Assembly (NCBI RefSeq): GCF_000226565.1
Contig: NC_016041.1
Span: forward strand, 3,410,001-3,474,000
DNA from: Glaciecola nitratireducens FR1064
Lineage (GTDB): Bacteria; Pseudomonadota; Gammaproteobacteria; Enterobacterales; Alteromonadaceae
Direction of reading: 5' to 3'
Length of the DNA stretch: 64,000 bases
Below are positions 1 to 64,000 of this stretch, piece by piece (position 1 is the stretch's first letter; every line of letters starts with the position of its first letter). Position numbers and translations under genes: made by a program. The notes beneath the pieces are model-generated. The model was given only the letters and a program-made list of their open reading frames with translations. It made no database searches and had not been told where the DNA came from.

Positions 1-1
1 T

Positions 2-844
2 ATTGAAACTTGTCTAGAAAATAAGATAAATGTATTTGATTTAGCTGATATTTACACATTCGGAAAAGCCGAGGACGTGGTTGGTCAAGTACTCAAAGCA
101 ACGCCTTCTTTACGTAAAAAAATGGTGTTGCAAACCAAGGTGGGTATCAAGCTAACACCCACACATGCTGTTAAACAATATGACTTATCACCTGAGTGGA
201 TAACGTCTGCGTTGAATAGCAGTTTGCGACGCCTACAATCTGAGAATGTCGATGTCCTGTTTCTTCATCGCCCTGATCCTTTGATGGACCTTGATGACTC
301 AGCTGAAGCACTCGAAAAACTGCACAAGCAGGGTAAGTTTTCACATTTGGCAGTGTCGAATATGCACGCCGGTCAAATTGCGTGGCTACAGTCGGCAATT
401 TCAGTTCCTATTATTGCGAATCAACTGCAAATGAGCTTGCAGCATGCCGACTTCGTTGAAGAAAGCATTACGACCAATATGAAAGAGGGCAGCCAAAGCG
501 GATTTCCGCGTGGGACAATGGAATTCTGTGAGCAACAAAATATCCAATTGCAAGCTTGGTCACCTCTGGCACAAGGCATTTTTACCGGCAAGCCAAGCGC
601 CAGCCCATCACCCGCTGAATTGGCAACAACAAAATTAATTGGTCAACTTGCCAATCGATATTCCAGTAATCCGAACGCCATATTATTAGCATGGTTATTG
701 AAGCATCCATTCAATATCCAACCAGTGATTGGTACTACACATATAGGCCGAATAAAGGAATGCGCCCAAGCGGGCAAAGTCAATTTGTCGCGAGAAGACT
801 GGTATTTGTTATTTCAAACTGCCAGAGGAAATGAAGTTCCTTAG
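2..844 (+). CDS. Aldo/keto reductase (YdhF-like), 5' end cut by window edge
   Basis: NAD(P)H-dependent oxidoreductase of the aldo/keto reductase superfamily, presumably cytoplasmic; substrate unknown. The frame is open to the left edge: codons before the first GTG (position 77) read FDLADIYTFGKAED, the family motif carrying the catalytic Asp and Tyr, so the true start lies outside the window. The catalytic Lys is in LQTKVGIK and the His in VDVLFLHRPDP. The C-terminal part has a family-typical IQPVIGTTHIGRI cofactor-binding segment. A YdhF-type member is the best guess from length and motifs. The GH13 gene downstream is 112 bp away and probably separately expressed. Confidence 0.85.
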   Translation: METCLENKINVFDLADIYTFGKAEDVVGQVLKATPSLRKKMVLQTKVGIKLTPTHAVKQYDLSPEWITSALNSSLRRLQSENVDVLFLHRPDPLMDLDDSAEALEKLHKQGKFSHLAVSNMHAGQIAWLQSAISVPIIANQLQMSLQHADFVEESITTNMKEGSQSGFPRGTMEFCEQQNIQLQAWSPLAQGIFTGKPSASPSPAELATTKLIGQLANRYSSNPNAILLAWLLKHPFNIQPVIGTTHIGRIKECAQAGKVNLSREDWYLLFQTARGNEVP

Positions 845-956
845 GTCTCCTAATTGACGAATAGACGAATAAATCAGGTACAAATAAAAATAGTCTCCCA
901 TTATTTGTTATTAGAAGCGGCAGTACTCAACATGAAGACACGGAAACAGCATTGAA

Positions 957-3023
957 ATGAAAATACGTAGTTTAGCAAATATTTACATCATAAAAACATT
1001 GATTCTCAGTTCAGTTCTCGTTGCTTTGGTCGCTTGCTCGCAACAGTCAAGTGAGTCATCTAAGGCACTCGACGATAGCATTGCAGCTAAAAATACCGAA
1101 TACTTAACGAGAGATATTAAAGACGATATTTTTTATTTTGTGATGCCAGACCGTTTTCACAATGCCGATCCGAGCAATGACAACGGCGATCCTAATCGAC
1201 CAATTTCATTTGGTGGGCTTGATAAGACCTCCAAATGGGCATTTCACGGCGGCGATATTCAAGGTATTGAGGCCAAGCTAGACTATATTCAAGACATGGG
1301 AGTCACCGCAATTTGGATGACACCGTTACTGAGAAACCGCGCAGTGCAAAGCGACGGCTTCGGCCACCACGGATATTGGGTCATCGACTTTACGGAAATT
1401 GATCCCCATTTCGGCAGTAATCAAGATCTCCGCAGTTTAATTGATGCAGCTCATGCGCGCGGAATGAAAGTCTTTTTTGACATTATCACTAACCACACCG
1501 CTGATGTTATCAAATACAAAGAATGCCATAAGCTAGACGGTACTTTCATAAAAGACGAGCCAGGCTGTCAGTACAAGAGTACGGAACAACTCCAAAGTGG
1601 CGACGTCTACACGCCTTTCGTACTTGATGCTGAAAAAGCCGTAAAATTTCCAGAATGGCTAAACGCCCCTAAGTATTACAACAATCAAGGAGATAGTTAT
1701 TGGCAAGGCGAAAGTGTTGTCAACGGTGACTTTGCTGGGCTTGATGACCTAAATACATCCAATCCTGAGGTTGTTGAGGGGATGACAGAGATCTTCAAAA
1801 ACATCATTGATGAATTTAAACCAGACGGATTCAGAATCGATACAGTTAAACACGTTGATTTAAGCTTTTGGCAAAGTTTCGGACCGGATATTGTTGCGCA
1901 TGCCAAAAGCACAGGTATTCCTAACTTTCATATATTTGGAGAAGTGTATGATGGTAACCCTGCTGTATTGAGCAAATTCACTACCGCTGGAAAATTGCCT
2001 TCTGTGCTAGATTTCGGTTTTCACTTTAACGTGAAAGACAGTCTTTTTCATAATAAAGACGTTAACCGACTGGGGCAGTTATTCGACAATGACGATTATT
2101 ATCGAGATGCCGACTCATCACCGGAAATACTCATGAACTTCTTAGGCAACCACGATGCTGGTCGTGTTGGTTTTTTTATCAATCAGGGCTTCGACAGCGT
2201 TTCAGAAGCTGAAAAGCTGCAGCGAAGCGTGCTTGGTCACGCATTTATGTATTTGTCACGCGGCATACCTGTTGTGTATTACGGTGACGAACAAGGTTTC
2301 ACAGGAGATGGTGGTGACGTCGACGCGCGCGAAGATATGGATGCCTCTCTCGTCGAAGTATACAACGATAATGAGCTTATAGGTTCGCGTCAAACGACCG
2401 CCGAAGATAACTTCAATCAGAGACATCCTATATACCAGTCCTTGCAAAAATTTGCGAAGCTGCGTGAACAACACAAAGCATTAAGATCAGGTCTTCATCA
2501 AAATAGACTGATAGATAATACAAAAAGAATCGTCGCGTTTTCTCGTATTGATACTGATGAAAAAGTAGAGTACTTGGCTATTTTTAACATGGGTATGCAA
2601 ACACAAAATGTGTCACTAAACGTTGATTCATTTAGTTATTCGAGCGTTTTTGGTAACAACGCAAAAGTACAACAGGGAAAATTAACCACAACCTTGGAAC
2701 CCTTGAGTTTTGTATTATTAAAAGCTGATCAAACACATAAAGGCAGTGAAATATTTAATGTCACAATGCCTGGCACGTATATTGATAATAAGCGCTTGTT
2801 TATTCCTGTGAATTTAACTTTTGGCGAACAAAAGGCATTACCTCTTGCCGAAGTTGATTTTTACTTAGTGGACAAGGATGGAATCGAAACCTTTATATCT
2901 ATGGATAATACGCAGCCTTACAGAGCTATTGTGATGCCAGAAGCGATAGCATCGATGGAAGAGTTGAAAGTGCTTGTGCGCGATGGCAGCGGTAATGAAA
3001 TGAGCAAACGTTTCGCATTTTAG
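957..3023 (+). CDS. GH13 alpha-amylase-family glycoside hydrolase, lipoprotein
   Basis: Predicted alpha-glucan hydrolase (688 aa) of the GH13 family. The N-terminus is a lipoprotein signal peptide with lipobox LVAC (Cys27), so it is probably anchored in the periplasm or outer membrane. The TIM-barrel motifs are all present: DIITNH (about 175-180), GFRIDTVKH with nucleophile Asp295, HIFGEVYDG with acid/base Glu329, and FLGNHD with the third carboxylate Asp400. After the barrel comes a beta-sandwich (about 510-600) and a C-terminal extension of about 80 residues that looks beta-rich. Exact specificity (amylase, maltogenic amylase, cyclomaltodextrinase) cannot be read from sequence. It is followed 41 bp later by a peptidase gene in the same direction, possibly co-transcribed. 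Confidence 0.9.
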   Translation: MKIRSLANIYIIKTLILSSVLVALVACSQQSSESSKALDDSIAAKNTEYLTRDIKDDIFYFVMPDRFHNADPSNDNGDPNRPISFGGLDKTSKWAFHGGDIQGIEAKLDYIQDMGVTAIWMTPLLRNRAVQSDGFGHHGYWVIDFTEIDPHFGSNQDLRSLIDAAHARGMKVFFDIITNHTADVIKYKECHKLDGTFIKDEPGCQYKSTEQLQSGDVYTPFVLDAEKAVKFPEWLNAPKYYNNQGDSYWQGESVVNGDFAGLDDLNTSNPEVVEGMTEIFKNIIDEFKPDGFRIDTVKHVDLSFWQSFGPDIVAHAKSTGIPNFHIFGEVYDGNPAVLSKFTTAGKLPSVLDFGFHFNVKDSLFHNKDVNRLGQLFDNDDYYRDADSSPEILMNFLGNHDAGRVGFFINQGFDSVSEAEKLQRSVLGHAFMYLSRGIPVVYYGDEQGFTGDGGDVDAREDMDASLVEVYNDNELIGSRQTTAEDNFNQRHPIYQSLQKFAKLREQHKALRSGLHQNRLIDNTKRIVAFSRIDTDEKVEYLAIFNMGMQTQNVSLNVDSFSYSSVFGNNAKVQQGKLTTTLEPLSFVLLKADQTHKGSEIFNVTMPGTYIDNKRLFIPVNLTFGEQKALPLAEVDFYLVDKDGIETFISMDNTQPYRAIVMPEAIASMEELKVLVRDGSGNEMSKRFAF

Positions 3024-3064
3024 CCGGCTTTAGATATACTTCGATAAAGTTTACTAATGCGGGA

Positions 3065-4513
3065 ATGTTCATGCAGAACAATACGATAAGACTGAGAAGA
3101 ATATACACGCTGGCGTCAAGGCTTGAATCAATAGTCCTGAGTACGGCAGCGCTTTCTTTGTTTTCAATTATGGCGCTTTATTCAACTAAAACGCTGGCGA
3201 ACGAGTTAGCTCAAGATAACGTCAAGCGATTGTCGCCAGCTAGTGTGTACGATCAAATCATGCCCATGCGTGAACGTTCAGCTACCATCGATAAACTATT
3301 AAGCGACAAACTAAACAATACCTTACCTGAGCTTATGCGCAGAGAAGGTATTGATATGTGGCTTTTAATATCACGCGAATATAATGAAGACCCTGTATTG
3401 AAAACGATGCTGCCGTCAACTTGGCTCTCAGCCCGCAGACGTACTATTTTACTTATTGTAGACCCTGGCGAAGGCAAGCCATTAGAGCGCTATGCGGTAG
3501 CTCGTTACCAAGTAGATACCTTGTTCAAAAAAGCATGGGATAAAGAAGAAGAGCCGGATCAATGGCAACGACTCGTCGATTTAATCGCACAGATCAATCC
3601 GCAAAAAATTGCCATTAATAAATCAGAGCATTTTGCATTAGCCGACGGCATTACTGCTACCGAATATCTTGCCTTCACCGAAAAGTTAGGCAATGAGCTA
3701 GCTAAGCGAATAGTCTCTTCAGAAAAGTTAGCTATTGCATGGCTAGAAACCCGCACTCAACTTGAAATGGAGCTCTATCCAACCATCGTTAAAATTGGCC
3801 ACGCTATTATTAAAGAGGCCTACACTAGCGGATTTATAAAGCCGGGGATCACCACTACTGACGATATTGTTTGGTGGTTGCGAGACAAGAGCCGCTCATT
3901 AGCATTAACAAACTGGTTTCATCCTAGCGTGAGCATTCAAAGAGCAAGTGCAGAAAAATTTAATCATATTGAAGCTTTTAGCAAACGCGCAGAGCCTCTG
4001 GTAGTTCAGCGCGGCGATTTGTTGCATATGGATTTTGGCATAAATTATCTGCGCCTCAATACCGATCAACAGCAACACGCTTACGTATTAAATGAAGGAG
4101 AATTAGATGCGCCAGATTACCTGAAAGTTGCATTGAAGAATGGTAACCGTCTGCAGGATATTTTTACCGACTTATTTGAAGTAGGTAAAACGGGTAACGA
4201 AATATTAAAAGCAGCGCGCAGTCAGGCTGTTGACGAAGGCATTAAACCCTCAATTTATACACATCCTCTTGGTTATCATGGTCATGCGGCCGGAACTACG
4301 TTAGGAATGTGGGATTCACAGGGCGGCGTACCAATTCAGGGTGACTATCCACTGCATGCAAATACGGCGTATTCAATTGAGCTGAACGCAGCAACATTCA
4401 TTGAGCAATGGGGCAAAGAAATTAGAATAATGCTTGAAGAGAATGCCTTCTTTGATGGTAAGACTGTCACGTATATGGACGGCAGGCAAACTGAGTTTCA
4501 CTTGGTAAAGTAG
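3065..4513 (+). CDS. Exported M24-family metallopeptidase (Xaa-Pro aminopeptidase-like)
   Basis: M24 (pita-bread fold) peptidase, 482 aa, predicted to cleave N-terminal residues of peptides, probably Xaa-Pro bonds. Metal-ligand positions are visible: Asp in HMDFGIN, a second Asp in LNTDQQQH, His in THPLGYHGHAAG, Glu in YSIELNA and Glu in IMLEENAFF. The N-terminus has a basic stretch followed by a hydrophobic segment (about residues 23-45) consistent with a signal peptide or anchor, so the enzyme is likely periplasmic. An N-terminal creatinase-like domain (about 50-220) precedes the catalytic domain. A second ATG at 3071 is an alternative start. The gene ends just before a bidirectional hairpin shared with folE. 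Confidence 0.88.
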   Translation: MFMQNNTIRLRRIYTLASRLESIVLSTAALSLFSIMALYSTKTLANELAQDNVKRLSPASVYDQIMPMRERSATIDKLLSDKLNNTLPELMRREGIDMWLLISREYNEDPVLKTMLPSTWLSARRRTILLIVDPGEGKPLERYAVARYQVDTLFKKAWDKEEEPDQWQRLVDLIAQINPQKIAINKSEHFALADGITATEYLAFTEKLGNELAKRIVSSEKLAIAWLETRTQLEMELYPTIVKIGHAIIKEAYTSGFIKPGITTTDDIVWWLRDKSRSLALTNWFHPSVSIQRASAEKFNHIEAFSKRAEPLVVQRGDLLHMDFGINYLRLNTDQQQHAYVLNEGELDAPDYLKVALKNGNRLQDIFTDLFEVGKTGNEILKAARSQAVDEGIKPSIYTHPLGYHGHAAGTTLGMWDSQGGVPIQGDYPLHANTAYSIELNAATFIEQWGKEIRIMLEENAFFDGKTVTYMDGRQTEFHLVK

Positions 4514-4539
4514 CTGTAATTTAGCTTCTAGTAAAGAAG

Positions 4540-4568
4540 CCCCCGAAATTTATGTCAACTTTCGGGGG
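4540..4568. terminator. Bidirectional terminator between M24 peptidase and folE
   Basis: Perfect inverted repeat cccccgaaa ... tttcggggg (4540-4548 with 4560-4568) and an 11-nt loop, between two convergent stop codons. T-richness on either side is only moderate. Confidence 0.75.
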
Positions 4569-4598
4569 TGATTTCAATATCATTACACCAACAACACT

Positions 4599-5288
4599 TT
4601 ACTTCAGTTGGTAAAATTCTCTACGCAAATCAGGGTTGGTGCTAAACGCGCCTCCCAACGAGCTTGTTCTGGTAAAGGATTGGCTATCTTTCACGCCTCT
4701 TGCTTTCACACAGTAGTGGGTTGCATTAATGCTGACAGCAACATCATCCGTTCCAGTTAGCGCTTGAATAGCTACCATGACCTGCTGAGTCAACCTTTCT
4801 TGTACTTGCGGTCGCTGCGCAAAGAATCCGACTAAGCGGTTAATCTTTGACAAACCAAGGACGGTATCCTTTGGAATGTAGGACACGGTTGCCGTTCCAT
4901 CAATTGTGACAAAGTGGTGCTCACAGGTACTGGTTAGGCTAATATCGGTTACCTGAACAGGTTGATCGATACTCATCTTGTTTTCAATTTGCGTTATTTT
5001 TGGAAAGGCACGATAGTCCAAACCAGCAAAAATCTCATTGACGTACATTTTAGCGATGCGATTTGGCGTATCCTGCAGGCTATCGTCAGTCAAATCTAGC
5101 CCAAGCGTTTCCATTACTTCACGCATTGCGGCTTGAATTTTAATTCTTTTCTCTTCGTTGCTTAATGCATTCTCAACCATAGGTGTTTCAAGACCTTTGG
5201 CTTCTAATGCTCGGCGGACAATAGTCGCTTCCGCTGAAATTGAAGGTTCAGCTGCTCCGCGAATTTTTATAGCTTCATGCGCTAACAT
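4599..5288 (-). CDS. folE: GTP cyclohydrolase I
   Basis: Converts GTP to 7,8-dihydroneopterin triphosphate, the first step of folate and tetrahydromonapterin synthesis. The 229-aa protein matches E. coli FolE along its length as I recall it. Zinc ligands are Cys122 and His125 in [12 protein letters not shown] and Cys193 in [21 protein letters not shown] and LGLSKINR are also family signatures. The N-terminus is slightly longer than E. coli; an SD-like GGAAG about 5 nt upstream of the ATG at 5288 supports the start. It is divergent from folM (213 bp between starts), which fits a shared pterin function. Confidence 0.97.
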
Positions 5289-5501
5289 TTGGTCTTCCGG
5301 TAAATAGTATAAAAATTGTATACGTGTTGAATTGTCAGAAAGGTTTACTTTTTCAACTTAAACTTTAAATATTCCGCAAGCATTCCTTAAAATTTTCAAA
5401 AAAACTTTATTTTGTTCGAATTTAAGAAACGCAGCGTATATCCTCTAAACAACTTTATTTTGAACTTGCATTTTTAATCACCAAAAGGACCCAGCATTTT
5501 A
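5289..5501. promoter_or_regulatory. Divergent folE/folM intergenic promoter region
   Basis: AT-rich 213-bp spacer between divergent start codons, containing repeated tttattttg stretches near 5405-5465. It must hold promoters for both directions, but no clear -35/-10 pair can be fixed by eye. An SD-like aaaagga lies about 17 nt before folM. Confidence 0.5.
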
Positions 5502-6215
5502 ATGACTTCCCCCATACTCATTACAGGAGGCGCCCAACGCCTTGGCTTGGCAATTGCAAAAGACTTAATAGCTCAGCAACACGAAGTAATTATAACATAC
5601 AGAACTAAAAAGCCCGCAGTAGATGAATTAAAAGCGCTAGGTGCGGTGGTAATCCAAGCTGACTTCGCAACGCAAGATGGTATAACAACGCTAATTTCGG
5701 ACGTAAAAAGTCAAACCAAAACCTTACGTGCTGTTATACACAATGCCTCAGACTGGGATCAGGAGGCCGATACGAATGACTATAACCAGTTGTTTCAAAA
5801 GATGATGCAGGTGCACGCAAATACACCTTACCAACTGAATTTAGCGTTGCAAAATATGCTGGCTTCTAATGATGTTGTCAGTGACATTATTCACATGACC
5901 GACTACGTACAAATAAAAGGCAGCAAAAAGCACATCGCTTATGCCGCTAGTAAAGCAGCTTTGCACAATTTAACACTGTCATTCAGTGCACTACTAGCAC
6001 CAAAGGTAAAGGTAAAGGTAAACAGCATTGCACCGGCACTAGTGATGTTCAACGATCATGATTCCCCCATCTACCGCGCAAAAGCCCTAAAAAAATCGCT
6101 GCTTGAAGTATGTCCAGGTCCGCAAGAAGCGGTAAAAGCGGTTAATTATTTGCTGAGTAGCGATTATGTCACCGGTCAAACATTGCACCTAGACGGTGGT
6201 CGCCATTTAAAGTAG
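5502..6215 (+). CDS. folM: Dihydromonapterin reductase / short-chain dehydrogenase FolM
   Basis: NADPH-dependent SDR reducing dihydromonapterin (and weakly dihydrofolate). Features: N-terminal nucleotide-binding ITGGAQRLGLA, HNASDW, catalytic Tyr and Lys in YAASKAALHN, NSIAPALVMFNDHD, and the family-specific C-terminus LDGGRHLK. It matches E. coli FolM closely as remembered. Oddity: the strand before NSIAP reads PKVKVKVNSIAP because a hexanucleotide (aaaggt) is present three times at 6002-6019, giving two residues more than the usual VKVNSIAP. It is divergent from folE, so both may respond to the same pterin demand. Confidence 0.94.
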   Translation: MTSPILITGGAQRLGLAIAKDLIAQQHEVIITYRTKKPAVDELKALGAVVIQADFATQDGITTLISDVKSQTKTLRAVIHNASDWDQEADTNDYNQLFQKMMQVHANTPYQLNLALQNMLASNDVVSDIIHMTDYVQIKGSKKHIAYAASKAALHNLTLSFSALLAPKVKVKVNSIAPALVMFNDHDSPIYRAKALKKSLLEVCPGPQEAVKAVNYLLSSDYVTGQTLHLDGGRHLK

Positions 6216-6269
6216 CCAATTACTTTTATTTTTTCGACAACAATTTCAATAAAAAATCACAGGTTCATA

Positions 6270-8423
6270 ATGACAATTTTCCAGCGTCAAGATTCACATT
6301 CTTCGGTAAAGCAAGCAGCAAAGTTAAAACTAGACTCAGTTTTTCAAACTCCTTTTAAAGTCACGTTGCTTACGGCAATATTTTTAGCTAACGGTTGGGC
6401 ATCTGCGAATCAATCTACGGTTCAAGACATCGCTACAAATAAGGTCAACACCAAAACAGAGCAAACGATAGAAAGAATGGTCGTTACTGCTAATCGCAGT
6501 AAAACCACACTACTTTCAACGGCTTCAAGTGTAGATGCGATTAATTCAAGTGCGCTAGATTTAATTGGCCACCAGCATATTAATCAAGCATTGAGTCGAA
6601 TTTCGGGCACATGGATCAGTCGAGGTAATGGTCAAGAGCATTTGACTGCAGTGCGCTCTCCAGTGCTAACAGGCGCAGGAGGTTGCGGAGCATTTTTTAT
6701 GGCTGTTGACGGCATTTCATTGCGTGCGCCTGGCTTTTGTAACGCCAACCAGCTATTTGATGCAAATTCAGAACAAGCCCAAAGCATTGAAGTATTGCGC
6801 GGCCCGGCTAGTACCTTGTACGGCACAAATGCAGTGCATGGCGTAATCAATATTTTATCACCTGATGCATTTTCTGACGACGCTAACTACTTAGCCATTC
6901 GAGCTGGGCGCGATGATCACATTAAAACAAGCTTAGGGTTTCGGTCACAGCAAAACAATTCTGCACTTGGTGTATTCACCAACATAACGCAAAACAATGG
7001 CTATCAAGCAAATAGTGGCTATGACCAGCAAAAGCTGACTGCTATATATGAGCATAAAGGCGACGTATGGCAAAACAAAACATTGGTCGACATGGCTAAC
7101 CTAAATCAAGAGACCGCAGGCTTTGTTGAAGGATTTGAGGTATACAGAGACGCACAAATTCGCCGTTCAAATCCTAATCCAGAAGCGTATAGGGATGCCA
7201 AGTCGCTGCGCGCATATTCTGCCTTTAGCCGTGATTTAGACACCGGAAAATTAACACTGACCCCATTTTTACGGTGGAATGAGATGGCGTTTTTACAGCA
7301 CTTTTTGCCTTGGAAAGCGCTGGAAGAAAACAGCAGCACTAGCGTTGGATTGCAGGCTCAATACTATTATGTAATCGGCGACTTATCGTTTACGGCGGGC
7401 ATAGATACTGATTTTACAAGAGCAAACTTGAGAGAAAGCCAAGCACAGGATTTTTCACCGACGATACCCGCTGGCGAGCACTATGACTACGATGTAGATG
7501 CCTCACAAATCGGCTCTTACTTGCAAGTGCAGTGGCAATTAGAGGATTTCCTGATAACTGCCGGCGGTCGACTTGAATATATTAACTATGACTATGACAA
7601 CCTTCTGTCTGACGGCAGCGCATGTGCTGCAAATGTGACAGGCTGCCGATTCTCGCGTCCAAGCGACCAAGATGTCGACTTTACCGTTTTTTCTCCGTCC
7701 TTATCGCTGCTTTACTCTATTAACAGTGAGCAGTCTATTTATGCGAAATGGAGTCAAGGTTATAGAGCCCCTCAAGCCACAGAACTTTTTAGACTGCAAA
7801 ATGGCCAAGAAATTACCGATTTAGACGAAGAAGAAATGGATGCCCTTGAACTAGGTTGGCGTTTGTACACCGACAGTTTTAATATTAATGCATCGGTATT
7901 CATGCAAGACAAATCAAACTTTATTTTCCAAGATAGCAATCGACAAAATGTGTCAAATGGAGAGACTGAACACAACGGTGCTGAAGTATCGGCAACGTAT
8001 AATCTTAATGACAATATCTACATCAATGCGAATGTCAGTTATGCAGAGCATAATTATACCAATGACCTAACGCTGGCTCGTACAAGTATAAAAGGCAACG
8101 AAATTGACACTGCTCCGCGGTTTATGGGATCAGCACAATTGGGTTGGAATATAAATCCGTCATTGCTAACTGAACTGTCGCTGCAACGCATGGGCAACTA
8201 CTATCTCAACCCTGAAAATAGCGCTGAATATGCGGGCCATACTTTGTTAGATTTGAATTTGCGTTACGCATACTCTGAGCAATTGGTTTTAAGCGCAAAT
8301 ATCTATAACCTGCTGGATGAAGACTACGCTGAACGAGCGGACTCTGCTTTTGGCAACTATCGCTATTTTGTTGGGCAACCTCGACGAATATTCTTAACAG
8401 CAACATGGCAATGGGCGCAATAA
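6270..8423 (+). CDS. TonB-dependent outer-membrane receptor
   Basis: Outer-membrane beta-barrel receptor (717 aa) importing an unidentified ligand with TonB/ExbBD energy. The N-terminal extension and signal peptide end near ANGWASANQ (about residue 45). A TonB-box-like IERMVVTANR (about 68-77) precedes the plug domain with VLRGPASTLYGTNAVHGVIN. The barrel ends in the canonical terminal aromatic pattern (...FLTATWQWAQ). Two Cys pairs in the plug (GGCGAFF and GFCNANQ) may form a disulfide. No siderophore or vitamin biosynthesis gene is adjacent; aguA follows 58 bp downstream but a functional link is not evident. Confidence 0.92.
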   Translation: MTIFQRQDSHSSVKQAAKLKLDSVFQTPFKVTLLTAIFLANGWASANQSTVQDIATNKVNTKTEQTIERMVVTANRSKTTLLSTASSVDAINSSALDLIGHQHINQALSRISGTWISRGNGQEHLTAVRSPVLTGAGGCGAFFMAVDGISLRAPGFCNANQLFDANSEQAQSIEVLRGPASTLYGTNAVHGVINILSPDAFSDDANYLAIRAGRDDHIKTSLGFRSQQNNSALGVFTNITQNNGYQANSGYDQQKLTAIYEHKGDVWQNKTLVDMANLNQETAGFVEGFEVYRDAQIRRSNPNPEAYRDAKSLRAYSAFSRDLDTGKLTLTPFLRWNEMAFLQHFLPWKALEENSSTSVGLQAQYYYVIGDLSFTAGIDTDFTRANLRESQAQDFSPTIPAGEHYDYDVDASQIGSYLQVQWQLEDFLITAGGRLEYINYDYDNLLSDGSACAANVTGCRFSRPSDQDVDFTVFSPSLSLLYSINSEQSIYAKWSQGYRAPQATELFRLQNGQEITDLDEEEMDALELGWRLYTDSFNINASVFMQDKSNFIFQDSNRQNVSNGETEHNGAEVSATYNLNDNIYINANVSYAEHNYTNDLTLARTSIKGNEIDTAPRFMGSAQLGWNINPSLLTELSLQRMGNYYLNPENSAEYAGHTLLDLNLRYAYSEQLVLSANIYNLLDEDYAERADSAFGNYRYFVGQPRRIFLTATWQWAQ

Positions 8424-8481
8424 TCGCTATAATCCACCCATTCGCGATACGCGCTTGTTTTGTTTAGGAACTGAGCTACTT

Positions 8482-9549
8482 ATGTCTTTCAAAAATTCAC
8501 AGCCTGCTTTAACCCTTCTTCCCGAATGGGCCGAGCAGGAGGCCGTTATTCTCGCATGGCCAAATCCAGATACTGATTGGAAACCCTGGTTGGTTGACGT
8601 TCAGGCAACGTATATTAGTTTAATTAGTGCCATCAATGACGCTAACGCGACAGTAATTTTACTTTGTCGCGAGCAAGAGTTAGGTTTGATAAAAAGCTTA
8701 ATTCCATACAGAGCAAAAGTACTTTGCGTTACCTGTGAATATAATGATACGTGGGCTCGTGATTACGCATTTTTAACTTGCGAATCGGCCGATGGGAACG
8801 TTCCGCTTAGCTTCCGGTTTAACGGCTGGGGACAAAAGTTTGATGCCGCTAAAGACGATAAAATAAATCAGCTGGTGTTAGCCGACCTTTGTCAGCATCC
8901 TATGCAGTATTGCGATATCGTCGCTGAAGGCGGTGCGCTTGAAATTGACCAGAATCAACACTTAATATCGACACACTCGTGTTTGTTTAATGAGCTTCGA
9001 AACGGTGAATTAACTGAAGAAGAGTATGTTGATATCTTTAGGCAACAGCTGGGTGCGGAGAAAATCAGCATATTCGAGCATGGTCATCTAGAAGGCGATG
9101 ACACCGACGGACATATTGACACTTTAGTGCGTTTTACGCCCCTGCATGGCTTAGTTATTCAAGGCGCATACAATCGACCTAATGATAGCCATTTTGAAGG
9201 ACTATTTAAGCTGCGCATGGAGTGTCAACAAGCCTTTCCCACACACGCTATTTATGAACTGCCATTGCCTGATATGCATAATGAAGAAGGTGATCGATTG
9301 CCTGCGTCTTATGCCAATTTTCTCATCTGCAATATGTCGGTTTTATTTCCCATTTATCAGCAAAAAGAAGATGCTGAAGCCCTAGAAGTGATAAAGAAAG
9401 CTTTTCCAAATCACAAAATTGTTGCGATCAACTGCGCGCCATTGGTTCAGCAATTCGGTAGTTTGCATTGCATTACTATGCAGGTGCCGCAAAATACCTT
9501 AAAGCCTGAAATCATTGAAAAAGCACAAAATGGAGTGAGCGAATTATGA
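8482..9549 (+). CDS. aguA: Agmatine deiminase
   Basis: Hydrolyses agmatine to N-carbamoylputrescine and ammonia (bacterial ADC putrescine pathway, cytoplasmic). Guanidine-modifying enzyme fold motifs: WARDYAFL, AEGGALEID, GHLEGDDTDGHIDTLVRF and the nucleophilic Cys in GSLHCITMQVP near the C-terminus. I chose ATG 8482 because aggaa (8466-8470) lies 11 nt upstream; an in-frame TTG at 8455 would add nine residues but lacks an SD. The stop overlaps the start of aguB (ATGA), implying translational coupling. Confidence 0.95.
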   Translation: MSFKNSQPALTLLPEWAEQEAVILAWPNPDTDWKPWLVDVQATYISLISAINDANATVILLCREQELGLIKSLIPYRAKVLCVTCEYNDTWARDYAFLTCESADGNVPLSFRFNGWGQKFDAAKDDKINQLVLADLCQHPMQYCDIVAEGGALEIDQNQHLISTHSCLFNELRNGELTEEEYVDIFRQQLGAEKISIFEHGHLEGDDTDGHIDTLVRFTPLHGLVIQGAYNRPNDSHFEGLFKLRMECQQAFPTHAIYELPLPDMHNEEGDRLPASYANFLICNMSVLFPIYQQKEDAEALEVIKKAFPNHKIVAINCAPLVQQFGSLHCITMQVPQNTLKPEIIEKAQNGVSEL

Positions 9550-10487
9550 GTACACAATCATCAGATAGCTTGAGTAAGAAGGCGGCTTCAAAACAGATGA
9601 AATCTACACTAAAAGTGGGCTTAGTTCAGCAGTCTGTCGCGTCCAATAATAAGCTTGAAAATTGGACAAAAAGTGCTGAAAAAGTAAAACAACTGGCGGC
9701 CGATGGCTGCGAATGTATTTTATTGCAGGAGCTACACAGCACCTTGTACTTCTGCCAAGAAGAAGACGTTGACGCGTTTGATTTGGCCGAGCCCATTCCG
9801 GGAGACGCAACCGCTTTTTTTGGCGAGCTTGCAGCATCACTCAATATCGTATTAGTAACGTCCTTATTTGAAAAACGTGGATCAGGCCTTTATCACAATA
9901 CAGCTGTCGTTTTTGATCGCAGTGCTGATATAGCGGGTAAATACCGCAAAATGCACATTCCGGACGACCCCGGCTTTTATGAGAAATTTTATTTCACACC
10001 AGGTGATATGGGCTTTGAACCTATTCAAACCAGCGTGGGTAAACTCGGTGTTCTAGTGTGTTGGGATCAATGGTATCCAGAAGCCGCTAGGTTAATGGCA
10101 ATGGCTGGCGCGGATATTTTATTCTACCCAACGGCAATTGGCTGGGATAAAACAGACACGATTGATGAACAAAAGCGTCAACAAGATGCATGGCAAGTCA
10201 TTCAACGCTCACATGCGGTCGCAAATTCAGTACCCGTTATCGTTGCCAATCGCGTCGGTTTCGAGCCCTCACCGATTGCAGGCGATACAGGTATTCAATT
10301 CTGGGGGCATAGCTTCATAGCCGGCCCTCAAGGTGAAATACTCGCGCAAGCAAACAGCAGCGATGAGCAATTGCTGGCAGTGGAACTTGATATGCAGCGC
10401 ACCGAAAACGTAAAAAGGATTTGGCCATACTTCAGAGATAGAAGAATAGACGCTTACGCTGATTTGACGAAGCGCTGGCGAGACTAA
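9546..10487 (+). CDS. aguB: N-carbamoylputrescine amidase
   Basis: Nitrilase-superfamily amidohydrolase converting N-carbamoylputrescine to putrescine, CO2 and ammonia. The Glu-Lys-Cys triad is visible: Glu in LLQELHSTLYF, Lys in KYRKMHIPDDPG and Cys172 in VLVCWDQWYPEA. Length (313 aa) is slightly above normal because of an N-terminal tail of about 18 residues; ATG 9597 (MKSTLKVGLVQ) is an alternative start that matches the usual N-terminus. It overlaps aguA by 4 nt, forming a two-gene operon for the two-step agmatine-to-putrescine conversion. Confidence 0.95.
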   Translation: MSTQSSDSLSKKAASKQMKSTLKVGLVQQSVASNNKLENWTKSAEKVKQLAADGCECILLQELHSTLYFCQEEDVDAFDLAEPIPGDATAFFGELAASLNIVLVTSLFEKRGSGLYHNTAVVFDRSADIAGKYRKMHIPDDPGFYEKFYFTPGDMGFEPIQTSVGKLGVLVCWDQWYPEAARLMAMAGADILFYPTAIGWDKTDTIDEQKRQQDAWQVIQRSHAVANSVPVIVANRVGFEPSPIAGDTGIQFWGHSFIAGPQGEILAQANSSDEQLLAVELDMQRTENVKRIWPYFRDRRIDAYADLTKRWRD

Positions 10488-10504
10488 GTCGGTCTCATTT
10501 TAAG

Positions 10505-11239
10505 CTAGCGGATATTAAATATTTTCTGTCCGTAAAGAAGAAATTGGGCGGGCTTTTCAGTAATGATATTTTTAATCGCCTTATCATCAACCGAAAGTCC
10601 TCCTGTATACTGACCAAAGGCCGGCATAAGTAAGACGTCATTAGCAACAATAAAACACTTCCCCGACATGCTGTGCCCTGATTGCTTGGTGCGCATCTTG
10701 GGATGAAAATGGCCAATAATTTGCGCTGTTATCGTCTGAGTACTTGCTTGCTCTTCATTGATTTTTTTCAAGTCTTCTGGCTCATGCACTAGCAAAATAT
10801 TGTGTTGCTTAAGGCTTACAAAAGATTCCCCCGCGATCTCTTTAGGAATTTCTGGATCATGGTTACCCAGCACCCATTGCCAGTTCTGCACAGAACCCAC
10901 CATGCTATTCAGTAGCTGGATATTACTGGTTTCCATGCGACTAATCGCATTACCATCATGAAAGCTGTCACCCAAACAAACGACACATTTGGGCTGATAG
11001 GTTGCAAGTACCTTTTGCATGTTATCGAGGGTTTTACGCGTGTCCATTCTTGGCAATGGATTAGCAAATTGAGATAAAAAGCTGCCTTTTTCGAAATGTA
11101 GATCAGAGAAAATCAACAAATCGAAATCGGGCCAAAAAATCGTACCAGAGGCATCCAGCAGGAAACGGTTATTTGCAAATTCTACAATGCAGCTTTGCTT
11201 ATGGCTCAGCCTTGCAATTAGGGCTTTTTCTGATATCAA
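10505..11239 (-). CDS. pdeM: Ligase-associated metallophosphoesterase (PdeM-like)
   Basis: Calcineurin-like phosphoesterase of the ligase-associated DNA damage response set, 244 aa. Metal-binding motifs are in order: FSDLHFEKG, CLGDSFHDG, VLGNHDPE, and GHFHPKM near the C-terminus. It overlaps the helicase gene upstream by 4 nt (ATGA-type), so the two are translationally coupled. The family is known from a conserved four-gene neighbourhood (helicase, exonuclease, ligase, phosphoesterase), and all four are present here. Confidence 0.9.
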   Translation of the reverse strand: MISEKALIARLSHKQSCIVEFANNRFLLDASGTIFWPDFDLLIFSDLHFEKGSFLSQFANPLPRMDTRKTLDNMQKVLATYQPKCVVCLGDSFHDGNAISRMETSNIQLLNSMVGSVQNWQWVLGNHDPEIPKEIAGESFVSLKQHNILLVHEPEDLKKINEEQASTQTITAQIIGHFHPKMRTKQSGHSMSGKCFIVANDVLLMPAFGQYTGGLSVDDKAIKNIITEKPAQFLLYGQKIFNIR

Positions 11240-13743
11240 ACTGTCTTCCCTGCACCGCTTGGGTTGAGAAGGTCTTTCACCTCTTGCAACATATTTTCAG
11301 CCTCTTGATACAAGCTTGCCTGTTCTAATAGCGCCTCAGCGCCCTGACCTTTTACTTGTTCTGATTTTACCGCTAACACAATAGGAATTGCCATCGGCGA
11401 AGCTTTCGATAACACTCTGAAATCAAACTGCTGATCAAAGCGAATCAACATGTCGGCTAAACGCTGTAAATCAAGTAACTCACGCTCAGCATCCTCACGA
11501 GTAACGCGCAGGAGTATGTGGTCTGGATCATGCTCTCGTAAGGTGTCATATATCAAGTCGGTTGAAAACGTGACTTGCTTCATGGTTTTCTTAGTGCTGT
11601 GATATTGCTGCTCTATTAAGCCGCTCACGATTGCCACCCTGCGAAACGAACGTTTCAGCATCGGCGCTGCCAGCATCCAATCTTCAAGCTCGTCACCTAA
11701 AATATCAGGGTTGAATAGCTTCGGAAGATGCGCACTTGTGACCGCTTCAATTGAAGAGATTGAGAGCCCATAATCTGTAATACTGAAGCTCAGTGGCTTC
11801 AGCCCCATTTTTTCCATTCGTCTTGTTGCCAGCATGCCCAATGTTTGATTGGCCTTACGGCCTTCAAAGGTATAAAAAAGTGTGTACTGAGTTTTCCTGT
11901 AAGGGAATTGTTCAATTAGGACTTTAGTCGTTTTTGGGATCATCGAAAAATTGCGCTGAAGCTCGAGCCACTCAACCACCTGCTTAGGCATTTTTTTCCA
12001 TTCTTCGGGGTTATTCAGTAGTTCTCGCACTCCATCGGCTAAGAATGTACTGAGCGGCAGTTGCCCGCCCGTATAGCTGGGAATTTTGGGCTCTTTAGCT
12101 TTGCCCGGCTTAGCTTCAACCATCATGTCTTTGATACCTTCAAACCGAAGCACTTCGCCGGCAAAATAAAAGGTATCACCCGGCACGAGTGTTTGGGCAA
12201 AATACTCCTCTACTTCACCAATAATTTTACCCTGATGTGAGCGCCGTAAACGCTTTACTTTTAACCTACCCGCTTCGACAATTGTCCCAATATTTTGGCG
12301 ATGACGCATAATGACGCGCTTTGACGCTGGCTCGAATAAATTATCTTCACGCCTATGCAATCGGTTATAGCGCTCATAAGCCTGCAGTGCGTAACCGCCG
12401 TTTTCCGTAAATTGCCACAGTTGATTGAAGGTTGTTCGGTCTAGTCCGCCGTAAGGACTTGCATCAATCACCTGTTGATAAATTTGTTCTTCATCTGCTG
12501 GGGCACTGCACAAACAGTTGATGATGAACTGTGGTAGCACATCCAACGCACCAGACATTGGCGCACCGCCGTCCAACTCATTGCGCTTTATCGCGGTAAT
12601 AGCCGACTGGCATTCCAAGGTTTCAAATCGATTTGCGGGCACCAATAAGGCTCGTGATGGCTCATCTAAGGTATGATTCGAACGCCCGATGCGTTGCAAT
12701 AATCTGCTTACGCCTTTTGGTGCGCCAACTTGTATCACGAGATCGACGTCGCCCCAGTCGATGCCTAACTCTAAAGCGGAGGTTGCCACAATGGCTCTTA
12801 GCTTGCCCGACGCCATCATATTTTCTGTTTTTAAGCGCTGTTCTTTGCTTAACGAACCATGATAAATAGCAATGGGTAACAACTGACTATTTTCATTCCA
12901 CAGGTGCTGAAAAATAAGTTCAGCTTGAGCGCGGGTATTGACAAACACTAAGGTCGTTTTTGCTTTTGCGATTTGTAAGTAAATATCTTTAACGGCATAT
13001 TTTCCCATATAGCCGCCAAAGGGCATTCGCTCTTTTGATGTGAGAATTTTAATACTGGGCTTAACTCGACTATTCACCTGCAAAACATCGGTAGGTTCAC
13101 CATTTTCACCTAACCAAGCTGCTAGTGATGCCGGTTGTGCTACCGTTGCAGATAAACCAAAGCGCGTCATACTCGGACTTAAATATTGCAAACGAGCGAG
13201 CGCAAGAGCAGTGAAGTCTCCACGCTTGGTAAAGGCAAAGCTGTGCGCCTCATCTACAATGACAGCTTTGACCTTGCCAAATATGCGCGGTGCATCAGCA
13301 TAAGATAACATCAGCATCAGTGATTCAGGCGTGATCAATAAAATATTAGGCGGCTTTTTACGCTGTTTTTGTCGCTGATAAGATGTCGTATCTCCCGTTC
13401 TGGAGGCCACAGTAATGGTAAGACCAATATCATCAATTGGCTGTTGTAGATTTCGATGGATATCATGAGTCAGCGCTTTAAGAGGAGATATGTAAAGGGT
13501 GTGCAGGCCTGTTTGCTCTTGCTTCGCAAGATCGATTAAAGAAGGCAGAAAACCCGATAGTGTTTTCCCAGCCCCCGTTGGCGCGATAAGCAAGGTCGAT
13601 TGATTTTTACGAAACGCATTTACCATCTTTTTTTGATAAGGTCGCAAAACCCAGCCACGCTGCTCAAACCAACGTTTAAAGTTATCAGGAATAGATTTCA
13701 TTAAACCAATATCAACTCTTTTAAGTGACAAATGCGGGCGCAT
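11236..13743 (-). CDS. Ligase-associated DEXH-box DNA helicase (Lhr-type)
   Basis: SF2 helicase of the Lhr family, 835 aa, expected to unwind or remodel DNA in a repair pathway with the neighbouring exonuclease and ligase. Motifs: Walker A in APTGAGKT (about 54-61), DEAH in VIVDEAHSFA, SAT in LSATVAQ, motif V region ALELGIDWGDVD and motif VI in LLQRIGRSNHT. A C-terminal Lhr-associated region follows. The first ATG (13743) has no clear SD; an internal ATG at 13701 (MKSIPDNFKRWF) is where homologous sequence seems to begin and may be the real start. Divergent from the exonuclease gene. Confidence 0.93.
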   Translation of the reverse strand: MRPHLSLKRVDIGLMKSIPDNFKRWFEQRGWVLRPYQKKMVNAFRKNQSTLLIAPTGAGKTLSGFLPSLIDLAKQEQTGLHTLYISPLKALTHDIHRNLQQPIDDIGLTITVASRTGDTTSYQRQKQRKKPPNILLITPESLMLMLSYADAPRIFGKVKAVIVDEAHSFAFTKRGDFTALALARLQYLSPSMTRFGLSATVAQPASLAAWLGENGEPTDVLQVNSRVKPSIKILTSKERMPFGGYMGKYAVKDIYLQIAKAKTTLVFVNTRAQAELIFQHLWNENSQLLPIAIYHGSLSKEQRLKTENMMASGKLRAIVATSALELGIDWGDVDLVIQVGAPKGVSRLLQRIGRSNHTLDEPSRALLVPANRFETLECQSAITAIKRNELDGGAPMSGALDVLPQFIINCLCSAPADEEQIYQQVIDASPYGGLDRTTFNQLWQFTENGGYALQAYERYNRLHRREDNLFEPASKRVIMRHRQNIGTIVEAGRLKVKRLRRSHQGKIIGEVEEYFAQTLVPGDTFYFAGEVLRFEGIKDMMVEAKPGKAKEPKIPSYTGGQLPLSTFLADGVRELLNNPEEWKKMPKQVVEWLELQRNFSMIPKTTKVLIEQFPYRKTQYTLFYTFEGRKANQTLGMLATRRMEKMGLKPLSFSITDYGLSISSIEAVTSAHLPKLFNPDILGDELEDWMLAAPMLKRSFRRVAIVSGLIEQQYHSTKKTMKQVTFSTDLIYDTLREHDPDHILLRVTREDAERELLDLQRLADMLIRFDQQFDFRVLSKASPMAIPIVLAVKSEQVKGQGAEALLEQASLYQEAENMLQEVKDLLNPSGAGKTV

Positions 13744-13854
13744 GATTTGACTTTATTTCGTCAAACTTGAGCAAAAGTATGAAATAAACGCACTTAAAAG
13801 CGATTTTATTCGTACTCAGAAGTATCGCTTTTTTTAACGATAGTACTGAGTTAT
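13744..13854. promoter_or_regulatory. Divergent promoter region of the DNA-repair gene set
   Basis: 111-bp spacer between helicase (leftward) and exonuclease (rightward) starts. Contains aagtatgaaataaa and a gcgatttt...aaaaaaagcg-type partial inverted repeat around 13800-13837. No LexA box (CTGT-N8-ACAG) was seen. Confidence 0.4.
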
Positions 13855-14871
13855 ATGCAACATCCTCGATATTGGATTAATACTAACGAAAATGGATTAT
13901 ATTGCGAGGCACTCGATGCCTATATCGATCCCGTTAATCCAGTCCATCGTGCCATTATAACGCATGGCCATGCTGATCATGCTAGAGCAGGACACGGTGA
14001 AGTTTATGCGACTCCCGAGACCATGGCAATAATGCGCATTCGATACGGAGAGGAGCACGCAGAAAAGCAGATAGAATTAGCTTACAACGACAAGATAGCC
14101 CTAAATAAGGGCGAATTAATATTTAAACCCGCGGGCCATATTCTGGGCTCAGCGCAAGCAGTCATTGACCATAATGATCATCGTTTGGTCATATCAGGTG
14201 ACTATAAGCGCAGCTATGATCCAAGCTGTGCGTCATTTGAAGTAACGCCATGTGATGTATTCGTCACTGAAGCAACGTTTGGCCTGCCTGTGTTCAAACA
14301 TCCCCCGATTAATCAAGAGGTGAATAAACTACTGGCATCACTGGCGTTATTTCCAGACCGATGCCATCTTGTCGGTGTATATGCGCTAGGTAAATGCCAA
14401 AGGGTCATCTTGGCATTACGTGAGCTAGGCTATAGCAAACCTATTTATATGCATGGTGCACTGTTAAAGCTTTGCGAACTCTATTCAAGCTATGGCATTG
14501 AGCTTGGGAATATTGTTCCGGTTAACGACGTTGAAAATCTTAAATCCTTGGCCGGTGAAATCGTACTCGCGCCACCTTCGGCGCTGAACGACAGGTGGTC
14601 TCGCAAACTCCCTAATGTTATGACAGCCATGGCCTCTGGCTGGATGCAAATTAGAGCACGTTCAAAACAACGCCGAGCGGAGCTTCCCATTATCATCTCT
14701 GATCACTGTGATTGGCCGGAGCTATTGCAAACTATTGAGGAGGTAAATCCACAAGAAGTGTGGGTAACTCACGGACGTGAGGCCGCGTTGGTGCATCAGG
14801 CAAAGTTAATGGGATATGAAGCCAAAGCCCTGTCGCTGATTGGTCGTTCTGAGGGGAATGACGATGACTAA
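13855..14871 (+). CDS. Ligase-associated DNA exonuclease (metallo-beta-lactamase fold)
   Basis: 338-aa MBL/beta-CASP-type nuclease, the exonuclease partner of the ligase-associated repair set. The metal-binding HxHxDH motif is in ITHGHADHARAG (about 37-48), with further ligands in GHILGSAQA, VISGDYK, and a C-terminal WVTHGREAALVHQA. Length matches the family. The last codons overlap the start of a short ORF (14864), and the ATP-dependent DNA ligase begins 126 bp after the stop, so the three probably share one transcript. Confidence 0.93.
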   Translation: MQHPRYWINTNENGLYCEALDAYIDPVNPVHRAIITHGHADHARAGHGEVYATPETMAIMRIRYGEEHAEKQIELAYNDKIALNKGELIFKPAGHILGSAQAVIDHNDHRLVISGDYKRSYDPSCASFEVTPCDVFVTEATFGLPVFKHPPINQEVNKLLASLALFPDRCHLVGVYALGKCQRVILALRELGYSKPIYMHGALLKLCELYSSYGIELGNIVPVNDVENLKSLAGEIVLAPPSALNDRWSRKLPNVMTAMASGWMQIRARSKQRRAELPIIISDHCDWPELLQTIEEVNPQEVWVTHGREAALVHQAKLMGYEAKALSLIGRSEGNDDD

Positions 14872-14998
14872 ATATATGTTGCTTTCTCTAGTGCTATCAA
14901 CATCCCCTCTTTATTTTTCGCAACGGGATACTTCGCAACCGGAGACTTCGCAGCAGCAGGATAAACTCACTCAAAACTTCAAAGGGAATTTGCTTTAA
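14864..14998 (+). CDS. 44-residue small ORF coupled to exonuclease and ligase genes
   Basis: Unrecognised short ORF. Its ATG overlaps the exonuclease stop by 8 nt and its TAA overlaps the ligase ATG (taatg). An SD-like gagggg (14851-14856) sits 7 nt before the start. The translation begins MTKYMLLSLVLSTSPLYF, a basic residue then a hydrophobic stretch like a short signal or membrane anchor. It continues with three five-residue units SQRDT, SQPET, SQQQD encoded by imperfect 15-bp repeats. The overlaps, SD and absence of stops support translation; function and conservation are unknown. It could instead be spacer sequence that happens to be open. Confidence 0.45.
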   Translation: MTKYMLLSLVLSTSPLYFSQRDTSQPETSQQQDKLTQNFKGNLL

Positions 14999-16623
14999 TG
15001 GACGCGTTTTCGAGGCTTGTTGATCAACTCTACTTTACCTCTAGCAACTTAGCTAAATCAGCTATTTTGCGCGACTACTTGCGCACAACGCCAAATCCAG
15101 ATAGAGGTTGGGCGATAGCCGCTATTGCCGGCACTCTCAATTTTGATTTATTCAAGCGAAAACTCATAAAGGATTTGATAACCGCTCGCGTTGATCCCGT
15201 ATTGTTCGATTTATCATATGATTATGTGGGTGAAATGAGTGAAACCGTTGCCCACTTGTGGCCAAGCACTGGCGAAGCAACGAAAGAGCTTTCAAAAAAT
15301 GTATCATTACCCAGTTTGCATGAGCTCGTCGTGCTTTTTAAACAAAGCAACAAGCAGCAAGTAGAAGAGATCTTGGTAAGCCTACTAGACCGAATGACCG
15401 CCCCGCAGCGCTGGGCCTTAATTAAGTTAGGCACACGCGGTTTACGTATCGGTTTATCAGCCCGATTCCTAAAGAAAGTATTGGCGGAATACGCCAACGA
15501 ATTACCGCAAAATAATATAAGCACCGAAGATATTGAACGAGTATGGCATGGCGTGGAACCACCCTATCTCGACTTGTTTGACTGGTTGGAGGGTAAAGCG
15601 GATAAACCCGATGTATCAAAAAAGATTACGTTTCAGCCGGTCATGCTCTCCCACCCGCTAAGTGACAACGAACTCACAATTATTTCATCAGAGCATTGGC
15701 AAGCCGAGTGGAAATATGACGGAATACGTGTGCAGTTAGTCTGCAATGAAAACGGTAAAGCCTTGTTTAGCCGCACAGGCGACGATATTAGCGGCAGTTT
15801 TCCTGACCTTCTCGATAGTATTGATGAGACGCGTGTATCTGGCGTATTTGATGGCGAGCTACTAGCGATGCAAGACGAGCAGATTAATAGCTTCAACCAA
15901 CTTCAGCAGCGTTTGAATAAAAAGAAGCCTAGCAAAAAATTGATGCAAGAAATTCCCGTTGGAATGATGCTTTATGATGCCTTAGTCATTAACGGTAGCG
16001 ACCTAAGAGAAAAAGCATTGCGAATACGCAGCTCGCAATTAACAGCTTGGTATGAACTACAATCAAATAGACTCTTGAAGCTTTCCGTCCCTCTAGTTTT
16101 TAACAATATTGAAGAACTTCGAGCCCTTCGTGAAAAAGCTAATATCTCTGACAACGGCTACATTGAGGGGCTCATGCTAAAGAATAAAGACAGTATTTAT
16201 GTCGCAGGCAGACCCAAAGGTCAATGGTACAAATGGAAGCGAGATGCGAAGCTAGTGGACGCCGTTATCATGTATGCACAGAGAGGACACGGCAAACGAT
16301 CTTCTTTCTATTCTGACTACACCTTTGGTTGCTGGCAGGATGATAAGTTATTCCCCATAGGAAAGGCCTATAGTGGTTTTACTGATGATGAGTTGAAGCA
16401 ACTCGATAAATGGATAAGGAACAATACCATTGGACGTTTTGGGCCGGTGAAAGAGGTAAAAAAGGAATTGGTTTTTGAAGTCGCGTTCGACTCTGTTCAC
16501 CATTCTAAAAGTCATAAGTCGGGCGTTGCACTTCGCTTTCCTAGAATTCATCGAATAAGGTGGGACAAACCAGCAAGTGAGGCTGACCAACTAACCACTC
16601 TAGTATCGCTGATTGAGAAGTAG
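14998..16623 (+). CDS. ATP-dependent DNA ligase (ligase-associated repair set)
   Basis: 541-aa ATP-dependent DNA ligase of the type found with the Lhr-like helicase, MBL exonuclease and PdeM; it seals nicks via an enzyme-AMP intermediate. An N-terminal helical DNA-binding domain (1-200) precedes the nucleotidyltransferase core: motif I EWKYDGIRVQ with AMP-accepting Lys239, motif III GVFDGELLA, motif IV EGLMLKNKDS, motif V YKWKRDAKLVDAV. An OB-fold follows, ending in RFPRIHRIRWDK. An SD-like aaaggg is 11 nt upstream. Confidence 0.95.
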   Translation: MDAFSRLVDQLYFTSSNLAKSAILRDYLRTTPNPDRGWAIAAIAGTLNFDLFKRKLIKDLITARVDPVLFDLSYDYVGEMSETVAHLWPSTGEATKELSKNVSLPSLHELVVLFKQSNKQQVEEILVSLLDRMTAPQRWALIKLGTRGLRIGLSARFLKKVLAEYANELPQNNISTEDIERVWHGVEPPYLDLFDWLEGKADKPDVSKKITFQPVMLSHPLSDNELTIISSEHWQAEWKYDGIRVQLVCNENGKALFSRTGDDISGSFPDLLDSIDETRVSGVFDGELLAMQDEQINSFNQLQQRLNKKKPSKKLMQEIPVGMMLYDALVINGSDLREKALRIRSSQLTAWYELQSNRLLKLSVPLVFNNIEELRALREKANISDNGYIEGLMLKNKDSIYVAGRPKGQWYKWKRDAKLVDAVIMYAQRGHGKRSSFYSDYTFGCWQDDKLFPIGKAYSGFTDDELKQLDKWIRNNTIGRFGPVKEVKKELVFEVAFDSVHHSKSHKSGVALRFPRIHRIRWDKPASEADQLTTLVSLIEK

Positions 16624-16763
16624 TACAAAGCGGATGCCGCCTATTTATTTGATCGCGTAAAGGTTATCATTCGTTACATTATAATAATCTATGGCAGTTT
16701 ATTTAAGGGCGCAGGCACTTATGCCACAGAACATCGTTATAGCCTGAACAATAGGATGGATTA

Positions 16764-17120
16764 ATGTCTGAAGCAATTTTTTATCACAACCCTCGATGCT
16801 CAAAAAGTCGCGAGGCTTTGGCCTTTGTACAAGAGCAGGTCAAAGATCTTCTGGTTGTAGAGTATCTTAAAACGCCACTCGACAAAGCCGAGCTTTTTGA
16901 TATATATCAGAAACTAGGCATCCAGTCTGCGCATCAAATGATTAGGTCAAATGAAGCGGAGTTTGATCAAGCCGGTTTATCGGATAAGTCTAGTGATGAT
17001 GATGTTTTGGCCGCGGTTGAAAAGTTTCCTCGACTTTTAGAACGGCCCATTTTGCTTTATAAAAACCGAGCAGCGATTGGCCGACCGCTCGATCATATCG
17101 TGTCTTTGCTGCACGACTAA
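16764..17120 (+). CDS. ArsC/YfgD-like thioredoxin-fold protein (arsenate reductase family)
   Basis: 118-aa ArsC-family protein with the active-site loop HNPRCSKSRE (Cys12) and the conserved LLERPILLYKNRAAIGRP region carrying Arg residues. The sequence resembles E. coli YfgD more than plasmid ArsC, so true arsenate reductase activity is uncertain; no ars operon genes are nearby. An SD (aggatgg) lies just upstream of the ATG. A TATAAT-like box occurs at 16680-16685. Confidence 0.88.
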   Translation: MSEAIFYHNPRCSKSREALAFVQEQVKDLLVVEYLKTPLDKAELFDIYQKLGIQSAHQMIRSNEAEFDQAGLSDKSSDDDVLAAVEKFPRLLERPILLYKNRAAIGRPLDHIVSLLHD

Positions 17121-17148
17121 GCTATCAATTTGCCTCGCCGATAATGAT

Positions 17149-18702
17149 TTACGACAACTCGCTTGAGCTTTCACAAAGCGCAGCGGGTTTGTTGTGCAAT
17201 GCTTCAATTAACGCGAGTACAACATGTTCCTGATTCGGCCTAGCGGCAATTTGCGCACTCAACGGCATACCTTCAGAATCAGCTACACACTTTTGTGCGC
17301 TTGAAATCGCCAAATCAATGGAGCCGGTAGTCACTTCAATATCTTTCTTATTTACAGTCGCGACGTTTGCCACACCAGCCGGAAAACCAGTCACATTATG
17401 AACTAAGCTGTACGTTCCTGCTAAGCCCATTTTTTCAAAAGCCTCATGCAAATATGCAGGTACAGCGCTAATTGGGTGAATAACGGCGTCTAGCTTACCT
17501 ATAGGAGATTGGTCCATAGCGGCAATATATTCCTCAGAGTAAGCCTTTCTTTCTTGCTCTAAAGCATCTCTTTCAAGCAAGGTCGTCGCAGCAAGATATT
17601 GCATTATTCGAGCCTGCTGCTTTTGACCACACAACAGAAGTAATTTTTGTAAAGCTTTGCGAACAAAAGCTGGGGCTTTCATCAGCATAGCAAGCTTGCT
17701 TATTTGCATAGCCGGTTTATCTTTATCGAGTGGCCCGAGAATGTATTCGCCATTGTTGATTGAGATAGAGCGGTAAAAAATGCTTTCGGCTTTGTTCAAA
17801 TTGGGAGGGTGGAACTCTGTCACACTAACGTTTAGCGCTTTGAGTTTATCAATTGTTTTTTCAATCGCTTCGCGCACTGGTTTGCTAACAGGAAATAAAC
17901 CATCATCGACATAGAATCCTACTTTTAAACTCGTAATATCAAGGTTTGTAAAGTTCTTGAACGGTGCAACGTCCCAACGTTGGCTAGCCGCTTTTTGCAT
18001 GATATCCAATGCCAATTTCAACGATGCTGCATCTTGAGCAATTGGGCCTACGCATGAAGCTACCGGGAGTTTATCTTGGATTGGACTAAATCTCGTGCAG
18101 TCTCTCAAGGCACCCATCGTGGGTTTAATACCACAAGCACCGTTTACCGCCGCAGGAATTCGTACACTACCACCAATGTCTGTGCCAATGCCCAGTGGCG
18201 ATAGTCCCTGTCCTATTAATACACCTTCACCGCCGCTGCTGCCGCCGCAAGAGAAAGCCTGATTGTGCGCATGATTGGTTCTGCCGTATACCGGATTGTC
18301 CGACTCAGTAAATGAGAGTAGCTGTGATACATTCGATTTACCCAATATAACCGCGCCCTCATCTAAGAGGCTTTGCACATATATGTCGTTTTTATCAGGA
18401 TAATTGTCGCAGCGGTTGAGCAGGCCAAAAGTACTTGGCGTGTCGATTAAATCAAAACACTCCTTTACCGTTACGGGTAAGCCATGAAGCAAACCGAGTC
18501 GGTTGCCTTGTTTGTATGCTTCATCAGCTAGAGAAGCCTGCTTTAGAGCCCGCTCAAAAGTAGGGACAACTAGCGCGTTTAAATTAGGATCTTGTTGCTT
18601 TATCAGCTGAATAAAGTACTTTGTCAGCTCGACGCTACTCACTTCACCACAGCTTAACAAGCCAATAAGCTCGACTGCGCTTTTGTTCTTGAATTCCATC
18701 AC
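17149..18702 (-). CDS. Amidase signature family amidohydrolase
   Basis: 517-aa serine amidase with the Ser-cisSer-Lys triad: Lys in PVTVKECFD, Ser in CGGSSGGEGV, and nucleophilic Ser in GTDIGGSVRIPA. Related to fatty-acid-amide-hydrolase/GatA-like enzymes, but length and context (standalone, no gatB/gatC) argue against the tRNA amidotransferase. No signal peptide is obvious. Substrate unknown. It converges on the arsC-like gene with only 28 bp between stops, and no clear hairpin is visible there. Confidence 0.88.
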   Translation of the reverse strand: MMEFKNKSAVELIGLLSCGEVSSVELTKYFIQLIKQQDPNLNALVVPTFERALKQASLADEAYKQGNRLGLLHGLPVTVKECFDLIDTPSTFGLLNRCDNYPDKNDIYVQSLLDEGAVILGKSNVSQLLSFTESDNPVYGRTNHAHNQAFSCGGSSGGEGVLIGQGLSPLGIGTDIGGSVRIPAAVNGACGIKPTMGALRDCTRFSPIQDKLPVASCVGPIAQDAASLKLALDIMQKAASQRWDVAPFKNFTNLDITSLKVGFYVDDGLFPVSKPVREAIEKTIDKLKALNVSVTEFHPPNLNKAESIFYRSISINNGEYILGPLDKDKPAMQISKLAMLMKAPAFVRKALQKLLLLCGQKQQARIMQYLAATTLLERDALEQERKAYSEEYIAAMDQSPIGKLDAVIHPISAVPAYLHEAFEKMGLAGTYSLVHNVTGFPAGVANVATVNKKDIEVTTGSIDLAISSAQKCVADSEGMPLSAQIAARPNQEHVVLALIEALHNKPAALCESSSELS

Positions 18703-19042
18703 TTAATATTCCGATATTATTGTTTTTATTATTCGAAAGCCATATTTTTGGCTAAACGCTTACCCTTAATGATTGTTGTTTAATCGAGTTATGGAGTCCA
18801 GACTTTCTTTGCTCTTTTTTTGCCTATTTTGCACCTCATCGTCTAAAAACAGGTCCCTCTGGCCTTTACTCGCTTAAGCTTGAAAAAAATTGATGCCCAT
18901 TCACAGCTTTTTTAGAAAGCGATGTAACAACTTCTAACAATCTAATCGACTGATATCCTTGTGCAATTGAGTTATTTCTAATAAGTTAAGGGGAGTGCTA
19001 ATAATTACACGCTTCTACAGTGAAGCTCATAAGTGAGGACAT
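18703..19042. other. Intergenic region between amidase and small membrane protein
   Basis: 340 bp between divergent genes, so it should contain both promoters. An SD-like gagga lies 4 nt before the ATG at 19043. No conserved RNA, repeat or additional coding frame was recognised. Confidence 0.5.
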
Positions 19043-19288
19043 ATGTCAGGACAAGGATCAGGTGGTAACGTAATTGCCGCAATTTGCTCATTTTTTATTC
19101 CCGGATTGGGTCAGTTAGTACAAGGCAGAATTTTAGCAGCCTTGGCTTTCTTTGTTATTGCGATGGGCAGCTATGCGTTGTCAGCAACCGTTATTCTAAT
19201 ATTCATGTGGCCTGTCGGTGCAATTGCACACATATGGTCAATCATTAGTGCGGCAAAATTTCGTTCTATAGATGCTCGAATTCGATAA
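19043..19288 (+). CDS. Small two-helix inner-membrane protein
   Basis: 81-aa protein. A Gly-rich N-terminus (MSGQGSGGN) is followed by a first hydrophobic segment containing SFFIPGLGQLVQGR (about 10-35) and a second long one (about 38-68), ending in a basic tail. The IPGLGQ-x-x-x-G turn recalls TM2-domain-like small membrane proteins, but I cannot name the family. An SD is present and a strong terminator lies 55 bp after the stop, so it is a single-gene transcript. Confidence 0.75.
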   Translation: MSGQGSGGNVIAAICSFFIPGLGQLVQGRILAALAFFVIAMGSYALSATVILIFMWPVGAIAHIWSIISAAKFRSIDARIR

Positions 19289-19343
19289 CACAAAAGCCCA
19301 ACATTGTTAAAAACCGAGATAACAGAGCGCAAGAACTCATTGC

Positions 19344-19374
19344 AAAAGCCACCTTAGTTATAGGTGGCTTTTTT
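19344..19374 (+). terminator. Rho-independent terminator after small membrane protein
   Basis: Stem agccacct/aggtggct with a short loop followed by six T residues (19369-19374). Confidence 0.9.
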
Positions 19375-19573
19375 CCAAGAGCGTATCCACTATAACTTTT
19401 TCGATTACATCAATCGCTTTTATTCACTCCAAATATATAAATTCAGGTCTATACTTAAGGGACGAGCGAGAAATTCGTTTTGGCTGCGAGCCTGCATAGT
19501 ATAAAAGTGAAAGTTCAATTATATTTCTATGCTGATCGCAATTCGCTTATTAGTTAATTTAGGGATATGAAAC

Positions 19574-21841
19574 ATGAATAAAAAAAGAATTTTTTCAACA
19601 ACTCGCATTGCAGGAATAGTCAGTTTACTGATGATGTCGGGTGCTGTTTTGGCAGAAACTGCCGAAATAAGCAAACCCAAAGGCCCAATGGGCTCTGGCG
19701 TAGCGCAAGCTAATCAAGCAAAAACTAACCAGTTTTGGTGGCCAGATCAGTTGAACCTGTCTGCTTTGAGAGATCACGACAGCCGTTCAAATCCTTACGG
19801 CGCAGACTTCGATTACGGCGAAGCTTTCAGCAAGCTTGATTTGGCTGCTGCAAAAAGCGATATCAACACTCTTCTCACGACTTCGCAAGATTGGTGGCCA
19901 GCTGATTTTGGTAACTATGGTCCATTTTTTATCCGCATGACATGGCATAGCGCCGGTACATATCGAACGTTAGACGGTCGCGGTGGTGCAGGCGGTGGTC
20001 AGCAGCGTTTTGAACCACTGAATAGCTGGCCAGATAACGGCAACTTAGACAAAGCTCGCCGCCTATTATGGCCAATTAAAATGAAGTATGGCGAAGCGCT
20101 CTCTTGGTCAGACTTGATGGTATTAGCTGGTAACGTTGCACTAGAAAACATGGGCTTTGACACCTATGGCTTTGCTGGCGGTCGTGCAGACGACTGGGAA
20201 CCAGATTTAGTTTACTGGGGTCCTGAAATTGAGATGCTAGCCAGCGACCGTGAAGATCGCGAAGGCAAGTTACAACGCCCTCTAGGCGCTACTCACATGG
20301 GTCTAATCTACGTAAACCCTGAAGGTCCTAAAGGCGTGCCTGACCCAATTGGTTCAGCTAAAAACATTCGCGTCGCATTTCAACGTATGGCGATGAACGA
20401 CGAAGAAACACTAGCGTTAATCGCTGGCGGCCACACTTTTGGAAAAATGCATGGTGCACGTAAGCCTGCTGATTGCTTAGGTCCAGAGCCTGCTGCGGCC
20501 GGTGTTGAAGAACAGGGCCTAGGTTGGAAAAACAAATGTGGTAAAGGCCATTCAGAAGACACGACGACGAGTGGTTTAGAAGGCGCTTGGACTCAAGCAC
20601 CAACGCGTTGGACTTCATTGTACCTAAGTAACCTGTTGAATTTCGAATGGAAGCAAACACGCAGTCCTGCTGGCGCTATTCAATGGATACCTACCGATGA
20701 ATCGCTGCACAAGTCAGTTCCGGATGCGCACGTCGAAGGCAAATTTAACGCACCAGTGATGACAACTGCAGATTTAGCACTGAAGTTTGATCCTGAATAC
20801 AGAAAGATTGCGGAGCGTTTCCTAGCGGATCCAAAAGAGTATCAACTGGCCTTTGCAAAAGCTTGGTACAAGCTAACACATAGAGATATGGGACCAAGAA
20901 GAAACTTCTTAGGTAACGAAGTACCAGAAGATATTAAAATTTGGCAAGACCCTATTGCAGACGACACGATGTCAACAATTGACGGTGACGATGTTGCTAA
21001 GCTAAAAGCCAAAATACTTGATTCAGGACTCACTGTTCCAGAACTAGTAAGAACAGCATGGGCCTCTGCAGCTAGCTACCGCGAATCGGACATGCGCGGC
21101 GGTGCAAATGGTGCTCGCTTAGCTTTAGCGCCACAGAAAGATTGGGCAGTTAACAATCCTGCTGAAACAGCGAAGGTGATTAAGGTACTTAAAGAGATCC
21201 AAAGCGATGCGAACGGTGGTTTCTTCAATAGTGACAATGTGTCGCTTGCAGACCTTATCGTTCTTGGTGGCGCAGCCGCTATAGAAAAAGCAGCGAAGGA
21301 TGCTGGTTACAATGTGTCGGTACCTTTTACTCCTGGTCGCGGTGATGCAACGCAAGAACAAACTGACGTTAATTCATTTTCGCTGCTAGAACTAAGCGCA
21401 GATGGTTTCCGTAACTATTTTGACGTAAAAGAAAGCTACAAGTCACCTACTGAAATGCTAGTTGATAAAGCGGATCAGTTGAATTTGTCTGTACCTGAAA
21501 TGACGGTCTTAGTTGGCGGCATGCGTGCACTGAATGCTAACCATGGCGGTGCGAAACATGGCGTATTAACTTCTAAGCCAGGCACGTTAAGCAATGACTT
21601 TTTCGTCAACTTGTTAGATATGTCGACGGTTTGGCAGAAATCTGATCAGGAAGGTGTATACGAAGGTCTTGATCGCAAAACAGGCAAGACTAAGTGGACA
21701 GCCACCTCTGTTGACCTAATATTTGGTTCTAACTCAGAGTTACGTGCGGTATCTGAAGTGTATGCTTTCGATACCTCAAAAGAGAAGTTCGTGAATGACT
21801 TTGTTGCCTCATGGGTTAAAGTCATGAATGCTGATAGATAG
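19574..21841 (+). CDS. katG: Catalase-peroxidase with signal peptide (exported KatG)
   Basis: Bifunctional heme catalase-peroxidase (755 aa) destroying hydrogen peroxide. Distal heme site Arg121, Trp124 and His125 lie in [11 protein letters not shown]; the proximal His is in [12 protein letters not shown]. The Tyr ([10 protein letters not shown]) and Met (RMAMNDEET) expected to crosslink to the distal Trp are present. A C-terminal inactive duplicate domain (about 430-755) is full length. Unlike most KatG, residues 1-28 form a signal peptide (hydrophobic core then GAVLAETA), so it is predicted periplasmic, as in KatP-type enzymes. Two hairpins follow the gene. Confidence 0.96.
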
Positions 21842-21850
21842 TAGAAACGA

Positions 21851-21884
21851 GAACGCCAAATGCCTTTTAGTGGTATTGGCGTTC
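21851..21884 (+). terminator. Hairpin after katG
   Basis: Inverted repeat gaacgccaa/ttggcgttc 10 nt after the stop; the downstream stretch is only weakly T-rich, so it may be an RNA-stabilising hairpin rather than a strong terminator. Confidence 0.6.
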
Positions 21885-21960
21885 CTCTACTAGCGGCTAT
21901 AGTGCTTAGCCATCTACTGCGCCTACACTAACGCTGCTTTTATCTAGGACAACTTTAAAA

Positions 21961-21997
21961 ATGCCGCATCATTTATCATGATTGCGGCATTTTTTTA
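21961..21997 (+). terminator. Strong terminator between katG and beta-lactamase-like gene
   Basis: Stem atgccgca/tgcggcat followed by seven or more T residues; it insulates the downstream lipoprotein gene. Confidence 0.85.
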
Positions 21998-22072
21998 TGC
22001 CTGACGTTTCTAATTTGCAAGCCCTTCCCTAACGGTTACACTAATCACCCCATAAAATAATAAAAAGTCATT

Positions 22073-23362
22073 ATGAAAAAAATCTTAGTTGTTTTATTGA
22101 GTATGTCGCTTACGGCATGCGTCGTATCGGTCAATGAAAATAGCGGTCATGCGCAACAAGAAAGCAGCACGTCACAGGCAATTGGCACTAAACAAGGCTT
22201 TTCTGAGCAACGTTTACTGCGTATCAACAGCAAGATGCAGGAGTATATTGATGAAGGCAAACTTGCTGGCATCATGACCTTAGTGTCACGCAACAATCAA
22301 ACTGTACATTTTGCAGCGCAAGGCATGCAGGATAAGGATGCCGGTATACCTCTGCGGCGTGACACCATTTTTCGCATTTACTCAATGACCAAACCAATAA
22401 CCACCGTTGCAGCACTAACGCTTTGGGAACAGGGCAAGTTTCATATGAACGATCCTATTTCCATGTATTTACCTGAACTTGCTAATTTGAAAGTATATGT
22501 GAGTGGTAGTGGCGAGAATATGGTTTTAGAGGATGCTAAATACCCCATCCGCATCATCGATTTATTTACCCATACAGCTGGTTTTAGCTATGGATTTAGC
22601 GGTAGCGAAGTTGACAAACTGTATCGCGCATCACCAATGATGCAAGGCAAAACAAAGCCAGAAAATGTGTTAGCGGAACTCGCGAAACTGCCGCTTAATC
22701 ATCAACCGGGCACACAATGGAATTATGGCGTCAGTACCGACGTTATTGGCTTTTTAGTTGAAAAACTCAGCAATATGAAGCTCGGAGAATATGTAAAACA
22801 AGAAATACTGACTCCTCTAAATATGCAGGATACCGGTTTTTATGTGCCCGCTGAAAAGGCACAGCGCTTTTCCAAGGTATATAACAATAACAAAGAAGGG
22901 AAAACTGCGGTAATGGAAAACGAGCCATTAGGTGATTTCCTGAGTGATCCGGCAGTTCATAACGGCGGTGGAGGCATGGTCTCTACAATCGACGACTTCT
23001 TAATATTTGCGCGCATGTTATTAAATAACGGCGAAGTGAATGGTGTTAGAATTTTAGGCCGTAAAACGGTTGAATATATGCGCTCTAATCACCTTCCGGC
23101 TGAACTGCTGCCTTATCGTAACAGCGCTGCTGGAGAAGGATATGGATTAGCGATGTCGGTAACCATGAATACGGATGATGTGAAATTTATGAGTTCTGAA
23201 GGTAACTTTGGTTGGTCAGGTGCAGCATCAACCTACTTTAGAATAGACCCAGTTGAGAATTTAATCATTATCGGTATGGCCCAGTTTATTCCAGTCGGTA
23301 CGCATCCCTATTCAGATGATTTACGCAATTTGACTTATCAAGCCTTAGTTGATGAAAAGTAA
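22073..23362 (+). CDS. Beta-lactamase-fold serine hydrolase, lipoprotein
   Basis: 429-aa member of the class C beta-lactamase/esterase/DD-peptidase-like superfamily. Lipobox LTAC places the lipidated Cys at residue 16. The SxxK motif is in IYSMTKPITT (Ser about 104), the YxN-equivalent is YGVSTDVIG, and the third motif is GWSGAAST. The YGV variant is common in esterase-like members, so antibiotic resistance should not be inferred. Terminator hairpin upstream and bidirectional terminator downstream make it monocistronic. Confidence 0.88.
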   Translation: MKKILVVLLSMSLTACVVSVNENSGHAQQESSTSQAIGTKQGFSEQRLLRINSKMQEYIDEGKLAGIMTLVSRNNQTVHFAAQGMQDKDAGIPLRRDTIFRIYSMTKPITTVAALTLWEQGKFHMNDPISMYLPELANLKVYVSGSGENMVLEDAKYPIRIIDLFTHTAGFSYGFSGSEVDKLYRASPMMQGKTKPENVLAELAKLPLNHQPGTQWNYGVSTDVIGFLVEKLSNMKLGEYVKQEILTPLNMQDTGFYVPAEKAQRFSKVYNNNKEGKTAVMENEPLGDFLSDPAVHNGGGGMVSTIDDFLIFARMLLNNGEVNGVRILGRKTVEYMRSNHLPAELLPYRNSAAGEGYGLAMSVTMNTDDVKFMSSEGNFGWSGAASTYFRIDPVENLIIIGMAQFIPVGTHPYSDDLRNLTYQALVDEK

Positions 23363-23390
23363 GTACAAGCGCTTAAACTAGATAACTTGA

Positions 23391-23434
23391 TTGAGTTTGA
23401 GTTTGAGTTTGAGTTTGAGTTTGAGTTTGAGTTT
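23391..23434. repeat. Hexanucleotide tandem repeat (TTGAGT)x7
   Basis: Seven perfect copies of ttgagt plus tt, 28 bp after the stop of the beta-lactamase-like gene and just before the bidirectional terminator. It lies outside any gene, so copy-number change would not shift a reading frame. Confidence 0.95.
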
Positions 23435-23444
23435 AACGCAATAA

Positions 23445-23488
23445 TAAAAAAGGCCTGATTCAGTACAATACTGAAATCAGGCCTTTGC
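23445..23488. terminator. Bidirectional terminator between lipoprotein gene and S8 protease
   Basis: Long stem aggcctgattcag/ctgaaatcaggcct (23451-23463 with 23471-23484), flanked by six A on the left and TTT on the right, between convergent genes. Confidence 0.9.
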
Positions 23489-23545
23489 ATTTAGTAAGCA
23501 GTTGAGAACCTTCCTCAACCACCTACTGCATTTTCACTAATCAGA

Positions 23546-26500
23546 TTAGTGCATATTTCTTCTACGTAACCACACTAAAGGTAATAACAATAGCGCGATC
23601 CAACCTGTGCTACCGCCATCCTTCGTATTGAACACAGTCACTGTCACTGTTTGTTCAACGGTATTTAAACCATCAGTAGCAACAACAGTAAACGTCACTT
23701 TAGTTTCATCACCAGTACTAGGAGCTTCTGTAGAGAAGCTGCTGCCTGGCACACCATTGATAGTGTAAGTGACAGTGTCGCCTTCAGGATCAGTGGCTGA
23801 AGCGCTTACGTTGATTGTTAGACCTTCTTTAATTCTTGCTGGTGCGCTGACTCGTAGCGATGGAGCAAGGTTATTTTTGATCGTAACATTCGCAGTGGCT
23901 TTGCTGAAGTTACCGTTGCTATCTGTTGCTCTCATTTCAAGAACGACGACAGAATCTTCGGTTACTTCTGGAGCAATTAACTTAGCTGCTGCAAGACCGT
24001 TTCCAGCTATAACTGCTGCTGGACCTGATACTTGTACCCAAAGGATATCAACTGCATCGCCGTTTGGCTCAACAACAACACCCGGTAGTAATAGCTCACG
24101 CATCTCCGTAACTTCTAAATCAGCAACAGTTAAGCCGTCGATAGTAGTTTGTGGAGCACCTTCAACCTGAACACCACCGAACACTTCTGATGCAACTGTT
24201 GCTGTACCAGGAATGTTAGTTACTGAAGACATAGCAAGCATTTGGATTGGACCACCTGCGTTGTCTTCGTCAACCGTTACAGTGAATGAAAGCTTGGTAG
24301 GTTGGTCAGGAACTGGCTGTAAGAAGTAACAAATTAATGCGCCGTCTACAGCATCCGCGCCAATATCACCAATTGGAGTATTACCTGAACCGAAATAGCC
24401 TACGTGGTGAGTTGTAACACCAGCAGTACCTTGGTCATTTTCGTAACCGATAGTGGTCGGAATTACCGTAGGTAACTCATGTATCATGTCGGTATATGCA
24501 TATACTAGATTTGGTGTTCCTGGTGCCGCATCGTTGTTAACAACAATTTGGAAGTCAGCTCTATCATTAACGCCGTCATAGTACGTTAACATGTTGTCCC
24601 ATTCGATGATTACGATCCCGTCACCACCCGTCGCGGCAACAGTAACGCCACTACCGCCGGCTATATCTGCAACTAAATCACGCCATAGCGGTGCCATAAC
24701 CCCATTAGGTACGTCAGTATCAGGCAGGAGTTGGTTGACATATTGAGTTGAACCAACATCGCCACCCAATGTTATGAAACCATCTTCAGTGATAGTGAAG
24801 CCATTATATTCAGTTCCTAAGAATTGAATTCTATTGCCAAACACAGCCGCTTGACCGTCTCCGTCAATAGCAGGGTTCAAGCCGATACCAAATCCAGCTA
24901 GGTCAATGTATGTGCCAGCACCAAAAGGAACTGCACACATCGCGTCATTAGCGTTAGTCGATATTCTATAAGATGGCTCTGCACCTAATAGTGAAGGCTG
25001 AGTCAACGTCCACGTAAGTGTATCACCCTCGACAACAGCGTCAGTGCTGTCTTCGTCTAGCGTAACACCCTCTGGTAACGTCAACGAAACTTCATAGTCT
25101 CTGTCTTCGCTAGTAAAGTTAGCATCAACTTCAACTGAGAATTCAAGAGAGTCACCAGTTTCCAGTCTGTCTAACGAAGAAGCTGTTACACGAACATCGT
25201 CTTGTCCACGCACTACATCAACAGCAATCAAACCAAGGTTACCAGCGTTTTCAGCTGAAGTACCTAAGTCCATTGCGCCAAAGTAAAGGTCGCCTTCCAT
25301 ACCGTCAACTAAGTCCCAAGTCATACGAATATCAAATGGTGTTAATTGTGGAATTGAACTAGGTGCATCAATAGTAAGATTAGTACCCACTTCACCGTCA
25401 ACAACAGCGTAGTTTAGGTTGAAAGTGTCAGTTGCGTCTGCAGCTGATGCAGCCCAGTTCTGCACTATCATCCAGTACATACCAGCGGCTGGTAGTTCAA
25501 TCTCTACTCTTTCACTAGCAGAACCTGTAGCAGCGGCTCCCACTATTTCATCAGAAGTTGGTATACCATCGCCATTTGCATCAATAACTACAAATAGGTC
25601 TAAGTCTGGTGAAGTAGAATCAGAAGTCGTTACCACTAAACGCTTAGCACCTTCTGGTACATCTGCAGTAGCGATAAATAAACCGTCAGTTAAGTCGTCT
25701 AAGAAGTCTGAGTTATCAGAATCTTGTGCAGCAGAACCTTCAACTACAGTGGCTTTTGTTAGGCCATAAGAAGTTGCGGTAAATTCTGAGATCTCAACGG
25801 CTAAAATATCTTTAAGCACGTATGAATCTTGATTACGTTTCGCTTCAGCAGTTACCGACTCAGGCACTGTTCCGTTAGACGCTACTACTGAAACCGGCCA
25901 ATGTAAGTCTGGCGAGCTAGCAGAAGTGAAGTTAACAATACCGAACGAATAAACATCGCTAGGAGAGTTAAACGCATCAACCGTTACGGTTACTGCTTGA
26001 GATTGACCAGCAGTTAAATCGAATGTTGCTGGCGTTACAGTAATACCCAAATCACCAAGGATAGAAGCACCGTCTACTGACCATGAACCATCTTTAGTTG
26101 CAGTCACTGTTCTTGTCCAAGTACATGAACCAACGCAGTTGTTGTCGGTAATACTTGGCAAGTTCAATGAACGTGGCTCACCGCCAATGTTCGGGTTAGC
26201 CGCTTCATAATTAGCAGCAGTTTCGTCCATGACTAAACCAGCTCTAACCGCTACGTCCACTTGAACTCGACCTGAGCCCATGTCAAACCAATCACCTGCA
26301 GTAACACCATCTTCTTTCTTAACAGTAGGTGTCGCAGTCATCGCAAGTGCTGAGCGAATGTTGTCGGCAGTCCATGTTGGCTGAGCACTTTTAACCAATG
26401 CAGCAGAACCGGCTAAATGCGGCGAGCTCATTGAAGTACCAGACAAGTAGTTAAAGTCACCCGCTGCTGGCGTATGTCCATCGTGACCAAACTGTTGGTC

Positions 26501-28423
26501 GGCATAAGCAGCATAGATGTTCACACCAGGACCAGTGATGGTCGGTGTAAGTGTAGAAATGGTTGTACCAGGTCCCTTGGAAGAGAAGCCAGCCAGCACA
26601 TCAACACGATCTTCGTTAACACTTTGCACGCCAGTAGAAGCGGTTATGGTCGCCATGTGGTTTTCACCAGAAGCTAACCATGTTTTTAAGGCATCGCCGT
26701 CTGCTGAGCTAACGTGGATCCCAGGGATCACGTAAAGGTCAGGGTTTAAGCTATCCGCACCACCAGCAAGGTTTGCCAGTACAAGACCGCCCGCACCGCC
26801 GGCAGCAGCATTGACCGCTTTGTCAACGCGTGCTATTGCTCCGCGATCACAAACAACAATTTCACCGCTGAAAGTATTATCAGGAAATGGTTGTAAACAC
26901 TGAGCTGGATCACCATCAGGATCGTTTGCATTGGTATAATCACCTGCGTAAACGATACTTGCAGTTATGCCACCTGAGTTTGAAACACCCGTGATTGGGT
27001 CTAAAGCAGTATCACCGCCAGTGAATTCACCGATTTCTTTATCATACCTAACTTCACGACCGTGTTCAGCCGCTGCAACCGCAGTATACCAAGGAGCGTG
27101 TTTTGCTGTAGTTGAAACACCCGGACCACCGTTACCAGCAGATGTTGCTACAAAAATACCTGCATTTCGTGCCGCTAAGAAAGCCAGTTCTGTAGAGCTG
27201 CCCCAAGAGAAACCACCACCACTGATAGAGTAGTTGACTACGTCTACGCCGTCGACAATCGCATCTTCAATCGCTGCACTAATTGCTGCACCTGTACAAT
27301 CGCCGTATGTATCACCCGCGTCGCTGCGTCCACCCCAGCAAACTTGATATGAAATCACGTTAGCGCGAGGAGCAACACCAGAAATGCGGTCATAAACAAA
27401 TCCAGTTTCAATACCTGCACTTTCAACCGCGCCACTTTCTGGCAGTGATTCTGGAACGTTTAATAATATGTTACCAATTGCTGTACTCGCAACGTGAGTA
27501 CCGTGACCGCCGTAATCTTCACCATTTTTTGGCAAATCTACAGGGAATACATCGGTGTCATCATAAGTGCCAGTGATAACAGGGTAAGAATATACACCGA
27601 TCAATTTATCATTACATAAGGCTGCAAACTCACCAGCACAATCACCCAAGTAAACACCTGAGCCTAGTGGGTTTGTGTGGTCGAAACCGTCGTCTGAAAT
27701 ATCAGCAAATGAACGATGATCAGTGTTAATACCACTATCGATGATACCAACAACTACGCCTTCACCGTAAGCGCCAACGCCACTATCAGTAGCAGTGCCT
27801 GCCCAAACTTTAGGTGCACCAATTAATGTTGGGCCTGTGTCCGTATCAACAGTAAATACTTGATCGCGCTCAACGCGCTTCACACCTGGCAGACGCGAAA
27901 CAGCTTCAGCTTCAGCTGGCATCATGCGGATTGCAACACCGTTTAAGGCATATTTATAAGAAGCAACAACTTTGGAGCTACCGGCAACTTCTGCTACTTT
28001 TGTTAGTAATGAGCTTTGCTTACTTTCCAAAAATGATTTGTAAGCGATAACTGCGGGTGCTGATACGTCAAGCTTTTGACCGCCTTTCGCTCGTTTAGCG
28101 CCATCTAAACTTGTAAATTTTTTATGAGGGTTAGTCGATTCAAGACCTTGAACACCACCATCGTACATTGCAATAGAGTCATTCTCTAAATGAACAATGT
28201 AGATATATTCTTTATTTTCTAAGCCTTTCTCTGGGATAAATTTCTGCTTAGTAACAACTTTAGTGTTGCTATTCTTATTTACAGAAATCGCTTTTGATGC
28301 TGTTAGTGTATTGTTGCCAACGTCGAAGCTGTTGTTTGCAGCCCCACTCAAATCAACTGCTGCTGAGTGCATAGACATTGTCATCAATGCTGCCGAAACG
28401 GCTATTGTGACTTTTGGGTTCAC
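23546..28423 (-). CDS. Giant secreted S8 (subtilisin-like) protease with GlyGly-CTERM-like tail
   Basis: 1625-aa secreted subtilase. Order: signal peptide (1-22), I9-like propeptide (about 60-190), S8 catalytic domain with Asp in GIIDSGINTDH, His in GHGTHVAST and Ser in SGTSMSSPHLAG. A PA-type insert (CLQPFPDN to VLANLAGG) lies between His and Ser. Next come beta-rich domains including a PPC-like segment (MYWMIVQNW) and a Cadherin/PKD-like repeat (DPEGDTVTY). The tail GGSTGW, a hydrophobic helix and RRR match the GlyGly-CTERM sorting signal processed by rhombosortase after T2SS export. Start is GTG with GGAG 8 nt upstream. Confidence 0.93.
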   Translation of the reverse strand: MNPKVTIAVSAALMTMSMHSAAVDLSGAANNSFDVGNNTLTASKAISVNKNSNTKVVTKQKFIPEKGLENKEYIYIVHLENDSIAMYDGGVQGLESTNPHKKFTSLDGAKRAKGGQKLDVSAPAVIAYKSFLESKQSSLLTKVAEVAGSSKVVASYKYALNGVAIRMMPAEAEAVSRLPGVKRVERDQVFTVDTDTGPTLIGAPKVWAGTATDSGVGAYGEGVVVGIIDSGINTDHRSFADISDDGFDHTNPLGSGVYLGDCAGEFAALCNDKLIGVYSYPVITGTYDDTDVFPVDLPKNGEDYGGHGTHVASTAIGNILLNVPESLPESGAVESAGIETGFVYDRISGVAPRANVISYQVCWGGRSDAGDTYGDCTGAAISAAIEDAIVDGVDVVNYSISGGGFSWGSSTELAFLAARNAGIFVATSAGNGGPGVSTTAKHAPWYTAVAAAEHGREVRYDKEIGEFTGGDTALDPITGVSNSGGITASIVYAGDYTNANDPDGDPAQCLQPFPDNTFSGEIVVCDRGAIARVDKAVNAAAGGAGGLVLANLAGGADSLNPDLYVIPGIHVSSADGDALKTWLASGENHMATITASTGVQSVNEDRVDVLAGFSSKGPGTTISTLTPTITGPGVNIYAAYADQQFGHDGHTPAAGDFNYLSGTSMSSPHLAGSAALVKSAQPTWTADNIRSALAMTATPTVKKEDGVTAGDWFDMGSGRVQVDVAVRAGLVMDETAANYEAANPNIGGEPRSLNLPSITDNNCVGSCTWTRTVTATKDGSWSVDGASILGDLGITVTPATFDLTAGQSQAVTVTVDAFNSPSDVYSFGIVNFTSASSPDLHWPVSVVASNGTVPESVTAEAKRNQDSYVLKDILAVEISEFTATSYGLTKATVVEGSAAQDSDNSDFLDDLTDGLFIATADVPEGAKRLVVTTSDSTSPDLDLFVVIDANGDGIPTSDEIVGAAATGSASERVEIELPAAGMYWMIVQNWAASAADATDTFNLNYAVVDGEVGTNLTIDAPSSIPQLTPFDIRMTWDLVDGMEGDLYFGAMDLGTSAENAGNLGLIAVDVVRGQDDVRVTASSLDRLETGDSLEFSVEVDANFTSEDRDYEVSLTLPEGVTLDEDSTDAVVEGDTLTWTLTQPSLLGAEPSYRISTNANDAMCAVPFGAGTYIDLAGFGIGLNPAIDGDGQAAVFGNRIQFLGTEYNGFTITEDGFITLGGDVGSTQYVNQLLPDTDVPNGVMAPLWRDLVADIAGGSGVTVAATGGDGIVIIEWDNMLTYYDGVNDRADFQIVVNNDAAPGTPNLVYAYTDMIHELPTVIPTTIGYENDQGTAGVTTHHVGYFGSGNTPIGDIGADAVDGALICYFLQPVPDQPTKLSFTVTVDEDNAGGPIQMLAMSSVTNIPGTATVASEVFGGVQVEGAPQTTIDGLTVADLEVTEMRELLLPGVVVEPNGDAVDILWVQVSGPAAVIAGNGLAAAKLIAPEVTEDSVVVLEMRATDSNGNFSKATANVTIKNNLAPSLRVSAPARIKEGLTINVSASATDPEGDTVTYTINGVPGSSFSTEAPSTGDETKVTFTVVATDGLNTVEQTVTVTVFNTKDGGSTGWIALLLLPLVWLRRRNMH

Positions 28424-28886
28424 TGGTAAATCTCCATTTTCCTGTTGTTCGGGGTCAATCCCCTAGGTATCTTATTATATTTTTTAGTCTTAATTTACTG
28501 CTATTTTATCGCTAGAATTGATCCAAGCTATGCTGTTTTAGCATATTTCTTTTGGGTTTGTAATAGGACGGAAACACAAATTTACATTAAATTGAAAACT
28601 CACTGTTCAAGATCCGAAACAGCAATAGTAGGTTTACCTGAGCGCTTTGCATCACGCTACCGCTGAGCACAATGACAAGTTCTTGACTCAGGCATGATGG
28701 TGCCAGATCTCACATTAGAGAAGTAATATTCGCAGGAATTGCATGGAGACGACATCGAAATGCCCATTTGTATTAGACTTAGTTAACGCATAATATGATC
28801 CAAGCATTTTGTGCGCTTGCAACTTTGTTGCCCATACAGGCATAATCAAACCAGAAAACCACAATAAAAATAAGAAAAGGATTCAC
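28424..28886. other. Intergenic region between S8 protease and POT transporter
   Basis: 463 bp between divergent starts. Includes a small ggggt-caa-tcccc inverted repeat (about 28447-28460) in the protease leader and an SD aagaaaagg (28872-28880) for the transporter. AT-rich; no RNA gene or convincing extra coding frame. Confidence 0.5.
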
Positions 28887-30380
28887 ATGCAAACAAAAAT
28901 ATCCGAAGACACTCGTTTCTTCGGGCACCCGATGGGACTAATGACACTAGCTGGCACAGAAATGTGGGAGCGAATGAGTTATTACGGCATGCGCGCTCTA
29001 TTAGTGCTATTCATGATCCTCGCCCTAGAAGAAGGCGGTTTAGGAATGACTATGGCCGTGGCCTCAGCTATATATGGTTTATATACCGGCAGTGTCTATT
29101 TCTTTGGTTTACCCGGAGGATGGATTGCGGATCGCTTAATCGGTGGTCAAAAGGCTGTATTTTACGGCGGCTTTATCATCATGATAGGGCATATCATTCT
29201 GGCTATTCCTTCCGAGTCTTCTTTCTTTATTGGCTTAATTTTTGTCGTCCTTGGTACTGGATTACTTAAACCTAATATTGGCGCTATGGTAGGACAACTT
29301 TATTCTTCTACCGATGTACGCCGCGACAGTGCATATACGATATACTACATGGGCATCAATATTGGTTCGCTTATTGGATATGGCGTTTGCGGTTGGTTAC
29401 AGGTTAACATGGGTTATCACTGGGCCTTTGGTGCGGCGGCCGTCGGTATGGGTGTTGGCTTAATACAATACAAACTCACAGCGAAAAATATTGAAGGTAT
29501 ATCAGACAAGCCAGTGGTCGCTCTTAGCGAACAAGCCACCAAAATTGCCTATTCGGTGATTGTTGCCTTTTTGGTCGGTGTAGCTGCTATCACTTTCATG
29601 ATTTTTACTGGTGTTATTGAGTTTAACCCAGTTATCGTTGCACAGTATGTTGCCATTGCCATTACGGTAATTTTTCTAATCTATTTTGGTTACATCTTTT
29701 TCAGGGGCAAATTAGACTCTGACGAAAAAAGAAGAATGGGCGCTTTGTTTCTAATTTGCTTAGCCTCAACATGTTTTTGGGCAGGTTTTGAACAAGCAGG
29801 GTCATCATTAAATGTATTTGGCCTTGAATACACTCAGCGTATGGTTGGCACCTTTGAAATTCCACCAGCATGGTTCCAATCTGCTAATTCTATTTTTATT
29901 ATTATCTTATCTCCATTTTTTGCTTACATGTGGATGGCGCTAGGTAAGCGCATGATCGAACCGAGCTATAGCGTAAAATGTGCGGTAGGTTTGATCATTA
30001 TGGCGACGGGTTTTATCGTTATGTTCTTTGCAGCACAACTGGCCGCCAGCGGTTTGAAAGTGGCACCCTATTGGTTAGTAGCCACTTACTTCTTACATAC
30101 AGTCGGTGAACTTTGGCTAAGCCCGGTTGCGTTGAGTGCAGTAAGTAAGCTATCGCCTAAGCGTTTTGCAGGTCAAATGATGGGTGTATTTGTACTCACC
30201 TATTCAATGGGCAGCATCATTGCGGGTATTTTTGCTGGCAAATTTGATCCTGAGAAAGTTGATCAAATGCCTGGATTGTATTTACAAATAACCTACTTCA
30301 GTGTGGCAATTGGTATTGTGCTGCTGCTCATTTCGATGAAAACAGGTAAGTGGGAAAAGCTAGCTGAAAAAGAAGCATAG
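28887..30380 (+). CDS. POT/PTR-family proton-dependent oligopeptide transporter
   Basis: 497-aa inner-membrane symporter for di/tripeptides with about 12-14 hydrophobic segments. The diagnostic ExxER motif is in EMWERMSYYGMRALL near the N-terminus, and GLYTGSVYFFGLPGGWIAD covers the PTR2 signature region. ATG 28887 is preferred because aagaaaagg lies 6 nt upstream; an upstream TTG at 28809 would add 26 hydrophilic residues without an SD. Neighbouring a secreted protease fits extracellular protein degradation and peptide uptake, though co-regulation is only inferred. Confidence 0.94.
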   Translation: MQTKISEDTRFFGHPMGLMTLAGTEMWERMSYYGMRALLVLFMILALEEGGLGMTMAVASAIYGLYTGSVYFFGLPGGWIADRLIGGQKAVFYGGFIIMIGHIILAIPSESSFFIGLIFVVLGTGLLKPNIGAMVGQLYSSTDVRRDSAYTIYYMGINIGSLIGYGVCGWLQVNMGYHWAFGAAAVGMGVGLIQYKLTAKNIEGISDKPVVALSEQATKIAYSVIVAFLVGVAAITFMIFTGVIEFNPVIVAQYVAIAITVIFLIYFGYIFFRGKLDSDEKRRMGALFLICLASTCFWAGFEQAGSSLNVFGLEYTQRMVGTFEIPPAWFQSANSIFIIILSPFFAYMWMALGKRMIEPSYSVKCAVGLIIMATGFIVMFFAAQLAASGLKVAPYWLVATYFLHTVGELWLSPVALSAVSKLSPKRFAGQMMGVFVLTYSMGSIIAGIFAGKFDPEKVDQMPGLYLQITYFSVAIGIVLLLISMKTGKWEKLAEKEA

Positions 30381-30404
30381 CAAGTTACGGTAAAGTAACA
30401 ACGT

Positions 30405-30437
30405 AAAAAGGCGCGAATTAATATTCGCGCCTTTTTT
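30405..30437. terminator. Bidirectional terminator between POT transporter and rmlB
   Basis: Perfect 9-bp GC-rich stem ggcgcgaat/attcgcgcc extended by A5/T6 on the outside, loop of 4 nt, between convergent genes. Confidence 0.95.
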
Positions 30438-30491
30438 GTTTTATTACCCTTAATTTCTGAATACGTTTGTTCTTAGCAATTTATTTAAGTA

Positions 30492-31559
30492 CTAGCTTTT
30501 TAACAATGGTGACCACCACTGCTGATTATTTAAGTACCAATCGAGTGTTCTTTTAATACCAGATTCAAAGGTTTCTTTTGGCTTATAACCTAACTCAACT
30601 TCACTTTTCGTAGGATCGATAGCGTAACGTCTATCATGGCCAGCACGATCCGTTACGTAGGTAATTAACGACTCAGATCGATTCTCTTTAGCCAAGGTAG
30701 CAAGCGGGAATTTTGAAGATAGAGTGGCGTCTTGTTGAAACGCCATGTTCACCATGTTGCAGAGTAAGGTTACGATATCGATATTGGTCCATTCATTAAT
30801 ACCACCAATATTGTAACACTCACCTAAGCGGCCTTCTTTAAGCACTAATTCAATGCCTCTGGCATGATCCTCAACATATAACCAATCGCGTATTTGCTTA
30901 CCGTCGCCATATACTGGAAGCGGCTTGTCCTGCAAAATATTCGTTAAAATCAGGGGGATCAATTTCTCAGGAAAGTGATACGGACCGTAGTTGTTTGAAC
31001 AATTACTAGTTGTCACATTTAAACCGTAAGTATGATAATACGAACGCACCAAATGGTCGCTCGCAGCTTTACTCGCTGAATAAGGAGAATTAGGCGCGTA
31101 CGCTGTGGTTTCTGAAAACGGCGGCTCAGTGGGAGACAAGGTACCGTAAACTTCATCCGTACTCACATGATGGAATCGATGCTCAGCAAGTTTGTTAGTT
31201 TGCAACCATACTTTACGGCAAGCTTCGAGCAAGCTAAAGGTTCCCATCACATTGGTTTGCACAAATGCAGCCGGACCCGATATTGAACGATCAACATGAG
31301 ACTCAGCAGCAAAGTGAACAATAGTATCGATATTGCGCGCTGTGAGGATACTTTCTACTAAGGCTTGATCGCAAATATCGCCTTTGATAAAGCTAAATAA
31401 TGGATTACTTTCAAGCGGCTTCAGGCTTTCGTAGTTACCCGCATATGTGAGTAAATCTAAAACAACGATGTTATTATTAGGGTTATTTGCTAACCAATAG
31501 TAAACAAAGTTAGCACCTATGAACCCTGCTCCGCCTGTCACTAGTATGTTTTTTGCCAT
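30492..31559 (-). CDS. rmlB: dTDP-glucose 4,6-dehydratase
   Basis: Second step of dTDP-L-rhamnose synthesis. 355 aa extended SDR with NAD-binding GGAGFIGANF at the N-terminus, HVSTDEVYG, and catalytic YSASKAASDHLVRSY; NCSNNYGPYHFPEKLIP is diagnostic for RmlB. Last gene of the leftward operon rmlA-rmlC-rmlD-rmlB; the ATG is 4 bp downstream of the rmlD stop. Confidence 0.97.
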   Translation of the reverse strand: MAKNILVTGGAGFIGANFVYYWLANNPNNNIVVLDLLTYAGNYESLKPLESNPLFSFIKGDICDQALVESILTARNIDTIVHFAAESHVDRSISGPAAFVQTNVMGTFSLLEACRKVWLQTNKLAEHRFHHVSTDEVYGTLSPTEPPFSETTAYAPNSPYSASKAASDHLVRSYYHTYGLNVTTSNCSNNYGPYHFPEKLIPLILTNILQDKPLPVYGDGKQIRDWLYVEDHARGIELVLKEGRLGECYNIGGINEWTNIDIVTLLCNMVNMAFQQDATLSSKFPLATLAKENRSESLITYVTDRAGHDRRYAIDPTKSEVELGYKPKETFESGIKRTLDWYLNNQQWWSPLLKS

Positions 31560-31563
31560 GAAT

Positions 31564-32472
31564 TTAACTGTCCTGTTTTAATAGAGAGAGCGTTTTATAA
31601 AGGGAGTCCTGCCAATACGGTAACTCAAAATTGCTCAATGATTGTTGCGTGCTGGTGGTGTCGAGAACGCTATAATGAGGACGCTTTGCCGGGGTTGGAT
31701 AGGCGCTGGACAGAATAGGCATAATACGCACATCTTTTGATAGTAAGCCTAGCTCCTTGCCAAATTGATAAATCGCTTTAGCAAAGTCGAACCATGATGT
31801 TACGCCCAAATCACATACATGGTGTATGCCCGTTACCTTGTTACCGACAAAATCTAAACTCACGCTAGCGAGTGTGTCGGCATTCGTTGGCGATCCTATT
31901 TGGTCATAAACAATATTTAAAGCATCACGCTCGTTCATTAGCCGAAGCATTGATTTCACAAAGTTAGTGCCAAATTCTGAATACACCCAACTGGTTCTCA
32001 ATATAGCGCTGTTCTCTGCATAGCTTTCGCTTATCGCAAGTTCACCCGCCATTTTACTCTTGCCATACTGATTAATAGGCGCGTATTCGCTTGCTGGAAG
32101 ATAGGGGGTGTTTTGTTTGCCTGAAAAAACGTAGTCCGTTGAAATATGTAAAAAATACGCATTCATTTCTTTTGCGACTAAGGCTAAATTTTTCACGGCG
32201 GTAGCGTTAATTAAGGTAGATTGCGTAATTTCCTCTTCGGCTTTATCAACGGCTGTGTATGCAGATGCATTAATAATGACGTTTACTTCGCATTTATTGA
32301 CAGTATCAGCACCGTTAGCCAAATAGCTACTCAGTTTTTCTGACAAGGCGTCGAACGAGGTAATATCAATATCATCGCGGCCTAAACAAACAAAATTTTC
32401 GTTGCCGGCAGCCTGTAATTGTTTTGCTAAGGCCTGTGCCAGTTGACCTGATTTCCCAATAATAACAATCAT
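31564..32472 (-). CDS. rmlD: dTDP-4-dehydrorhamnose reductase
   Basis: Final step of dTDP-L-rhamnose synthesis. 302 aa SDR with N-terminal IIGKSGQLAQAL nucleotide-binding loop, HISTDYVFSG, and catalytic YGKSKMAGE; also LRTSWVYSEFG and GSPTNADTLA as in RmlD. Starts 2 bp after the rmlC stop, so tightly coupled. Confidence 0.96.
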   Translation of the reverse strand: MIVIIGKSGQLAQALAKQLQAAGNENFVCLGRDDIDITSFDALSEKLSSYLANGADTVNKCEVNVIINASAYTAVDKAEEEITQSTLINATAVKNLALVAKEMNAYFLHISTDYVFSGKQNTPYLPASEYAPINQYGKSKMAGELAISESYAENSAILRTSWVYSEFGTNFVKSMLRLMNERDALNIVYDQIGSPTNADTLASVSLDFVGNKVTGIHHVCDLGVTSWFDFAKAIYQFGKELGLLSKDVRIMPILSSAYPTPAKRPHYSVLDTTSTQQSLSNFELPYWQDSLYKTLSLLKQDS

Positions 32473-32474
32473 CG

Positions 32475-33023
32475 TTAAGCAAACTTGGGGGCGGTGTTAA
32501 AATCCACGCCGTTAAGATCTTTATTACTTAACGAAGGCGCCGTTTTATTTAGCAAAGGCCACGGAATATTCAATGTGCGATCATCATACTTGATGGATAC
32601 TTCCGACTCTGGGTGATAATAGTCCGTGCATTTGTAAACAAATTCGGCAGTATCGCTAATAACGTAAAAACCGTGCGCAAAACCAGCAGGAACCCAAAGC
32701 TGCTTGCCGTTATCAGCCGAAAGCTCTAAGCCAAACCACTGGCCGAAAGTGCTTGAGGAAGCCCGCATATCTATTGCAACATCAAACACGGTGCCCGATG
32801 TTACTCGCACTAATTTGCCTTGGGTATGCTCCAGTTGATAGTGCAAACCTCTTAAGATACCTTGCTGCGATTTACTGTGGTTATCTTGAACGAAGGTGAC
32901 ATTGGCGCAGTTTTGTTTGAACCAGTCATCGCGAAACGTTTCCATGAAAAATCCACGTTCATCACCAAATTTTTTCGGTTCAATAATTTTAACGTCATTA
33001 AGGGGCGTATCAACTACCTTCAT
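32475..33023 (-). CDS. rmlC: dTDP-4-dehydrorhamnose 3,5-epimerase
   Basis: Third step of dTDP-L-rhamnose synthesis; 182 aa cupin-type epimerase. Motifs: KFGDERGFFMETF, GILRGLHYQ with catalytic His region, WVPAGFAHGFYV and YKCTDYYHPESE. Stop-to-start spacing with rmlA is 2 bp. Confidence 0.97.
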   Translation of the reverse strand: MKVVDTPLNDVKIIEPKKFGDERGFFMETFRDDWFKQNCANVTFVQDNHSKSQQGILRGLHYQLEHTQGKLVRVTSGTVFDVAIDMRASSSTFGQWFGLELSADNGKQLWVPAGFAHGFYVISDTAEFVYKCTDYYHPESEVSIKYDDRTLNIPWPLLNKTAPSLSNKDLNGVDFNTAPKFA

Positions 33024-33025
33024 AC

Positions 33026-33907
33026 TTACAAACTCCGTTCTTTTAACATTTTCATCAGATAATCACCGTACCCGCTTTTTATTAGTGGTCGCGCTAAGGT
33101 CTCTAATTCACCGGCAGTGATAAAGCCTTTTCTAAACGCAATTTCTTCGGGACAACATATTTTCAGCCCTTGGCGTTTTTCAATGGCAGCAATGTAGTTA
33201 GATGCATCTAATAAACTATCAATGGTTCCGGTATCTAACCATGCGCTTCCACGCCCCATTACCTGCACATTTAATTGTTGTTTTTGAAGATATACGTTGT
33301 TCACATCGGTTATTTCAAGCTCGCCGCGGTGCGACGGTCGAATATTTTTAGCAATGTCGACCACTTGATTATCGTAATAATAAAGCCCTGTAACAGCGTA
33401 ATTGGATTTTGGTTCAAGCGGTTTTTCTTCGATACTTTTTGCCATCCAGTTATCATCAAAATCAACCACACCATAACGTTCTGGATCAGTCACGTGATAA
33501 CCAAATACCGTTGCGCCCAAATCTTGGTCATTCAGTGCCACTAAGGATTTTTGCAAATCATGACCATAGAAAATGTTGTCGCCTAAAATCAGGGTAACCG
33601 CATCATTGCCAATAAACTGTTCACCAATGATAAAAGCCTGTGCTAAACCATCAGGCGAGGGCTGCTCGGCATAGCTCAAAGTGATGCCAAATTGACTTCC
33701 ATCACCCAGCAAACTTTCAAACTTGGGCAATTCGTCGGGGGTAGAAATAATCAAAATATCTTTTATATTTCCCAGCATTAAGGTCGACAGCGGATAATAA
33801 ATCATGGGCTTGTCGTATATGGGCATTAACTGCTTACTCACTACTCGGGTAAGCGGGTGCAGCCTAGTGCCAGAACCGCCTGCTAATATAATTCCCTTTC
33901 TTGCCAT
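33026..33907 (-). CDS. rmlA: Glucose-1-phosphate thymidylyltransferase
   Basis: Makes dTDP-glucose from Glc-1-P and dTTP, entry to the rhamnose pathway. 293 aa nucleotidyltransferase with N-terminal [31 protein letters not shown] and [18 protein letters not shown]. First gene of the rml operon; the promoter should lie in the 94-bp region shared with the rightward small membrane protein gene. Confidence 0.97.
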
Positions 33908-33938
33908 CTTCCATTTCCTAAGCTTTGTATATATATGC

Positions 33939-33945
33939 GCGGTAG
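33939..33945 (+). promoter_or_regulatory. Possible ops-like element (RfaH recruitment) upstream of galE operon
   Basis: gcggtag followed by tat matches seven of the eight core bases of the ops element (GGCGGTAG), about 57 bp upstream of the first rightward start and within a plausible leader. No full JUMPstart is visible; could be chance. Confidence 0.25.
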
Positions 33946-34001
33946 TATAAACTTTAATAACGCGTGGTTCATCCCCTTTACACTAAACATAAGGTTTCAA
34001 A

Positions 34002-34304
34002 TTGAAAGTCTACACCTCCACGAAAAAAATACCCGGGCTTGCTGATCTCTCACTCCCAGAGCGTATGGCGTTGCTTGAACAAGCGTCACGCAAAATGTCG
34101 GTTCCCGAAAAAACCTTTCTTAACGTGATTAAGCTGTTTGTTATTGTTCCGGTATTTTTTATGCTGTTAAGAATGGTAGATAATTGGTGGTCATTAGCTT
34201 GGGCTGCACTCATCCTGTTGCTCTATCCGCTGTTTGTAAAACCCTTACAGTATTCTATCAGCGCTAAGTATTTACCGAAAAACATGAATAAGGACGATAC
34301 ATGA
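34002..34304 (+). CDS. Small membrane protein of unknown function, coupled to galE
   Basis: 100-aa protein. The N-terminal 40 residues are soluble and charged ([19 protein letters not shown]), followed by two hydrophobic segments (about 45-60 and 66-85) separated by a DNWW turn. TTG start with aagg 7 nt upstream; the first in-frame ATG is at codon 22. Its stop overlaps the galE start (ATGA), implying translational coupling. Family not recognised with confidence. Confidence 0.72.
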
Positions 34305-35320
34305 AAACAATTTTAGTAACGGGTGGCAGTGGCTACATTGGTAGTCATACAGTACTGCAACTGTTGGAGTCGGGATACAAGGTTGTTGTACTCGACAATT
34401 TTTCAAACTCATCGGCAGAGAGTTTGAAGCGTGTTACCGAATTAACGGGTAAAAACGTTACCTTAGTTGAGGGCGATATCAGAGACGCCGACTGTTTAAA
34501 TGCACTGTTTACTCAACATAAAATTGATTCAGTTATTCATTTTGCGGGCCTAAAAGCAGTGGGTGAGTCGGTTGCAAAACCAGCGCTGTATTACGAAAAT
34601 AATGTGTATGGCACATTACATTTGTGCAAGATTATGGAACAGCACAACGTTAAAAACATTGTGTTTAGTTCATCGGCCACTGTGTATGGCGATCCTGTTG
34701 AATTGCCCTTACATGAAGCGCTACCCACCGGAACGCCGACTAATCCCTATGGTATGTCGAAACTCATGGTTGAGCTTATTCTGAGTGATTTTTATAAAGC
34801 CGATCCGAGCTGGAACATTGTGTTGTTGCGCTACTTTAATCCGGCGGGCGCGCATCCATCGGGGCGTATAGGCGAGGATCCAAACGGCATTCCCAATAAT
34901 TTAATGCCCTTTATCACTCAGGTGGCCACTGGCAAGCGCGAGTATTTAAGTATATTCGGTGATGACTACGATACTGTTGACGGTACCGGCGTACGAGACT
35001 ACATTCACGTAGAGGATTTAGCCGACGGGCATTTAAAAGCTCTAACAAAAATTGAAGATAACGCTGGCTTGTTTATTTGCAACTTAGGCACTGGCAAAGG
35101 TTATAGCGTACTAGAAATGGTGCACGCCTTTGAAGCCGCTAGCGGTAAAAAAATTAACTATAAAATGGTTCCCCGCCGCGAGGGAGATGTTGCTTCTTGC
35201 TATGCAAACCCTGCCCTAGCTGAACACGAACTGGGTTGGACCGCTCAACGAGACTTGCAGCAAATGTGCGAAGACTCGTGGCGCTGGCAAAGTCAAAACC
35301 CAGACGGCTATGCTAAATAG
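34301..35320 (+). CDS. galE: UDP-glucose 4-epimerase
   Basis: Interconverts UDP-glucose and UDP-galactose (or GlcNAc forms). 339 aa extended [19 protein letters not shown] at the N-terminus, [22 protein letters not shown] and catalytic [25 protein letters not shown] is diagnostic. Supplies galactose-type donors for the glycosyltransferases that follow. Converges on the GT4 gene with a 3-bp gap. Confidence 0.97.
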
Positions 35321-35323
35321 CCC

Positions 35324-36535
35324 TTACAAACTGTTTAAAAATTCAAGGTGTTGAGATTTAGCGCAATCATATTCACCTAAACGTGCATGCCATTTATCGA
35401 ACACAGCAGGTTCCATGGCATTCATCATGGTGTCGGCCAAAGAAGCGGCGTTGCGCGCCTCAAAAGTTAAACCAGCAATGTTTTCAATTTTTTCTTTCAT
35501 ACCGCCAATATTGGCCCCAATAAGCGGCCTACCGAAGCGAATGGCTTCTTGAATAACTACCGGTGAGTTTTCCCACCAAATTGAAGGAATAACCACCCAG
35601 TCGCACTCAGCCATGCGGCTGGCTAACTGCTCAGACTCATACGGGCCGCAAAGCTGAACCACATCAGATAAATCGCTCAGTAAACCTAAGACCTTGTCTT
35701 TAAAACTGCTTTCTTGCACATCTAAATTAGCGCCGTGAATATCAACACGCACTAACCTGCGTACATTTTCTGGCAGCATTGCGATAGCTTGTAAAAATAA
35801 ATCAATTCCCTTATATGGGTTTACCTGACCAAAGAAGGCAAACTTATAGCGCTTTTCACCTTCTTTCAATTGGCGCGCAGGAATAGCCTGTATGTTGGGC
35901 AATACATTCTCAATAACCTGCATTTTGTGTTCTGGAATACCCCATTTAACGTATCGGTTCGCTAAAAATTGACTAGGCGACACAAACTTATCAACCAGCG
36001 CAAATTGATCCAGAATATAGCTTTTACGCAGCAAGAAATCGCCTGGAGAGTGCTGAGGGAAACAACTATGGCAGTCGGCATGAAGCGCTTTGTTACATAA
36101 CTTCAATGAGCCTTTTTTAACCATCTGCCCGTTGTGCATACAAATTGCCATAAACTCGTGCAGCGTAAATACCAACTTGGCATTCGGCACAGCTTGTTTG
36201 ATAGCGGCCAGTAATTCAATGCCAATATGAGCGTAGTGATGAACATGCACAATATCGGGATTGAACTGCTTTAGTAATTTACCTAAGTCGTCAAATATCT
36301 GTTTAAAATTATTAGTGCTTAAATTAAACCAATCATGCATACCCGTGTGCAGTAATACTTCATCGCCACGCTGGGAGAAGCTTGAACCACCATGACTTCT
36401 CTCGTCAGCACGTGCTATGTATAAGCAATCGACATTTTCAGCTTTAAGTAACTGATATAAATTCCAAGAAGCAACTTCGGCACCACCTTTACTTAGATCA
36501 GGGTGTCCGTGAGATATAAACGCAACTCTATCCAT
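35324..36535 (-). CDS. Glycosyltransferase family 4
   Basis: 403-aa GT-B fold glycosyltransferase, cytoplasmic face, sugar unknown. N-terminal FISHGHPDLSKGGAEVA glycine-rich loop; central HVHHYAHIGIELL; donor-site features FAFFGQVNPYKGIDLFLQA and the E-x7-E region SPVVIQEAIRFGRPLIGA. Overlaps the upstream GT2 gene by 8 bp, so the two are one operon. Confidence 0.9.
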   Translation of the reverse strand: MDRVAFISHGHPDLSKGGAEVASWNLYQLLKAENVDCLYIARADERSHGGSSFSQRGDEVLLHTGMHDWFNLSTNNFKQIFDDLGKLLKQFNPDIVHVHHYAHIGIELLAAIKQAVPNAKLVFTLHEFMAICMHNGQMVKKGSLKLCNKALHADCHSCFPQHSPGDFLLRKSYILDQFALVDKFVSPSQFLANRYVKWGIPEHKMQVIENVLPNIQAIPARQLKEGEKRYKFAFFGQVNPYKGIDLFLQAIAMLPENVRRLVRVDIHGANLDVQESSFKDKVLGLLSDLSDVVQLCGPYESEQLASRMAECDWVVIPSIWWENSPVVIQEAIRFGRPLIGANIGGMKEKIENIAGLTFEARNAASLADTMMNAMEPAVFDKWHARLGEYDCAKSQHLEFLNSL

Positions 36536-38243
36536 TAGCGTGCAACTCCTTATCTAGCGCCTGCAGTTCATTGTTCCAGCGCTGATTAAATGTCACCGCG
36601 TTTAATATGGTTAAATTGTGCTTCCAGCCACCAGCAGACACTAAGTTTTGTGACTGACGTTCAAGATGATAAAACTCAACATCTCGGCGGATATAGTTTG
36701 TTTTGCCAAAGGCTAACAATTTGAAACACAGGTCGGAGTCTTCAAAATCCCCCAGTACGTAGGCAGGGTCAAAGCCCTCGGCTTGTTCAAATAATGACTT
36801 TTTCATCACCCAACAAGCCGCGGTTAATAAGTCACAAGGTGCCACCGGATTAGTCACTTTTACTAAGCCTTTTGGCCAGCCTTTTCGAGGGTGATCGTTG
36901 AAGAACAAGCCCGGATACTCAGCTAAGGTCATCGGTGCCATACCGTCGTGCTGTATGGTGTGGTCTTCAAACAACAAACGAGCGCCCACAATACCGGCAT
37001 CGTCACTTGATGCTATGGCAAGCATTTTGTCGAGCCATTCACCATTTTGGGGTAATACGTCGGAATTCATCAGTACAAGATAATCGGACTTCGCGTATGT
37101 CACCCCAATATTGTTTGCTTTGCCAAAACCCATGTTGTCAGACAACAACAGCAGGCTAAATGGCTGCTGTGTCATTTGCGCCATACGCTTCGCTAAGGCT
37201 TGTGTTGCTGTTGCTATATTGGGATCGTCAACAACATAAATAATTTCAACGTTTTGGTAAGCGTCGTAACGATTGAAGTGCGACATTTGGTAGCGCAAAA
37301 AGTCAAAACGGCCGTAGAGTGGAATGATGATGCTGGCTTTGGGTAAGTTAACGGCATTACCAAAATCAATGCGTCTTACGCTTGTGGCTCTATCAGCTGG
37401 GTATAAGCCGCTGATGATAGGTAAAAACATAGGTGCCTTTGCCAACTGTGCAGGCGTGTGCGGCTTCCAAACGTTTAACAAACGCTTCAGGCACATCATG
37501 CCATCATCATCAGCCGAGAATACTTCAGCGATGGGTAACGGTACCTCGTTACCATCAATATTTATGTGAAAATTAAGATCGCCATCTTTGTAATTCTTAT
37601 TATCACTGCGCTTTAGTAACACAATAAAGCCTGACGTAAGCTTTACGTTTTTACCTAGGGCTTCTCTTACGTCGGTTCTGGCAAAGCGCGTTTGCTCTTC
37701 TATTTCGCCCACCACGTTTTTACGTCTATCGAAAAGCTTCCCTTCAATAAGCGCGGTGTCATCTACTAACCATCCATAAATAATAATGTGCGACTCGACC
37801 GCAATGGCATATTCACATGCTGCTTGTAATTTGCTGGAACTAGACACTATTGGATAAGCACTGTCGTAGCCAGAGGGATTGCCGACAACGGAAATACCGC
37901 TATTTGTGAGCGTCAGCGCAAGCAAGTTTTCGGAGCCCGTTCTCAAACCTACAGCTAAGCGTAATTCTTCAATTGACAAGGTTGTTGTGCATAACAATTG
38001 AAAACCTAGCGCCGGTTTTTTTATTTGTGCAACAACATCAGCGCGTTCAATATCGGTGTGAATGGTGTCGAGTGTCACCATGTTATTATCTTTTAAGCTA
38101 ATTGATGCAACCGCGTCGGTTAAATACCAACCAATAATGCAATAGCCATTGGGTGTTTTGGTGCAGATATCGACAGTAATGGGCGAGCTTCCGCCATTTG
38201 GTCTGCCAATAAGCCGTTTAATGAGTGATTTAACTTTTTTCAC
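36528..38243 (-). CDS. Glycosyltransferase family 2 with N-terminal extension
   Basis: 571-aa protein. The C-terminal half (about 290-560) is a GT2 catalytic domain: KASIIIPLYGRFDFL, VVDDPN, metal-binding LVLMNSDVLP (DxD-equivalent), and GDFEDSDLCFKL (ED motif). The N-terminal 280 residues are beta-rich and not recognised, reminiscent of the non-catalytic domains that precede GT2 modules in surface-glycan clusters. Probably builds a surface polysaccharide or glycoprotein glycan with the GT4 partner. Confidence 0.88.
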   Translation of the reverse strand: MKKVKSLIKRLIGRPNGGSSPITVDICTKTPNGYCIIGWYLTDAVASISLKDNNMVTLDTIHTDIERADVVAQIKKPALGFQLLCTTTLSIEELRLAVGLRTGSENLLALTLTNSGISVVGNPSGYDSAYPIVSSSSKLQAACEYAIAVESHIIIYGWLVDDTALIEGKLFDRRKNVVGEIEEQTRFARTDVREALGKNVKLTSGFIVLLKRSDNKNYKDGDLNFHINIDGNEVPLPIAEVFSADDDGMMCLKRLLNVWKPHTPAQLAKAPMFLPIISGLYPADRATSVRRIDFGNAVNLPKASIIIPLYGRFDFLRYQMSHFNRYDAYQNVEIIYVVDDPNIATATQALAKRMAQMTQQPFSLLLLSDNMGFGKANNIGVTYAKSDYLVLMNSDVLPQNGEWLDKMLAIASSDDAGIVGARLLFEDHTIQHDGMAPMTLAEYPGLFFNDHPRKGWPKGLVKVTNPVAPCDLLTAACWVMKKSLFEQAEGFDPAYVLGDFEDSDLCFKLLAFGKTNYIRRDVEFYHLERQSQNLVSAGGWKHNLTILNAVTFNQRWNNELQALDKELHANG

Positions 38244-38357
38244 GGGCTAGTGTTCCAATTAAGGTAGCAAATAAATGCTTTAATTTTTATTCTTATATTT
38301 GGATTGTAAAATAGCATAGCAAGGCACTGTTGGCAACGAGCGTAGCGGTTGCTCGTA

Positions 38358-39101
38358 TTATGAAAATAGCCAAAAATACAACTTTGCTAATAGAGTTGCA
38401 GCTATATTTTGGCTTGTTTTTTGTTGCCCTGTAAACACGTCTTCCTTCGGGATATTTTTTGGTTCTAGGGAAAGAAACTGAAATACACGTTCAAGCGTTT
38501 TTGAATGTTCACTTGCTAATACTGACTGCTCAACTACGAGCACTTGGTTTGCGTCCACCAGCTGATACAATAAATCAAACTGACTTTTGTAACGACCACG
38601 AGTTAAATAAGAATGGTCTCGATAGGCATGCGCAAAAGGACACAATGGTAAGGCCTTACGCCAACCTTTCATGCGCCAAGGTTCAATTAAGAACGCAATA
38701 AATGGAGAGTAAGACTCTAATCCTTTATCTTTTGTCATGTTGTAGTGAGAAAAAGCTCGTTTTACGGGGTCGCGTATCATCACAATAAATTTAGCATGCG
38801 GATTGAACACAACACACGCTTTCAGGAATGCAGGGTGGAATAAAGTAATGGGCGTACTATCTAAAATATACCCTTCACCTGCGTAGTGTGATAATTTTTT
38901 AGCATACTTTTGCCTAGCAAAGTCCGTTTTATCGCTAGCAGCAGCATATTCAGGATCATCAAATACGTGCGCCTCTTTGCCCTCAACCATACAAATATCG
39001 GGGTGCTGACTTAAAAAATGTGCCATGGCGGTCGTGCCGCATTTTTGAAAGCCAATAATATGGACATTTGGCACGGGAAACGTTGCTATTTTTTTTTGCA
39101 T
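38358..39101 (-). CDS. Sulfotransferase (PAPS-dependent)
   Basis: 247-aa sulfotransferase transferring sulfate from PAPS, most likely to a glycan. 5'-phosphosulfate loop GFQKCGTTAMAHFL (about residue 17-30) and 3'-phosphate-binding IVMIRDPVKRAFSHYN are both clear. Divergent from a glycosyltransferase gene with 55 bp between starts. Confidence 0.9.
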   Translation of the reverse strand: MQKKIATFPVPNVHIIGFQKCGTTAMAHFLSQHPDICMVEGKEAHVFDDPEYAAASDKTDFARQKYAKKLSHYAGEGYILDSTPITLFHPAFLKACVVFNPHAKFIVMIRDPVKRAFSHYNMTKDKGLESYSPFIAFLIEPWRMKGWRKALPLCPFAHAYRDHSYLTRGRYKSQFDLLYQLVDANQVLVVEQSVLASEHSKTLERVFQFLSLEPKNIPKEDVFTGQQKTSQNIAATLLAKLYFWLFS

Positions 39102-39156
39102 TGATTAGTTTGTTGCTGTATTGATAAGCTTCCATTTGAGACAAGGATACACCGTA

Positions 39157-40083
39157 ATGCTGGGGCACGACAATAAACATCATAAAAGTGTGTCCTTTAT
39201 CAGGCACTATCACGGGTACACTGGCGGTCATCAAAAAGTACGTGATTACATTCAGCACTTTTTAGACCTTAACTGGCAAACTAATCTATTTGTGGACGGT
39301 CAGTCTGCAACTATGTCCAACCTCTTTGAAAATATTTCTGGAGTTAATTACCAGAAAGTTTACGAACCTAGCAATTCCGACCTTGTGTTTTTAGCGGGCA
39401 TGGATTGGCAAGACTTCCTTGCACTTGGCCTTAGCAATAAACCTGTTATTAACTTAATACAGCATGTTCGCCACGCCGACCCAGAAAATCCGTTATTTCA
39501 GTTTTTGTCACAACCAGCAGTGCGTATATGCGTATCAAAAAGTGTTAAGCAAGCGATACTGCCCCACGCTAATGGCCCAGTGCATTTTATTCCTATGGGA
39601 CACAAAATAGCTGCTAAGCCACTTCACAAGTCAAACGACTTATATATATTAGCGAATAAACAGCCAGAATTAGGGAGGCGTTTGGCGAGCTATTTTTCAG
39701 AGCAAAATGTGACAGTGATATGTCATGACCATTATGTTGAAAAACAAGCGGTATTGAGCGCTATGGCATCAAGTAGAGTGAGTTTAACCCTACCCCACCA
39801 TACTGAAGGTTTTTACTTGCCGGGGATTGAAGCCATGGCACTGAGTGATATTGCAATTGTACCGGATTGCGTGGCAAGTATTGAATACAGTAAACACTAC
39901 AGTAATGCTCTTCGCTGCGCCTTGGAGTTTGAGAGTATTATTAGCACCACCAAAAAAGCGCTTCAATTAGCCCACTCAGCCGCCCAATTATGGCTTCGTA
40001 AGCAAAGAGGTAAAGCATTGCTTGCTAAGTATTCGTTACTAACAGAAAGACAAAATCTGCAAAAAATCATTAGTGCTGAGTAA
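39157..40083 (+). CDS. Glycosyltransferase, GT-B fold (GT1/GT4-like)
   Basis: 308 aa. N-terminal SFIRHYHGYTGGHQKVRDY resembles the acceptor-side glycine loop, and LPHHTEGFYLPGIEAMALSD is the donor-binding E-x7-E-like region. ATG 39157 is preferred because acaagga (39141-39147) lies 9 nt upstream; a TTG at 39121 would add 12 residues. No membrane segment. Converges on the next sulfotransferase with 16 bp between stops. Confidence 0.82.
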   Translation: MLGHDNKHHKSVSFIRHYHGYTGGHQKVRDYIQHFLDLNWQTNLFVDGQSATMSNLFENISGVNYQKVYEPSNSDLVFLAGMDWQDFLALGLSNKPVINLIQHVRHADPENPLFQFLSQPAVRICVSKSVKQAILPHANGPVHFIPMGHKIAAKPLHKSNDLYILANKQPELGRRLASYFSEQNVTVICHDHYVEKQAVLSAMASSRVSLTLPHHTEGFYLPGIEAMALSDIAIVPDCVASIEYSKHYSNALRCALEFESIISTTKKALQLAHSAAQLWLRKQRGKALLAKYSLLTERQNLQKIISAE

Positions 40084-40099
40084 GTTAGTTATTTGCCGT

Positions 40100-40918
40100 T
40101 TAGGCCAATATAGCTTCAATACTTTGTACAATTTCATCTTGGCTGTATAAGCCGAAACAGTCCATTTGCATAATAGCGTTTTGCTGGTGTTTGAGCTTTA
40201 GAATTATATCATCTGAATAGACGCGCGTTTTTGCTTCAAGAGACAGTGGCTTTGTTTGCACCACGTTGGCCGCGTTAAATAACGCTTGCCCGTTTGTTTT
40301 TATAATATCCTCATAACGAATAATTGTTGAATTTGCCGCGACAAATTGGCGTGCAAACCACTGATAAATTATTAATTGCCGTTGCAATTCGTCTTTTTGT
40401 GATGACAGCACTTGCTTCAAAGAAGCATCATTATTCTCACCCGCAGGTAGGCTTCCTTTTGATACGGGAAGATTAACGGTCCACCAAGACAGCAGTACAT
40501 CTACTGGATTTCGCACAATACAAGTCACGTTAAAGTGTTCGGATAGTTCTGATAGAAAAGCTGTAAAAAGAGCATTTTGCTTTATAAATAATTGTATATC
40601 TTTACCAATATATTTAGGGACTTTAATTTTACCGCGTTTAGCAATGACTTCTCGTTTGCCCTTAACCACAGATAAGCCAACTGGATTATCGATTTCTAAA
40701 CCGGCATTGTCACCATGCTCAAATTCGGTGCCTTGGTATAAGGCTTGTTGAAAATCGTTATACTTTTGAGAAACGACTTTCACTACATTGCTGCTATTTA
40801 AATTTAATTGACTTGGATTTATAGGCTCATGTAAGGCAACGATGTTATTTTGTTGATTAAGTATATGACAACATAATGTTGTGCCAGAGCGAGGAATGCC
40901 AGTGATGAGATATTTCAT
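40100..40918 (-). CDS. Sulfotransferase-family protein
   Basis: 272 aa. N-terminal LITGIPRSGTTLCCHIL is the PAPS phosphosulfate loop; TCIVRNPVDVLLSWWTV is the 3'-phosphate loop. No signal peptide, so cytoplasmic. Preceded by a strong terminator that separates it from the upstream Ala/Thr-rich protein gene in the same direction, so it needs its own promoter or read-through. Confidence 0.86.
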   Translation of the reverse strand: MKYLITGIPRSGTTLCCHILNQQNNIVALHEPINPSQLNLNSSNVVKVVSQKYNDFQQALYQGTEFEHGDNAGLEIDNPVGLSVVKGKREVIAKRGKIKVPKYIGKDIQLFIKQNALFTAFLSELSEHFNVTCIVRNPVDVLLSWWTVNLPVSKGSLPAGENNDASLKQVLSSQKDELQRQLIIYQWFARQFVAANSTIIRYEDIIKTNGQALFNAANVVQTKPLSLEAKTRVYSDDIILKLKHQQNAIMQMDCFGLYSQDEIVQSIEAILA

Positions 40919-40948
40919 TGATTAAACAAATACGATTACTATAGATAT

Positions 40949-40974
40949 AAAAAAGGCCAGCATAGCTGGCCTTT
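40949..40974 (-). terminator. Strong terminator of the S-layer-like gene
   Basis: Perfect 10-bp stem aaaggccagc/gctggccttt (40952-40961 with 40965-40974), loop of 3 nt; read leftward it runs directly into a T tract. Fits an abundant monocistronic message. Confidence 0.95.
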
Positions 40975-40992
40975 ATCATTATTTTTCAGATA

Positions 40993-42372
40993 TTACTGAC
41001 TAACGACTAGGGCTACAGTATCTGTAGACTCGTCAGACAAGTTAACAGTCTGAGTCGTTGCTGTAATGTTACCAGAAGTTGCTTCAATTTCGATCGTAGC
41101 AGAAGTTCTAGTTTTACCTGTTAATGTAACTAAATCAGTTGCTTTGATTGAAAGTACTGAGTTACCGGGAACAGTACCCGTTGCAGCAGTACCGGCTACA
41201 GCAGTAGTGCCATCTTCAGAACGGAACGAAGTTGTGTAAGCAGCTGGGTTAACACCTTTGTTTATGATGTAAACACGCTGGTTATACGAATCGAAAGTCG
41301 TTAAGTAAGGAATGGCAATTGAAGTTGTATCATAAACGATAGAACCTAAGTCATTCGTAATAGCATCATCAACTAAAGTAACAGAATAAGAACCGCGATT
41401 GATTACTTCTTTAGTTACAGCATTATTTACACAAAGATGCACTTGGTCAGTAGTCACGTCAACAGTGCCTGCAGTAGTTGCAGTAGATTCTGTAGCATTC
41501 AACGTTAGCGCTTCCGATACCGCACCACATGTTGCTGCAGCAGCACCAAACCACGTACCGAATGTAAAGTCACCAGTAAAGCGAACTGCTTGCGATGCAT
41601 CTAACACGTCTGCTAATGCAGTAGGTGCAGAAGCTGGAGTCAATGTTCCGGTTGATAAATATGTTGTACCCACTGAAGCAGCAACTCCACCAACAGTCGC
41701 CAAAGTAGCACTGATGCCTGGGTTTGTGCCAGATGTAGTAAATTCTTTAAAGTCTTTAGCTACGCTTGCAGTAGAAGTAGTTGCAGCCGCTACCACACCA
41801 GTAGTCGTAGCTTTCACAGTTGCAATTGCACCAGATTTAGTGTAGAGCGCACCAGTACCGCCAACAGCAGTAGTTAGTGTTTCATGCATTGTGTAAGTCA
41901 ACGTTGCTGGAGCTGTTTGTGAAATTTCTAAGCCGGCAATCGCTAGCGTAAAATCATTGGCAATAGCAATTGCATCCGCAAGGTTAGCATCAGTTGTGAC
42001 TTGAAAAACAGCCGATGTACCTTTGTCAGCGCCACCAGATAGCAAAGTAATACTTGGAGCTTGAGTAGGACCCGCAACGGACAGCGAAGCTGACGCGATA
42101 CCAGACAGAGTTGTAAATCTTGCATTCGCTAGCTGGATTCGAACGTAACGAGTCGTCGCTTGCGGCACTGCAAAACCTGCATTAAAAACTGTGTTAAGCT
42201 GGTTTCCGGCAGCAGCAACAGTCAAGAAACCATCGCGCAGGTTAGCTGCTGCGATTGCTTCTTGGGCATAGTTAACTGTTGGTACTGTCGTTAGATCGAT
42301 ATCAACTGCCGCGTTCGCAGATGCTGTGAATAAAGCTGCAATTGATACAGCTAGTAATTTTTTGTTTAGCAT
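40993..42372 (-). CDS. Secreted Ala/Thr-rich protein, candidate S-layer (Slr4-like) protein
   Basis: 459 aa. Clear Sec signal peptide (MLNKKLLAVSIAALFTASANA, cleavage before AVDID). The mature part is very rich in Ala, Thr, Val and Ser, poor in Lys/Arg/Trp, with two Cys (TCGAVS and HLCVNN), a composition typical of secreted beta-rich lattice proteins. No enzymatic motif seen. SD agggg lies 6 nt before the ATG, and a textbook terminator follows. It lies directly downstream of a T2SS pseudopilin operon, so it is a likely secretion substrate. The Slr4 S-layer family of marine gammaproteobacteria is the best analogy I know, but identity was not tested. Confidence 0.6.
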   Translation of the reverse strand: MLNKKLLAVSIAALFTASANAAVDIDLTTVPTVNYAQEAIAAANLRDGFLTVAAAGNQLNTVFNAGFAVPQATTRYVRIQLANARFTTLSGIASASLSVAGPTQAPSITLLSGGADKGTSAVFQVTTDANLADAIAIANDFTLAIAGLEISQTAPATLTYTMHETLTTAVGGTGALYTKSGAIATVKATTTGVVAAATTSTASVAKDFKEFTTSGTNPGISATLATVGGVAASVGTTYLSTGTLTPASAPTALADVLDASQAVRFTGDFTFGTWFGAAAATCGAVSEALTLNATESTATTAGTVDVTTDQVHLCVNNAVTKEVINRGSYSVTLVDDAITNDLGSIVYDTTSIAIPYLTTFDSYNQRVYIINKGVNPAAYTTSFRSEDGTTAVAGTAATGTVPGNSVLSIKATDLVTLTGKTRTSATIEIEATSGNITATTQTVNLSDESTDTVALVVSQ

Positions 42373-42697
42373 TTAAAACCCCTAAGAGTGTAGTTAAGTA
42401 TTCGTTTGTCGTGGCGCACTGCCAACATAATATTCTGGAGGACGTTGCACCAGACATCCCTTTTAGAGTACAACACTGAATTCCAGCGTTCAACTTTTTT
42501 TATCAATTAACCTGTTGCTCAATTTAACAACATTGCAGGTCAAGGGTCATACTCTGTCTGTAACAAAACCTTTGGTGTCAACCAGAATGCTAATTTATAA
42601 CATGCTGCTGATTTTTATCAAGTATTATTTTTTAGGCTTAGGTATTAAAACAGGCTCTTTAATCATGTAGCTTTAGTTCTCATTTTCATCAAGTTAG
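42373..42697. other. Leader/promoter region of the S-layer-like gene
   Basis: 325 bp between gspK-like stop and the S-layer-like start, both leftward. AT-rich. A TTGACA-like sequence (reverse of tgtcaa at 42576-42581) is present but without a good -10 at normal spacing. A small inverted repeat catcaag/cttgatg (42687-42710) overlaps the gspK stop. The length allows a separate promoter and a long 5' leader. Confidence 0.5.
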
Positions 42698-43717
42698 TTA
42701 AGGCTTGATGACCATGGGTGGGTTATTGCCGCTGCCAACGTGAATAAGGCAAACAATTTGATTCTTTAATTTGCTTTCTTTCGCCTGACCTAAATCAATT
42801 TCATTTTGTAATTTGCTGTTTGTTATGGGATAAGATACCATCACGCTAAATTGTTGGCCGCCCAGTGTTGAAAGATGTTGTTCAGATAAGCCCGCAATGC
42901 TCGGTTCAACTAAATAAGCATCAGATAGCGTGGAGAACCAAAGGCCACTGTCTCTCATTTCTATCAGCCTATCGATAGAAGTTGGCCAAAAAATTCGCCA
43001 AAGAGATATTGGTACTTGATTAAGATTGAGTACCGAGGAACGTTGCAGCGAACAATGTGACAAGAAGTCAGGGTGCAATGTAAGAAATGCTTGCCAATGT
43101 TGTACTAAGAATAATTCACTGCAACTTTGTAATAAATAATTGCGAATATTTTGATAATTTTTGCCATCTTTCCCAGCGGGTTTTTGTGTGTAGTCCCCAT
43201 CAGCATAATCAAACAGACTATCTAGCATTCTATTAGTCTGCAAAGCATCTTGATTTTGGCTTTGTATCCATTTTTTTAACCAGCGCTGGCCGCTTGTATT
43301 AACCGATAACAAACCTCGTTGACTTTGAATGCTATAGCTAAATTGCTTTTGCTCAAATTCATATACGTGGCCATCCACACGAATTTCATCACCCACAATA
43401 AGATTGATAAATTGGTCATCTTCATTTCGAGCAAAGCCTTCGGGATTAATGCCTTGACTGATACCCGCAATGGTTAAGCGCTGTGTAGCTAGCAAGTATG
43501 TTAATTGATTGGCTTTAGAAATTGCTGCGGCCTTGTTACGTAAGTTTTCCTTGGCGCTAACCGCTAAGTTTAGTCGCGACTCCAGCAAAACATTCGCACC
43601 TGTAATCACAAGACTAATGATCAGCAGCAGTACCAGTACAGCAAGCAACACAATACCTTGCTGCTTTGCATGCGTCTTGCTGAAACTTTTTCGCGTGTAC
43701 CTTATATTAAAACTCAT
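42698..43717 (-). CDS. gspK: T2SS minor pseudopilin GspK-like
   Basis: 339 aa. Prepilin-type N-terminus with QQGIVLLAVLVLLLIISLV lacking Glu at +5, which is the hallmark of GspK. The body contains the large GspK insert with LLSVNTSG, SLFDYADGD (metal/loop region) and VLNLNQVPISLW. Start chosen at ATG 43717; a TTG at 43726 is less likely. It overlaps gspJ. Last gene of the leftward E-F-G-H-I-J-K operon; at the pseudopilus tip with I and J. Confidence 0.85.
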   Translation of the reverse strand: MSFNIRYTRKSFSKTHAKQQGIVLLAVLVLLLIISLVITGANVLLESRLNLAVSAKENLRNKAAAISKANQLTYLLATQRLTIAGISQGINPEGFARNEDDQFINLIVGDEIRVDGHVYEFEQKQFSYSIQSQRGLLSVNTSGQRWLKKWIQSQNQDALQTNRMLDSLFDYADGDYTQKPAGKDGKNYQNIRNYLLQSCSELFLVQHWQAFLTLHPDFLSHCSLQRSSVLNLNQVPISLWRIFWPTSIDRLIEMRDSGLWFSTLSDAYLVEPSIAGLSEQHLSTLGGQQFSVMVSYPITNSKLQNEIDLGQAKESKLKNQIVCLIHVGSGNNPPMVIKP

Positions 43718-44369
43718 ATTGACCAAACAAAATCATTTCTGGCGGTATTTCAACATTCACAGGATTAATTGGTGTAGCTAACAACCAGATTGTCGAACTG
43801 CCATCAGTAGGATTAGATTGTTCGACCATAATTGAAACAGCTTCGGGTAACATGGCCTTTTTGGGTGTAAATGTTGATTGCCACTCATTATCAACTATGT
43901 AGTTAAAATACGCGGGGGCGTTAAATGTGTGTACTTTAATCACGGTTTGCGTGTGCTGATTGCGATACCACAGGTCATAGATAACCTTAGATTGCTGGAT
44001 TCCAGACCGAGCAAAAGATTGCGATTTTATCTCCCATGTAATGTAGCTAGGAATGTTAGTCGAGTCGTCAAGTGGCGCGTTAGTGATCATACTAAGTTTG
44101 CTGGCAGTGCCGTTGAAAACCGCATTATCGGGGTGATATAACAATGCGCCTTGAATACTCCGGCGAAACCATTTGGCGGCCAAATTGACGGATTGATTTA
44201 GTTGCTTTTGTTCTAGTTTTGCAAAGCTTTGCCATACGATGGGCAAAGCGGAAGCTAGTAATCCCGTGGTCATTGCCAATATCACTAACACCACTAGCAT
44301 TTCAACTAAGGTGAATCCCACATTAAATGAGCTATTTTTAGAAGAGTGTGAACGCCGATATTTTACCAT
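43707..44369 (-). CDS. gspJ: T2SS minor pseudopilin GspJ-like
   Basis: 220 aa. Class III leader ending before GFTLVEMLVVLVILAMTTG with Glu at +5. The remaining beta-rich part (WQSFAKLEQKQLNQSVNLAAKWFRRSIQGAL) fits GspJ in length and position between I and K. Confidence 0.82.
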   Translation of the reverse strand: MVKYRRSHSSKNSSFNVGFTLVEMLVVLVILAMTTGLLASALPIVWQSFAKLEQKQLNQSVNLAAKWFRRSIQGALLYHPDNAVFNGTASKLSMITNAPLDDSTNIPSYITWEIKSQSFARSGIQQSKVIYDLWYRNQHTQTVIKVHTFNAPAYFNYIVDNEWQSTFTPKKAMLPEAVSIMVEQSNPTDGSSTIWLLATPINPVNVEIPPEMILFGQYEF

Positions 44370-44377
44370 ATTGATGA

Positions 44378-44809
44378 CTAGCGCTCTTCATCAGGAAAGT
44401 TTACTTGCCACTGTTTTACTTGTTCTGTATTTATTCGTGTAATGAGGCTACTACCTTGATAAATATCAAGGCTGACATTAAACAATGCCACGTTCCAATT
44501 TGGCTGTCTTTTAAATACCTGATCTTGGCTTTGCTTAATTAGCTCTGCGCGCCATTCAACCCGGTGCTGATTAATGTTCAATTCACCCTGCCTGGTTTGC
44601 TCAAACGTTTGTAGCGATAATATGTCCAAGCTCTGCTCAAAAATCTCATCAGCCGCAAGATGTTGACCGATTTTGTCCACTGTTCGCTGAGCAGTGCCTA
44701 TCCATTCGCTCACTAAGGCAATCGCAAAGGATAAAATAACCAAAGCAACTAGCGATTCAAGCAAGGTAAAGCCTGATTGTCGGTAAGCACCTTCGCTAGC
44801 TTTCATCAT
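44378..44809 (-). CDS. gspI: T2SS minor pseudopilin GspI-like
   Basis: 143 aa. Leader of 12 residues then GFTLLESLVALVILSFAIALV; short body as in GspI. Overlaps gspH-like by 14 bp, and gspJ starts 8 bp after its stop. Confidence 0.83.
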   Translation of the reverse strand: MMKASEGAYRQSGFTLLESLVALVILSFAIALVSEWIGTAQRTVDKIGQHLAADEIFEQSLDILSLQTFEQTRQGELNINQHRVEWRAELIKQSQDQVFKRQPNWNVALFNVSLDIYQGSSLITRINTEQVKQWQVNFPDEER

Positions 44810-45239
44810 TTTGCCTTAACTCGGTTAATTCACAGTAAGGCGAGGTAACGTTGAAATACATAGTCTCATCAGATTCATTTATGATAGATACTCTGCTGGT
44901 GTGACAATAACCATTGTTTTGTATTAATAACGCTGGCTCAAACAGCATTTTAAAGTCTAAGGGCTCTGCCAAAAACGTATTAATTTGCGCTTCTGAATCG
45001 ATTATTATTTGCTGCTGCAATAAACTGGCATTTAGGGCTATGCTGGGCAAAACACCGCGCACTTTACTAATATCGTCAGCTCGCTGGCTAGCATTAAGGG
45101 TCGCAAACAAATTGGGGCCGGCAACTGCCGCTATCAAACCGGTTATGACTAATACAACTAAAAGCTCAATCATAGAAAAACCAAGCTGCCTGCCCATTAA
45201 TGTTATATTAGCTTTGGGGTACATAACCCACATCGGCAT
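44796..45239 (-). CDS. gspH: T2SS minor pseudopilin GspH-like
   Basis: 147 aa. Prepilin signature LGFSMIELLVVLVITGLIAA; body ends NGYCHTSRV...SPYCELTEL with two Cys that may pair. Start ATG 45239 is supported by gaggg about 5 nt upstream and overlaps gspG by 32 bp; a shorter leader from ATG 45197 is possible. A broken paralogue with the same C-terminal pattern lies at 62827-63207. Confidence 0.82.
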   Translation of the reverse strand: MPMWVMYPKANITLMGRQLGFSMIELLVVLVITGLIAAVAGPNLFATLNASQRADDISKVRGVLPSIALNASLLQQQIIIDSEAQINTFLAEPLDFKMLFEPALLIQNNGYCHTSRVSIINESDETMYFNVTSPYCELTELRQNDES

Positions 45240-45666
45240 TTAAGCCCTCACCACCCGCTTTATTATCTGCGCCGTAACTATAAAGGTAAAAACCTTGTGG
45301 TGCATTGGCGTCTGTTTGATAAACGTAATCAACACCCCAAGGATCAAGCGGTAAGGTCTCACTTAAGTAAGGTCCGCTCCAATACTGCGCATTTTCTGAT
45401 GGTGCTACATTTAAAAACTTTAAGTCTGTTGGATAACGACTATTATCAAGCCGATAAGTTTGCAATGCCATTTTAAGCATTTTTACTTGTGTTTCTGCTG
45501 TTCTGACTTTTGAAGTATCAACTTTGCCTAAAAACTGTTGCCCTACTAGTCCGGCTAGCAGACCTAATATTACCAATACAACAAGAAGTTCTATCATGCT
45601 GAAACCACTTTGCTTATTCAAATGCTGAACCTTTTTTCTATTTTCAATTTGATATGCTTGATGCAT
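45208..45666 (-). CDS. gspG: T2SS major pseudopilin GspG
   Basis: 152 aa. SGFSMIELLVVLVILGLLAGLV prepilin N-terminus with Glu+5; GspG-specific C-terminus LPLDPWGVDYVY and YSYGADNKAGGEGLNADVGY, the calcium-binding loop. Leader of about 20 residues; aagga upstream. Forms the pseudopilus shaft. Preceded by 64 bp from gspF, where extra promoter or processing may boost its level. Confidence 0.95.
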   Translation of the reverse strand: MHQAYQIENRKKVQHLNKQSGFSMIELLVVLVILGLLAGLVGQQFLGKVDTSKVRTAETQVKMLKMALQTYRLDNSRYPTDLKFLNVAPSENAQYWSGPYLSETLPLDPWGVDYVYQTDANAPQGFYLYSYGADNKAGGEGLNADVGYVPQS

Positions 45667-45730
45667 ATGTGCGTGTTCCTTAATTAATTACTTAAAAACT
45701 ACTGAGCGTAGCCTCGCTTCTAGCTTGGTT

Positions 45731-46921
45731 CTAAATATCAATGTTAGTTGTAGCTGTTATTGCTAATATTATACCAATTATCATCGTCCCGATAAATATA
45801 CCGACTACTAGTATGGCAATAGGTTCCATTAGCGTAATGACCTTTTTCATCCTGCGTTTACACGATTCATCGTGCAATTTAGCCACCGCTTTTAACATGT
45901 TGCCGAGTTGTCCGGTTTTATCGCCAACAGCAATCAGGTTCATTGATGTTGCCGGAATTAATCTCGCTTTTTTTAATGCTTCACTAAATGCCATACCGGA
46001 TTCAATATCATTTACCATGTTAAGCGCGCGTTGCTTGCGTAACTTATAATCAGATGCATGTGCCGCTAAGGTCAAAGCTTCAATTAAACTGACTTTAGCT
46101 TGCAGCATTGCAGAGGAGAGCGCAGCCCACCTTGCAGTATCTTGCTCACTTAACCATTCACCAATAACGGGCAAGCGTAATGAAGCATTAGCAACTGCAC
46201 TGCGCACCTCTGGATGACGCAGGATTAATCCTACGGTAATTATCAGCAAAGCAATAACGGTGGCGATAATAAAAGGCGACTGATTCACTGCTCTACCCGC
46301 AGATAATACCCAATATGCGAGCAATGGAAGTTCTTTGTCACCATCAAGCATATGACTAAATTTGGGTACCACCGCAAAAAATATTATTAACATTGCTGTG
46401 ATACCAGAACCAATGAGCACTAGAGGATAAGTTATCGCGCTTTTAATGTCTGCTCTAATCGACTCTTCATACTCCATTTGCTGCGATGCATTGTTGAGTG
46501 CGAGTGTTAATTGTCCGCTCAACTCACCGGCTTTGACCAAAGGCGATACAAAACTAGGAAAAGGTAGCAAAGATGAGTCAATCGCCTCTGAGAATTTCTC
46601 TCCCGCTTCAACCTTCGCCGCAATTTCTTTAAAGCCCTGCGATATGCGCATGTTTTGATCACTTTCAGCAAGTGAATAAATGGCGTCGATTAATGAAACA
46701 CCAGCTTCTGTTAAGGTGGCTAATTCTTGAATAGGTAAAACTAAATCACTTATTTTAACTTTTTTCCCTGTGATTTTTTTTTCAGGGTTAATGCTTAAGG
46801 TTACTGCCTGTATTTCTTGCTCACGCAACTGTGCGTGAGCGTGTTGCAATGTACTGGCATCAATAACGCCATGCACACGCTGTTTCGTTTTGGTCTCTAT
46901 GCCTTGGTATAGAAACTTCAT
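45731..46921 (-). CDS. gspF: T2SS inner-membrane platform protein GspF
   Basis: 396 aa with the duplicated T2SSF domain: VLPIQELATLTEAGVSL and WAALSSAMLQAKVSLIEAL, and three hydrophobic segments (about 165-190, 215-235, 370-392). Family ending MEPIAILVVGIFIGTMIIGIIL. Overlaps gspE by 4 bp. Confidence 0.94.
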   Translation of the reverse strand: MKFLYQGIETKTKQRVHGVIDASTLQHAHAQLREQEIQAVTLSINPEKKITGKKVKISDLVLPIQELATLTEAGVSLIDAIYSLAESDQNMRISQGFKEIAAKVEAGEKFSEAIDSSLLPFPSFVSPLVKAGELSGQLTLALNNASQQMEYEESIRADIKSAITYPLVLIGSGITAMLIIFFAVVPKFSHMLDGDKELPLLAYWVLSAGRAVNQSPFIIATVIALLIITVGLILRHPEVRSAVANASLRLPVIGEWLSEQDTARWAALSSAMLQAKVSLIEALTLAAHASDYKLRKQRALNMVNDIESGMAFSEALKKARLIPATSMNLIAVGDKTGQLGNMLKAVAKLHDESCKRRMKKVITLMEPIAILVVGIFIGTMIIGIILAITATTNIDI

Positions 46922-48603
46922 ATTACCTCATCTTCGGTGGCACATACCCTAAGTACTTCTTCGACACTTGTAATGCCCTGTGCCGCTTTTAATAAGCCAT
47001 CATTGAATAAGTTGCGTGCGCCATCTTGTTTAGCTTGAAGACGTAATTTAGCAACGCCCGCTCCCGCGCTTATTAACTCCCTTAATGCGGGGGTTACTTC
47101 AACTAATTCATAAATACCTATACGACCTTTATACCCTTTGCCATGACATTTTGGGCAACCAACAGCCTTGCGCCATGTGCCTTCTTTACTTGCTTCAGGC
47201 ATAAAACTGGGGGCGTCAGTAGATTCAGCGCAATGTTCACAGAGTTTTTTGACCAAACGCTGTGCTTGAACTCCCTGAATAGTCGCGGCAATCAAGAAAG
47301 GCTCGACACCCATATCGGTTAATCGCGGAAAAACGGAACAGGCATCGTTGGTATGCAAAGTAGATAACACTAAATGACCTGTTAGTGATGACTGGACGGC
47401 TATATCTGCCGTTTCCTTATCTCGAATTTCGCCCACCATAATAACGTCAGGATCTTGTCGTAAAAAAGTACGTAGAGCTTTGGCAAAGGTATAACCAATA
47501 TCTGCACGCGCCTGAACTTGCGTAACCCCTTCTAACTGATATTCCACAGGGTCTTCCACCGTCACGATTTTTTCTTTGCCGGTGCGTAAGTCTGATAATA
47601 ATCCATACAAAGTGGTTGACTTACCGGAGCCCGTTGGTCCTGTTACTAGGACGATGCCGTTAGACAGTTTTCCCCAACGTTGTATTGTACTCAAATGGTC
47701 TGGCGCAAAACCCAAGTTAGCTAACGATAATTGCTCTCTTTTTTTAGGCAACAATCGCATTACAATTGACTCGCCATACACATCTGGTGCAGTAGACACA
47801 CGGATGTCAAAGTCTTGCCCCGCATTTCGGGTGCTAAATCTGCCATCCTGTGGCAATCTGCGTTCGGCAATATCGAGTTCGGCAAGTAATTTAATTCTAG
47901 AGGAAATAGCGGCAAAGCGAGAAATAGGCTGGCGCATGTGTTCCATTAACGTTCCGTCGATACGAAACCTAACACGCATATTCGTATCACCAGCTTCAAT
48001 ATGAATATCTGACGCTTCCAGTTGAATAGCCTTTTCCAAAAAGCTGTTAACCAGATTAATGACCGGTGCCTCTTCCGCTAGAGTCGATAAATTAATGCCC
48101 TTTTGTCCAAATAAATCAGACACTTCGCGCTCGCGTGTTAACTCATCCACAATATTCGCCATCATTGCGGAGGTTAAGAGTATGTAGTTCACATTAGCTT
48201 GTGTAATATTCGAAATGATTACCGATATTGCAAACTGATTGAATGGGTCTACAACATAAATATTACAGCTTTGCTCATTGGCGGTTGCAAAAACACCCTG
48301 TTCAATACACCAATCAATAGAAAGGCTTTGCTGCGTAGCTAAACTCAAAACATCTGCCACTAAGGGGCAATCTTGCGTGTTTTGAGCTAACGACCAATCT
48401 AACTCTATGGCTAGGTTCTCTAATAGAAAATCTTCGCTGACAAAACCAAAGCGCTTCAGCGCCTGAATATGTGTTGTTTTTTTGTCAGTCACCGACTGCT
48501 CAATCAATGCTTGTTGCTTCGAGGTGATAGCATTGGATACGACCAAGTTATTGATCAAACTTGCTTGTATTATGTTTGCATCTAATCCTAGTGGTTCTAT
48601 CAC
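46918..48603 (-). CDS. gspE: T2SS assembly ATPase GspE
   Basis: 561-aa hexameric ATPase powering pseudopilus assembly. Walker A GPTGSGKSTTLYG, Asp box VGEIRDKETADIA, His box LVLSTLHTNDA, and a tetracysteine zinc motif CEHC...CPKC near 440-475. The N-terminal 150 residues form the GspL-interacting domain. First gene of the leftward operon, start opposite the divergent gspL-like gene. Confidence 0.95.
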   Translation of the reverse strand: MIEPLGLDANIIQASLINNLVVSNAITSKQQALIEQSVTDKKTTHIQALKRFGFVSEDFLLENLAIELDWSLAQNTQDCPLVADVLSLATQQSLSIDWCIEQGVFATANEQSCNIYVVDPFNQFAISVIISNITQANVNYILLTSAMMANIVDELTREREVSDLFGQKGINLSTLAEEAPVINLVNSFLEKAIQLEASDIHIEAGDTNMRVRFRIDGTLMEHMRQPISRFAAISSRIKLLAELDIAERRLPQDGRFSTRNAGQDFDIRVSTAPDVYGESIVMRLLPKKREQLSLANLGFAPDHLSTIQRWGKLSNGIVLVTGPTGSGKSTTLYGLLSDLRTGKEKIVTVEDPVEYQLEGVTQVQARADIGYTFAKALRTFLRQDPDVIMVGEIRDKETADIAVQSSLTGHLVLSTLHTNDACSVFPRLTDMGVEPFLIAATIQGVQAQRLVKKLCEHCAESTDAPSFMPEASKEGTWRKAVGCPKCHGKGYKGRIGIYELVEVTPALRELISAGAGVAKLRLQAKQDGARNLFNDGLLKAAQGITSVEEVLRVCATEDEVI

Positions 48604-48715
48604 CTAAAAATACCCTTAAAACAATATTTGTATCAGCTATTTAGTGTTATCAAAACGCCGTAATTAGTGTATATTACATCACATTGATAACAGATGTGAA
48701 AAGGTTTATTCGTTA
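48604..48715. promoter_or_regulatory. Divergent T2SS promoter with 9-bp inverted repeat
   Basis: 112-bp region between gspE (left) and gspL-like (right). Perfect inverted repeat tgttatcaa (48645-48653) and ttgataaca (48684-48692), separated by 30 bp, plus a nested tcacat/atgtga (48679-48684 and 48694-48699). A symmetrical operator controlling both operons is plausible; protein unknown. SD aaaagg precedes the GTG at 48716. Confidence 0.5.
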
Positions 48716-49651
48716 GTGAGCGTTATCGCAAAAGTGCAGTCTGCCAGAAATACATTATTAGATAAACTTGAGGGTTTGATTGATTCATCGCCGCGCTCGG
48801 TCGATACAAACACTCAATTTTTTTATGTATATAAGGCTTTTCCCGAAGGGCTGTCAGCTGCAGAACTTAAGCAATGGTGTGCTTTACAAGAAGACCTTTT
48901 ATCTCCCTTTGCTGTAAAACATTTATATAAATACAGAAGTCATTTAGGTATTCATCTTTGGTATGCTAAACATGAAATACACGGCATACCAGAAACAGCC
49001 CTGCAAGCCCCTCCTAAAGATGGTTTCGCCACGGTTAGTGGCGAGCATTTTGATTACCAACAAACATGGACTCAAGGGGTATTAGTTGCAAACTTAGCAA
49101 TCAAGCCTACAGAACAAAATCGGGTAAAATATCCGACTTTACAAACACAAAACATTTCCAAAGCCTGGGGCATAGAGAGAGAAATAGATCGTTTGATGGC
49201 AAAACCGGCGAACTGGCTAACTTTCTCGTTTGCTATATTTGGCTTGTGTTTGCTTTGGTTAGTCATCGCCTATTCAACAATAAGCATTCAAAAACATTGG
49301 ATTACAAAACAAAACCAAGAACTAACGGAAGCGATAGGACCCCAGTTGACCGATCGCCAGTTATTGGACGATGCGCAAAACGCGGTTAAAGGATTAGACG
49401 CTTGGCGATCTGAGTATGCGAACTTTCCAAATACAATTAGCGCTAGCTTAGCTGAACTATCTGCATTAGCAGAGGTCCGTATTAACCAATGGCAATGGCA
49501 GAACAATACCTTAGTGCTAGAGTTCGTTTCAACACAAATTAATATTACTGAGTTAGTAGAAAATACGCAGCAACTTGAACGCGTAAAATCAGCTAATATA
49601 CGCCCGCACAACGATTCAAATACGTGGGTGTTAGAGTTAGAATGGAACTAA
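48716..49651 (+). CDS. gspL: T2SS GspL-like bitopic protein
   Basis: 311 aa. N-terminal soluble part (1-160), a single transmembrane segment LTFSFAIFGLCLLWLVIAY (about 168-188), then a periplasmic domain with coiled-coil-like and ferredoxin-like segments ending VLELEWN. This layout fits GspL/PilN, and the place before GspM supports GspL. Sequence is divergent, so the call rests on topology and context. GTG start, SD aaaagg. Overlaps the next gene by 10 bp. Confidence 0.7.
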   Translation: MSVIAKVQSARNTLLDKLEGLIDSSPRSVDTNTQFFYVYKAFPEGLSAAELKQWCALQEDLLSPFAVKHLYKYRSHLGIHLWYAKHEIHGIPETALQAPPKDGFATVSGEHFDYQQTWTQGVLVANLAIKPTEQNRVKYPTLQTQNISKAWGIEREIDRLMAKPANWLTFSFAIFGLCLLWLVIAYSTISIQKHWITKQNQELTEAIGPQLTDRQLLDDAQNAVKGLDAWRSEYANFPNTISASLAELSALAEVRINQWQWQNNTLVLEFVSTQINITELVENTQQLERVKSANIRPHNDSNTWVLELEWN

Positions 49652-50226
49652 AAATGTTTGATAATCTAAAAGCAACCGCGGCATACGCTGAGCTGTCGTC
49701 AAACAAGAGATTGCAATGGCTTCTGCTATTGGTATTAGCTTTGCTTCTGTTATATGTACTAAACGCCGTCAGCACGCTAATTGAAGATGAGAAAACGTTG
49801 TTAACAAGCCAAATCGGACTGCATCAACGTTTAGTTGCAGCGAAAAACACACCATTCGATCAGGATAAATTTGTACAGCAAAAGAATATCGCGCAGCAAT
49901 ACTTAAATGAATTGCCTACCGCAAGTTCTCAAAGCGCTGCGGAAGCGAGTGCATTAGCTGCTCTCGAAGCAGCATTAGGTAAAAAAGTTGAACGAAATCG
50001 TTTTAATTTATTGGGTTCAGATTTAGTACGCTTAGGAAATACTAAGTTATGGTCGGTCAGAATCGAAATAAATGGACGACTCGACGAGTCTGGTGTTGTC
50101 AATTTTTTAGATGAATTTACTACCGAAAAACCGTATCGAAGGATTGCATCGATGCAATATGCTCCTAAATCAAACAACATGTTAGTGATTGTGATTGACT
50201 ATTTATACAAAGAAGAGAGCTTATAG
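49642..50226 (+). CDS. gspM: T2SS GspM-like protein
   Basis: 194 aa. Short cytoplasmic N-terminus, one transmembrane helix (WLLLLVLALLLLYVL), an amphipathic helix, and a C-terminal alpha/beta periplasmic domain (LWSVRIEINGRLDESGVVNFL). Topology and position match GspM. ATG 49642 chosen; ATG 49654 is also possible. Its stop overlaps the next GTG by 1 nt. Confidence 0.72.
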   Translation: MELKMFDNLKATAAYAELSSNKRLQWLLLLVLALLLLYVLNAVSTLIEDEKTLLTSQIGLHQRLVAAKNTPFDQDKFVQQKNIAQQYLNELPTASSQSAAEASALAALEAALGKKVERNRFNLLGSDLVRLGNTKLWSVRIEINGRLDESGVVNFLDEFTTEKPYRRIASMQYAPKSNNMLVIVIDYLYKEESL

Positions 50227-50741
50227 TGACGAAGTTGGTAAGGCTTTATATTGCAATCGCACTATTAGTAATATTGGGCTCGATCTATTTTTCTTATCAA
50301 ACCATTTATATTGACTCCGAACGCGTCATTACCTCAGAGCTGCAGGTTATAAATGTCGATAAAACTAATTGGTCTGATACTTTTGCTAGCTTAAGCCAAT
50401 TTAACAAAAATAGGGCACTTGGCGAAACAGAAGATAAGAATAAAGCGTTGGATAGTGCTGAACAAAATGAGTTTGATCCAAATGATATATCCAAAGCAAA
50501 ATTAATTGGTATACTTTTAGAAAAGCCAGCGGCAGTGATTGTACAACTGCCAAAGCAACCCAGCATTACTGACAATATTGGTAAAACGATAAAAGTAAAA
50601 CAGGGCGAGCAAATTTTAGACGGTTGGCAATTGAACGTCATAGACCAAACAACAATTGAGTGGCGACACGTTAAAGCAAACACTTTGGTGCAACAGCGTC
50701 TTTTTGAGAATACAGACAATAAAATTAGCGAATCACAATGA
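50226..50741 (+). CDS. T2SS GspC/XpsN-like inner-membrane connector
   Basis: 171 aa. N-terminal transmembrane helix (7-25), a low-complexity linker, then a small beta domain KLIGILLEKPAAVIVQLPK...KVKQGEQILDGWQL resembling the homology region of GspC, which contacts the secretin N0 domain. No PDZ or coiled-coil domain follows, as in XpsN-type short versions. GTG start. Overlaps gspD by 4 bp. Confidence 0.72.
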   Translation: MTKLVRLYIAIALLVILGSIYFSYQTIYIDSERVITSELQVINVDKTNWSDTFASLSQFNKNRALGETEDKNKALDSAEQNEFDPNDISKAKLIGILLEKPAAVIVQLPKQPSITDNIGKTIKVKQGEQILDGWQLNVIDQTTIEWRHVKANTLVQQRLFENTDNKISESQ

Positions 50742-52906
50742 GATCCAATTACAAAATTATCGGTAAACACACCCGCAAACTCATTCAACCTTTAACAATC
50801 CTATTTGTTATTTTGATTATGAGTGGTTGCGCTACGCTAGGGGGCCCTGCTGCTAAATTAGCCAAACAAGACGATGAAACATTTTCCAAGCCAATGCGTC
50901 CTGCCAAAATAATTGAAGTGGATGAACTCGTTGATGATTCTGATTTATTAGCAGTTACCAATCAAAATAATGATAATGCAGGCACTATAAAAAGTCGGTC
51001 TACACCAACTTTAAGCATTGAACAAAAAGCAAATATTGCAAACGACGTCGTTATTCCAAAACTTGACAGCGCTAAAATGATCAGCCGATTGAGTTTTAAC
51101 AATATGTCGGTTAGTGCGTTTATTAACGAAATTTTTGGTAACCAGTTAGGGCTAAGTTTTGTTATTGAACCAAAAGTAGCAAATGCGTCTGACTTAGTGA
51201 CCATGCGCTTAGCATCCGAAGTAAACCAACAAGCACTTTACAAGATTGCAACCCAGACTCTAGCACCTTATGGTGTAACAACATCATTAAATGAAAACAT
51301 TATCGTGTTTGCTTTTTCAGAAAACGCGAGTGCTCAAGACACCCCCTTGTTGGTTAGCGGCCGCGCTTTGCCTGAGGTACCATTTACTAATCGCCCATTA
51401 TTTTACGCTTACCCAGTCAAGTCTGTGAATGCGCGGAATATACTTGGTTATATTAATCAATTGTTCAACAGTAATGAACTGACAACGCAACATGATGTTT
51501 TTAGTAATTCCTTAATTTTTCAAGGACAAAAAGCAAAAATAGAGCAGGCTGTTGCAGCTGCGAAATTATTTGATAGACCAGAAATGAGCGGTATGTATAG
51601 CGTGATTTTGGAACCTCAAATAAGTGATGTAAAAACCTTGTCGAGTAATCTCGAAAAAGTCCTCAAAACCGAAGGTTTTAATGTTGGGATTGCTGATCAA
51701 CCTGGCGTCGCCATTCGCTTACTGCCCTTAGAAAGTGTGAACCAACTTATCGTATTTGCAAAATCTCGTGAAGTATTGACGCACATAGAAAACTGGGCTG
51801 ATAAAATTGAAGTTGAAAAGCAAAGTGAAATAGAAGACGGCTTGTTTTTCTACCCCGTACAACGAACCCTCGCAAGTCATATTGTTGGCGTTCTTGGTCA
51901 ACTTGGTGTGGCAAATTACAGTGCACCTAGCGGCGAATCAGATTCACAAGATGGCGCAAATAGAAGTCTGTCACGACCAATTAATAATCCTCAACGCAAT
52001 AACGTTGGACAGTCAAATAGCGGGCAAAACGCCGGACAAAACGGGAATTATACGGTCGACGAACAACTCAACACCATCTTATTTAGTGGTAGCGGAAAAC
52101 AGTGGCAAAAAGCGCTTCCTATTATTAAAAAGCTCGACAAACCTGCTCCCTCAGTGATGGTAGAAGTAATTTTAGTTGAGGTGCAACTCAATGATTCTGA
52201 AGAAACGGGCGTGGAATGGTTAGCCAATTCTTCTTTGGGTGATTTTGATTTAAGCTTTGGTACGCTAGGAAGTTTAGGTTTGAAAGGCTCCGGTCTTAAT
52301 CTTTTTGGATTAGATAATGCAGGCAACACTCGCGCGGCAATTAATGCATTTTATAAAAATGACCGAGCAAATATTAGGTCGCGCCCCAGAATTATGGTCA
52401 AAAGCGGTGGTGAAGCATCTATCGATGTTGGTAATGAGATACCCGTTGTAACCTCAACAAGCCAAAGTACCACTGACAGCAATGCGCCTAATATTCAGAA
52501 TGTGCAATACCGAAAAACCGGGGTAATTTTAGATATCAAACCCACAGTGCATGCTTCAGGTTTTGTTGATATTGAAATTAATCAAGAGTTAAGCGAGGCG
52601 ACTGAATCGACGTCTGCAGGTAATCCGGTTATTTTAAACCGAAGTATCAGCACAACAGTCACACTCAGAGACGGTGGCTCAGTGTTAATTGGTGGCTTAA
52701 TTTCTTCTACTTCTAGTGAAGGTTCACAAGGCGTTCCAATCTTGGGGCGCTTGCCGTTAATTGGCAAACTATTTCGCAGTGATAACAATGCTCAAGACAG
52801 AACCGAATTAATGATTATGATCATACCGTACATTTTAGATACACCGGGAGAAGCAGAAGCTTTGACCGATGAATTACAAATGCAACGCATTCAATCGTTC
52901 AATTAA
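50738..52906 (+). CDS. gspD: T2SS outer-membrane secretin GspD
   Basis: 722-aa secretin. Unusually it carries a lipoprotein-type lipobox MSGC (Cys about 31). N0 domain (about 110-195), N1-N3 (about 220-475, with a Ser/Asn/Gly-rich linker), then the secretin core with RSRPRIMVKSGGEASIDVGN and the signature VPILGRLPLIGKLF. Ends RTELMIMIIPYIL and a short tail. Translationally coupled upstream; a lipoprotein gene follows 18 bp later. Confidence 0.95.
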   Translation: MRSNYKIIGKHTRKLIQPLTILFVILIMSGCATLGGPAAKLAKQDDETFSKPMRPAKIIEVDELVDDSDLLAVTNQNNDNAGTIKSRSTPTLSIEQKANIANDVVIPKLDSAKMISRLSFNNMSVSAFINEIFGNQLGLSFVIEPKVANASDLVTMRLASEVNQQALYKIATQTLAPYGVTTSLNENIIVFAFSENASAQDTPLLVSGRALPEVPFTNRPLFYAYPVKSVNARNILGYINQLFNSNELTTQHDVFSNSLIFQGQKAKIEQAVAAAKLFDRPEMSGMYSVILEPQISDVKTLSSNLEKVLKTEGFNVGIADQPGVAIRLLPLESVNQLIVFAKSREVLTHIENWADKIEVEKQSEIEDGLFFYPVQRTLASHIVGVLGQLGVANYSAPSGESDSQDGANRSLSRPINNPQRNNVGQSNSGQNAGQNGNYTVDEQLNTILFSGSGKQWQKALPIIKKLDKPAPSVMVEVILVEVQLNDSEETGVEWLANSSLGDFDLSFGTLGSLGLKGSGLNLFGLDNAGNTRAAINAFYKNDRANIRSRPRIMVKSGGEASIDVGNEIPVVTSTSQSTTDSNAPNIQNVQYRKTGVILDIKPTVHASGFVDIEINQELSEATESTSAGNPVILNRSISTTVTLRDGGSVLIGGLISSTSSEGSQGVPILGRLPLIGKLFRSDNNAQDRTELMIMIIPYILDTPGEAEALTDELQMQRIQSFN

Positions 52907-52924
52907 CCAGGAGCATTAATTTAT

Positions 52925-53491
52925 ATGAAGACCAGAGCTTACCTATTATCACTTTTAACTATTTCTATGCTAAGCGCTTGTTCTCAGCAAGAAGCAACGT
53001 CGGTCGATGAAATTTCCAGTAAATACAATACTAGTCAAACACCTGCAAAAGAAACTGAAATGAGTGGCTTTGATTGTATTGCAGAGTTTAAAGACCGTTT
53101 GTACCTATTGGGCCGCGGTGATGATTATCCTAACTTCATTGCTCAAGACATTACTATAGAGTTAATTAAACAAGACCCTGAATCGAAACTGATATCTGCC
53201 ACGTGTAAATCTGAAGTTGAGTTGGGCGTTAAATTTGCTGACGTTATTGTAGATGGCACTGCGCAACAGTCACTTGATTATTTGGAAGCTTCATTTCCAT
53301 TGGAACTGGTTGTTTTTAATGGTGAAGAAAATTGGATATTAGATACCGTTTTACAGTATCAAGTTGACGGCTTGAGTAGTCAGGAAATTCCAACGCTGAC
53401 CAAACACTTTAAAGTGATTGAATCTTATGATGAAAACAGACGAGTGCTTAAGAAGTTTAACTTAAATTACTCTGATAGTTCGTCAGATTAG
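52925..53491 (+). CDS. Lipoprotein of unknown function, last gene of T2SS operon (pilotin candidate)
   Basis: 188 aa. Lipobox LSAC (Cys about 20). The rest is a predicted mixed alpha/beta domain with two Cys (DCIAEF and ATCKSE). No family recognised. It is last in L-M-C-D and close to the secretin, the typical place of a pilotin or secretin-accessory lipoprotein, but sequence alone does not show it. Confidence 0.7.
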   Translation: MKTRAYLLSLLTISMLSACSQQEATSVDEISSKYNTSQTPAKETEMSGFDCIAEFKDRLYLLGRGDDYPNFIAQDITIELIKQDPESKLISATCKSEVELGVKFADVIVDGTAQQSLDYLEASFPLELVVFNGEENWILDTVLQYQVDGLSSQEIPTLTKHFKVIESYDENRRVLKKFNLNYSDSSSD

Positions 53492-53523
53492 TTTATTTAT
53501 AGACCCAAGCTAATGTAAGTTGA

Positions 53524-53553
53524 AAAGCGGGTGACAAAGTAGTCAACCGCTTT
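53524..53553 (+). terminator. Probable terminator of the rightward T2SS operon
   Basis: Hairpin aaagcgg-gtgac/gtcaa-ccgcttt with one mismatch, 32 bp after the lipoprotein stop, followed by gcttcttt. Confidence 0.65.
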
Positions 53554-53831
53554 GCTTCTTTAACTAGGCTCGGGCACATCGACGCTGAGGTTTTTGATTT
53601 TTCAACCTGCGCAACTTCCAAGATTATGCTTGTTTACAATAATAAAAGACTTAGATGGCGATTGGTGAAAAAAACTCTGCTTATAACTTTTAGTATGATA
53701 CCGCAGCATCACCCGCAGCAATTTTTGCGTGAAATAGATTTTCTCAATCGACACTCTACTGTATGATCTAGGCTCTTTACGTTTGAGCTAAAGCTCAAAC
53801 CGCATTTTTGTCATCGGATTAACTGAACATT
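53554..53831. other. Intergenic region before the double sulfotransferase gene
   Basis: The remaining part of a 340-bp gap. Contains the perfect palindrome gtttgagct-aa-agctcaaac (53781-53800), 31 bp before the GTG start, followed by cgcattttt; it could be an operator or attenuator-type hairpin. No RNA gene recognised. Confidence 0.5.
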
Positions 53832-55466
53832 GTGAACTGCTCAAGCTATCATTTTCTGAAAATTCCTGCGTGTGAATCATCTAGTTTTGTCACCGTACTG
53901 CAAAATTCAGTGATAAACACAAGTAGGATACTTAGCTCAACAACTCTTAACACCCCAATTAGCAAAACCACCAATACAGAGTTAAAAAACACCGGTGTTA
54001 TGTTTACATGCCCAGTCAACAGGCTTGTAAATGCATATAAGCAAATGTATAAACATATTGAAAGCAAACCATCCTTTAAAGATTTTTACAGCCACCCAAA
54101 CCGTGTAAACCTTTACTCTAAACTTTTTACTAATATGAAGTTGGATAGTATTGGTTTAATTGCTATTGATACCTGTGTTGTCAAAAGCCTCTTACTGGCA
54201 GAGGATTGGCTAGACATCGAAATTGGTAGATTTCGTTATGAAGCCATAACTGCAAGAGTTAATGTTGATATATCAGCAGATGATTTTAATAACATTACTG
54301 CCCTGCACGCTGCAGATATAGCACTGTTTAATGAAGCTAAGAAAATATTTGTAGCACGATGGGAACAATTAATAAATAAAAAGCAGTGTATTACTCATAA
54401 AAATAAAAAACTGGTAATTCATGTGGGGCCACCAAAAACCGGCACCTCTGCTATTCAATATTGGTTTAAAAAAAATCGAGAGTCTCTGATTAGTGAAGGT
54501 ATCTTGTACCCTGAACATAATCTTGATGGCAACAATATAAGTAGCGGGAACGTTGATTGTTTAATTACCAACCGAACAGAAAGTGAATCCGCACACTACG
54601 ACCATTCAAAAGCGCGTAAAGTGATGCAAGAGCTGAATGATTCAACTGCTGACATGTTGTTATTATCTTCAGAACACTTTTTTTATTACTTACCGTGGTT
54701 ATTTGCTTATTTGCCTAATGCAGAGTTCATATTTTACGTCCGGCATCCCCTTTCAGCGCTTGAATCCGGGTACCATCAACAGGTGAAACGACATAAGTAT
54801 ACTCGCCCTTTTGCAATGCCAAGTAAGATCAGTTTTCAACAACTCGATATACTCACGAAGATGGCAAAAGAGTTCTCACCTAAGCTCTTAATAAGCTATT
54901 TTGATGAAAAATTATTTCACAATGGCTCATTAATAAATGATTTTTTGCACCTGCTACCAAAAAAATCAAATATTACTGCAAATGTCGAACGTATTAATTC
55001 GCAATATTGCCATGAAGCCATCGAATTAATGCGGTTTTGCAATCACTTTGCGAGTAATGACTTATTGGCACGTTTAGACAAATTTTTGCAAGAATATAGT
55101 CAAAGCCAACCTTCGTTTTCTTATATCACAAAAACCGACGTGAACAACTTCTCTAGCGATATGCAGCATCAAGCGAAACTGCTGGCTAAACAAGTGCCAC
55201 AATTAAGACTAGAAAAAATGATGCAGATTATTACTAATTACGCACCAAGAGAGAATGAAGCACAGCACGAAGAATTGGATTTCAGTGACATAATCGCCAA
55301 ACTCAAATCCAAAGATTTGCTACTAGTAAAAAAACTAATAGATGAAATTGATAACAAATATATCAGTGAGCATTTTTCCATTGTTGAACTGCTGGCGCTC
55401 ACAATTAAGGAAAAACTGCTATTAAAGGCAAGAAAGGTATTCTTTTTAGCATTCAAGAGCAGCTGA
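53832..55466 (+). CDS. Sulfotransferase with degenerate N-terminal sulfotransferase-like half
   Basis: 544 aa. The C-terminal half (about 195-470) is an intact sulfotransferase: HVGPPKTGTSAIQYWF (PAPS loop, about 196) and FYVRHPLSALESGYH (3'-phosphate loop, about 300). The N-terminal half looks like a second, decayed sulfotransferase: FLKIPACESSSFVTVLQ where an active copy would read like IPKTGGTSF, VMFTCPVNRLVNAY where LRDPVERFLSAY would be expected, and a typical C-terminal LHAADIALFNEAKKIF. GTG start is uncertain, with no strong SD. Cytoplasmic, no signal peptide. Confidence 0.78.
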   Translation: MNCSSYHFLKIPACESSSFVTVLQNSVINTSRILSSTTLNTPISKTTNTELKNTGVMFTCPVNRLVNAYKQMYKHIESKPSFKDFYSHPNRVNLYSKLFTNMKLDSIGLIAIDTCVVKSLLLAEDWLDIEIGRFRYEAITARVNVDISADDFNNITALHAADIALFNEAKKIFVARWEQLINKKQCITHKNKKLVIHVGPPKTGTSAIQYWFKKNRESLISEGILYPEHNLDGNNISSGNVDCLITNRTESESAHYDHSKARKVMQELNDSTADMLLLSSEHFFYYLPWLFAYLPNAEFIFYVRHPLSALESGYHQQVKRHKYTRPFAMPSKISFQQLDILTKMAKEFSPKLLISYFDEKLFHNGSLINDFLHLLPKKSNITANVERINSQYCHEAIELMRFCNHFASNDLLARLDKFLQEYSQSQPSFSYITKTDVNNFSSDMQHQAKLLAKQVPQLRLEKMMQIITNYAPRENEAQHEELDFSDIIAKLKSKDLLLVKKLIDEIDNKYISEHFSIVELLALTIKEKLLLKARKVFFLAFKSS

Positions 55467-55599
55467 CAAAAACTAAATTAATTTATTTTAATGTATACTC
55501 ACTATTTAATTAGTAGGTCATCATTTAGTATTCAAGAAAAGAATTTATGGCACATAAAATTTAACGTGTGCTTACGTTTTTACAAACAAGGAATTGCAT

Positions 55600-56763
55600 A
55601 TGAAGGTTGGTATAATCACCAATTTAATCGATATCGACGGTTTTGTTAAAAATCGGCTAATAAGCGCTAATGCTGATAAGTGGATGCAAGCCACTGGAGG
55701 GAATACAGGTAACGTAGCATTTGTGCATGGTGTCCAAAGTTTAGTGGATGAAGAAGCTGATGTTGTCCGATGGTCTGATGACCCTGCTAAGTTGAATCAG
55801 GAATACGACCACTTAATCGTTTGTTGCGCTAACCAAATTGGTAAACACGTTGACTTAGCGGGATGGGCCGACAGATTACGCAATTTCGATTTACCTACAA
55901 CTTTTATCGGTCTTGGTGCGCAAAGTGATGCAATCGGAGAAATACCAGAGGTACCTGATGGTACTAAAGCGTTTTTGGACTTATCCAAGCAACTACGTGT
56001 TGATGCGAACAAACCAAATATAATTACACGTGGCGAGTTCTCAAGCAGTGTACTTCAGCACTATGGTGTGGACTCTGCTCCTTTTGGGTGTCCTTCACAA
56101 TTCATATCACTACAACACGGGCTCGGCCAACGTTGCTTTGATCACCAGCAACGTACTCAGTACGACCGCATAATGACAGCGGCAGGCAATCCGTTCCATA
56201 AATCGTCAAGCTTGGAAAACACACTGACTGAAATTGTAGAGAAATACAAAGGCGACTATATCCTACAGCACCCTAAGAGCCTGATTCAACTTGCGTTAGG
56301 GGAAACAACTGACATTGAACCTAATACAATCAAAGCATTAGAGAGAGTGTACTCTCGAATTGGTAAATGGAGTGAAATTAAAGCGTGGTTTGAGAGTTAC
56401 GGTGTATTCTTTGCTGATGCGCAGAACTGGATGCATTATTCACGACATTTCACCTTAGCAATAGGTCCTCGTTATCATGGCGTGGCACTGCCAATTCAAG
56501 CGGGAGTGCCTGGCAAAGTCATTAGCATCGACTCAAGAACAGAAGAGCTCGCGGTAACAACTGGCATACCCACCGTCAAATACAAAGATGTTGAAGACAT
56601 GTCTGCGGATGAATTAATTGCTTCCTGTCGCTGGTCACTCAAAGATGCTCTGCATTATGATAAAACCCGCGTAGCAAATGCCGTCAATTATTTACAATTT
56701 TTTGCACAAAATAATTTAAACGTTAAACCAGAGCTTAAACAACTTGCAGAAGGTAGTTTTTGA
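55600..56763 (+). CDS. Polysaccharide pyruvyl transferase family protein
   Basis: 387 aa, adds pyruvate ketals from PEP to glycans (CsaB/WcaK-type). N-terminal KVGIITNLIDIDGFV, GGNTGNVAFVHGVQSL (the conserved GN-x-GN loop), FIGLGAQSD, and C-terminal LAIGPRYHGVALPIQAGVPGKVISID, the conserved RxHG motif. ATG 55600 chosen because aaggaa lies 6 nt upstream; TTG 55594 is rejected. Neighbours suggest it decorates the same glycan as the sulfotransferases. Confidence 0.87.
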   Translation: MKVGIITNLIDIDGFVKNRLISANADKWMQATGGNTGNVAFVHGVQSLVDEEADVVRWSDDPAKLNQEYDHLIVCCANQIGKHVDLAGWADRLRNFDLPTTFIGLGAQSDAIGEIPEVPDGTKAFLDLSKQLRVDANKPNIITRGEFSSSVLQHYGVDSAPFGCPSQFISLQHGLGQRCFDHQQRTQYDRIMTAAGNPFHKSSSLENTLTEIVEKYKGDYILQHPKSLIQLALGETTDIEPNTIKALERVYSRIGKWSEIKAWFESYGVFFADAQNWMHYSRHFTLAIGPRYHGVALPIQAGVPGKVISIDSRTEELAVTTGIPTVKYKDVEDMSADELIASCRWSLKDALHYDKTRVANAVNYLQFFAQNNLNVKPELKQLAEGSF

Positions 56764-56820
56764 TTTGTCAGAATCTTCGTGATTTTTTTTGCAACGATAA
56801 CTAAGTAAAAAGGGCATCCA

Positions 56821-59289
56821 TTGAGTAACTATCCTTTCTATTTATGTACCGGTTTTCATCGAAGCGGTACGTCGTTGGTAGCAAATACCCTTTACGATAA
56901 TAAAGTAAACATGGGTAGCGATCTTATGGGGCCGAGCTTTGCAAATCGAAACGGTCACTTTGAAGATGTACCCATGGTTAATTTGCATGATCGACTACTC
57001 AACGTCAATGCCACTGACTGGCGGTATTTTTCTGATAGACCGCTAACATTAACCGCCGGCGCTATAAACGAAATGCGCCAATACCTAGAGAAACGAAGGA
57101 AAGCGGTTGATGATAAAACAATCATCGGTGCGAAAGATCCGAGGGCTGTGCTGTTTTTGGATGGTTGGCATCAAGCAACCGATGGTAAGCTCAAAACACT
57201 CATGGTGTTCAGAGACTGGCGCCTATCTGTATCATCACTGCTAAAACGACATAGTCGGCAATTAATTCAATACTCGGGCGATGCCAGTAACCGACAAGTT
57301 GATATGCAATTTTGGTTAACACCTGATCTAGCTGCACAGATGTGGCTAAGTTCAGCTCGTTCGATGTTGCAGTGGTTTGAACAACATCCCACCGACACCT
57401 TATTGTTTGACCAAACATCATTCGTTTCTAAACCGCTTGAATTAGCAAAAGTAGCCAGTCAGAAAGACTTTGAACCATCCTTATTGATATGCCGCACCTA
57501 CGAGCAAGGCTTACTTCAGAGCTCGGTACCGGAATCAATGCAAAATATGATGAGTGAGCAAATACGCATTCAATGCGAGATAATTCAACAACAGTTATTC
57601 GAATATTCAGATGTAAATGATAAAGAGCATGTGCATACTCACAAAAGCGACGATTTAGTTGCCCCATTGTTAAAGCAAGCAGCTATTGAAACCAATAAAG
57701 GAAATTTACCTGAGCCTTATTTTGCACAGCCTCACCTTCAACCATTAACTTGGCAAGACCTACTGAGTTGTTTGACTGCTTATAACGCAACACAAATAAA
57801 GCTAGTTGACTGGGAAGCTTTGTTAAGTAACAGACATTTTGATGCCAATCAGCTAGATAAGCTTTATGCGCTTTTAATGAAGTGGGGTATCAATAAAGAA
57901 GCTCGGCAGGCAGCATTAAAATCCATTTCCCTTAAGCCTCAACCATGGCGCTACATGCATCTTGGCGACGTTGATATGCGCGAAAAGCAATACGAAGAAG
58001 CTAAGGAAAACTACACCAAAGCGCTGGAAATGTCGCCCACAAACGCGACTTTTTATGCCCGCCTTGCAAACGTTGCAACAGCTCGCGGTGAATATAAAAG
58101 CGCGAAAAATTTAATAGATAAAGCGCTTGAGTTGGATTCAGCAAAACTCGCTGTTGTGCAGGCAGTCAAGTATCTAAAAGACACACAAGCGAGGAACTTG
58201 CCCAGCCCAGCTGTAAATACCGTGATGTTAAATACAACAAGCGTTATGACCACAATAGCAGACTACCAGATTGTAGTTGACGCCATGGAAGAAAATCGTG
58301 AGCATGGACTTATGCTAGATAAATATATGTGCCAAAGTGCCTTTGTTTTAAGGGACAACCGCAATTGGTTTAGCAATGCATTATTGGCATTACCAACTTT
58401 TGCAAGGGCATGCTTTGCTGATTATACGTTAATGCATCTCAACAAACTGTTTCCAGTAGCTGCTTTAACTGCAGAGCTATTGGAAGAAGGTAGCAACAAT
58501 TGGGAAGATAACGAGCATTACTTATATAACCTAAAAGAGTCTTCAGCGCTGCCTAGTGTCGGCGTTTGTATTCACGTATTTTATCCACATTTGTTACCGC
58601 AAGTTTTCTCATACATTGCAAACATCCCCAATATTCGACGTATTATCGTGACTTGCTCCATTGATGCAGAAAAAAGAATAAAACAAGCGCTGTCAAAAAA
58701 TTTACTGGTTGAGGTTATCGCACTGAACAACAAAGGCCGCGATATTCTTCCTTGGTTAACTATTGCAGATGAGAAACTAAGCGAGTGTGACCTTGTGCTT
58801 AAATTGCACACCAAGAAAACGCCGCACCAACCTGAGCTAGCGGGGTGGCGAAACCAACTTTACTGGCAATTGATGGACAAAGATTTCTGTAAGCAAACAT
58901 TGCAAGCATTTGTCGACAACAAAAATCTTGGTATCGTAATACCCAATTACCATCCAACGATAGTAAGACATGTAAACTGGGGACAAAATTTTGAGATAGC
59001 AAAGACTGTTGCTCATGCGCTGGATATCAAATTACCTAAGGAGAATAACACCTTTCCCGCAGGTTCTATGTTCTGGTATAGACCGAGCGCACTATCTTCA
59101 TTAACGAAAGGTAGTTGGCGACACCTTGAATTTCCAGAAGAAGCGGGACAAACAGATGGTACAGTCATACACGCTATCGAGCGTGTTATTCGGTTGGTAG
59201 CAGAGCACAGTGGATACCGAGCGGCAATGGTCAACGAAATATGTTTGCAGGAGCCAGAAGCTCAACAAACAACGAACCCTCCGTTATAA
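56821..59289 (+). CDS. Sulfotransferase-TPR-RgpF-like fusion protein
   Basis: 822 aa in three parts. Residues 1-220: sulfotransferase domain with CTGFHRSGTSLVAN and GAKDPRAVLFLDGW. Residues about 375-455: TPR pair (LGDVDMREKQYEEAKENYTK and ANVATARGEYKSAKNLIDKA). Residues about 580-800: rhamnan-synthesis F (RgpF)-like domain with VCIHVFYPHLLPQV, NKGRDILPWL, LKLHTKKTPH and AGSMFWYRPSAL. RgpF-like domains attach or extend rhamnose in other bacteria, which fits the rmlABCD operon here. TTG start with aaaaaggg 7 nt upstream. Follows the pyruvyl transferase at 57 bp, likely one operon. Confidence 0.85.
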   Translation: MSNYPFYLCTGFHRSGTSLVANTLYDNKVNMGSDLMGPSFANRNGHFEDVPMVNLHDRLLNVNATDWRYFSDRPLTLTAGAINEMRQYLEKRRKAVDDKTIIGAKDPRAVLFLDGWHQATDGKLKTLMVFRDWRLSVSSLLKRHSRQLIQYSGDASNRQVDMQFWLTPDLAAQMWLSSARSMLQWFEQHPTDTLLFDQTSFVSKPLELAKVASQKDFEPSLLICRTYEQGLLQSSVPESMQNMMSEQIRIQCEIIQQQLFEYSDVNDKEHVHTHKSDDLVAPLLKQAAIETNKGNLPEPYFAQPHLQPLTWQDLLSCLTAYNATQIKLVDWEALLSNRHFDANQLDKLYALLMKWGINKEARQAALKSISLKPQPWRYMHLGDVDMREKQYEEAKENYTKALEMSPTNATFYARLANVATARGEYKSAKNLIDKALELDSAKLAVVQAVKYLKDTQARNLPSPAVNTVMLNTTSVMTTIADYQIVVDAMEENREHGLMLDKYMCQSAFVLRDNRNWFSNALLALPTFARACFADYTLMHLNKLFPVAALTAELLEEGSNNWEDNEHYLYNLKESSALPSVGVCIHVFYPHLLPQVFSYIANIPNIRRIIVTCSIDAEKRIKQALSKNLLVEVIALNNKGRDILPWLTIADEKLSECDLVLKLHTKKTPHQPELAGWRNQLYWQLMDKDFCKQTLQAFVDNKNLGIVIPNYHPTIVRHVNWGQNFEIAKTVAHALDIKLPKENNTFPAGSMFWYRPSALSSLTKGSWRHLEFPEEAGQTDGTVIHAIERVIRLVAEHSGYRAAMVNEICLQEPEAQQTTNPPL

Positions 59290-59882
59290 AGAAATTAATA
59301 AAATAAAGGAGGAGGTATGAGATCAGGGACAACCTTAAAATCGCAGTTAAAAAGAGAATTTCTTTATTGAGCGTGTGAATATACAAAAAAGCAGTTAGCT
59401 AATTATTTTTCGACAATAGCTAATATTAAAGGTTTATTCGACGAATCTTAGCGTATGCGAAGTGCGAGGACCTATAAGGTTACAAAAATTACTTTAACGA
59501 TGTTGTGTTGTTTAGACTAAATACGCAGAAGTATTTTTTCTGTAACAGCCGTTATCGACTAGGTGCAATGGTAAACTCAAGGTAGAGGTTCTTGACAAAG
59601 AGCTAAAGTTATTTGCAAGTTATATAAAGAAATATATCGTACTAAATATAGTTAAAAACATAATGTGAACATAAACGTCTTCGATGGAGCCTCAAATATC
59701 GTGAGCAAAGGTTATCCATATTTGATAAAAAATAGAGCAATAATATATACAAAATTTGTAGCTTAGAAGCTTATACAGAGGCATTTTGCTTGAACAATAT
59801 GGGCAAATATGGATTATTTTAAGTGGGCTTCACGAATGGCCTCGAGCATTAAAAGATGAAAGCATATTAAGGAAATACAACT
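59290..59882. other. Long AT-rich intergenic region
   Basis: 593 bp without a supported gene. Just after the previous stop lies an unusually strong SD (aaaggaggaggt, 59306-59316) before ATG 59317, which opens only 17 codons. Between about 59760 and 59880 two frames give short protein-like stretches without a usable start, possibly remnants of a decayed gene. Promoter for the cytidylyltransferase gene is expected near the right end (aagga before 59883). Confidence 0.5.
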
Positions 59883-60338
59883 ATGACGACGATCGTCACC
59901 TACGGTACATTCGATTTATATCATATTGGGCACGTTAGACTATTGAAACGTTTAAAACAGTTGGGCGACAGACTAGTGGTCGGGTTGTCTTCTGATGGAT
60001 TTAACGCCATAAAAGGCAAAAATGTAGTGATACCCTACAAAGATAGACGAGAAATTCTGTTATCTTGTCGTTACGTAGATGATGTATTTGAAGAAAATAG
60101 TTGGGAACAAAAGCGTCACGACTTGGCTCGTGAAAGAGCAGATATCTTCGCTATTGGCGATGATTGGGCGGGTAAATTCGATGATCTTGAGGATATAGTG
60201 AAAGTGATCTACTTACCGCGGACAAAAGACATATCGACAACCGAACTGAAAACGGTTCTGTCATATTTAAACAAAGAAAAGCTATCAGAATTAACAAATC
60301 TAGTAGAAAATTTGTCGAGCATGGTAAAACAACTGTAA
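59883..60338 (+). CDS. TagD-like glycerol-3-phosphate cytidylyltransferase family protein
   Basis: 151 aa. HxGH nucleotidyltransferase: TYGTFDLYHIGHVRLL (residues 4-19), GLSSDGFN, KDRREIL, FAIGDDWAGKFD and RTKDISTTELK. This matches TagD/GCT, which makes CDP-glycerol from glycerol-3-phosphate and CTP. An equivalent role with another polyol phosphate is possible. Adjacent to a LicD-family transferase (convergent), which would use such CDP-linked donors. Confidence 0.88.
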   Translation: MTTIVTYGTFDLYHIGHVRLLKRLKQLGDRLVVGLSSDGFNAIKGKNVVIPYKDRREILLSCRYVDDVFEENSWEQKRHDLARERADIFAIGDDWAGKFDDLEDIVKVIYLPRTKDISTTELKTVLSYLNKEKLSELTNLVENLSSMVKQL

Positions 60339-60526
60339 ATACAAAACACAAAAATATTGAAAGAGCTCTTATTAAATAATGTCAATCCGATTAAGCCAGT
60401 CTAAGCTAGCGGAACATTCCATACCAGCAAATGGTCGACTTTCGACTGAGTGGGTGTACTATCGCGTATGAATAAGTCATTAAAGGCTGACCCGAAAATC
60501 AACCCTAATACAATTGTTATTATGAC

Positions 60527-62407
60527 CTAAGTCGACTTGTCAGTCTTTACGGGCCACGGCCACTCATGAAACTTATCCGAGACCCCCCAATTCTCACCAT
60601 ACCTTTCCTGCAAGAAAACCTCAGGCTCCCCTGGCGCTGCGAATTTTTTCCCATAAAGCTCTACTTCTTTTCTTTCTGTTAATATGGACTTCGATATTCC
60701 TCTAATCCGCATTTTTTCCATGTGCAAAAAAGCCTTTTCACCCTCACACCAATATGGAAATACATCAACAATGACATTTGTTTCTTTCAAAAGTATATGA
60801 ATATTTAAATTTTTGACTGTCTTACTTCCAGAGGTGATTCTGTATTTAGCATGATCAAGTTTTTCCATTAACTCGATCTTTAATTCAAATGCCTTTTCAA
60901 GGCTCATCTCACTCTCGGAGAATTCGACCAAAATATCCACGTCGTCGTCATGTGCAATAAACTGTTTTTGTCTAACGGCTCCAAGCAGCGTGCCATAAGC
61001 TAGGCATGGATTTAATCCAATATCTGTCAAATCTGTCATAACCGTTTCAAGAGTTTTTACTACATCGGGAACATTTTGAACTAACATGCCCTTTTTTGCG
61101 ATACCGTGCTTAGTAAATTTAACCTCATCTAAAACGTTTTTTTTACGTAAAGTATTTACTTGCTTCTCAAGAAAATTAAGCTCACGTGCACCAGACAATA
61201 ATCTTGAAAATGGAAGTAATGAAAAGCCTAAATGTTGCTGTGTCTGCCTGAAAATATAAATTGCTAAAATTTTCAATTCGTTATTATTTAGGTTTTGCTT
61301 TAATGGTTTATCGACCACCCATGTCGATAACAAATTAAGAGCAAAATTAACATGTTCTGGTTTACTGCCTTTTTTGTTTAACAACTTTAGTGCCTGTGAC
61401 AATATAGTTTTTCGCCTTTCATGTTCGTTACTTATAAATAATGTATCTAACCCCAAAAAGTTAGCAGCTTTACTGTAGAAACGAGCTAATGCTCTGTAAC
61501 TAAACGGGGAATAAACATTGACTCTTTCGTCATTAAGGTCGACGATAGAAATCTCTAAATGCTGATTACGTCCCCCCCATTTACAAGCTCTATTTATTAC
61601 CTCTATATGTTGTATATAGTGTGGGCAGTTAAGGGTCACTTTTAACCAAGGTTTATCTTCTAATTTCGAGTGAAAATCTTTCCCTTCCAATATTTTTAGA
61701 GAACCCAAGTCGGGATTATAAGAAGAGCTACACGTGATAGAAAAATTATCATCAATTTCGATCTGATTTCTCTGCGCATCAAAAAACTTTATTGCTTTCA
61801 AATTAAGGATAGTTTGTGAACTTTCGACACATAAGTGCAGTTCAGTTATCTCGGCATCAATGTTAACTTTTAAAGCCTCATTTTTTCCACCACCAAAAAA
61901 GCCATAAGACGGAGCAATAGAATCCCAACTTAAAAATGATTCAAACCCATTAACTAAAAGTTCAGCACAAGAAACCCTGTGAAGTGCAGTTTTATTGCCA
62001 TTAAATAGTGTAAAAACCACAGTCCCCTTTACCTTTTTGACCAAAATCCGAGGCTCTAATTGTAATGAGAATAATACATTTAATTGAGGGTTGTCATTTA
62101 GCCGCATTGATAAACAACCGGTTGCATGAATTGAACTCATACCTACTACATTATTACCAACAGTAGCTATAAGAAAGGCAGGATGAGAAGCGTCTATTTT
62201 GCAGCGGCCGCTAAGCGTGAAGGCATGCTGCGACATCTCCAGTGAGTTTTCACCGTTAAGATACTTTGCCGTCTTATCTGGACTCATAAGCTCCATGACG
62301 GAAGATTGCCTGATTTCAGTTTTTAGATTCAAGTCCTTCAAATTTTCAGCTAACTCCGATTTCGTTAGAAACGGTCCATCTAGTCTTTCCTTCGATGTAA
62401 ACATCAA
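60527..62407 (-). CDS. LicD-family phosphotransferase with discoidin-like N-terminal domain
   Basis: 626 aa. C-terminal LicD/FKTN-type nucleotidyltransferase fold (about 455-615): CLAYGTLLGAVRQKQF and IAHDDDVDILVEF with the metal-binding Asp cluster at 487-491. Such enzymes transfer phosphocholine, phosphoribitol or glycerol phosphate from CDP donors to glycans. Residues about 225-305 (WLKVTLNCPHYIQHIEVINR and WGGRNQHLEISIVD) resemble an F5/8C (discoidin) carbohydrate-binding domain; residues 60-220 are beta-rich and unassigned. Visibly AT-rich compared with the housekeeping genes. Confidence 0.82.
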   Translation of the reverse strand: MMFTSKERLDGPFLTKSELAENLKDLNLKTEIRQSSVMELMSPDKTAKYLNGENSLEMSQHAFTLSGRCKIDASHPAFLIATVGNNVVGMSSIHATGCLSMRLNDNPQLNVLFSLQLEPRILVKKVKGTVVFTLFNGNKTALHRVSCAELLVNGFESFLSWDSIAPSYGFFGGGKNEALKVNIDAEITELHLCVESSQTILNLKAIKFFDAQRNQIEIDDNFSITCSSSYNPDLGSLKILEGKDFHSKLEDKPWLKVTLNCPHYIQHIEVINRACKWGGRNQHLEISIVDLNDERVNVYSPFSYRALARFYSKAANFLGLDTLFISNEHERRKTILSQALKLLNKKGSKPEHVNFALNLLSTWVVDKPLKQNLNNNELKILAIYIFRQTQQHLGFSLLPFSRLLSGARELNFLEKQVNTLRKKNVLDEVKFTKHGIAKKGMLVQNVPDVVKTLETVMTDLTDIGLNPCLAYGTLLGAVRQKQFIAHDDDVDILVEFSESEMSLEKAFELKIELMEKLDHAKYRITSGSKTVKNLNIHILLKETNVIVDVFPYWCEGEKAFLHMEKMRIRGISKSILTERKEVELYGKKFAAPGEPEVFLQERYGENWGVSDKFHEWPWPVKTDKST

Positions 62408-62826
62408 TACTCCCTTAATAATCTAACCTATACAAATTGTAATACTTATCGCGCAAATTAATTATACTTCAACACTTAGCCATAGTCAGTAAACCGAGGG
62501 ATTTATAAGTTGCTTGACGATTCCCCAACTTCAGAGTGGCGAAATTGATATTCCAAAACAGCTCTCTTCATCCAAACACAATACATTATACTTTCAATTA
62601 AATAGATTTTATCAATCACTTCTCTAATGTATAAATCGATTTCAAGAGCTCTAAGCTTAAGCTTTCCGCCTTATTTTTATAATCGGATATTCTTTGAATA
62701 TTCGAAATTATCTTTCTTAAAAATATTGATTTATCGGAGACTAAATACCTTGATTACTTGGGTCAATGCTTAGTCTAGGTGCGGGTGGAGTGCATGGAAG
62801 TGAGGATATAAACACCAATATTGCTT
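62408..62826. other. Intergenic region before the broken pseudopilin gene
   Basis: 419 bp, AT-rich, multiple stops in every frame, no RNA gene recognised. It separates the leftward licD-like gene from the rightward pseudopilin remnant, so promoters for both could lie here. Confidence 0.5.
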
Positions 62827-63207
62827 ATGTTCCTGAACTCAACTAACAAAGGCTATTCTTTAATAGAAAATCCGGTGATGCTAATTACTATAGGTTTGAT
62901 AACCGCGTTAGTCATCCCTAATATGTCGGCGTTACTCGGGAGTCGTGAGCGCACTGTAAAATTGAAAGAACTCAATAGAATACTTGCGATGATGCACCTA
63001 AAAGCAACCACGCAAGTCAATGGCATAAGATTGGCGGTCGGTAGTACGATTGGAGAAATAGAGGACGTTTAAGTTACGCAAGAAATTGTGGTACTACCCA
63101 ATGGATACTGCATCGGTGGTGAGGTTTACTTAAGCCATACCCAACAAACCTTCGCTGTTCTGCCGCCATTGTGCGAATTGCAAAATCTAACACCGGATAC
63201 GCTGTAG
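62827..63207 (+). pseudogene. GspH-like pseudopilin interrupted by in-frame stop
   Basis: The ATG at 62827 opens MFLNSTNKG followed by YSLIENPVMLITIGLITALV, a prepilin-type signature with Glu+5. A TAA at 63070-63072 ends the frame after 81 codons, but the same frame continues open for 44 more codons and reads LPNGYCIGGEVYL ... FAVLPPLCELQNL before TAG at 63205. That continuation shares the NGYC-x4-V ... P-x-CEL-x2-L pattern with the intact GspH-like protein (44796-45239). So this is most likely a second GspH-type gene broken by a nonsense mutation; read-through, suppression or sequencing error are alternatives. Confidence 0.7.
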
Positions 63208-63320
63208 CAAAGCCGAGGGGGGTACTCCTTCTTATTTCTGCTTAAGCGCTAATGCCGTCTCGTTAGGGCAAATCAGGCTTCAGCGCAGTAGACACCTACA
63301 CTTGCAGAGCCATTTTCAAT

Positions 63321-64000
63321 TTACACTTCCCTCAGCGCGAAATTTTCCTGCCTCAAAGTTAAATTACAATTATACCCAGGATCCTGCGCAATATACTCAG
63401 GCCATGTGTCTTGCAAATAGACCAGTTCACGCTCAAAGCGGCTACGCTTTTCAGGCGTGTTTTCAGTACCCCGAGAAACCGATTCATGATGATACAACTC
63501 AGCCTCAGCACAATATAAATTACGCCTGCCTAAGGCCTGCACTTTCAGGCATAAGTCGACGTCGTTAAACGCTACCGCCAAGTCTTGCTCGTTAAATCCT
63601 TTTACCGCCACAAAATCTTCTTTTTTAATCAGTAAACATGCTGCGGTTACTGCGCTGAAATGATGAGTAACGATTAATCGATTGAGGTAACCAGCGTGAT
63701 AATGAGGAAAATACTTATGCGCATGGCCTGCGCCGCCGCCATATCCTAGCACCACACCTGCGTGTTGCACTCGTCGATTTGCGTAATAAAGTTTCGCACC
63801 AACGCAACCAATGTCGTGGCGCATAACGTGCATAAGCATATCACCTAGCCAAGTTGTTGATATTACCTCAATATCATTATTAACAAAGGCATATACACTG
63901 CCCTTCGCATGAGCTACAGCAAAGTTATTAATGGCTGAATAATTGAACTCATACGGGTACTGTAACAGGCGAACTTTGTCTTCCGTCTCGGCCAAAGTGT
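63321..64000 (-). CDS. Glycosyltransferase family 2, 5' end cut by window edge
   Basis: C-terminal 226 or so codons of a GT2 enzyme; the frame is open to the right edge (the first apparent start is an internal TTG), so it begins outside the window. Visible: YEFNYSAINNFAVAHAKG, metal-binding FVNNDIEVIS, AACLLIKKEDF, and the ED-type motif AFNDVDLCLKVQALG. Sugar unknown; it belongs with the surface-glycan genes. Confidence 0.88.
   Translation of the reverse strand, partial: TLAETEDKVRLLQYPYEFNYSAINNFAVAHAKGSVYAFVNNDIEVISTTWLGDMLMHVMRHDIGCVGAKLYYANRRVQHAGVVLGYGGGAGHAHKYFPHYHAGYLNRLIVTHHFSAVTAACLLIKKEDFVAVKGFNEQDLAVAFNDVDLCLKVQALGRRNLYCAEAELYHHESVSRGTENTPEKRSRFERELVYLQDTWPEYIAQDPGYNCNLTLRQENFALREV

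Follow-up and report, generated by a model that had tools for sequence, protein, structure and literature searches.

The window analysed here, a 64,000-nucleotide stretch of the Glaciecola nitratireducens FR1064 genome, contains what looks like a full type II secretion system (T2SS; hereafter the block) at positions 40993–53491, in which EFGHIJK run leftward and L-M-N(C)-D run rightward, with 112 bp between the two arms. The features of the locus and its flanks are as follows:

30492–33907, minus strand: dTDP-rhamnose-type genes rmlB, rmlD, rmlC and rmlA, neighbours of many block loci
38358–39101, minus strand: second sulfotransferase, with relatives near the glycosyltransferase/sulfotransferase pair in loci L079, L100, L101, L105, L109 and L147
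39121–40083, plus strand: glycosyltransferase-like protein, block-specific (13/13 block genomes, 1/183 others)
40100–40918, minus strand: sulfotransferase-like protein, block-specific (13/13 block genomes, 1/183 others)
40952–40974, minus strand, also readable on the plus strand for the neighbouring gene: intrinsic-terminator-like hairpin 3' of slr1
40993–42372, minus strand: slr1, candidate S-layer protein of 459 aa, secreted, Thr/Ala-rich and acidic (codon bias, remote homology, co-occurrence)
42373–42500, minus strand: promoter-like element (approximately 42461–42500) and mRNA leader (approximately 42373–42460) of slr1, partly conserved in sequence
42698–43726, minus strand: GspK-like minor pseudopilin (weak model match, place conserved in relatives)
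43707–44369, minus strand: GspJ-like pseudopilin (prepilin motif just under cut-off; conserved in relatives)
44378–44809, minus strand: GspI-like pseudopilin (prepilin motif by Pfam/NCBIfam; conserved in relatives)
44796–45239, minus strand: GspH-like pseudopilin (prepilin motif by Pfam/NCBIfam; conserved in relatives)
45208–45666, minus strand: GspG major pseudopilin (TIGR01710, 134.9 bits, over cut-off)
45731–46921, minus strand: GspF inner-membrane platform (PF00482)
46918–48603, minus strand: GspE ATPase (PF00437, 449.7 bits; GspE tree)
48604–48715, no strand: intergenic region between the arms, 112 bp
48716–49651, plus strand: GspL-like protein, the block marker (place only; no Pfam/NCBIfam match)
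49624–50226, plus strand: GspM-like protein (weak XpsM-model match, below cut-off)
50226–50741, plus strand: short GspC/XpsN-like protein (weak HR-region match, place)
50738–52906, plus strand: GspD secretin with lipobox Cys31 (PF00263)
52925–53491, plus strand: small exported protein, with a lipobox here (homologues in divergent relatives)
53832–55466, plus strand, on the other flank: protein weakly matching a sulfotransferase family (score below cut-off)
55594–56763, plus strand: polysaccharide pyruvyltransferase-like protein (match below cut-off)
56821–59289, plus strand: RgpF-like rhamnan synthesis protein with TPR repeats

Every ORF of the two arms was found where the initial annotation had placed it, as was the gap between the starts of E and L. 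The T2SS core (GspE, GspF, GspG and GspD) was recognised by Pfam/NCBIfam models, with E and D scoring under the TIGR02533 and TIGR02517 cut-offs and above those of Pfam, while the model matches of K and M were weak and fell below cut-off (1.3e-4 and 2.7e-4). No Pfam or NCBIfam model matched L, N or the small exported protein, and their probable identities follow from their place and their conservation in relatives. The GspC/N protein has an apparent membrane anchor and a region weakly resembling the GspC HR region, and is too short for a PDZ domain; canonical Gsp operons are recognised by a co-directional C to N order and a PDZ-bearing GspC, and the block has neither. The lipidation predicted for the secretin proved to be general among relatives, as Cys31 is invariant in all 12 aligned GspD sequences (window included). 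The adjoining protein, which had been called a lipoprotein, does carry a lipobox here, but this is not a general trait: of ten relatives inspected by eye, nine have an ordinary signal peptide and one (L076) has a lipobox. Its homologue adjoins the block in 11/20 divergent relatives' loci, in two of which (L078 and L079) it lies on the strand opposite to D. No prepilin peptidase gene was found within the block. The genome encodes one such enzyme over cut-off, at C1:2965881 and thus outside the block, plus one further match below cut-off, and the block's pseudopilins must therefore be processed by this single clear PilD-type enzyme.

The leftward arm had been described as ending at the gene for the 459-aa protein. 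This gene does lie downstream of K, but 325 bp away and with its own partly conserved upstream region. The terminator assigned to it corresponds to a terminator-like hairpin whose 10-bp stem runs into a T tail, readable on both strands; since the number of terminator-like sites in the region as a whole equals expectation (12 observed versus 12.2 expected), this hairpin is judged by its own quality and place. An Rfam sroD match over the terminator, below the gathering score (E 0.39), was taken as chance. For the leader RNA, five single folds gave z values from −1.2 to −2.5. The covariation score over 16 rows was 0.073 versus 0.080 in shuffles, with one pair changed on both sides (a pair count that leaves out the five divergent leaders L087, L097, L112, L113 and L145), and RNAalifold on 21 leader rows reached only −0.9 kcal/mol. 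Given the lack of excess covariation and this weak energy, we do not claim a conserved leader RNA structure.

The codon adaptation of slr1 (0.718) is the highest of the 45 genes in the window and compares with a mean of 0.712 for 15 ribosomal genes, whereas 1000 synonymous controls reached at most 0.646. The protein has an estimated mass of roughly 44 kDa. Its mature form has a high Thr and Ser content, and at least 90% of the 12 homologues aligned retain Cys282 and Cys314. No Pfam or NCBIfam family model matches the protein; a PDB sequence search with the single protein returned nothing at E 1, and a search with its profile gave only three chance-level matches (E 0.15–0.49). Its predicted model is beta-rich with weak Ig-like matches only. 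Five PDB fold matches had E≤0.001, all of them antibody chains, and among the 50 matches listed the TM-score by query length was at most 0.14 and no known S-layer structure appeared. In the plasmid collection, the 459-aa protein had no match, and GspD had distant matches only, in nine records.

Using GspL as the marker, we found the block in 13/196 genomes of the window's family (Alteromonadaceae). Neptunicella marina, Bowmanella pacifica and Agaribacter marinus are examples of culturable relatives that carry it. Its distribution is patchy, as 7/8 genera with the block also include sampled genomes without it (manual count). The 459-aa homologue lies beside the block in 13/13 block genomes, in line with the constant co-occurrence that the initial annotation had proposed to check, and all 13 also carry, outside the block, a canonical GspC over the TIGR01713 cut-off. 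The genome studied here does have another gsp operon elsewhere, canonical and co-directional; thus, neither the absence of any other T2SS nor a block mostly devoid of the 459-aa gene, the two outcomes named beforehand as speaking against a dedicated system, was seen. Like the window, all 20 non-redundant divergent relatives' loci carry the 11 T2SS genes in opposite arms together with the 459-aa gene (tree and locus counts leave out ten loci repeating genomes already included: L090–L095, L098, L106, L110 and L115). Across the order, the 459-aa profile (A2) matched in 6/394 genomes. A match in genome G010 (E 6.6e-4), interrupted by stops, was discounted as probably due to chance, and we therefore count 13 genomes and not 14. 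Related co-directional GspD proteins with no 459-aa profile match at 1e-3 occur in L104, L107–L109, L111, L114 and L147–L151; three of these loci (L107, L108 and L114) are truncated or small, and in L109, L147 and L148 D is followed by a different secreted protein, but in L111 and L149–L151 none was seen immediately next to D. Tight linkage of this kind can be inherited as a single unit, each part of which is not necessarily needed.

In a quick GspE tree (SH-aLRT support, no bootstrap), the divergent block formed a single clade (SH-aLRT 100), which sits inside an E-to-D lineage (SH-aLRT 98) and apart from the canonical and Slr4-type GspE proteins. Cellvibrio and others carry the same set co-directionally, from E to D, followed by an S-layer-like gene, which indicates that the divergent gene order is derived. 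The initial annotation had read this order as a sign of specialisation, an argument that we find weak, because the co-directional sister systems are likewise accompanied by an S-layer-like gene; the divergent order by itself is thus no such sign.

A precedent for an S-layer protein with a T2SS cluster is Slr4 of Pseudoalteromonas tunicata and its relatives (PMC7821379). The Slr4-type set used here, standing in for P. tunicata Slr4 itself (EAR28894), consists of proteins picked out by their gene order and place. The mature 459-aa profile aligned to these proteins with an hhalign score of 115.6 (probability 98.3), versus at most 30.3 for three reversed and at most 16.9 for 20 column-shuffled controls, and a second-copy family (A5) aligned weakly to the same set (score 46.9). 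These profile comparisons indicate that the 459-aa family is remotely homologous to the proteins beside Slr4-type T2SS clusters. Among the 50 fold matches listed for each, neither the 459-aa nor the Slr4-type model retrieved the RsaA-like beta-helix reported for Slr4; the Slr4-type matches were to Ig-like adhesins and others, with a TM-score of at most 0.21.

We consider it very likely (probability around 0.85) that the block is a second T2SS devoted to one abundant protein of the cell surface, most probably the subunit of an S-layer. The specialised secretion line for a surface protein that had been suggested earlier gains support from the linkage, from the codon adaptation of slr1 and from the remote homology to Slr4-type proteins, and the last two point to a surface (S-layer) protein as the most plausible identity. 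The dedicated role is suggested by the constant linkage (13/13 genomes, 20/20 loci), and abundance is estimated from codon bias only. Weighing against this reading are the loci with a related GspD and no 459-aa match, the way in which linked genes can be inherited together, the weak alignment of A5 to the Slr4-type set, and the lack of a known S-layer structure among the listed fold matches and of a family model that names the protein. A second general exoprotein T2SS, with the adjoining 459-aa gene there by coincidence, seems highly improbable: canonical T2SSs usually export many proteins, which would favour this idea, yet that same linkage, the canonical GspC kept in 13/13 block genomes and a short GspC with no room for a PDZ domain all argue against it. 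It is also quite unlikely, albeit less so, that the T2SS is dedicated to a non-crystalline surface or matrix protein, such as an adhesin or biofilm protein. The beta-rich 459-aa model with its weak Ig-like matches would suit such a substrate, as would the Slr4-type model, which is predicted with lower confidence (mean pLDDT 64.9) and matches Ig-like adhesins at low TM-score. However, the ribosomal-level codon usage of slr1, the remote homology to the Slr4-type set and a gene order and sizes like those of Aeromonas sps-vapA favour the S-layer subunit.

On the basis of gene content, gene order, co-inheritance, phylogeny, codon bias and remote homology, we infer how secretion, lattice formation, disulfide bonding, anchoring and regulation of this S-layer candidate might proceed. 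The 459-aa precursor would cross the inner membrane via Sec, losing approximately 22 residues (cleavage judged by eye), and fold in the periplasm with one disulfide. The E-F motor and the G–K pseudopilus, with pseudopilins that the genome's PilD-type enzyme would process, would push the protein through the lipidated GspD secretin, after which it would assemble on the cell surface. The two T2SS arms would be operons that start from a shared intergenic region, and slr1's own promoter region and leader would allow a great excess of S-layer protein. A surface polysaccharide that anchors the coat is the probable product of the neighbouring rhamnose, glycosyltransferase and sulfotransferase genes.

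Newly seen in this analysis is that the glycosyltransferase and sulfotransferase pair co-occurs with the block as strictly as the 459-aa gene does. The glycosyltransferase-like protein, of 320 aa, has no Pfam match of its own, and the relatives found in L100 and L147 match GT group 1; its sulfotransferase partner has 272 aa. We found no printed remark linking a sulfotransferase to S-layer T2SS genes, in a search that lay mostly outside subscription journals. Located near rhamnose genes, the pair may build an S-layer-anchoring polysaccharide. It is possible, though somewhat unlikely, that the linked sulfotransferases and glycosyltransferase instead modify the S-layer protein itself or contribute to a capsule unrelated to anchoring. 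The Thr and Ser content of the mature protein and the frequent sulfation of marine surface polysaccharides would favour these alternatives. Against them, the enzymes have no export signal by eye, whereas Sec substrates are still unfolded when they exit the cytoplasm, and many of these loci have rhamnose and RgpF-like genes nearby. Moreover, the Aeromonas sps-vapA genes are reported to lie inside an O-antigen cluster, which in AH-1 is headed by rmlB, D, A and C, and the A-layer to be tethered by LPS (PMC4413209, PMC4483657). In A. salmonicida, a sulfotransferase-domain ORF follows wzt (PMC4483657). A bolder proposal, which we regard as unlikely in its entirety, unites the T2SS, the S-layer subunit (in many cases paired with another one in tandem) and the glycosyltransferase/sulfotransferase pair in one functional unit, in which the pair would cap a rhamnan-type O-polysaccharide with sulfate and the sulfated cap would serve as the calcium-binding receptor for crystallisation of the coat. 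If true, this kind of sulfated S-layer anchor in Gram-negative bacteria would be common to Alteromonadaceae and Cellvibrio and, judging by published gene content, perhaps also exist in A. salmonicida.

For the question of how T2SSs choose their substrates, the block would offer a clean comparison, since its single linked candidate substrate and its GspC lacking a PDZ domain occur alongside a canonical T2SS in one cell. It also provides a candidate S-layer protein family in marine bacteria that no Pfam or NCBIfam model names, together with candidate enzymes for making a polysaccharide to which the coat may be attached.

Among known systems, Xps/Hxc T2SSs have a lipidated secretin and a short PDZ-less GspC/XpsN between M and D. 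The block resembles them in these traits and in its weakly XpsM-like M, and differs in its divergent arms, its single linked substrate gene and an M below the XpsM model cut-off. In Paracidovorax citrulli, the S-layer gene for NpdA is preceded by an upstream cluster of 12 gsp genes (gsp1), one of two gsp clusters in the genome, according to its description (PMC10765051). The likeness, known from this description only, consists of an S-layer gene with a gsp cluster and two gsp sets per genome, in a kind of system assigned there to Betaproteobacteria and other Gammaproteobacteria. Slr4-type loci share with the block a T2SS cluster that adjoins a putatively abundant, secreted beta-rich protein, and a lipobox was seen by eye in the secretins of all eight. 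In contrast to the divergent block, they run G-E-F-H-I-J-K-L-M-x-D-slr in one direction (L, M and x by place; in L153, cut off at E, G was not seen), their GspE proteins form a separate clade, and the glycosyl/sulfotransferase pair was found in 0/8 of them within the 20 kb examined.

The closest anatomy is that of Aeromonas sps-vapA, set beside the block by published order and sizes only. The Sps-VapA systems of A. hydrophila AH-1 and A. salmonicida A450 comprise the same gene set with similar sizes, which in AH-1 are E551, F399, G144, H123, I139, J201, K340, L252, M198, Orf2-166, D743 and VapA469 (PMC4413209, PMC4483657), compared with E561, F396, G152, H147, I143, J220, K342, L311, M200, N171, D722 and 459 aa for the S-layer candidate here. 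The Aeromonas genes are described as running from E to D, followed by vapA, whereas in the block E–K and L–D diverge and the S-layer gene comes after K. Our best reading is that the block would be a relative, with its genes rearranged, of the systems already known to export surface coats in Aeromonas and Pseudoalteromonas.

The divergent block is best read, from comparisons of sequence and gene order, as a T2SS that would be dedicated to an S-layer protein and would represent a rearranged form of a known kind. All the open reading frames claimed for it in the initial annotation were present at their coordinates, and the two arms, EFGHIJK leftward and L-M-N-D rightward, were indeed separated by 112 bp. 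GspE, GspF, GspG and GspD clearly matched family models and H, I and J carried prepilin motifs (J slightly below the cut-off); K and M matched their own models weakly, while no family model matched L, N or the small protein encoded after D. All 11 T2SS genes, including those matched weakly or not at all, nevertheless recurred in the same order in the divergent relatives. N, proposed to be a short XpsN-like GspC, lies between M and D, has an apparent membrane anchor, is too short for a PDZ domain and showed a weak match to the HR region of the canonical GspC in the same genome (prob 19, score 28.5). Lipidation of the secretin was borne out by a lipobox cysteine (Cys31) that all 12 block GspDs in the alignment share, whereas the lipobox of the supposed lipoprotein after D occurred in the window and in Glaciecola sp. 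KUL10 (L076) but was absent from the other nine relatives listed. The features discussed below are:

39121–40083, + strand: gene for a 320-aa glycosyltransferase-like protein
40100–40918, − strand: gene for a 272-aa sulfotransferase-like protein
40993–42372, − strand: gene for the 459-aa protein, the S-layer candidate
42373–42500, − strand: promoter-like element plus mRNA leader belonging to the 459-aa gene; in part conserved among 21 loci
52925–53491, + strand: gene for the small protein after D

The 459-aa protein has a Sec-type signal peptide, as judged by eye, and Thr, Ala, Ser, Gly and Val make up 59% of its mature form, whose net charge is −15; an alignment of 12 homologues shows two nearly invariant cysteines. 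AlphaFold predicts a nearly all-beta protein with good confidence (mean pLDDT 86.5), and the model has no meaningful PDB neighbour among the matches listed. The codon adaptation index of its gene was 0.718, the highest among the 45 genes of the window; 15 ribosomal genes averaged 0.712, and none of 1000 synonymous versions built with the window's codon usage exceeded 0.646. The second-ranking gene (0.706; 23546–28423, − strand) encodes a 1625-aa subtilase-type protease. Over 21 loci, the 110 bases upstream of the start codon showed partial conservation, columns being 62% identical on average, with ACTCTTGCAGGAG at the ribosome-binding site in 18 of these loci and variants in the window, L076 and L089; the window leader also lacks the hairpin letters commonest elsewhere. 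When folded, five single leader sequences formed two hairpins, of which the small one covers the ribosome-binding site and the other is longer, and pair counts provided no covariation support. We read this region as a conserved promoter and leader that would serve high expression, its predicted structure being unproven.

One draw of 196 genomes from the window's family was used for the GspL, GspD and 459-aa searches. Block GspL occurred in 13 of them, and block-type GspD in the same 13 (53–60% identity in 11 relatives, 46% in genome G024), the next GspDs following at 35–38%. Whether a 459-aa homologue always accompanies the block could be answered affirmatively for the block-carrying genomes of this draw (13/13); in G024 it is a 589-aa protein adjoining the block, aligned in part in the family search. 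Another match, in G010, was marginal with stops inside and was set aside. Presence was patchy, in that seven of the eight genera concerned also include sampled genomes without the block (counted from the listing), and the parts of the block were gained or lost jointly. The same arrangement also occurs beyond the family, in Neiella litorisoli (L145/L095), and all 20 non-redundant divergent loci, like the window, carry the 11 T2SS genes in opposite arms together with the 459-aa gene. A tandem second homologue adjoins the latter in at least eight of the 20, a lower bound because some loci stop shortly after the first copy; the L145 copy is split over two frames. It is 26–31% identical to the first in seven family genomes, and the two copy families aligned over 402 columns. 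In Lacimicrobium alkaliphilum, a short remnant (L077 2798–2983) suggests that the second S-layer-like copy was lost. A full Alteromonadaceae-type block also lay on a contig that is assigned to a Crocinitomicaceae (Bacteroidota) MAG (L097) and is probably mis-binned.

Four secretins were found in the genome: the block GspD, a PilQ, a putative MshL-like protein (by its looks) and a canonical GspD. The last belongs to the second gsp operon for which the initial annotation had advised a search, a co-directional one at about 3890310–3901945 of contig C1. Its C, D, E, F, G, K and L exceeded their NCBIfam cut-offs; M and N had no match at the threshold used and, like H, I and J, were assigned by place. 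Since a GspC over the TIGR01713 cut-off lies outside the block in all 13 block-carrying family genomes, the block supplements the general T2SS and does not replace it.

The least expected result was how strictly a glycosyltransferase and a sulfotransferase are linked with the block, which offers a testable proposal on coat anchoring. The sulfotransferase-like gene adjoining the 459-aa gene was present in 13/13 block genomes (44–46% identity in 12 relatives, with the longer fragment taken for G140) and in one of 183 non-block genomes (G019, 32%) at E 1e-10 or better. The glycosyltransferase-like gene occurred in the same 13 genomes, in G016 on another contig, and in G019 (1e-5 or better), where the pair lies side by side but no evident S-layer gene was found within 20 kb. 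In the window's genus-mate KUL10 (G140), both genes look interrupted, the sulfotransferase lying in two frames and the glycosyltransferase containing stops (L076 2781–3613; G140:C3:239218–240117), as if decaying or through assembly error; its T2SS profiles still match throughout. The G065 glycosyltransferase match contains one stop. The pair plus a second sulfotransferase follows the S-layer-like gene in L100, L101 and L105 and the T2SS in L109 and L147; the L102 contig ends inside the sulfotransferase. dTDP-rhamnose genes lie near the block in the window and in at least 10 of the 20 divergent loci (L076, L077, L081, L082, L084, L085, L089, L099, L112 and, via the overlapping L095, L145), a lower bound because the stretches examined vary in length.

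Divergent order had been taken as a sign of specialisation, a view weakened by sister systems in which an S-layer-like gene accompanies a co-directional operon. An E-to-D set followed by a 459-aa homologue occurs in three Cellvibrio loci, the gammaproteobacterial MAG L105 and G409 (L146), L and N being weak or undetected by profiles in some of these. We built a quick GspE tree (45 rows, SH-aLRT support) and used only its inner groups because the outgroup rows were very long-branched and ungrouped. The divergent blocks formed one clade (100) nested in a wider E-to-D lineage (98); canonical GspE and the GspE of the Slr4-type loci described below fell elsewhere. Given these sisters and this nesting, the divergent order is best read as a rearrangement of an operon running from E to D and then the S-layer gene, which would involve no new principle. 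Pairing with the 459-aa gene is not universal among related systems: L104, L107–L109, L111, L114 and L147–L151 had no match to the 459-aa profile at 1e-3, a different secreted protein following D in L109, L147 and L148 and no secreted protein lying right beside D in L111 and L149–L151. The L109 protein (11985–14060), 691 aa, secreted-looking and rich in Ala, Ser, Thr and Gly, sits between GspD and the glycosyl/sulfotransferase genes and may be an unrelated S-layer protein that occupies this slot. L149–L151, from three family genomes, are co-directional sister T2SSs (GspD 35–38% identical) with a small protein after D, polysaccharide-type genes and no recognised S-layer gene beside the T2SS.

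Eight further loci, called Slr4-type, have the order G-E-F-H-I-J-K-L-M-x-D and then a 453–563-aa secreted protein, with L, M and x assigned by place and L153 cut off at E. They are tied to Slr4 proper by order and place only: T2S genes that include G, E, F, K and D are described as directly preceding slr4 in P. tunicata (PMC7821379), and a passage on a P. tunicata T2SS cluster, which does not itself name the slr4 cluster, places a Pfam 02563/02706 gene pair just upstream (PMC2536512). L159 and L160 start with ORFs that, by eye, resemble such export proteins. Mature profiles of the 459-aa family and the Slr4-type proteins aligned over 366 columns with a score of 115.6, whereas none of three reversed controls exceeded 30.3 and none of twenty shuffled controls 16.9; the L147 and L148 proteins scored 43.4 and would at best be distant kin. 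In L153 (3552–10923), four 511–564-aa proteins with signal-peptide-like starts follow GspD in a row. None of the eight Slr4-type loci (20 kb each) contained the glycosyl/sulfotransferase pair. Aeromonas S-layer clusters are described as inserted in O-antigen clusters, with E-F-G-H-I-J-K-L-M-orf2-D-vapA following rmlB, D, A and C in A. hydrophila AH-1 and a sulfotransferase-domain ORF following wzt in A. salmonicida (PMC4413209, PMC4483657). As far as these published descriptions go, the gene number, order and sizes of the Aeromonas Sps system match the co-directional form found here, which makes it, by anatomy alone, the closest known relative.
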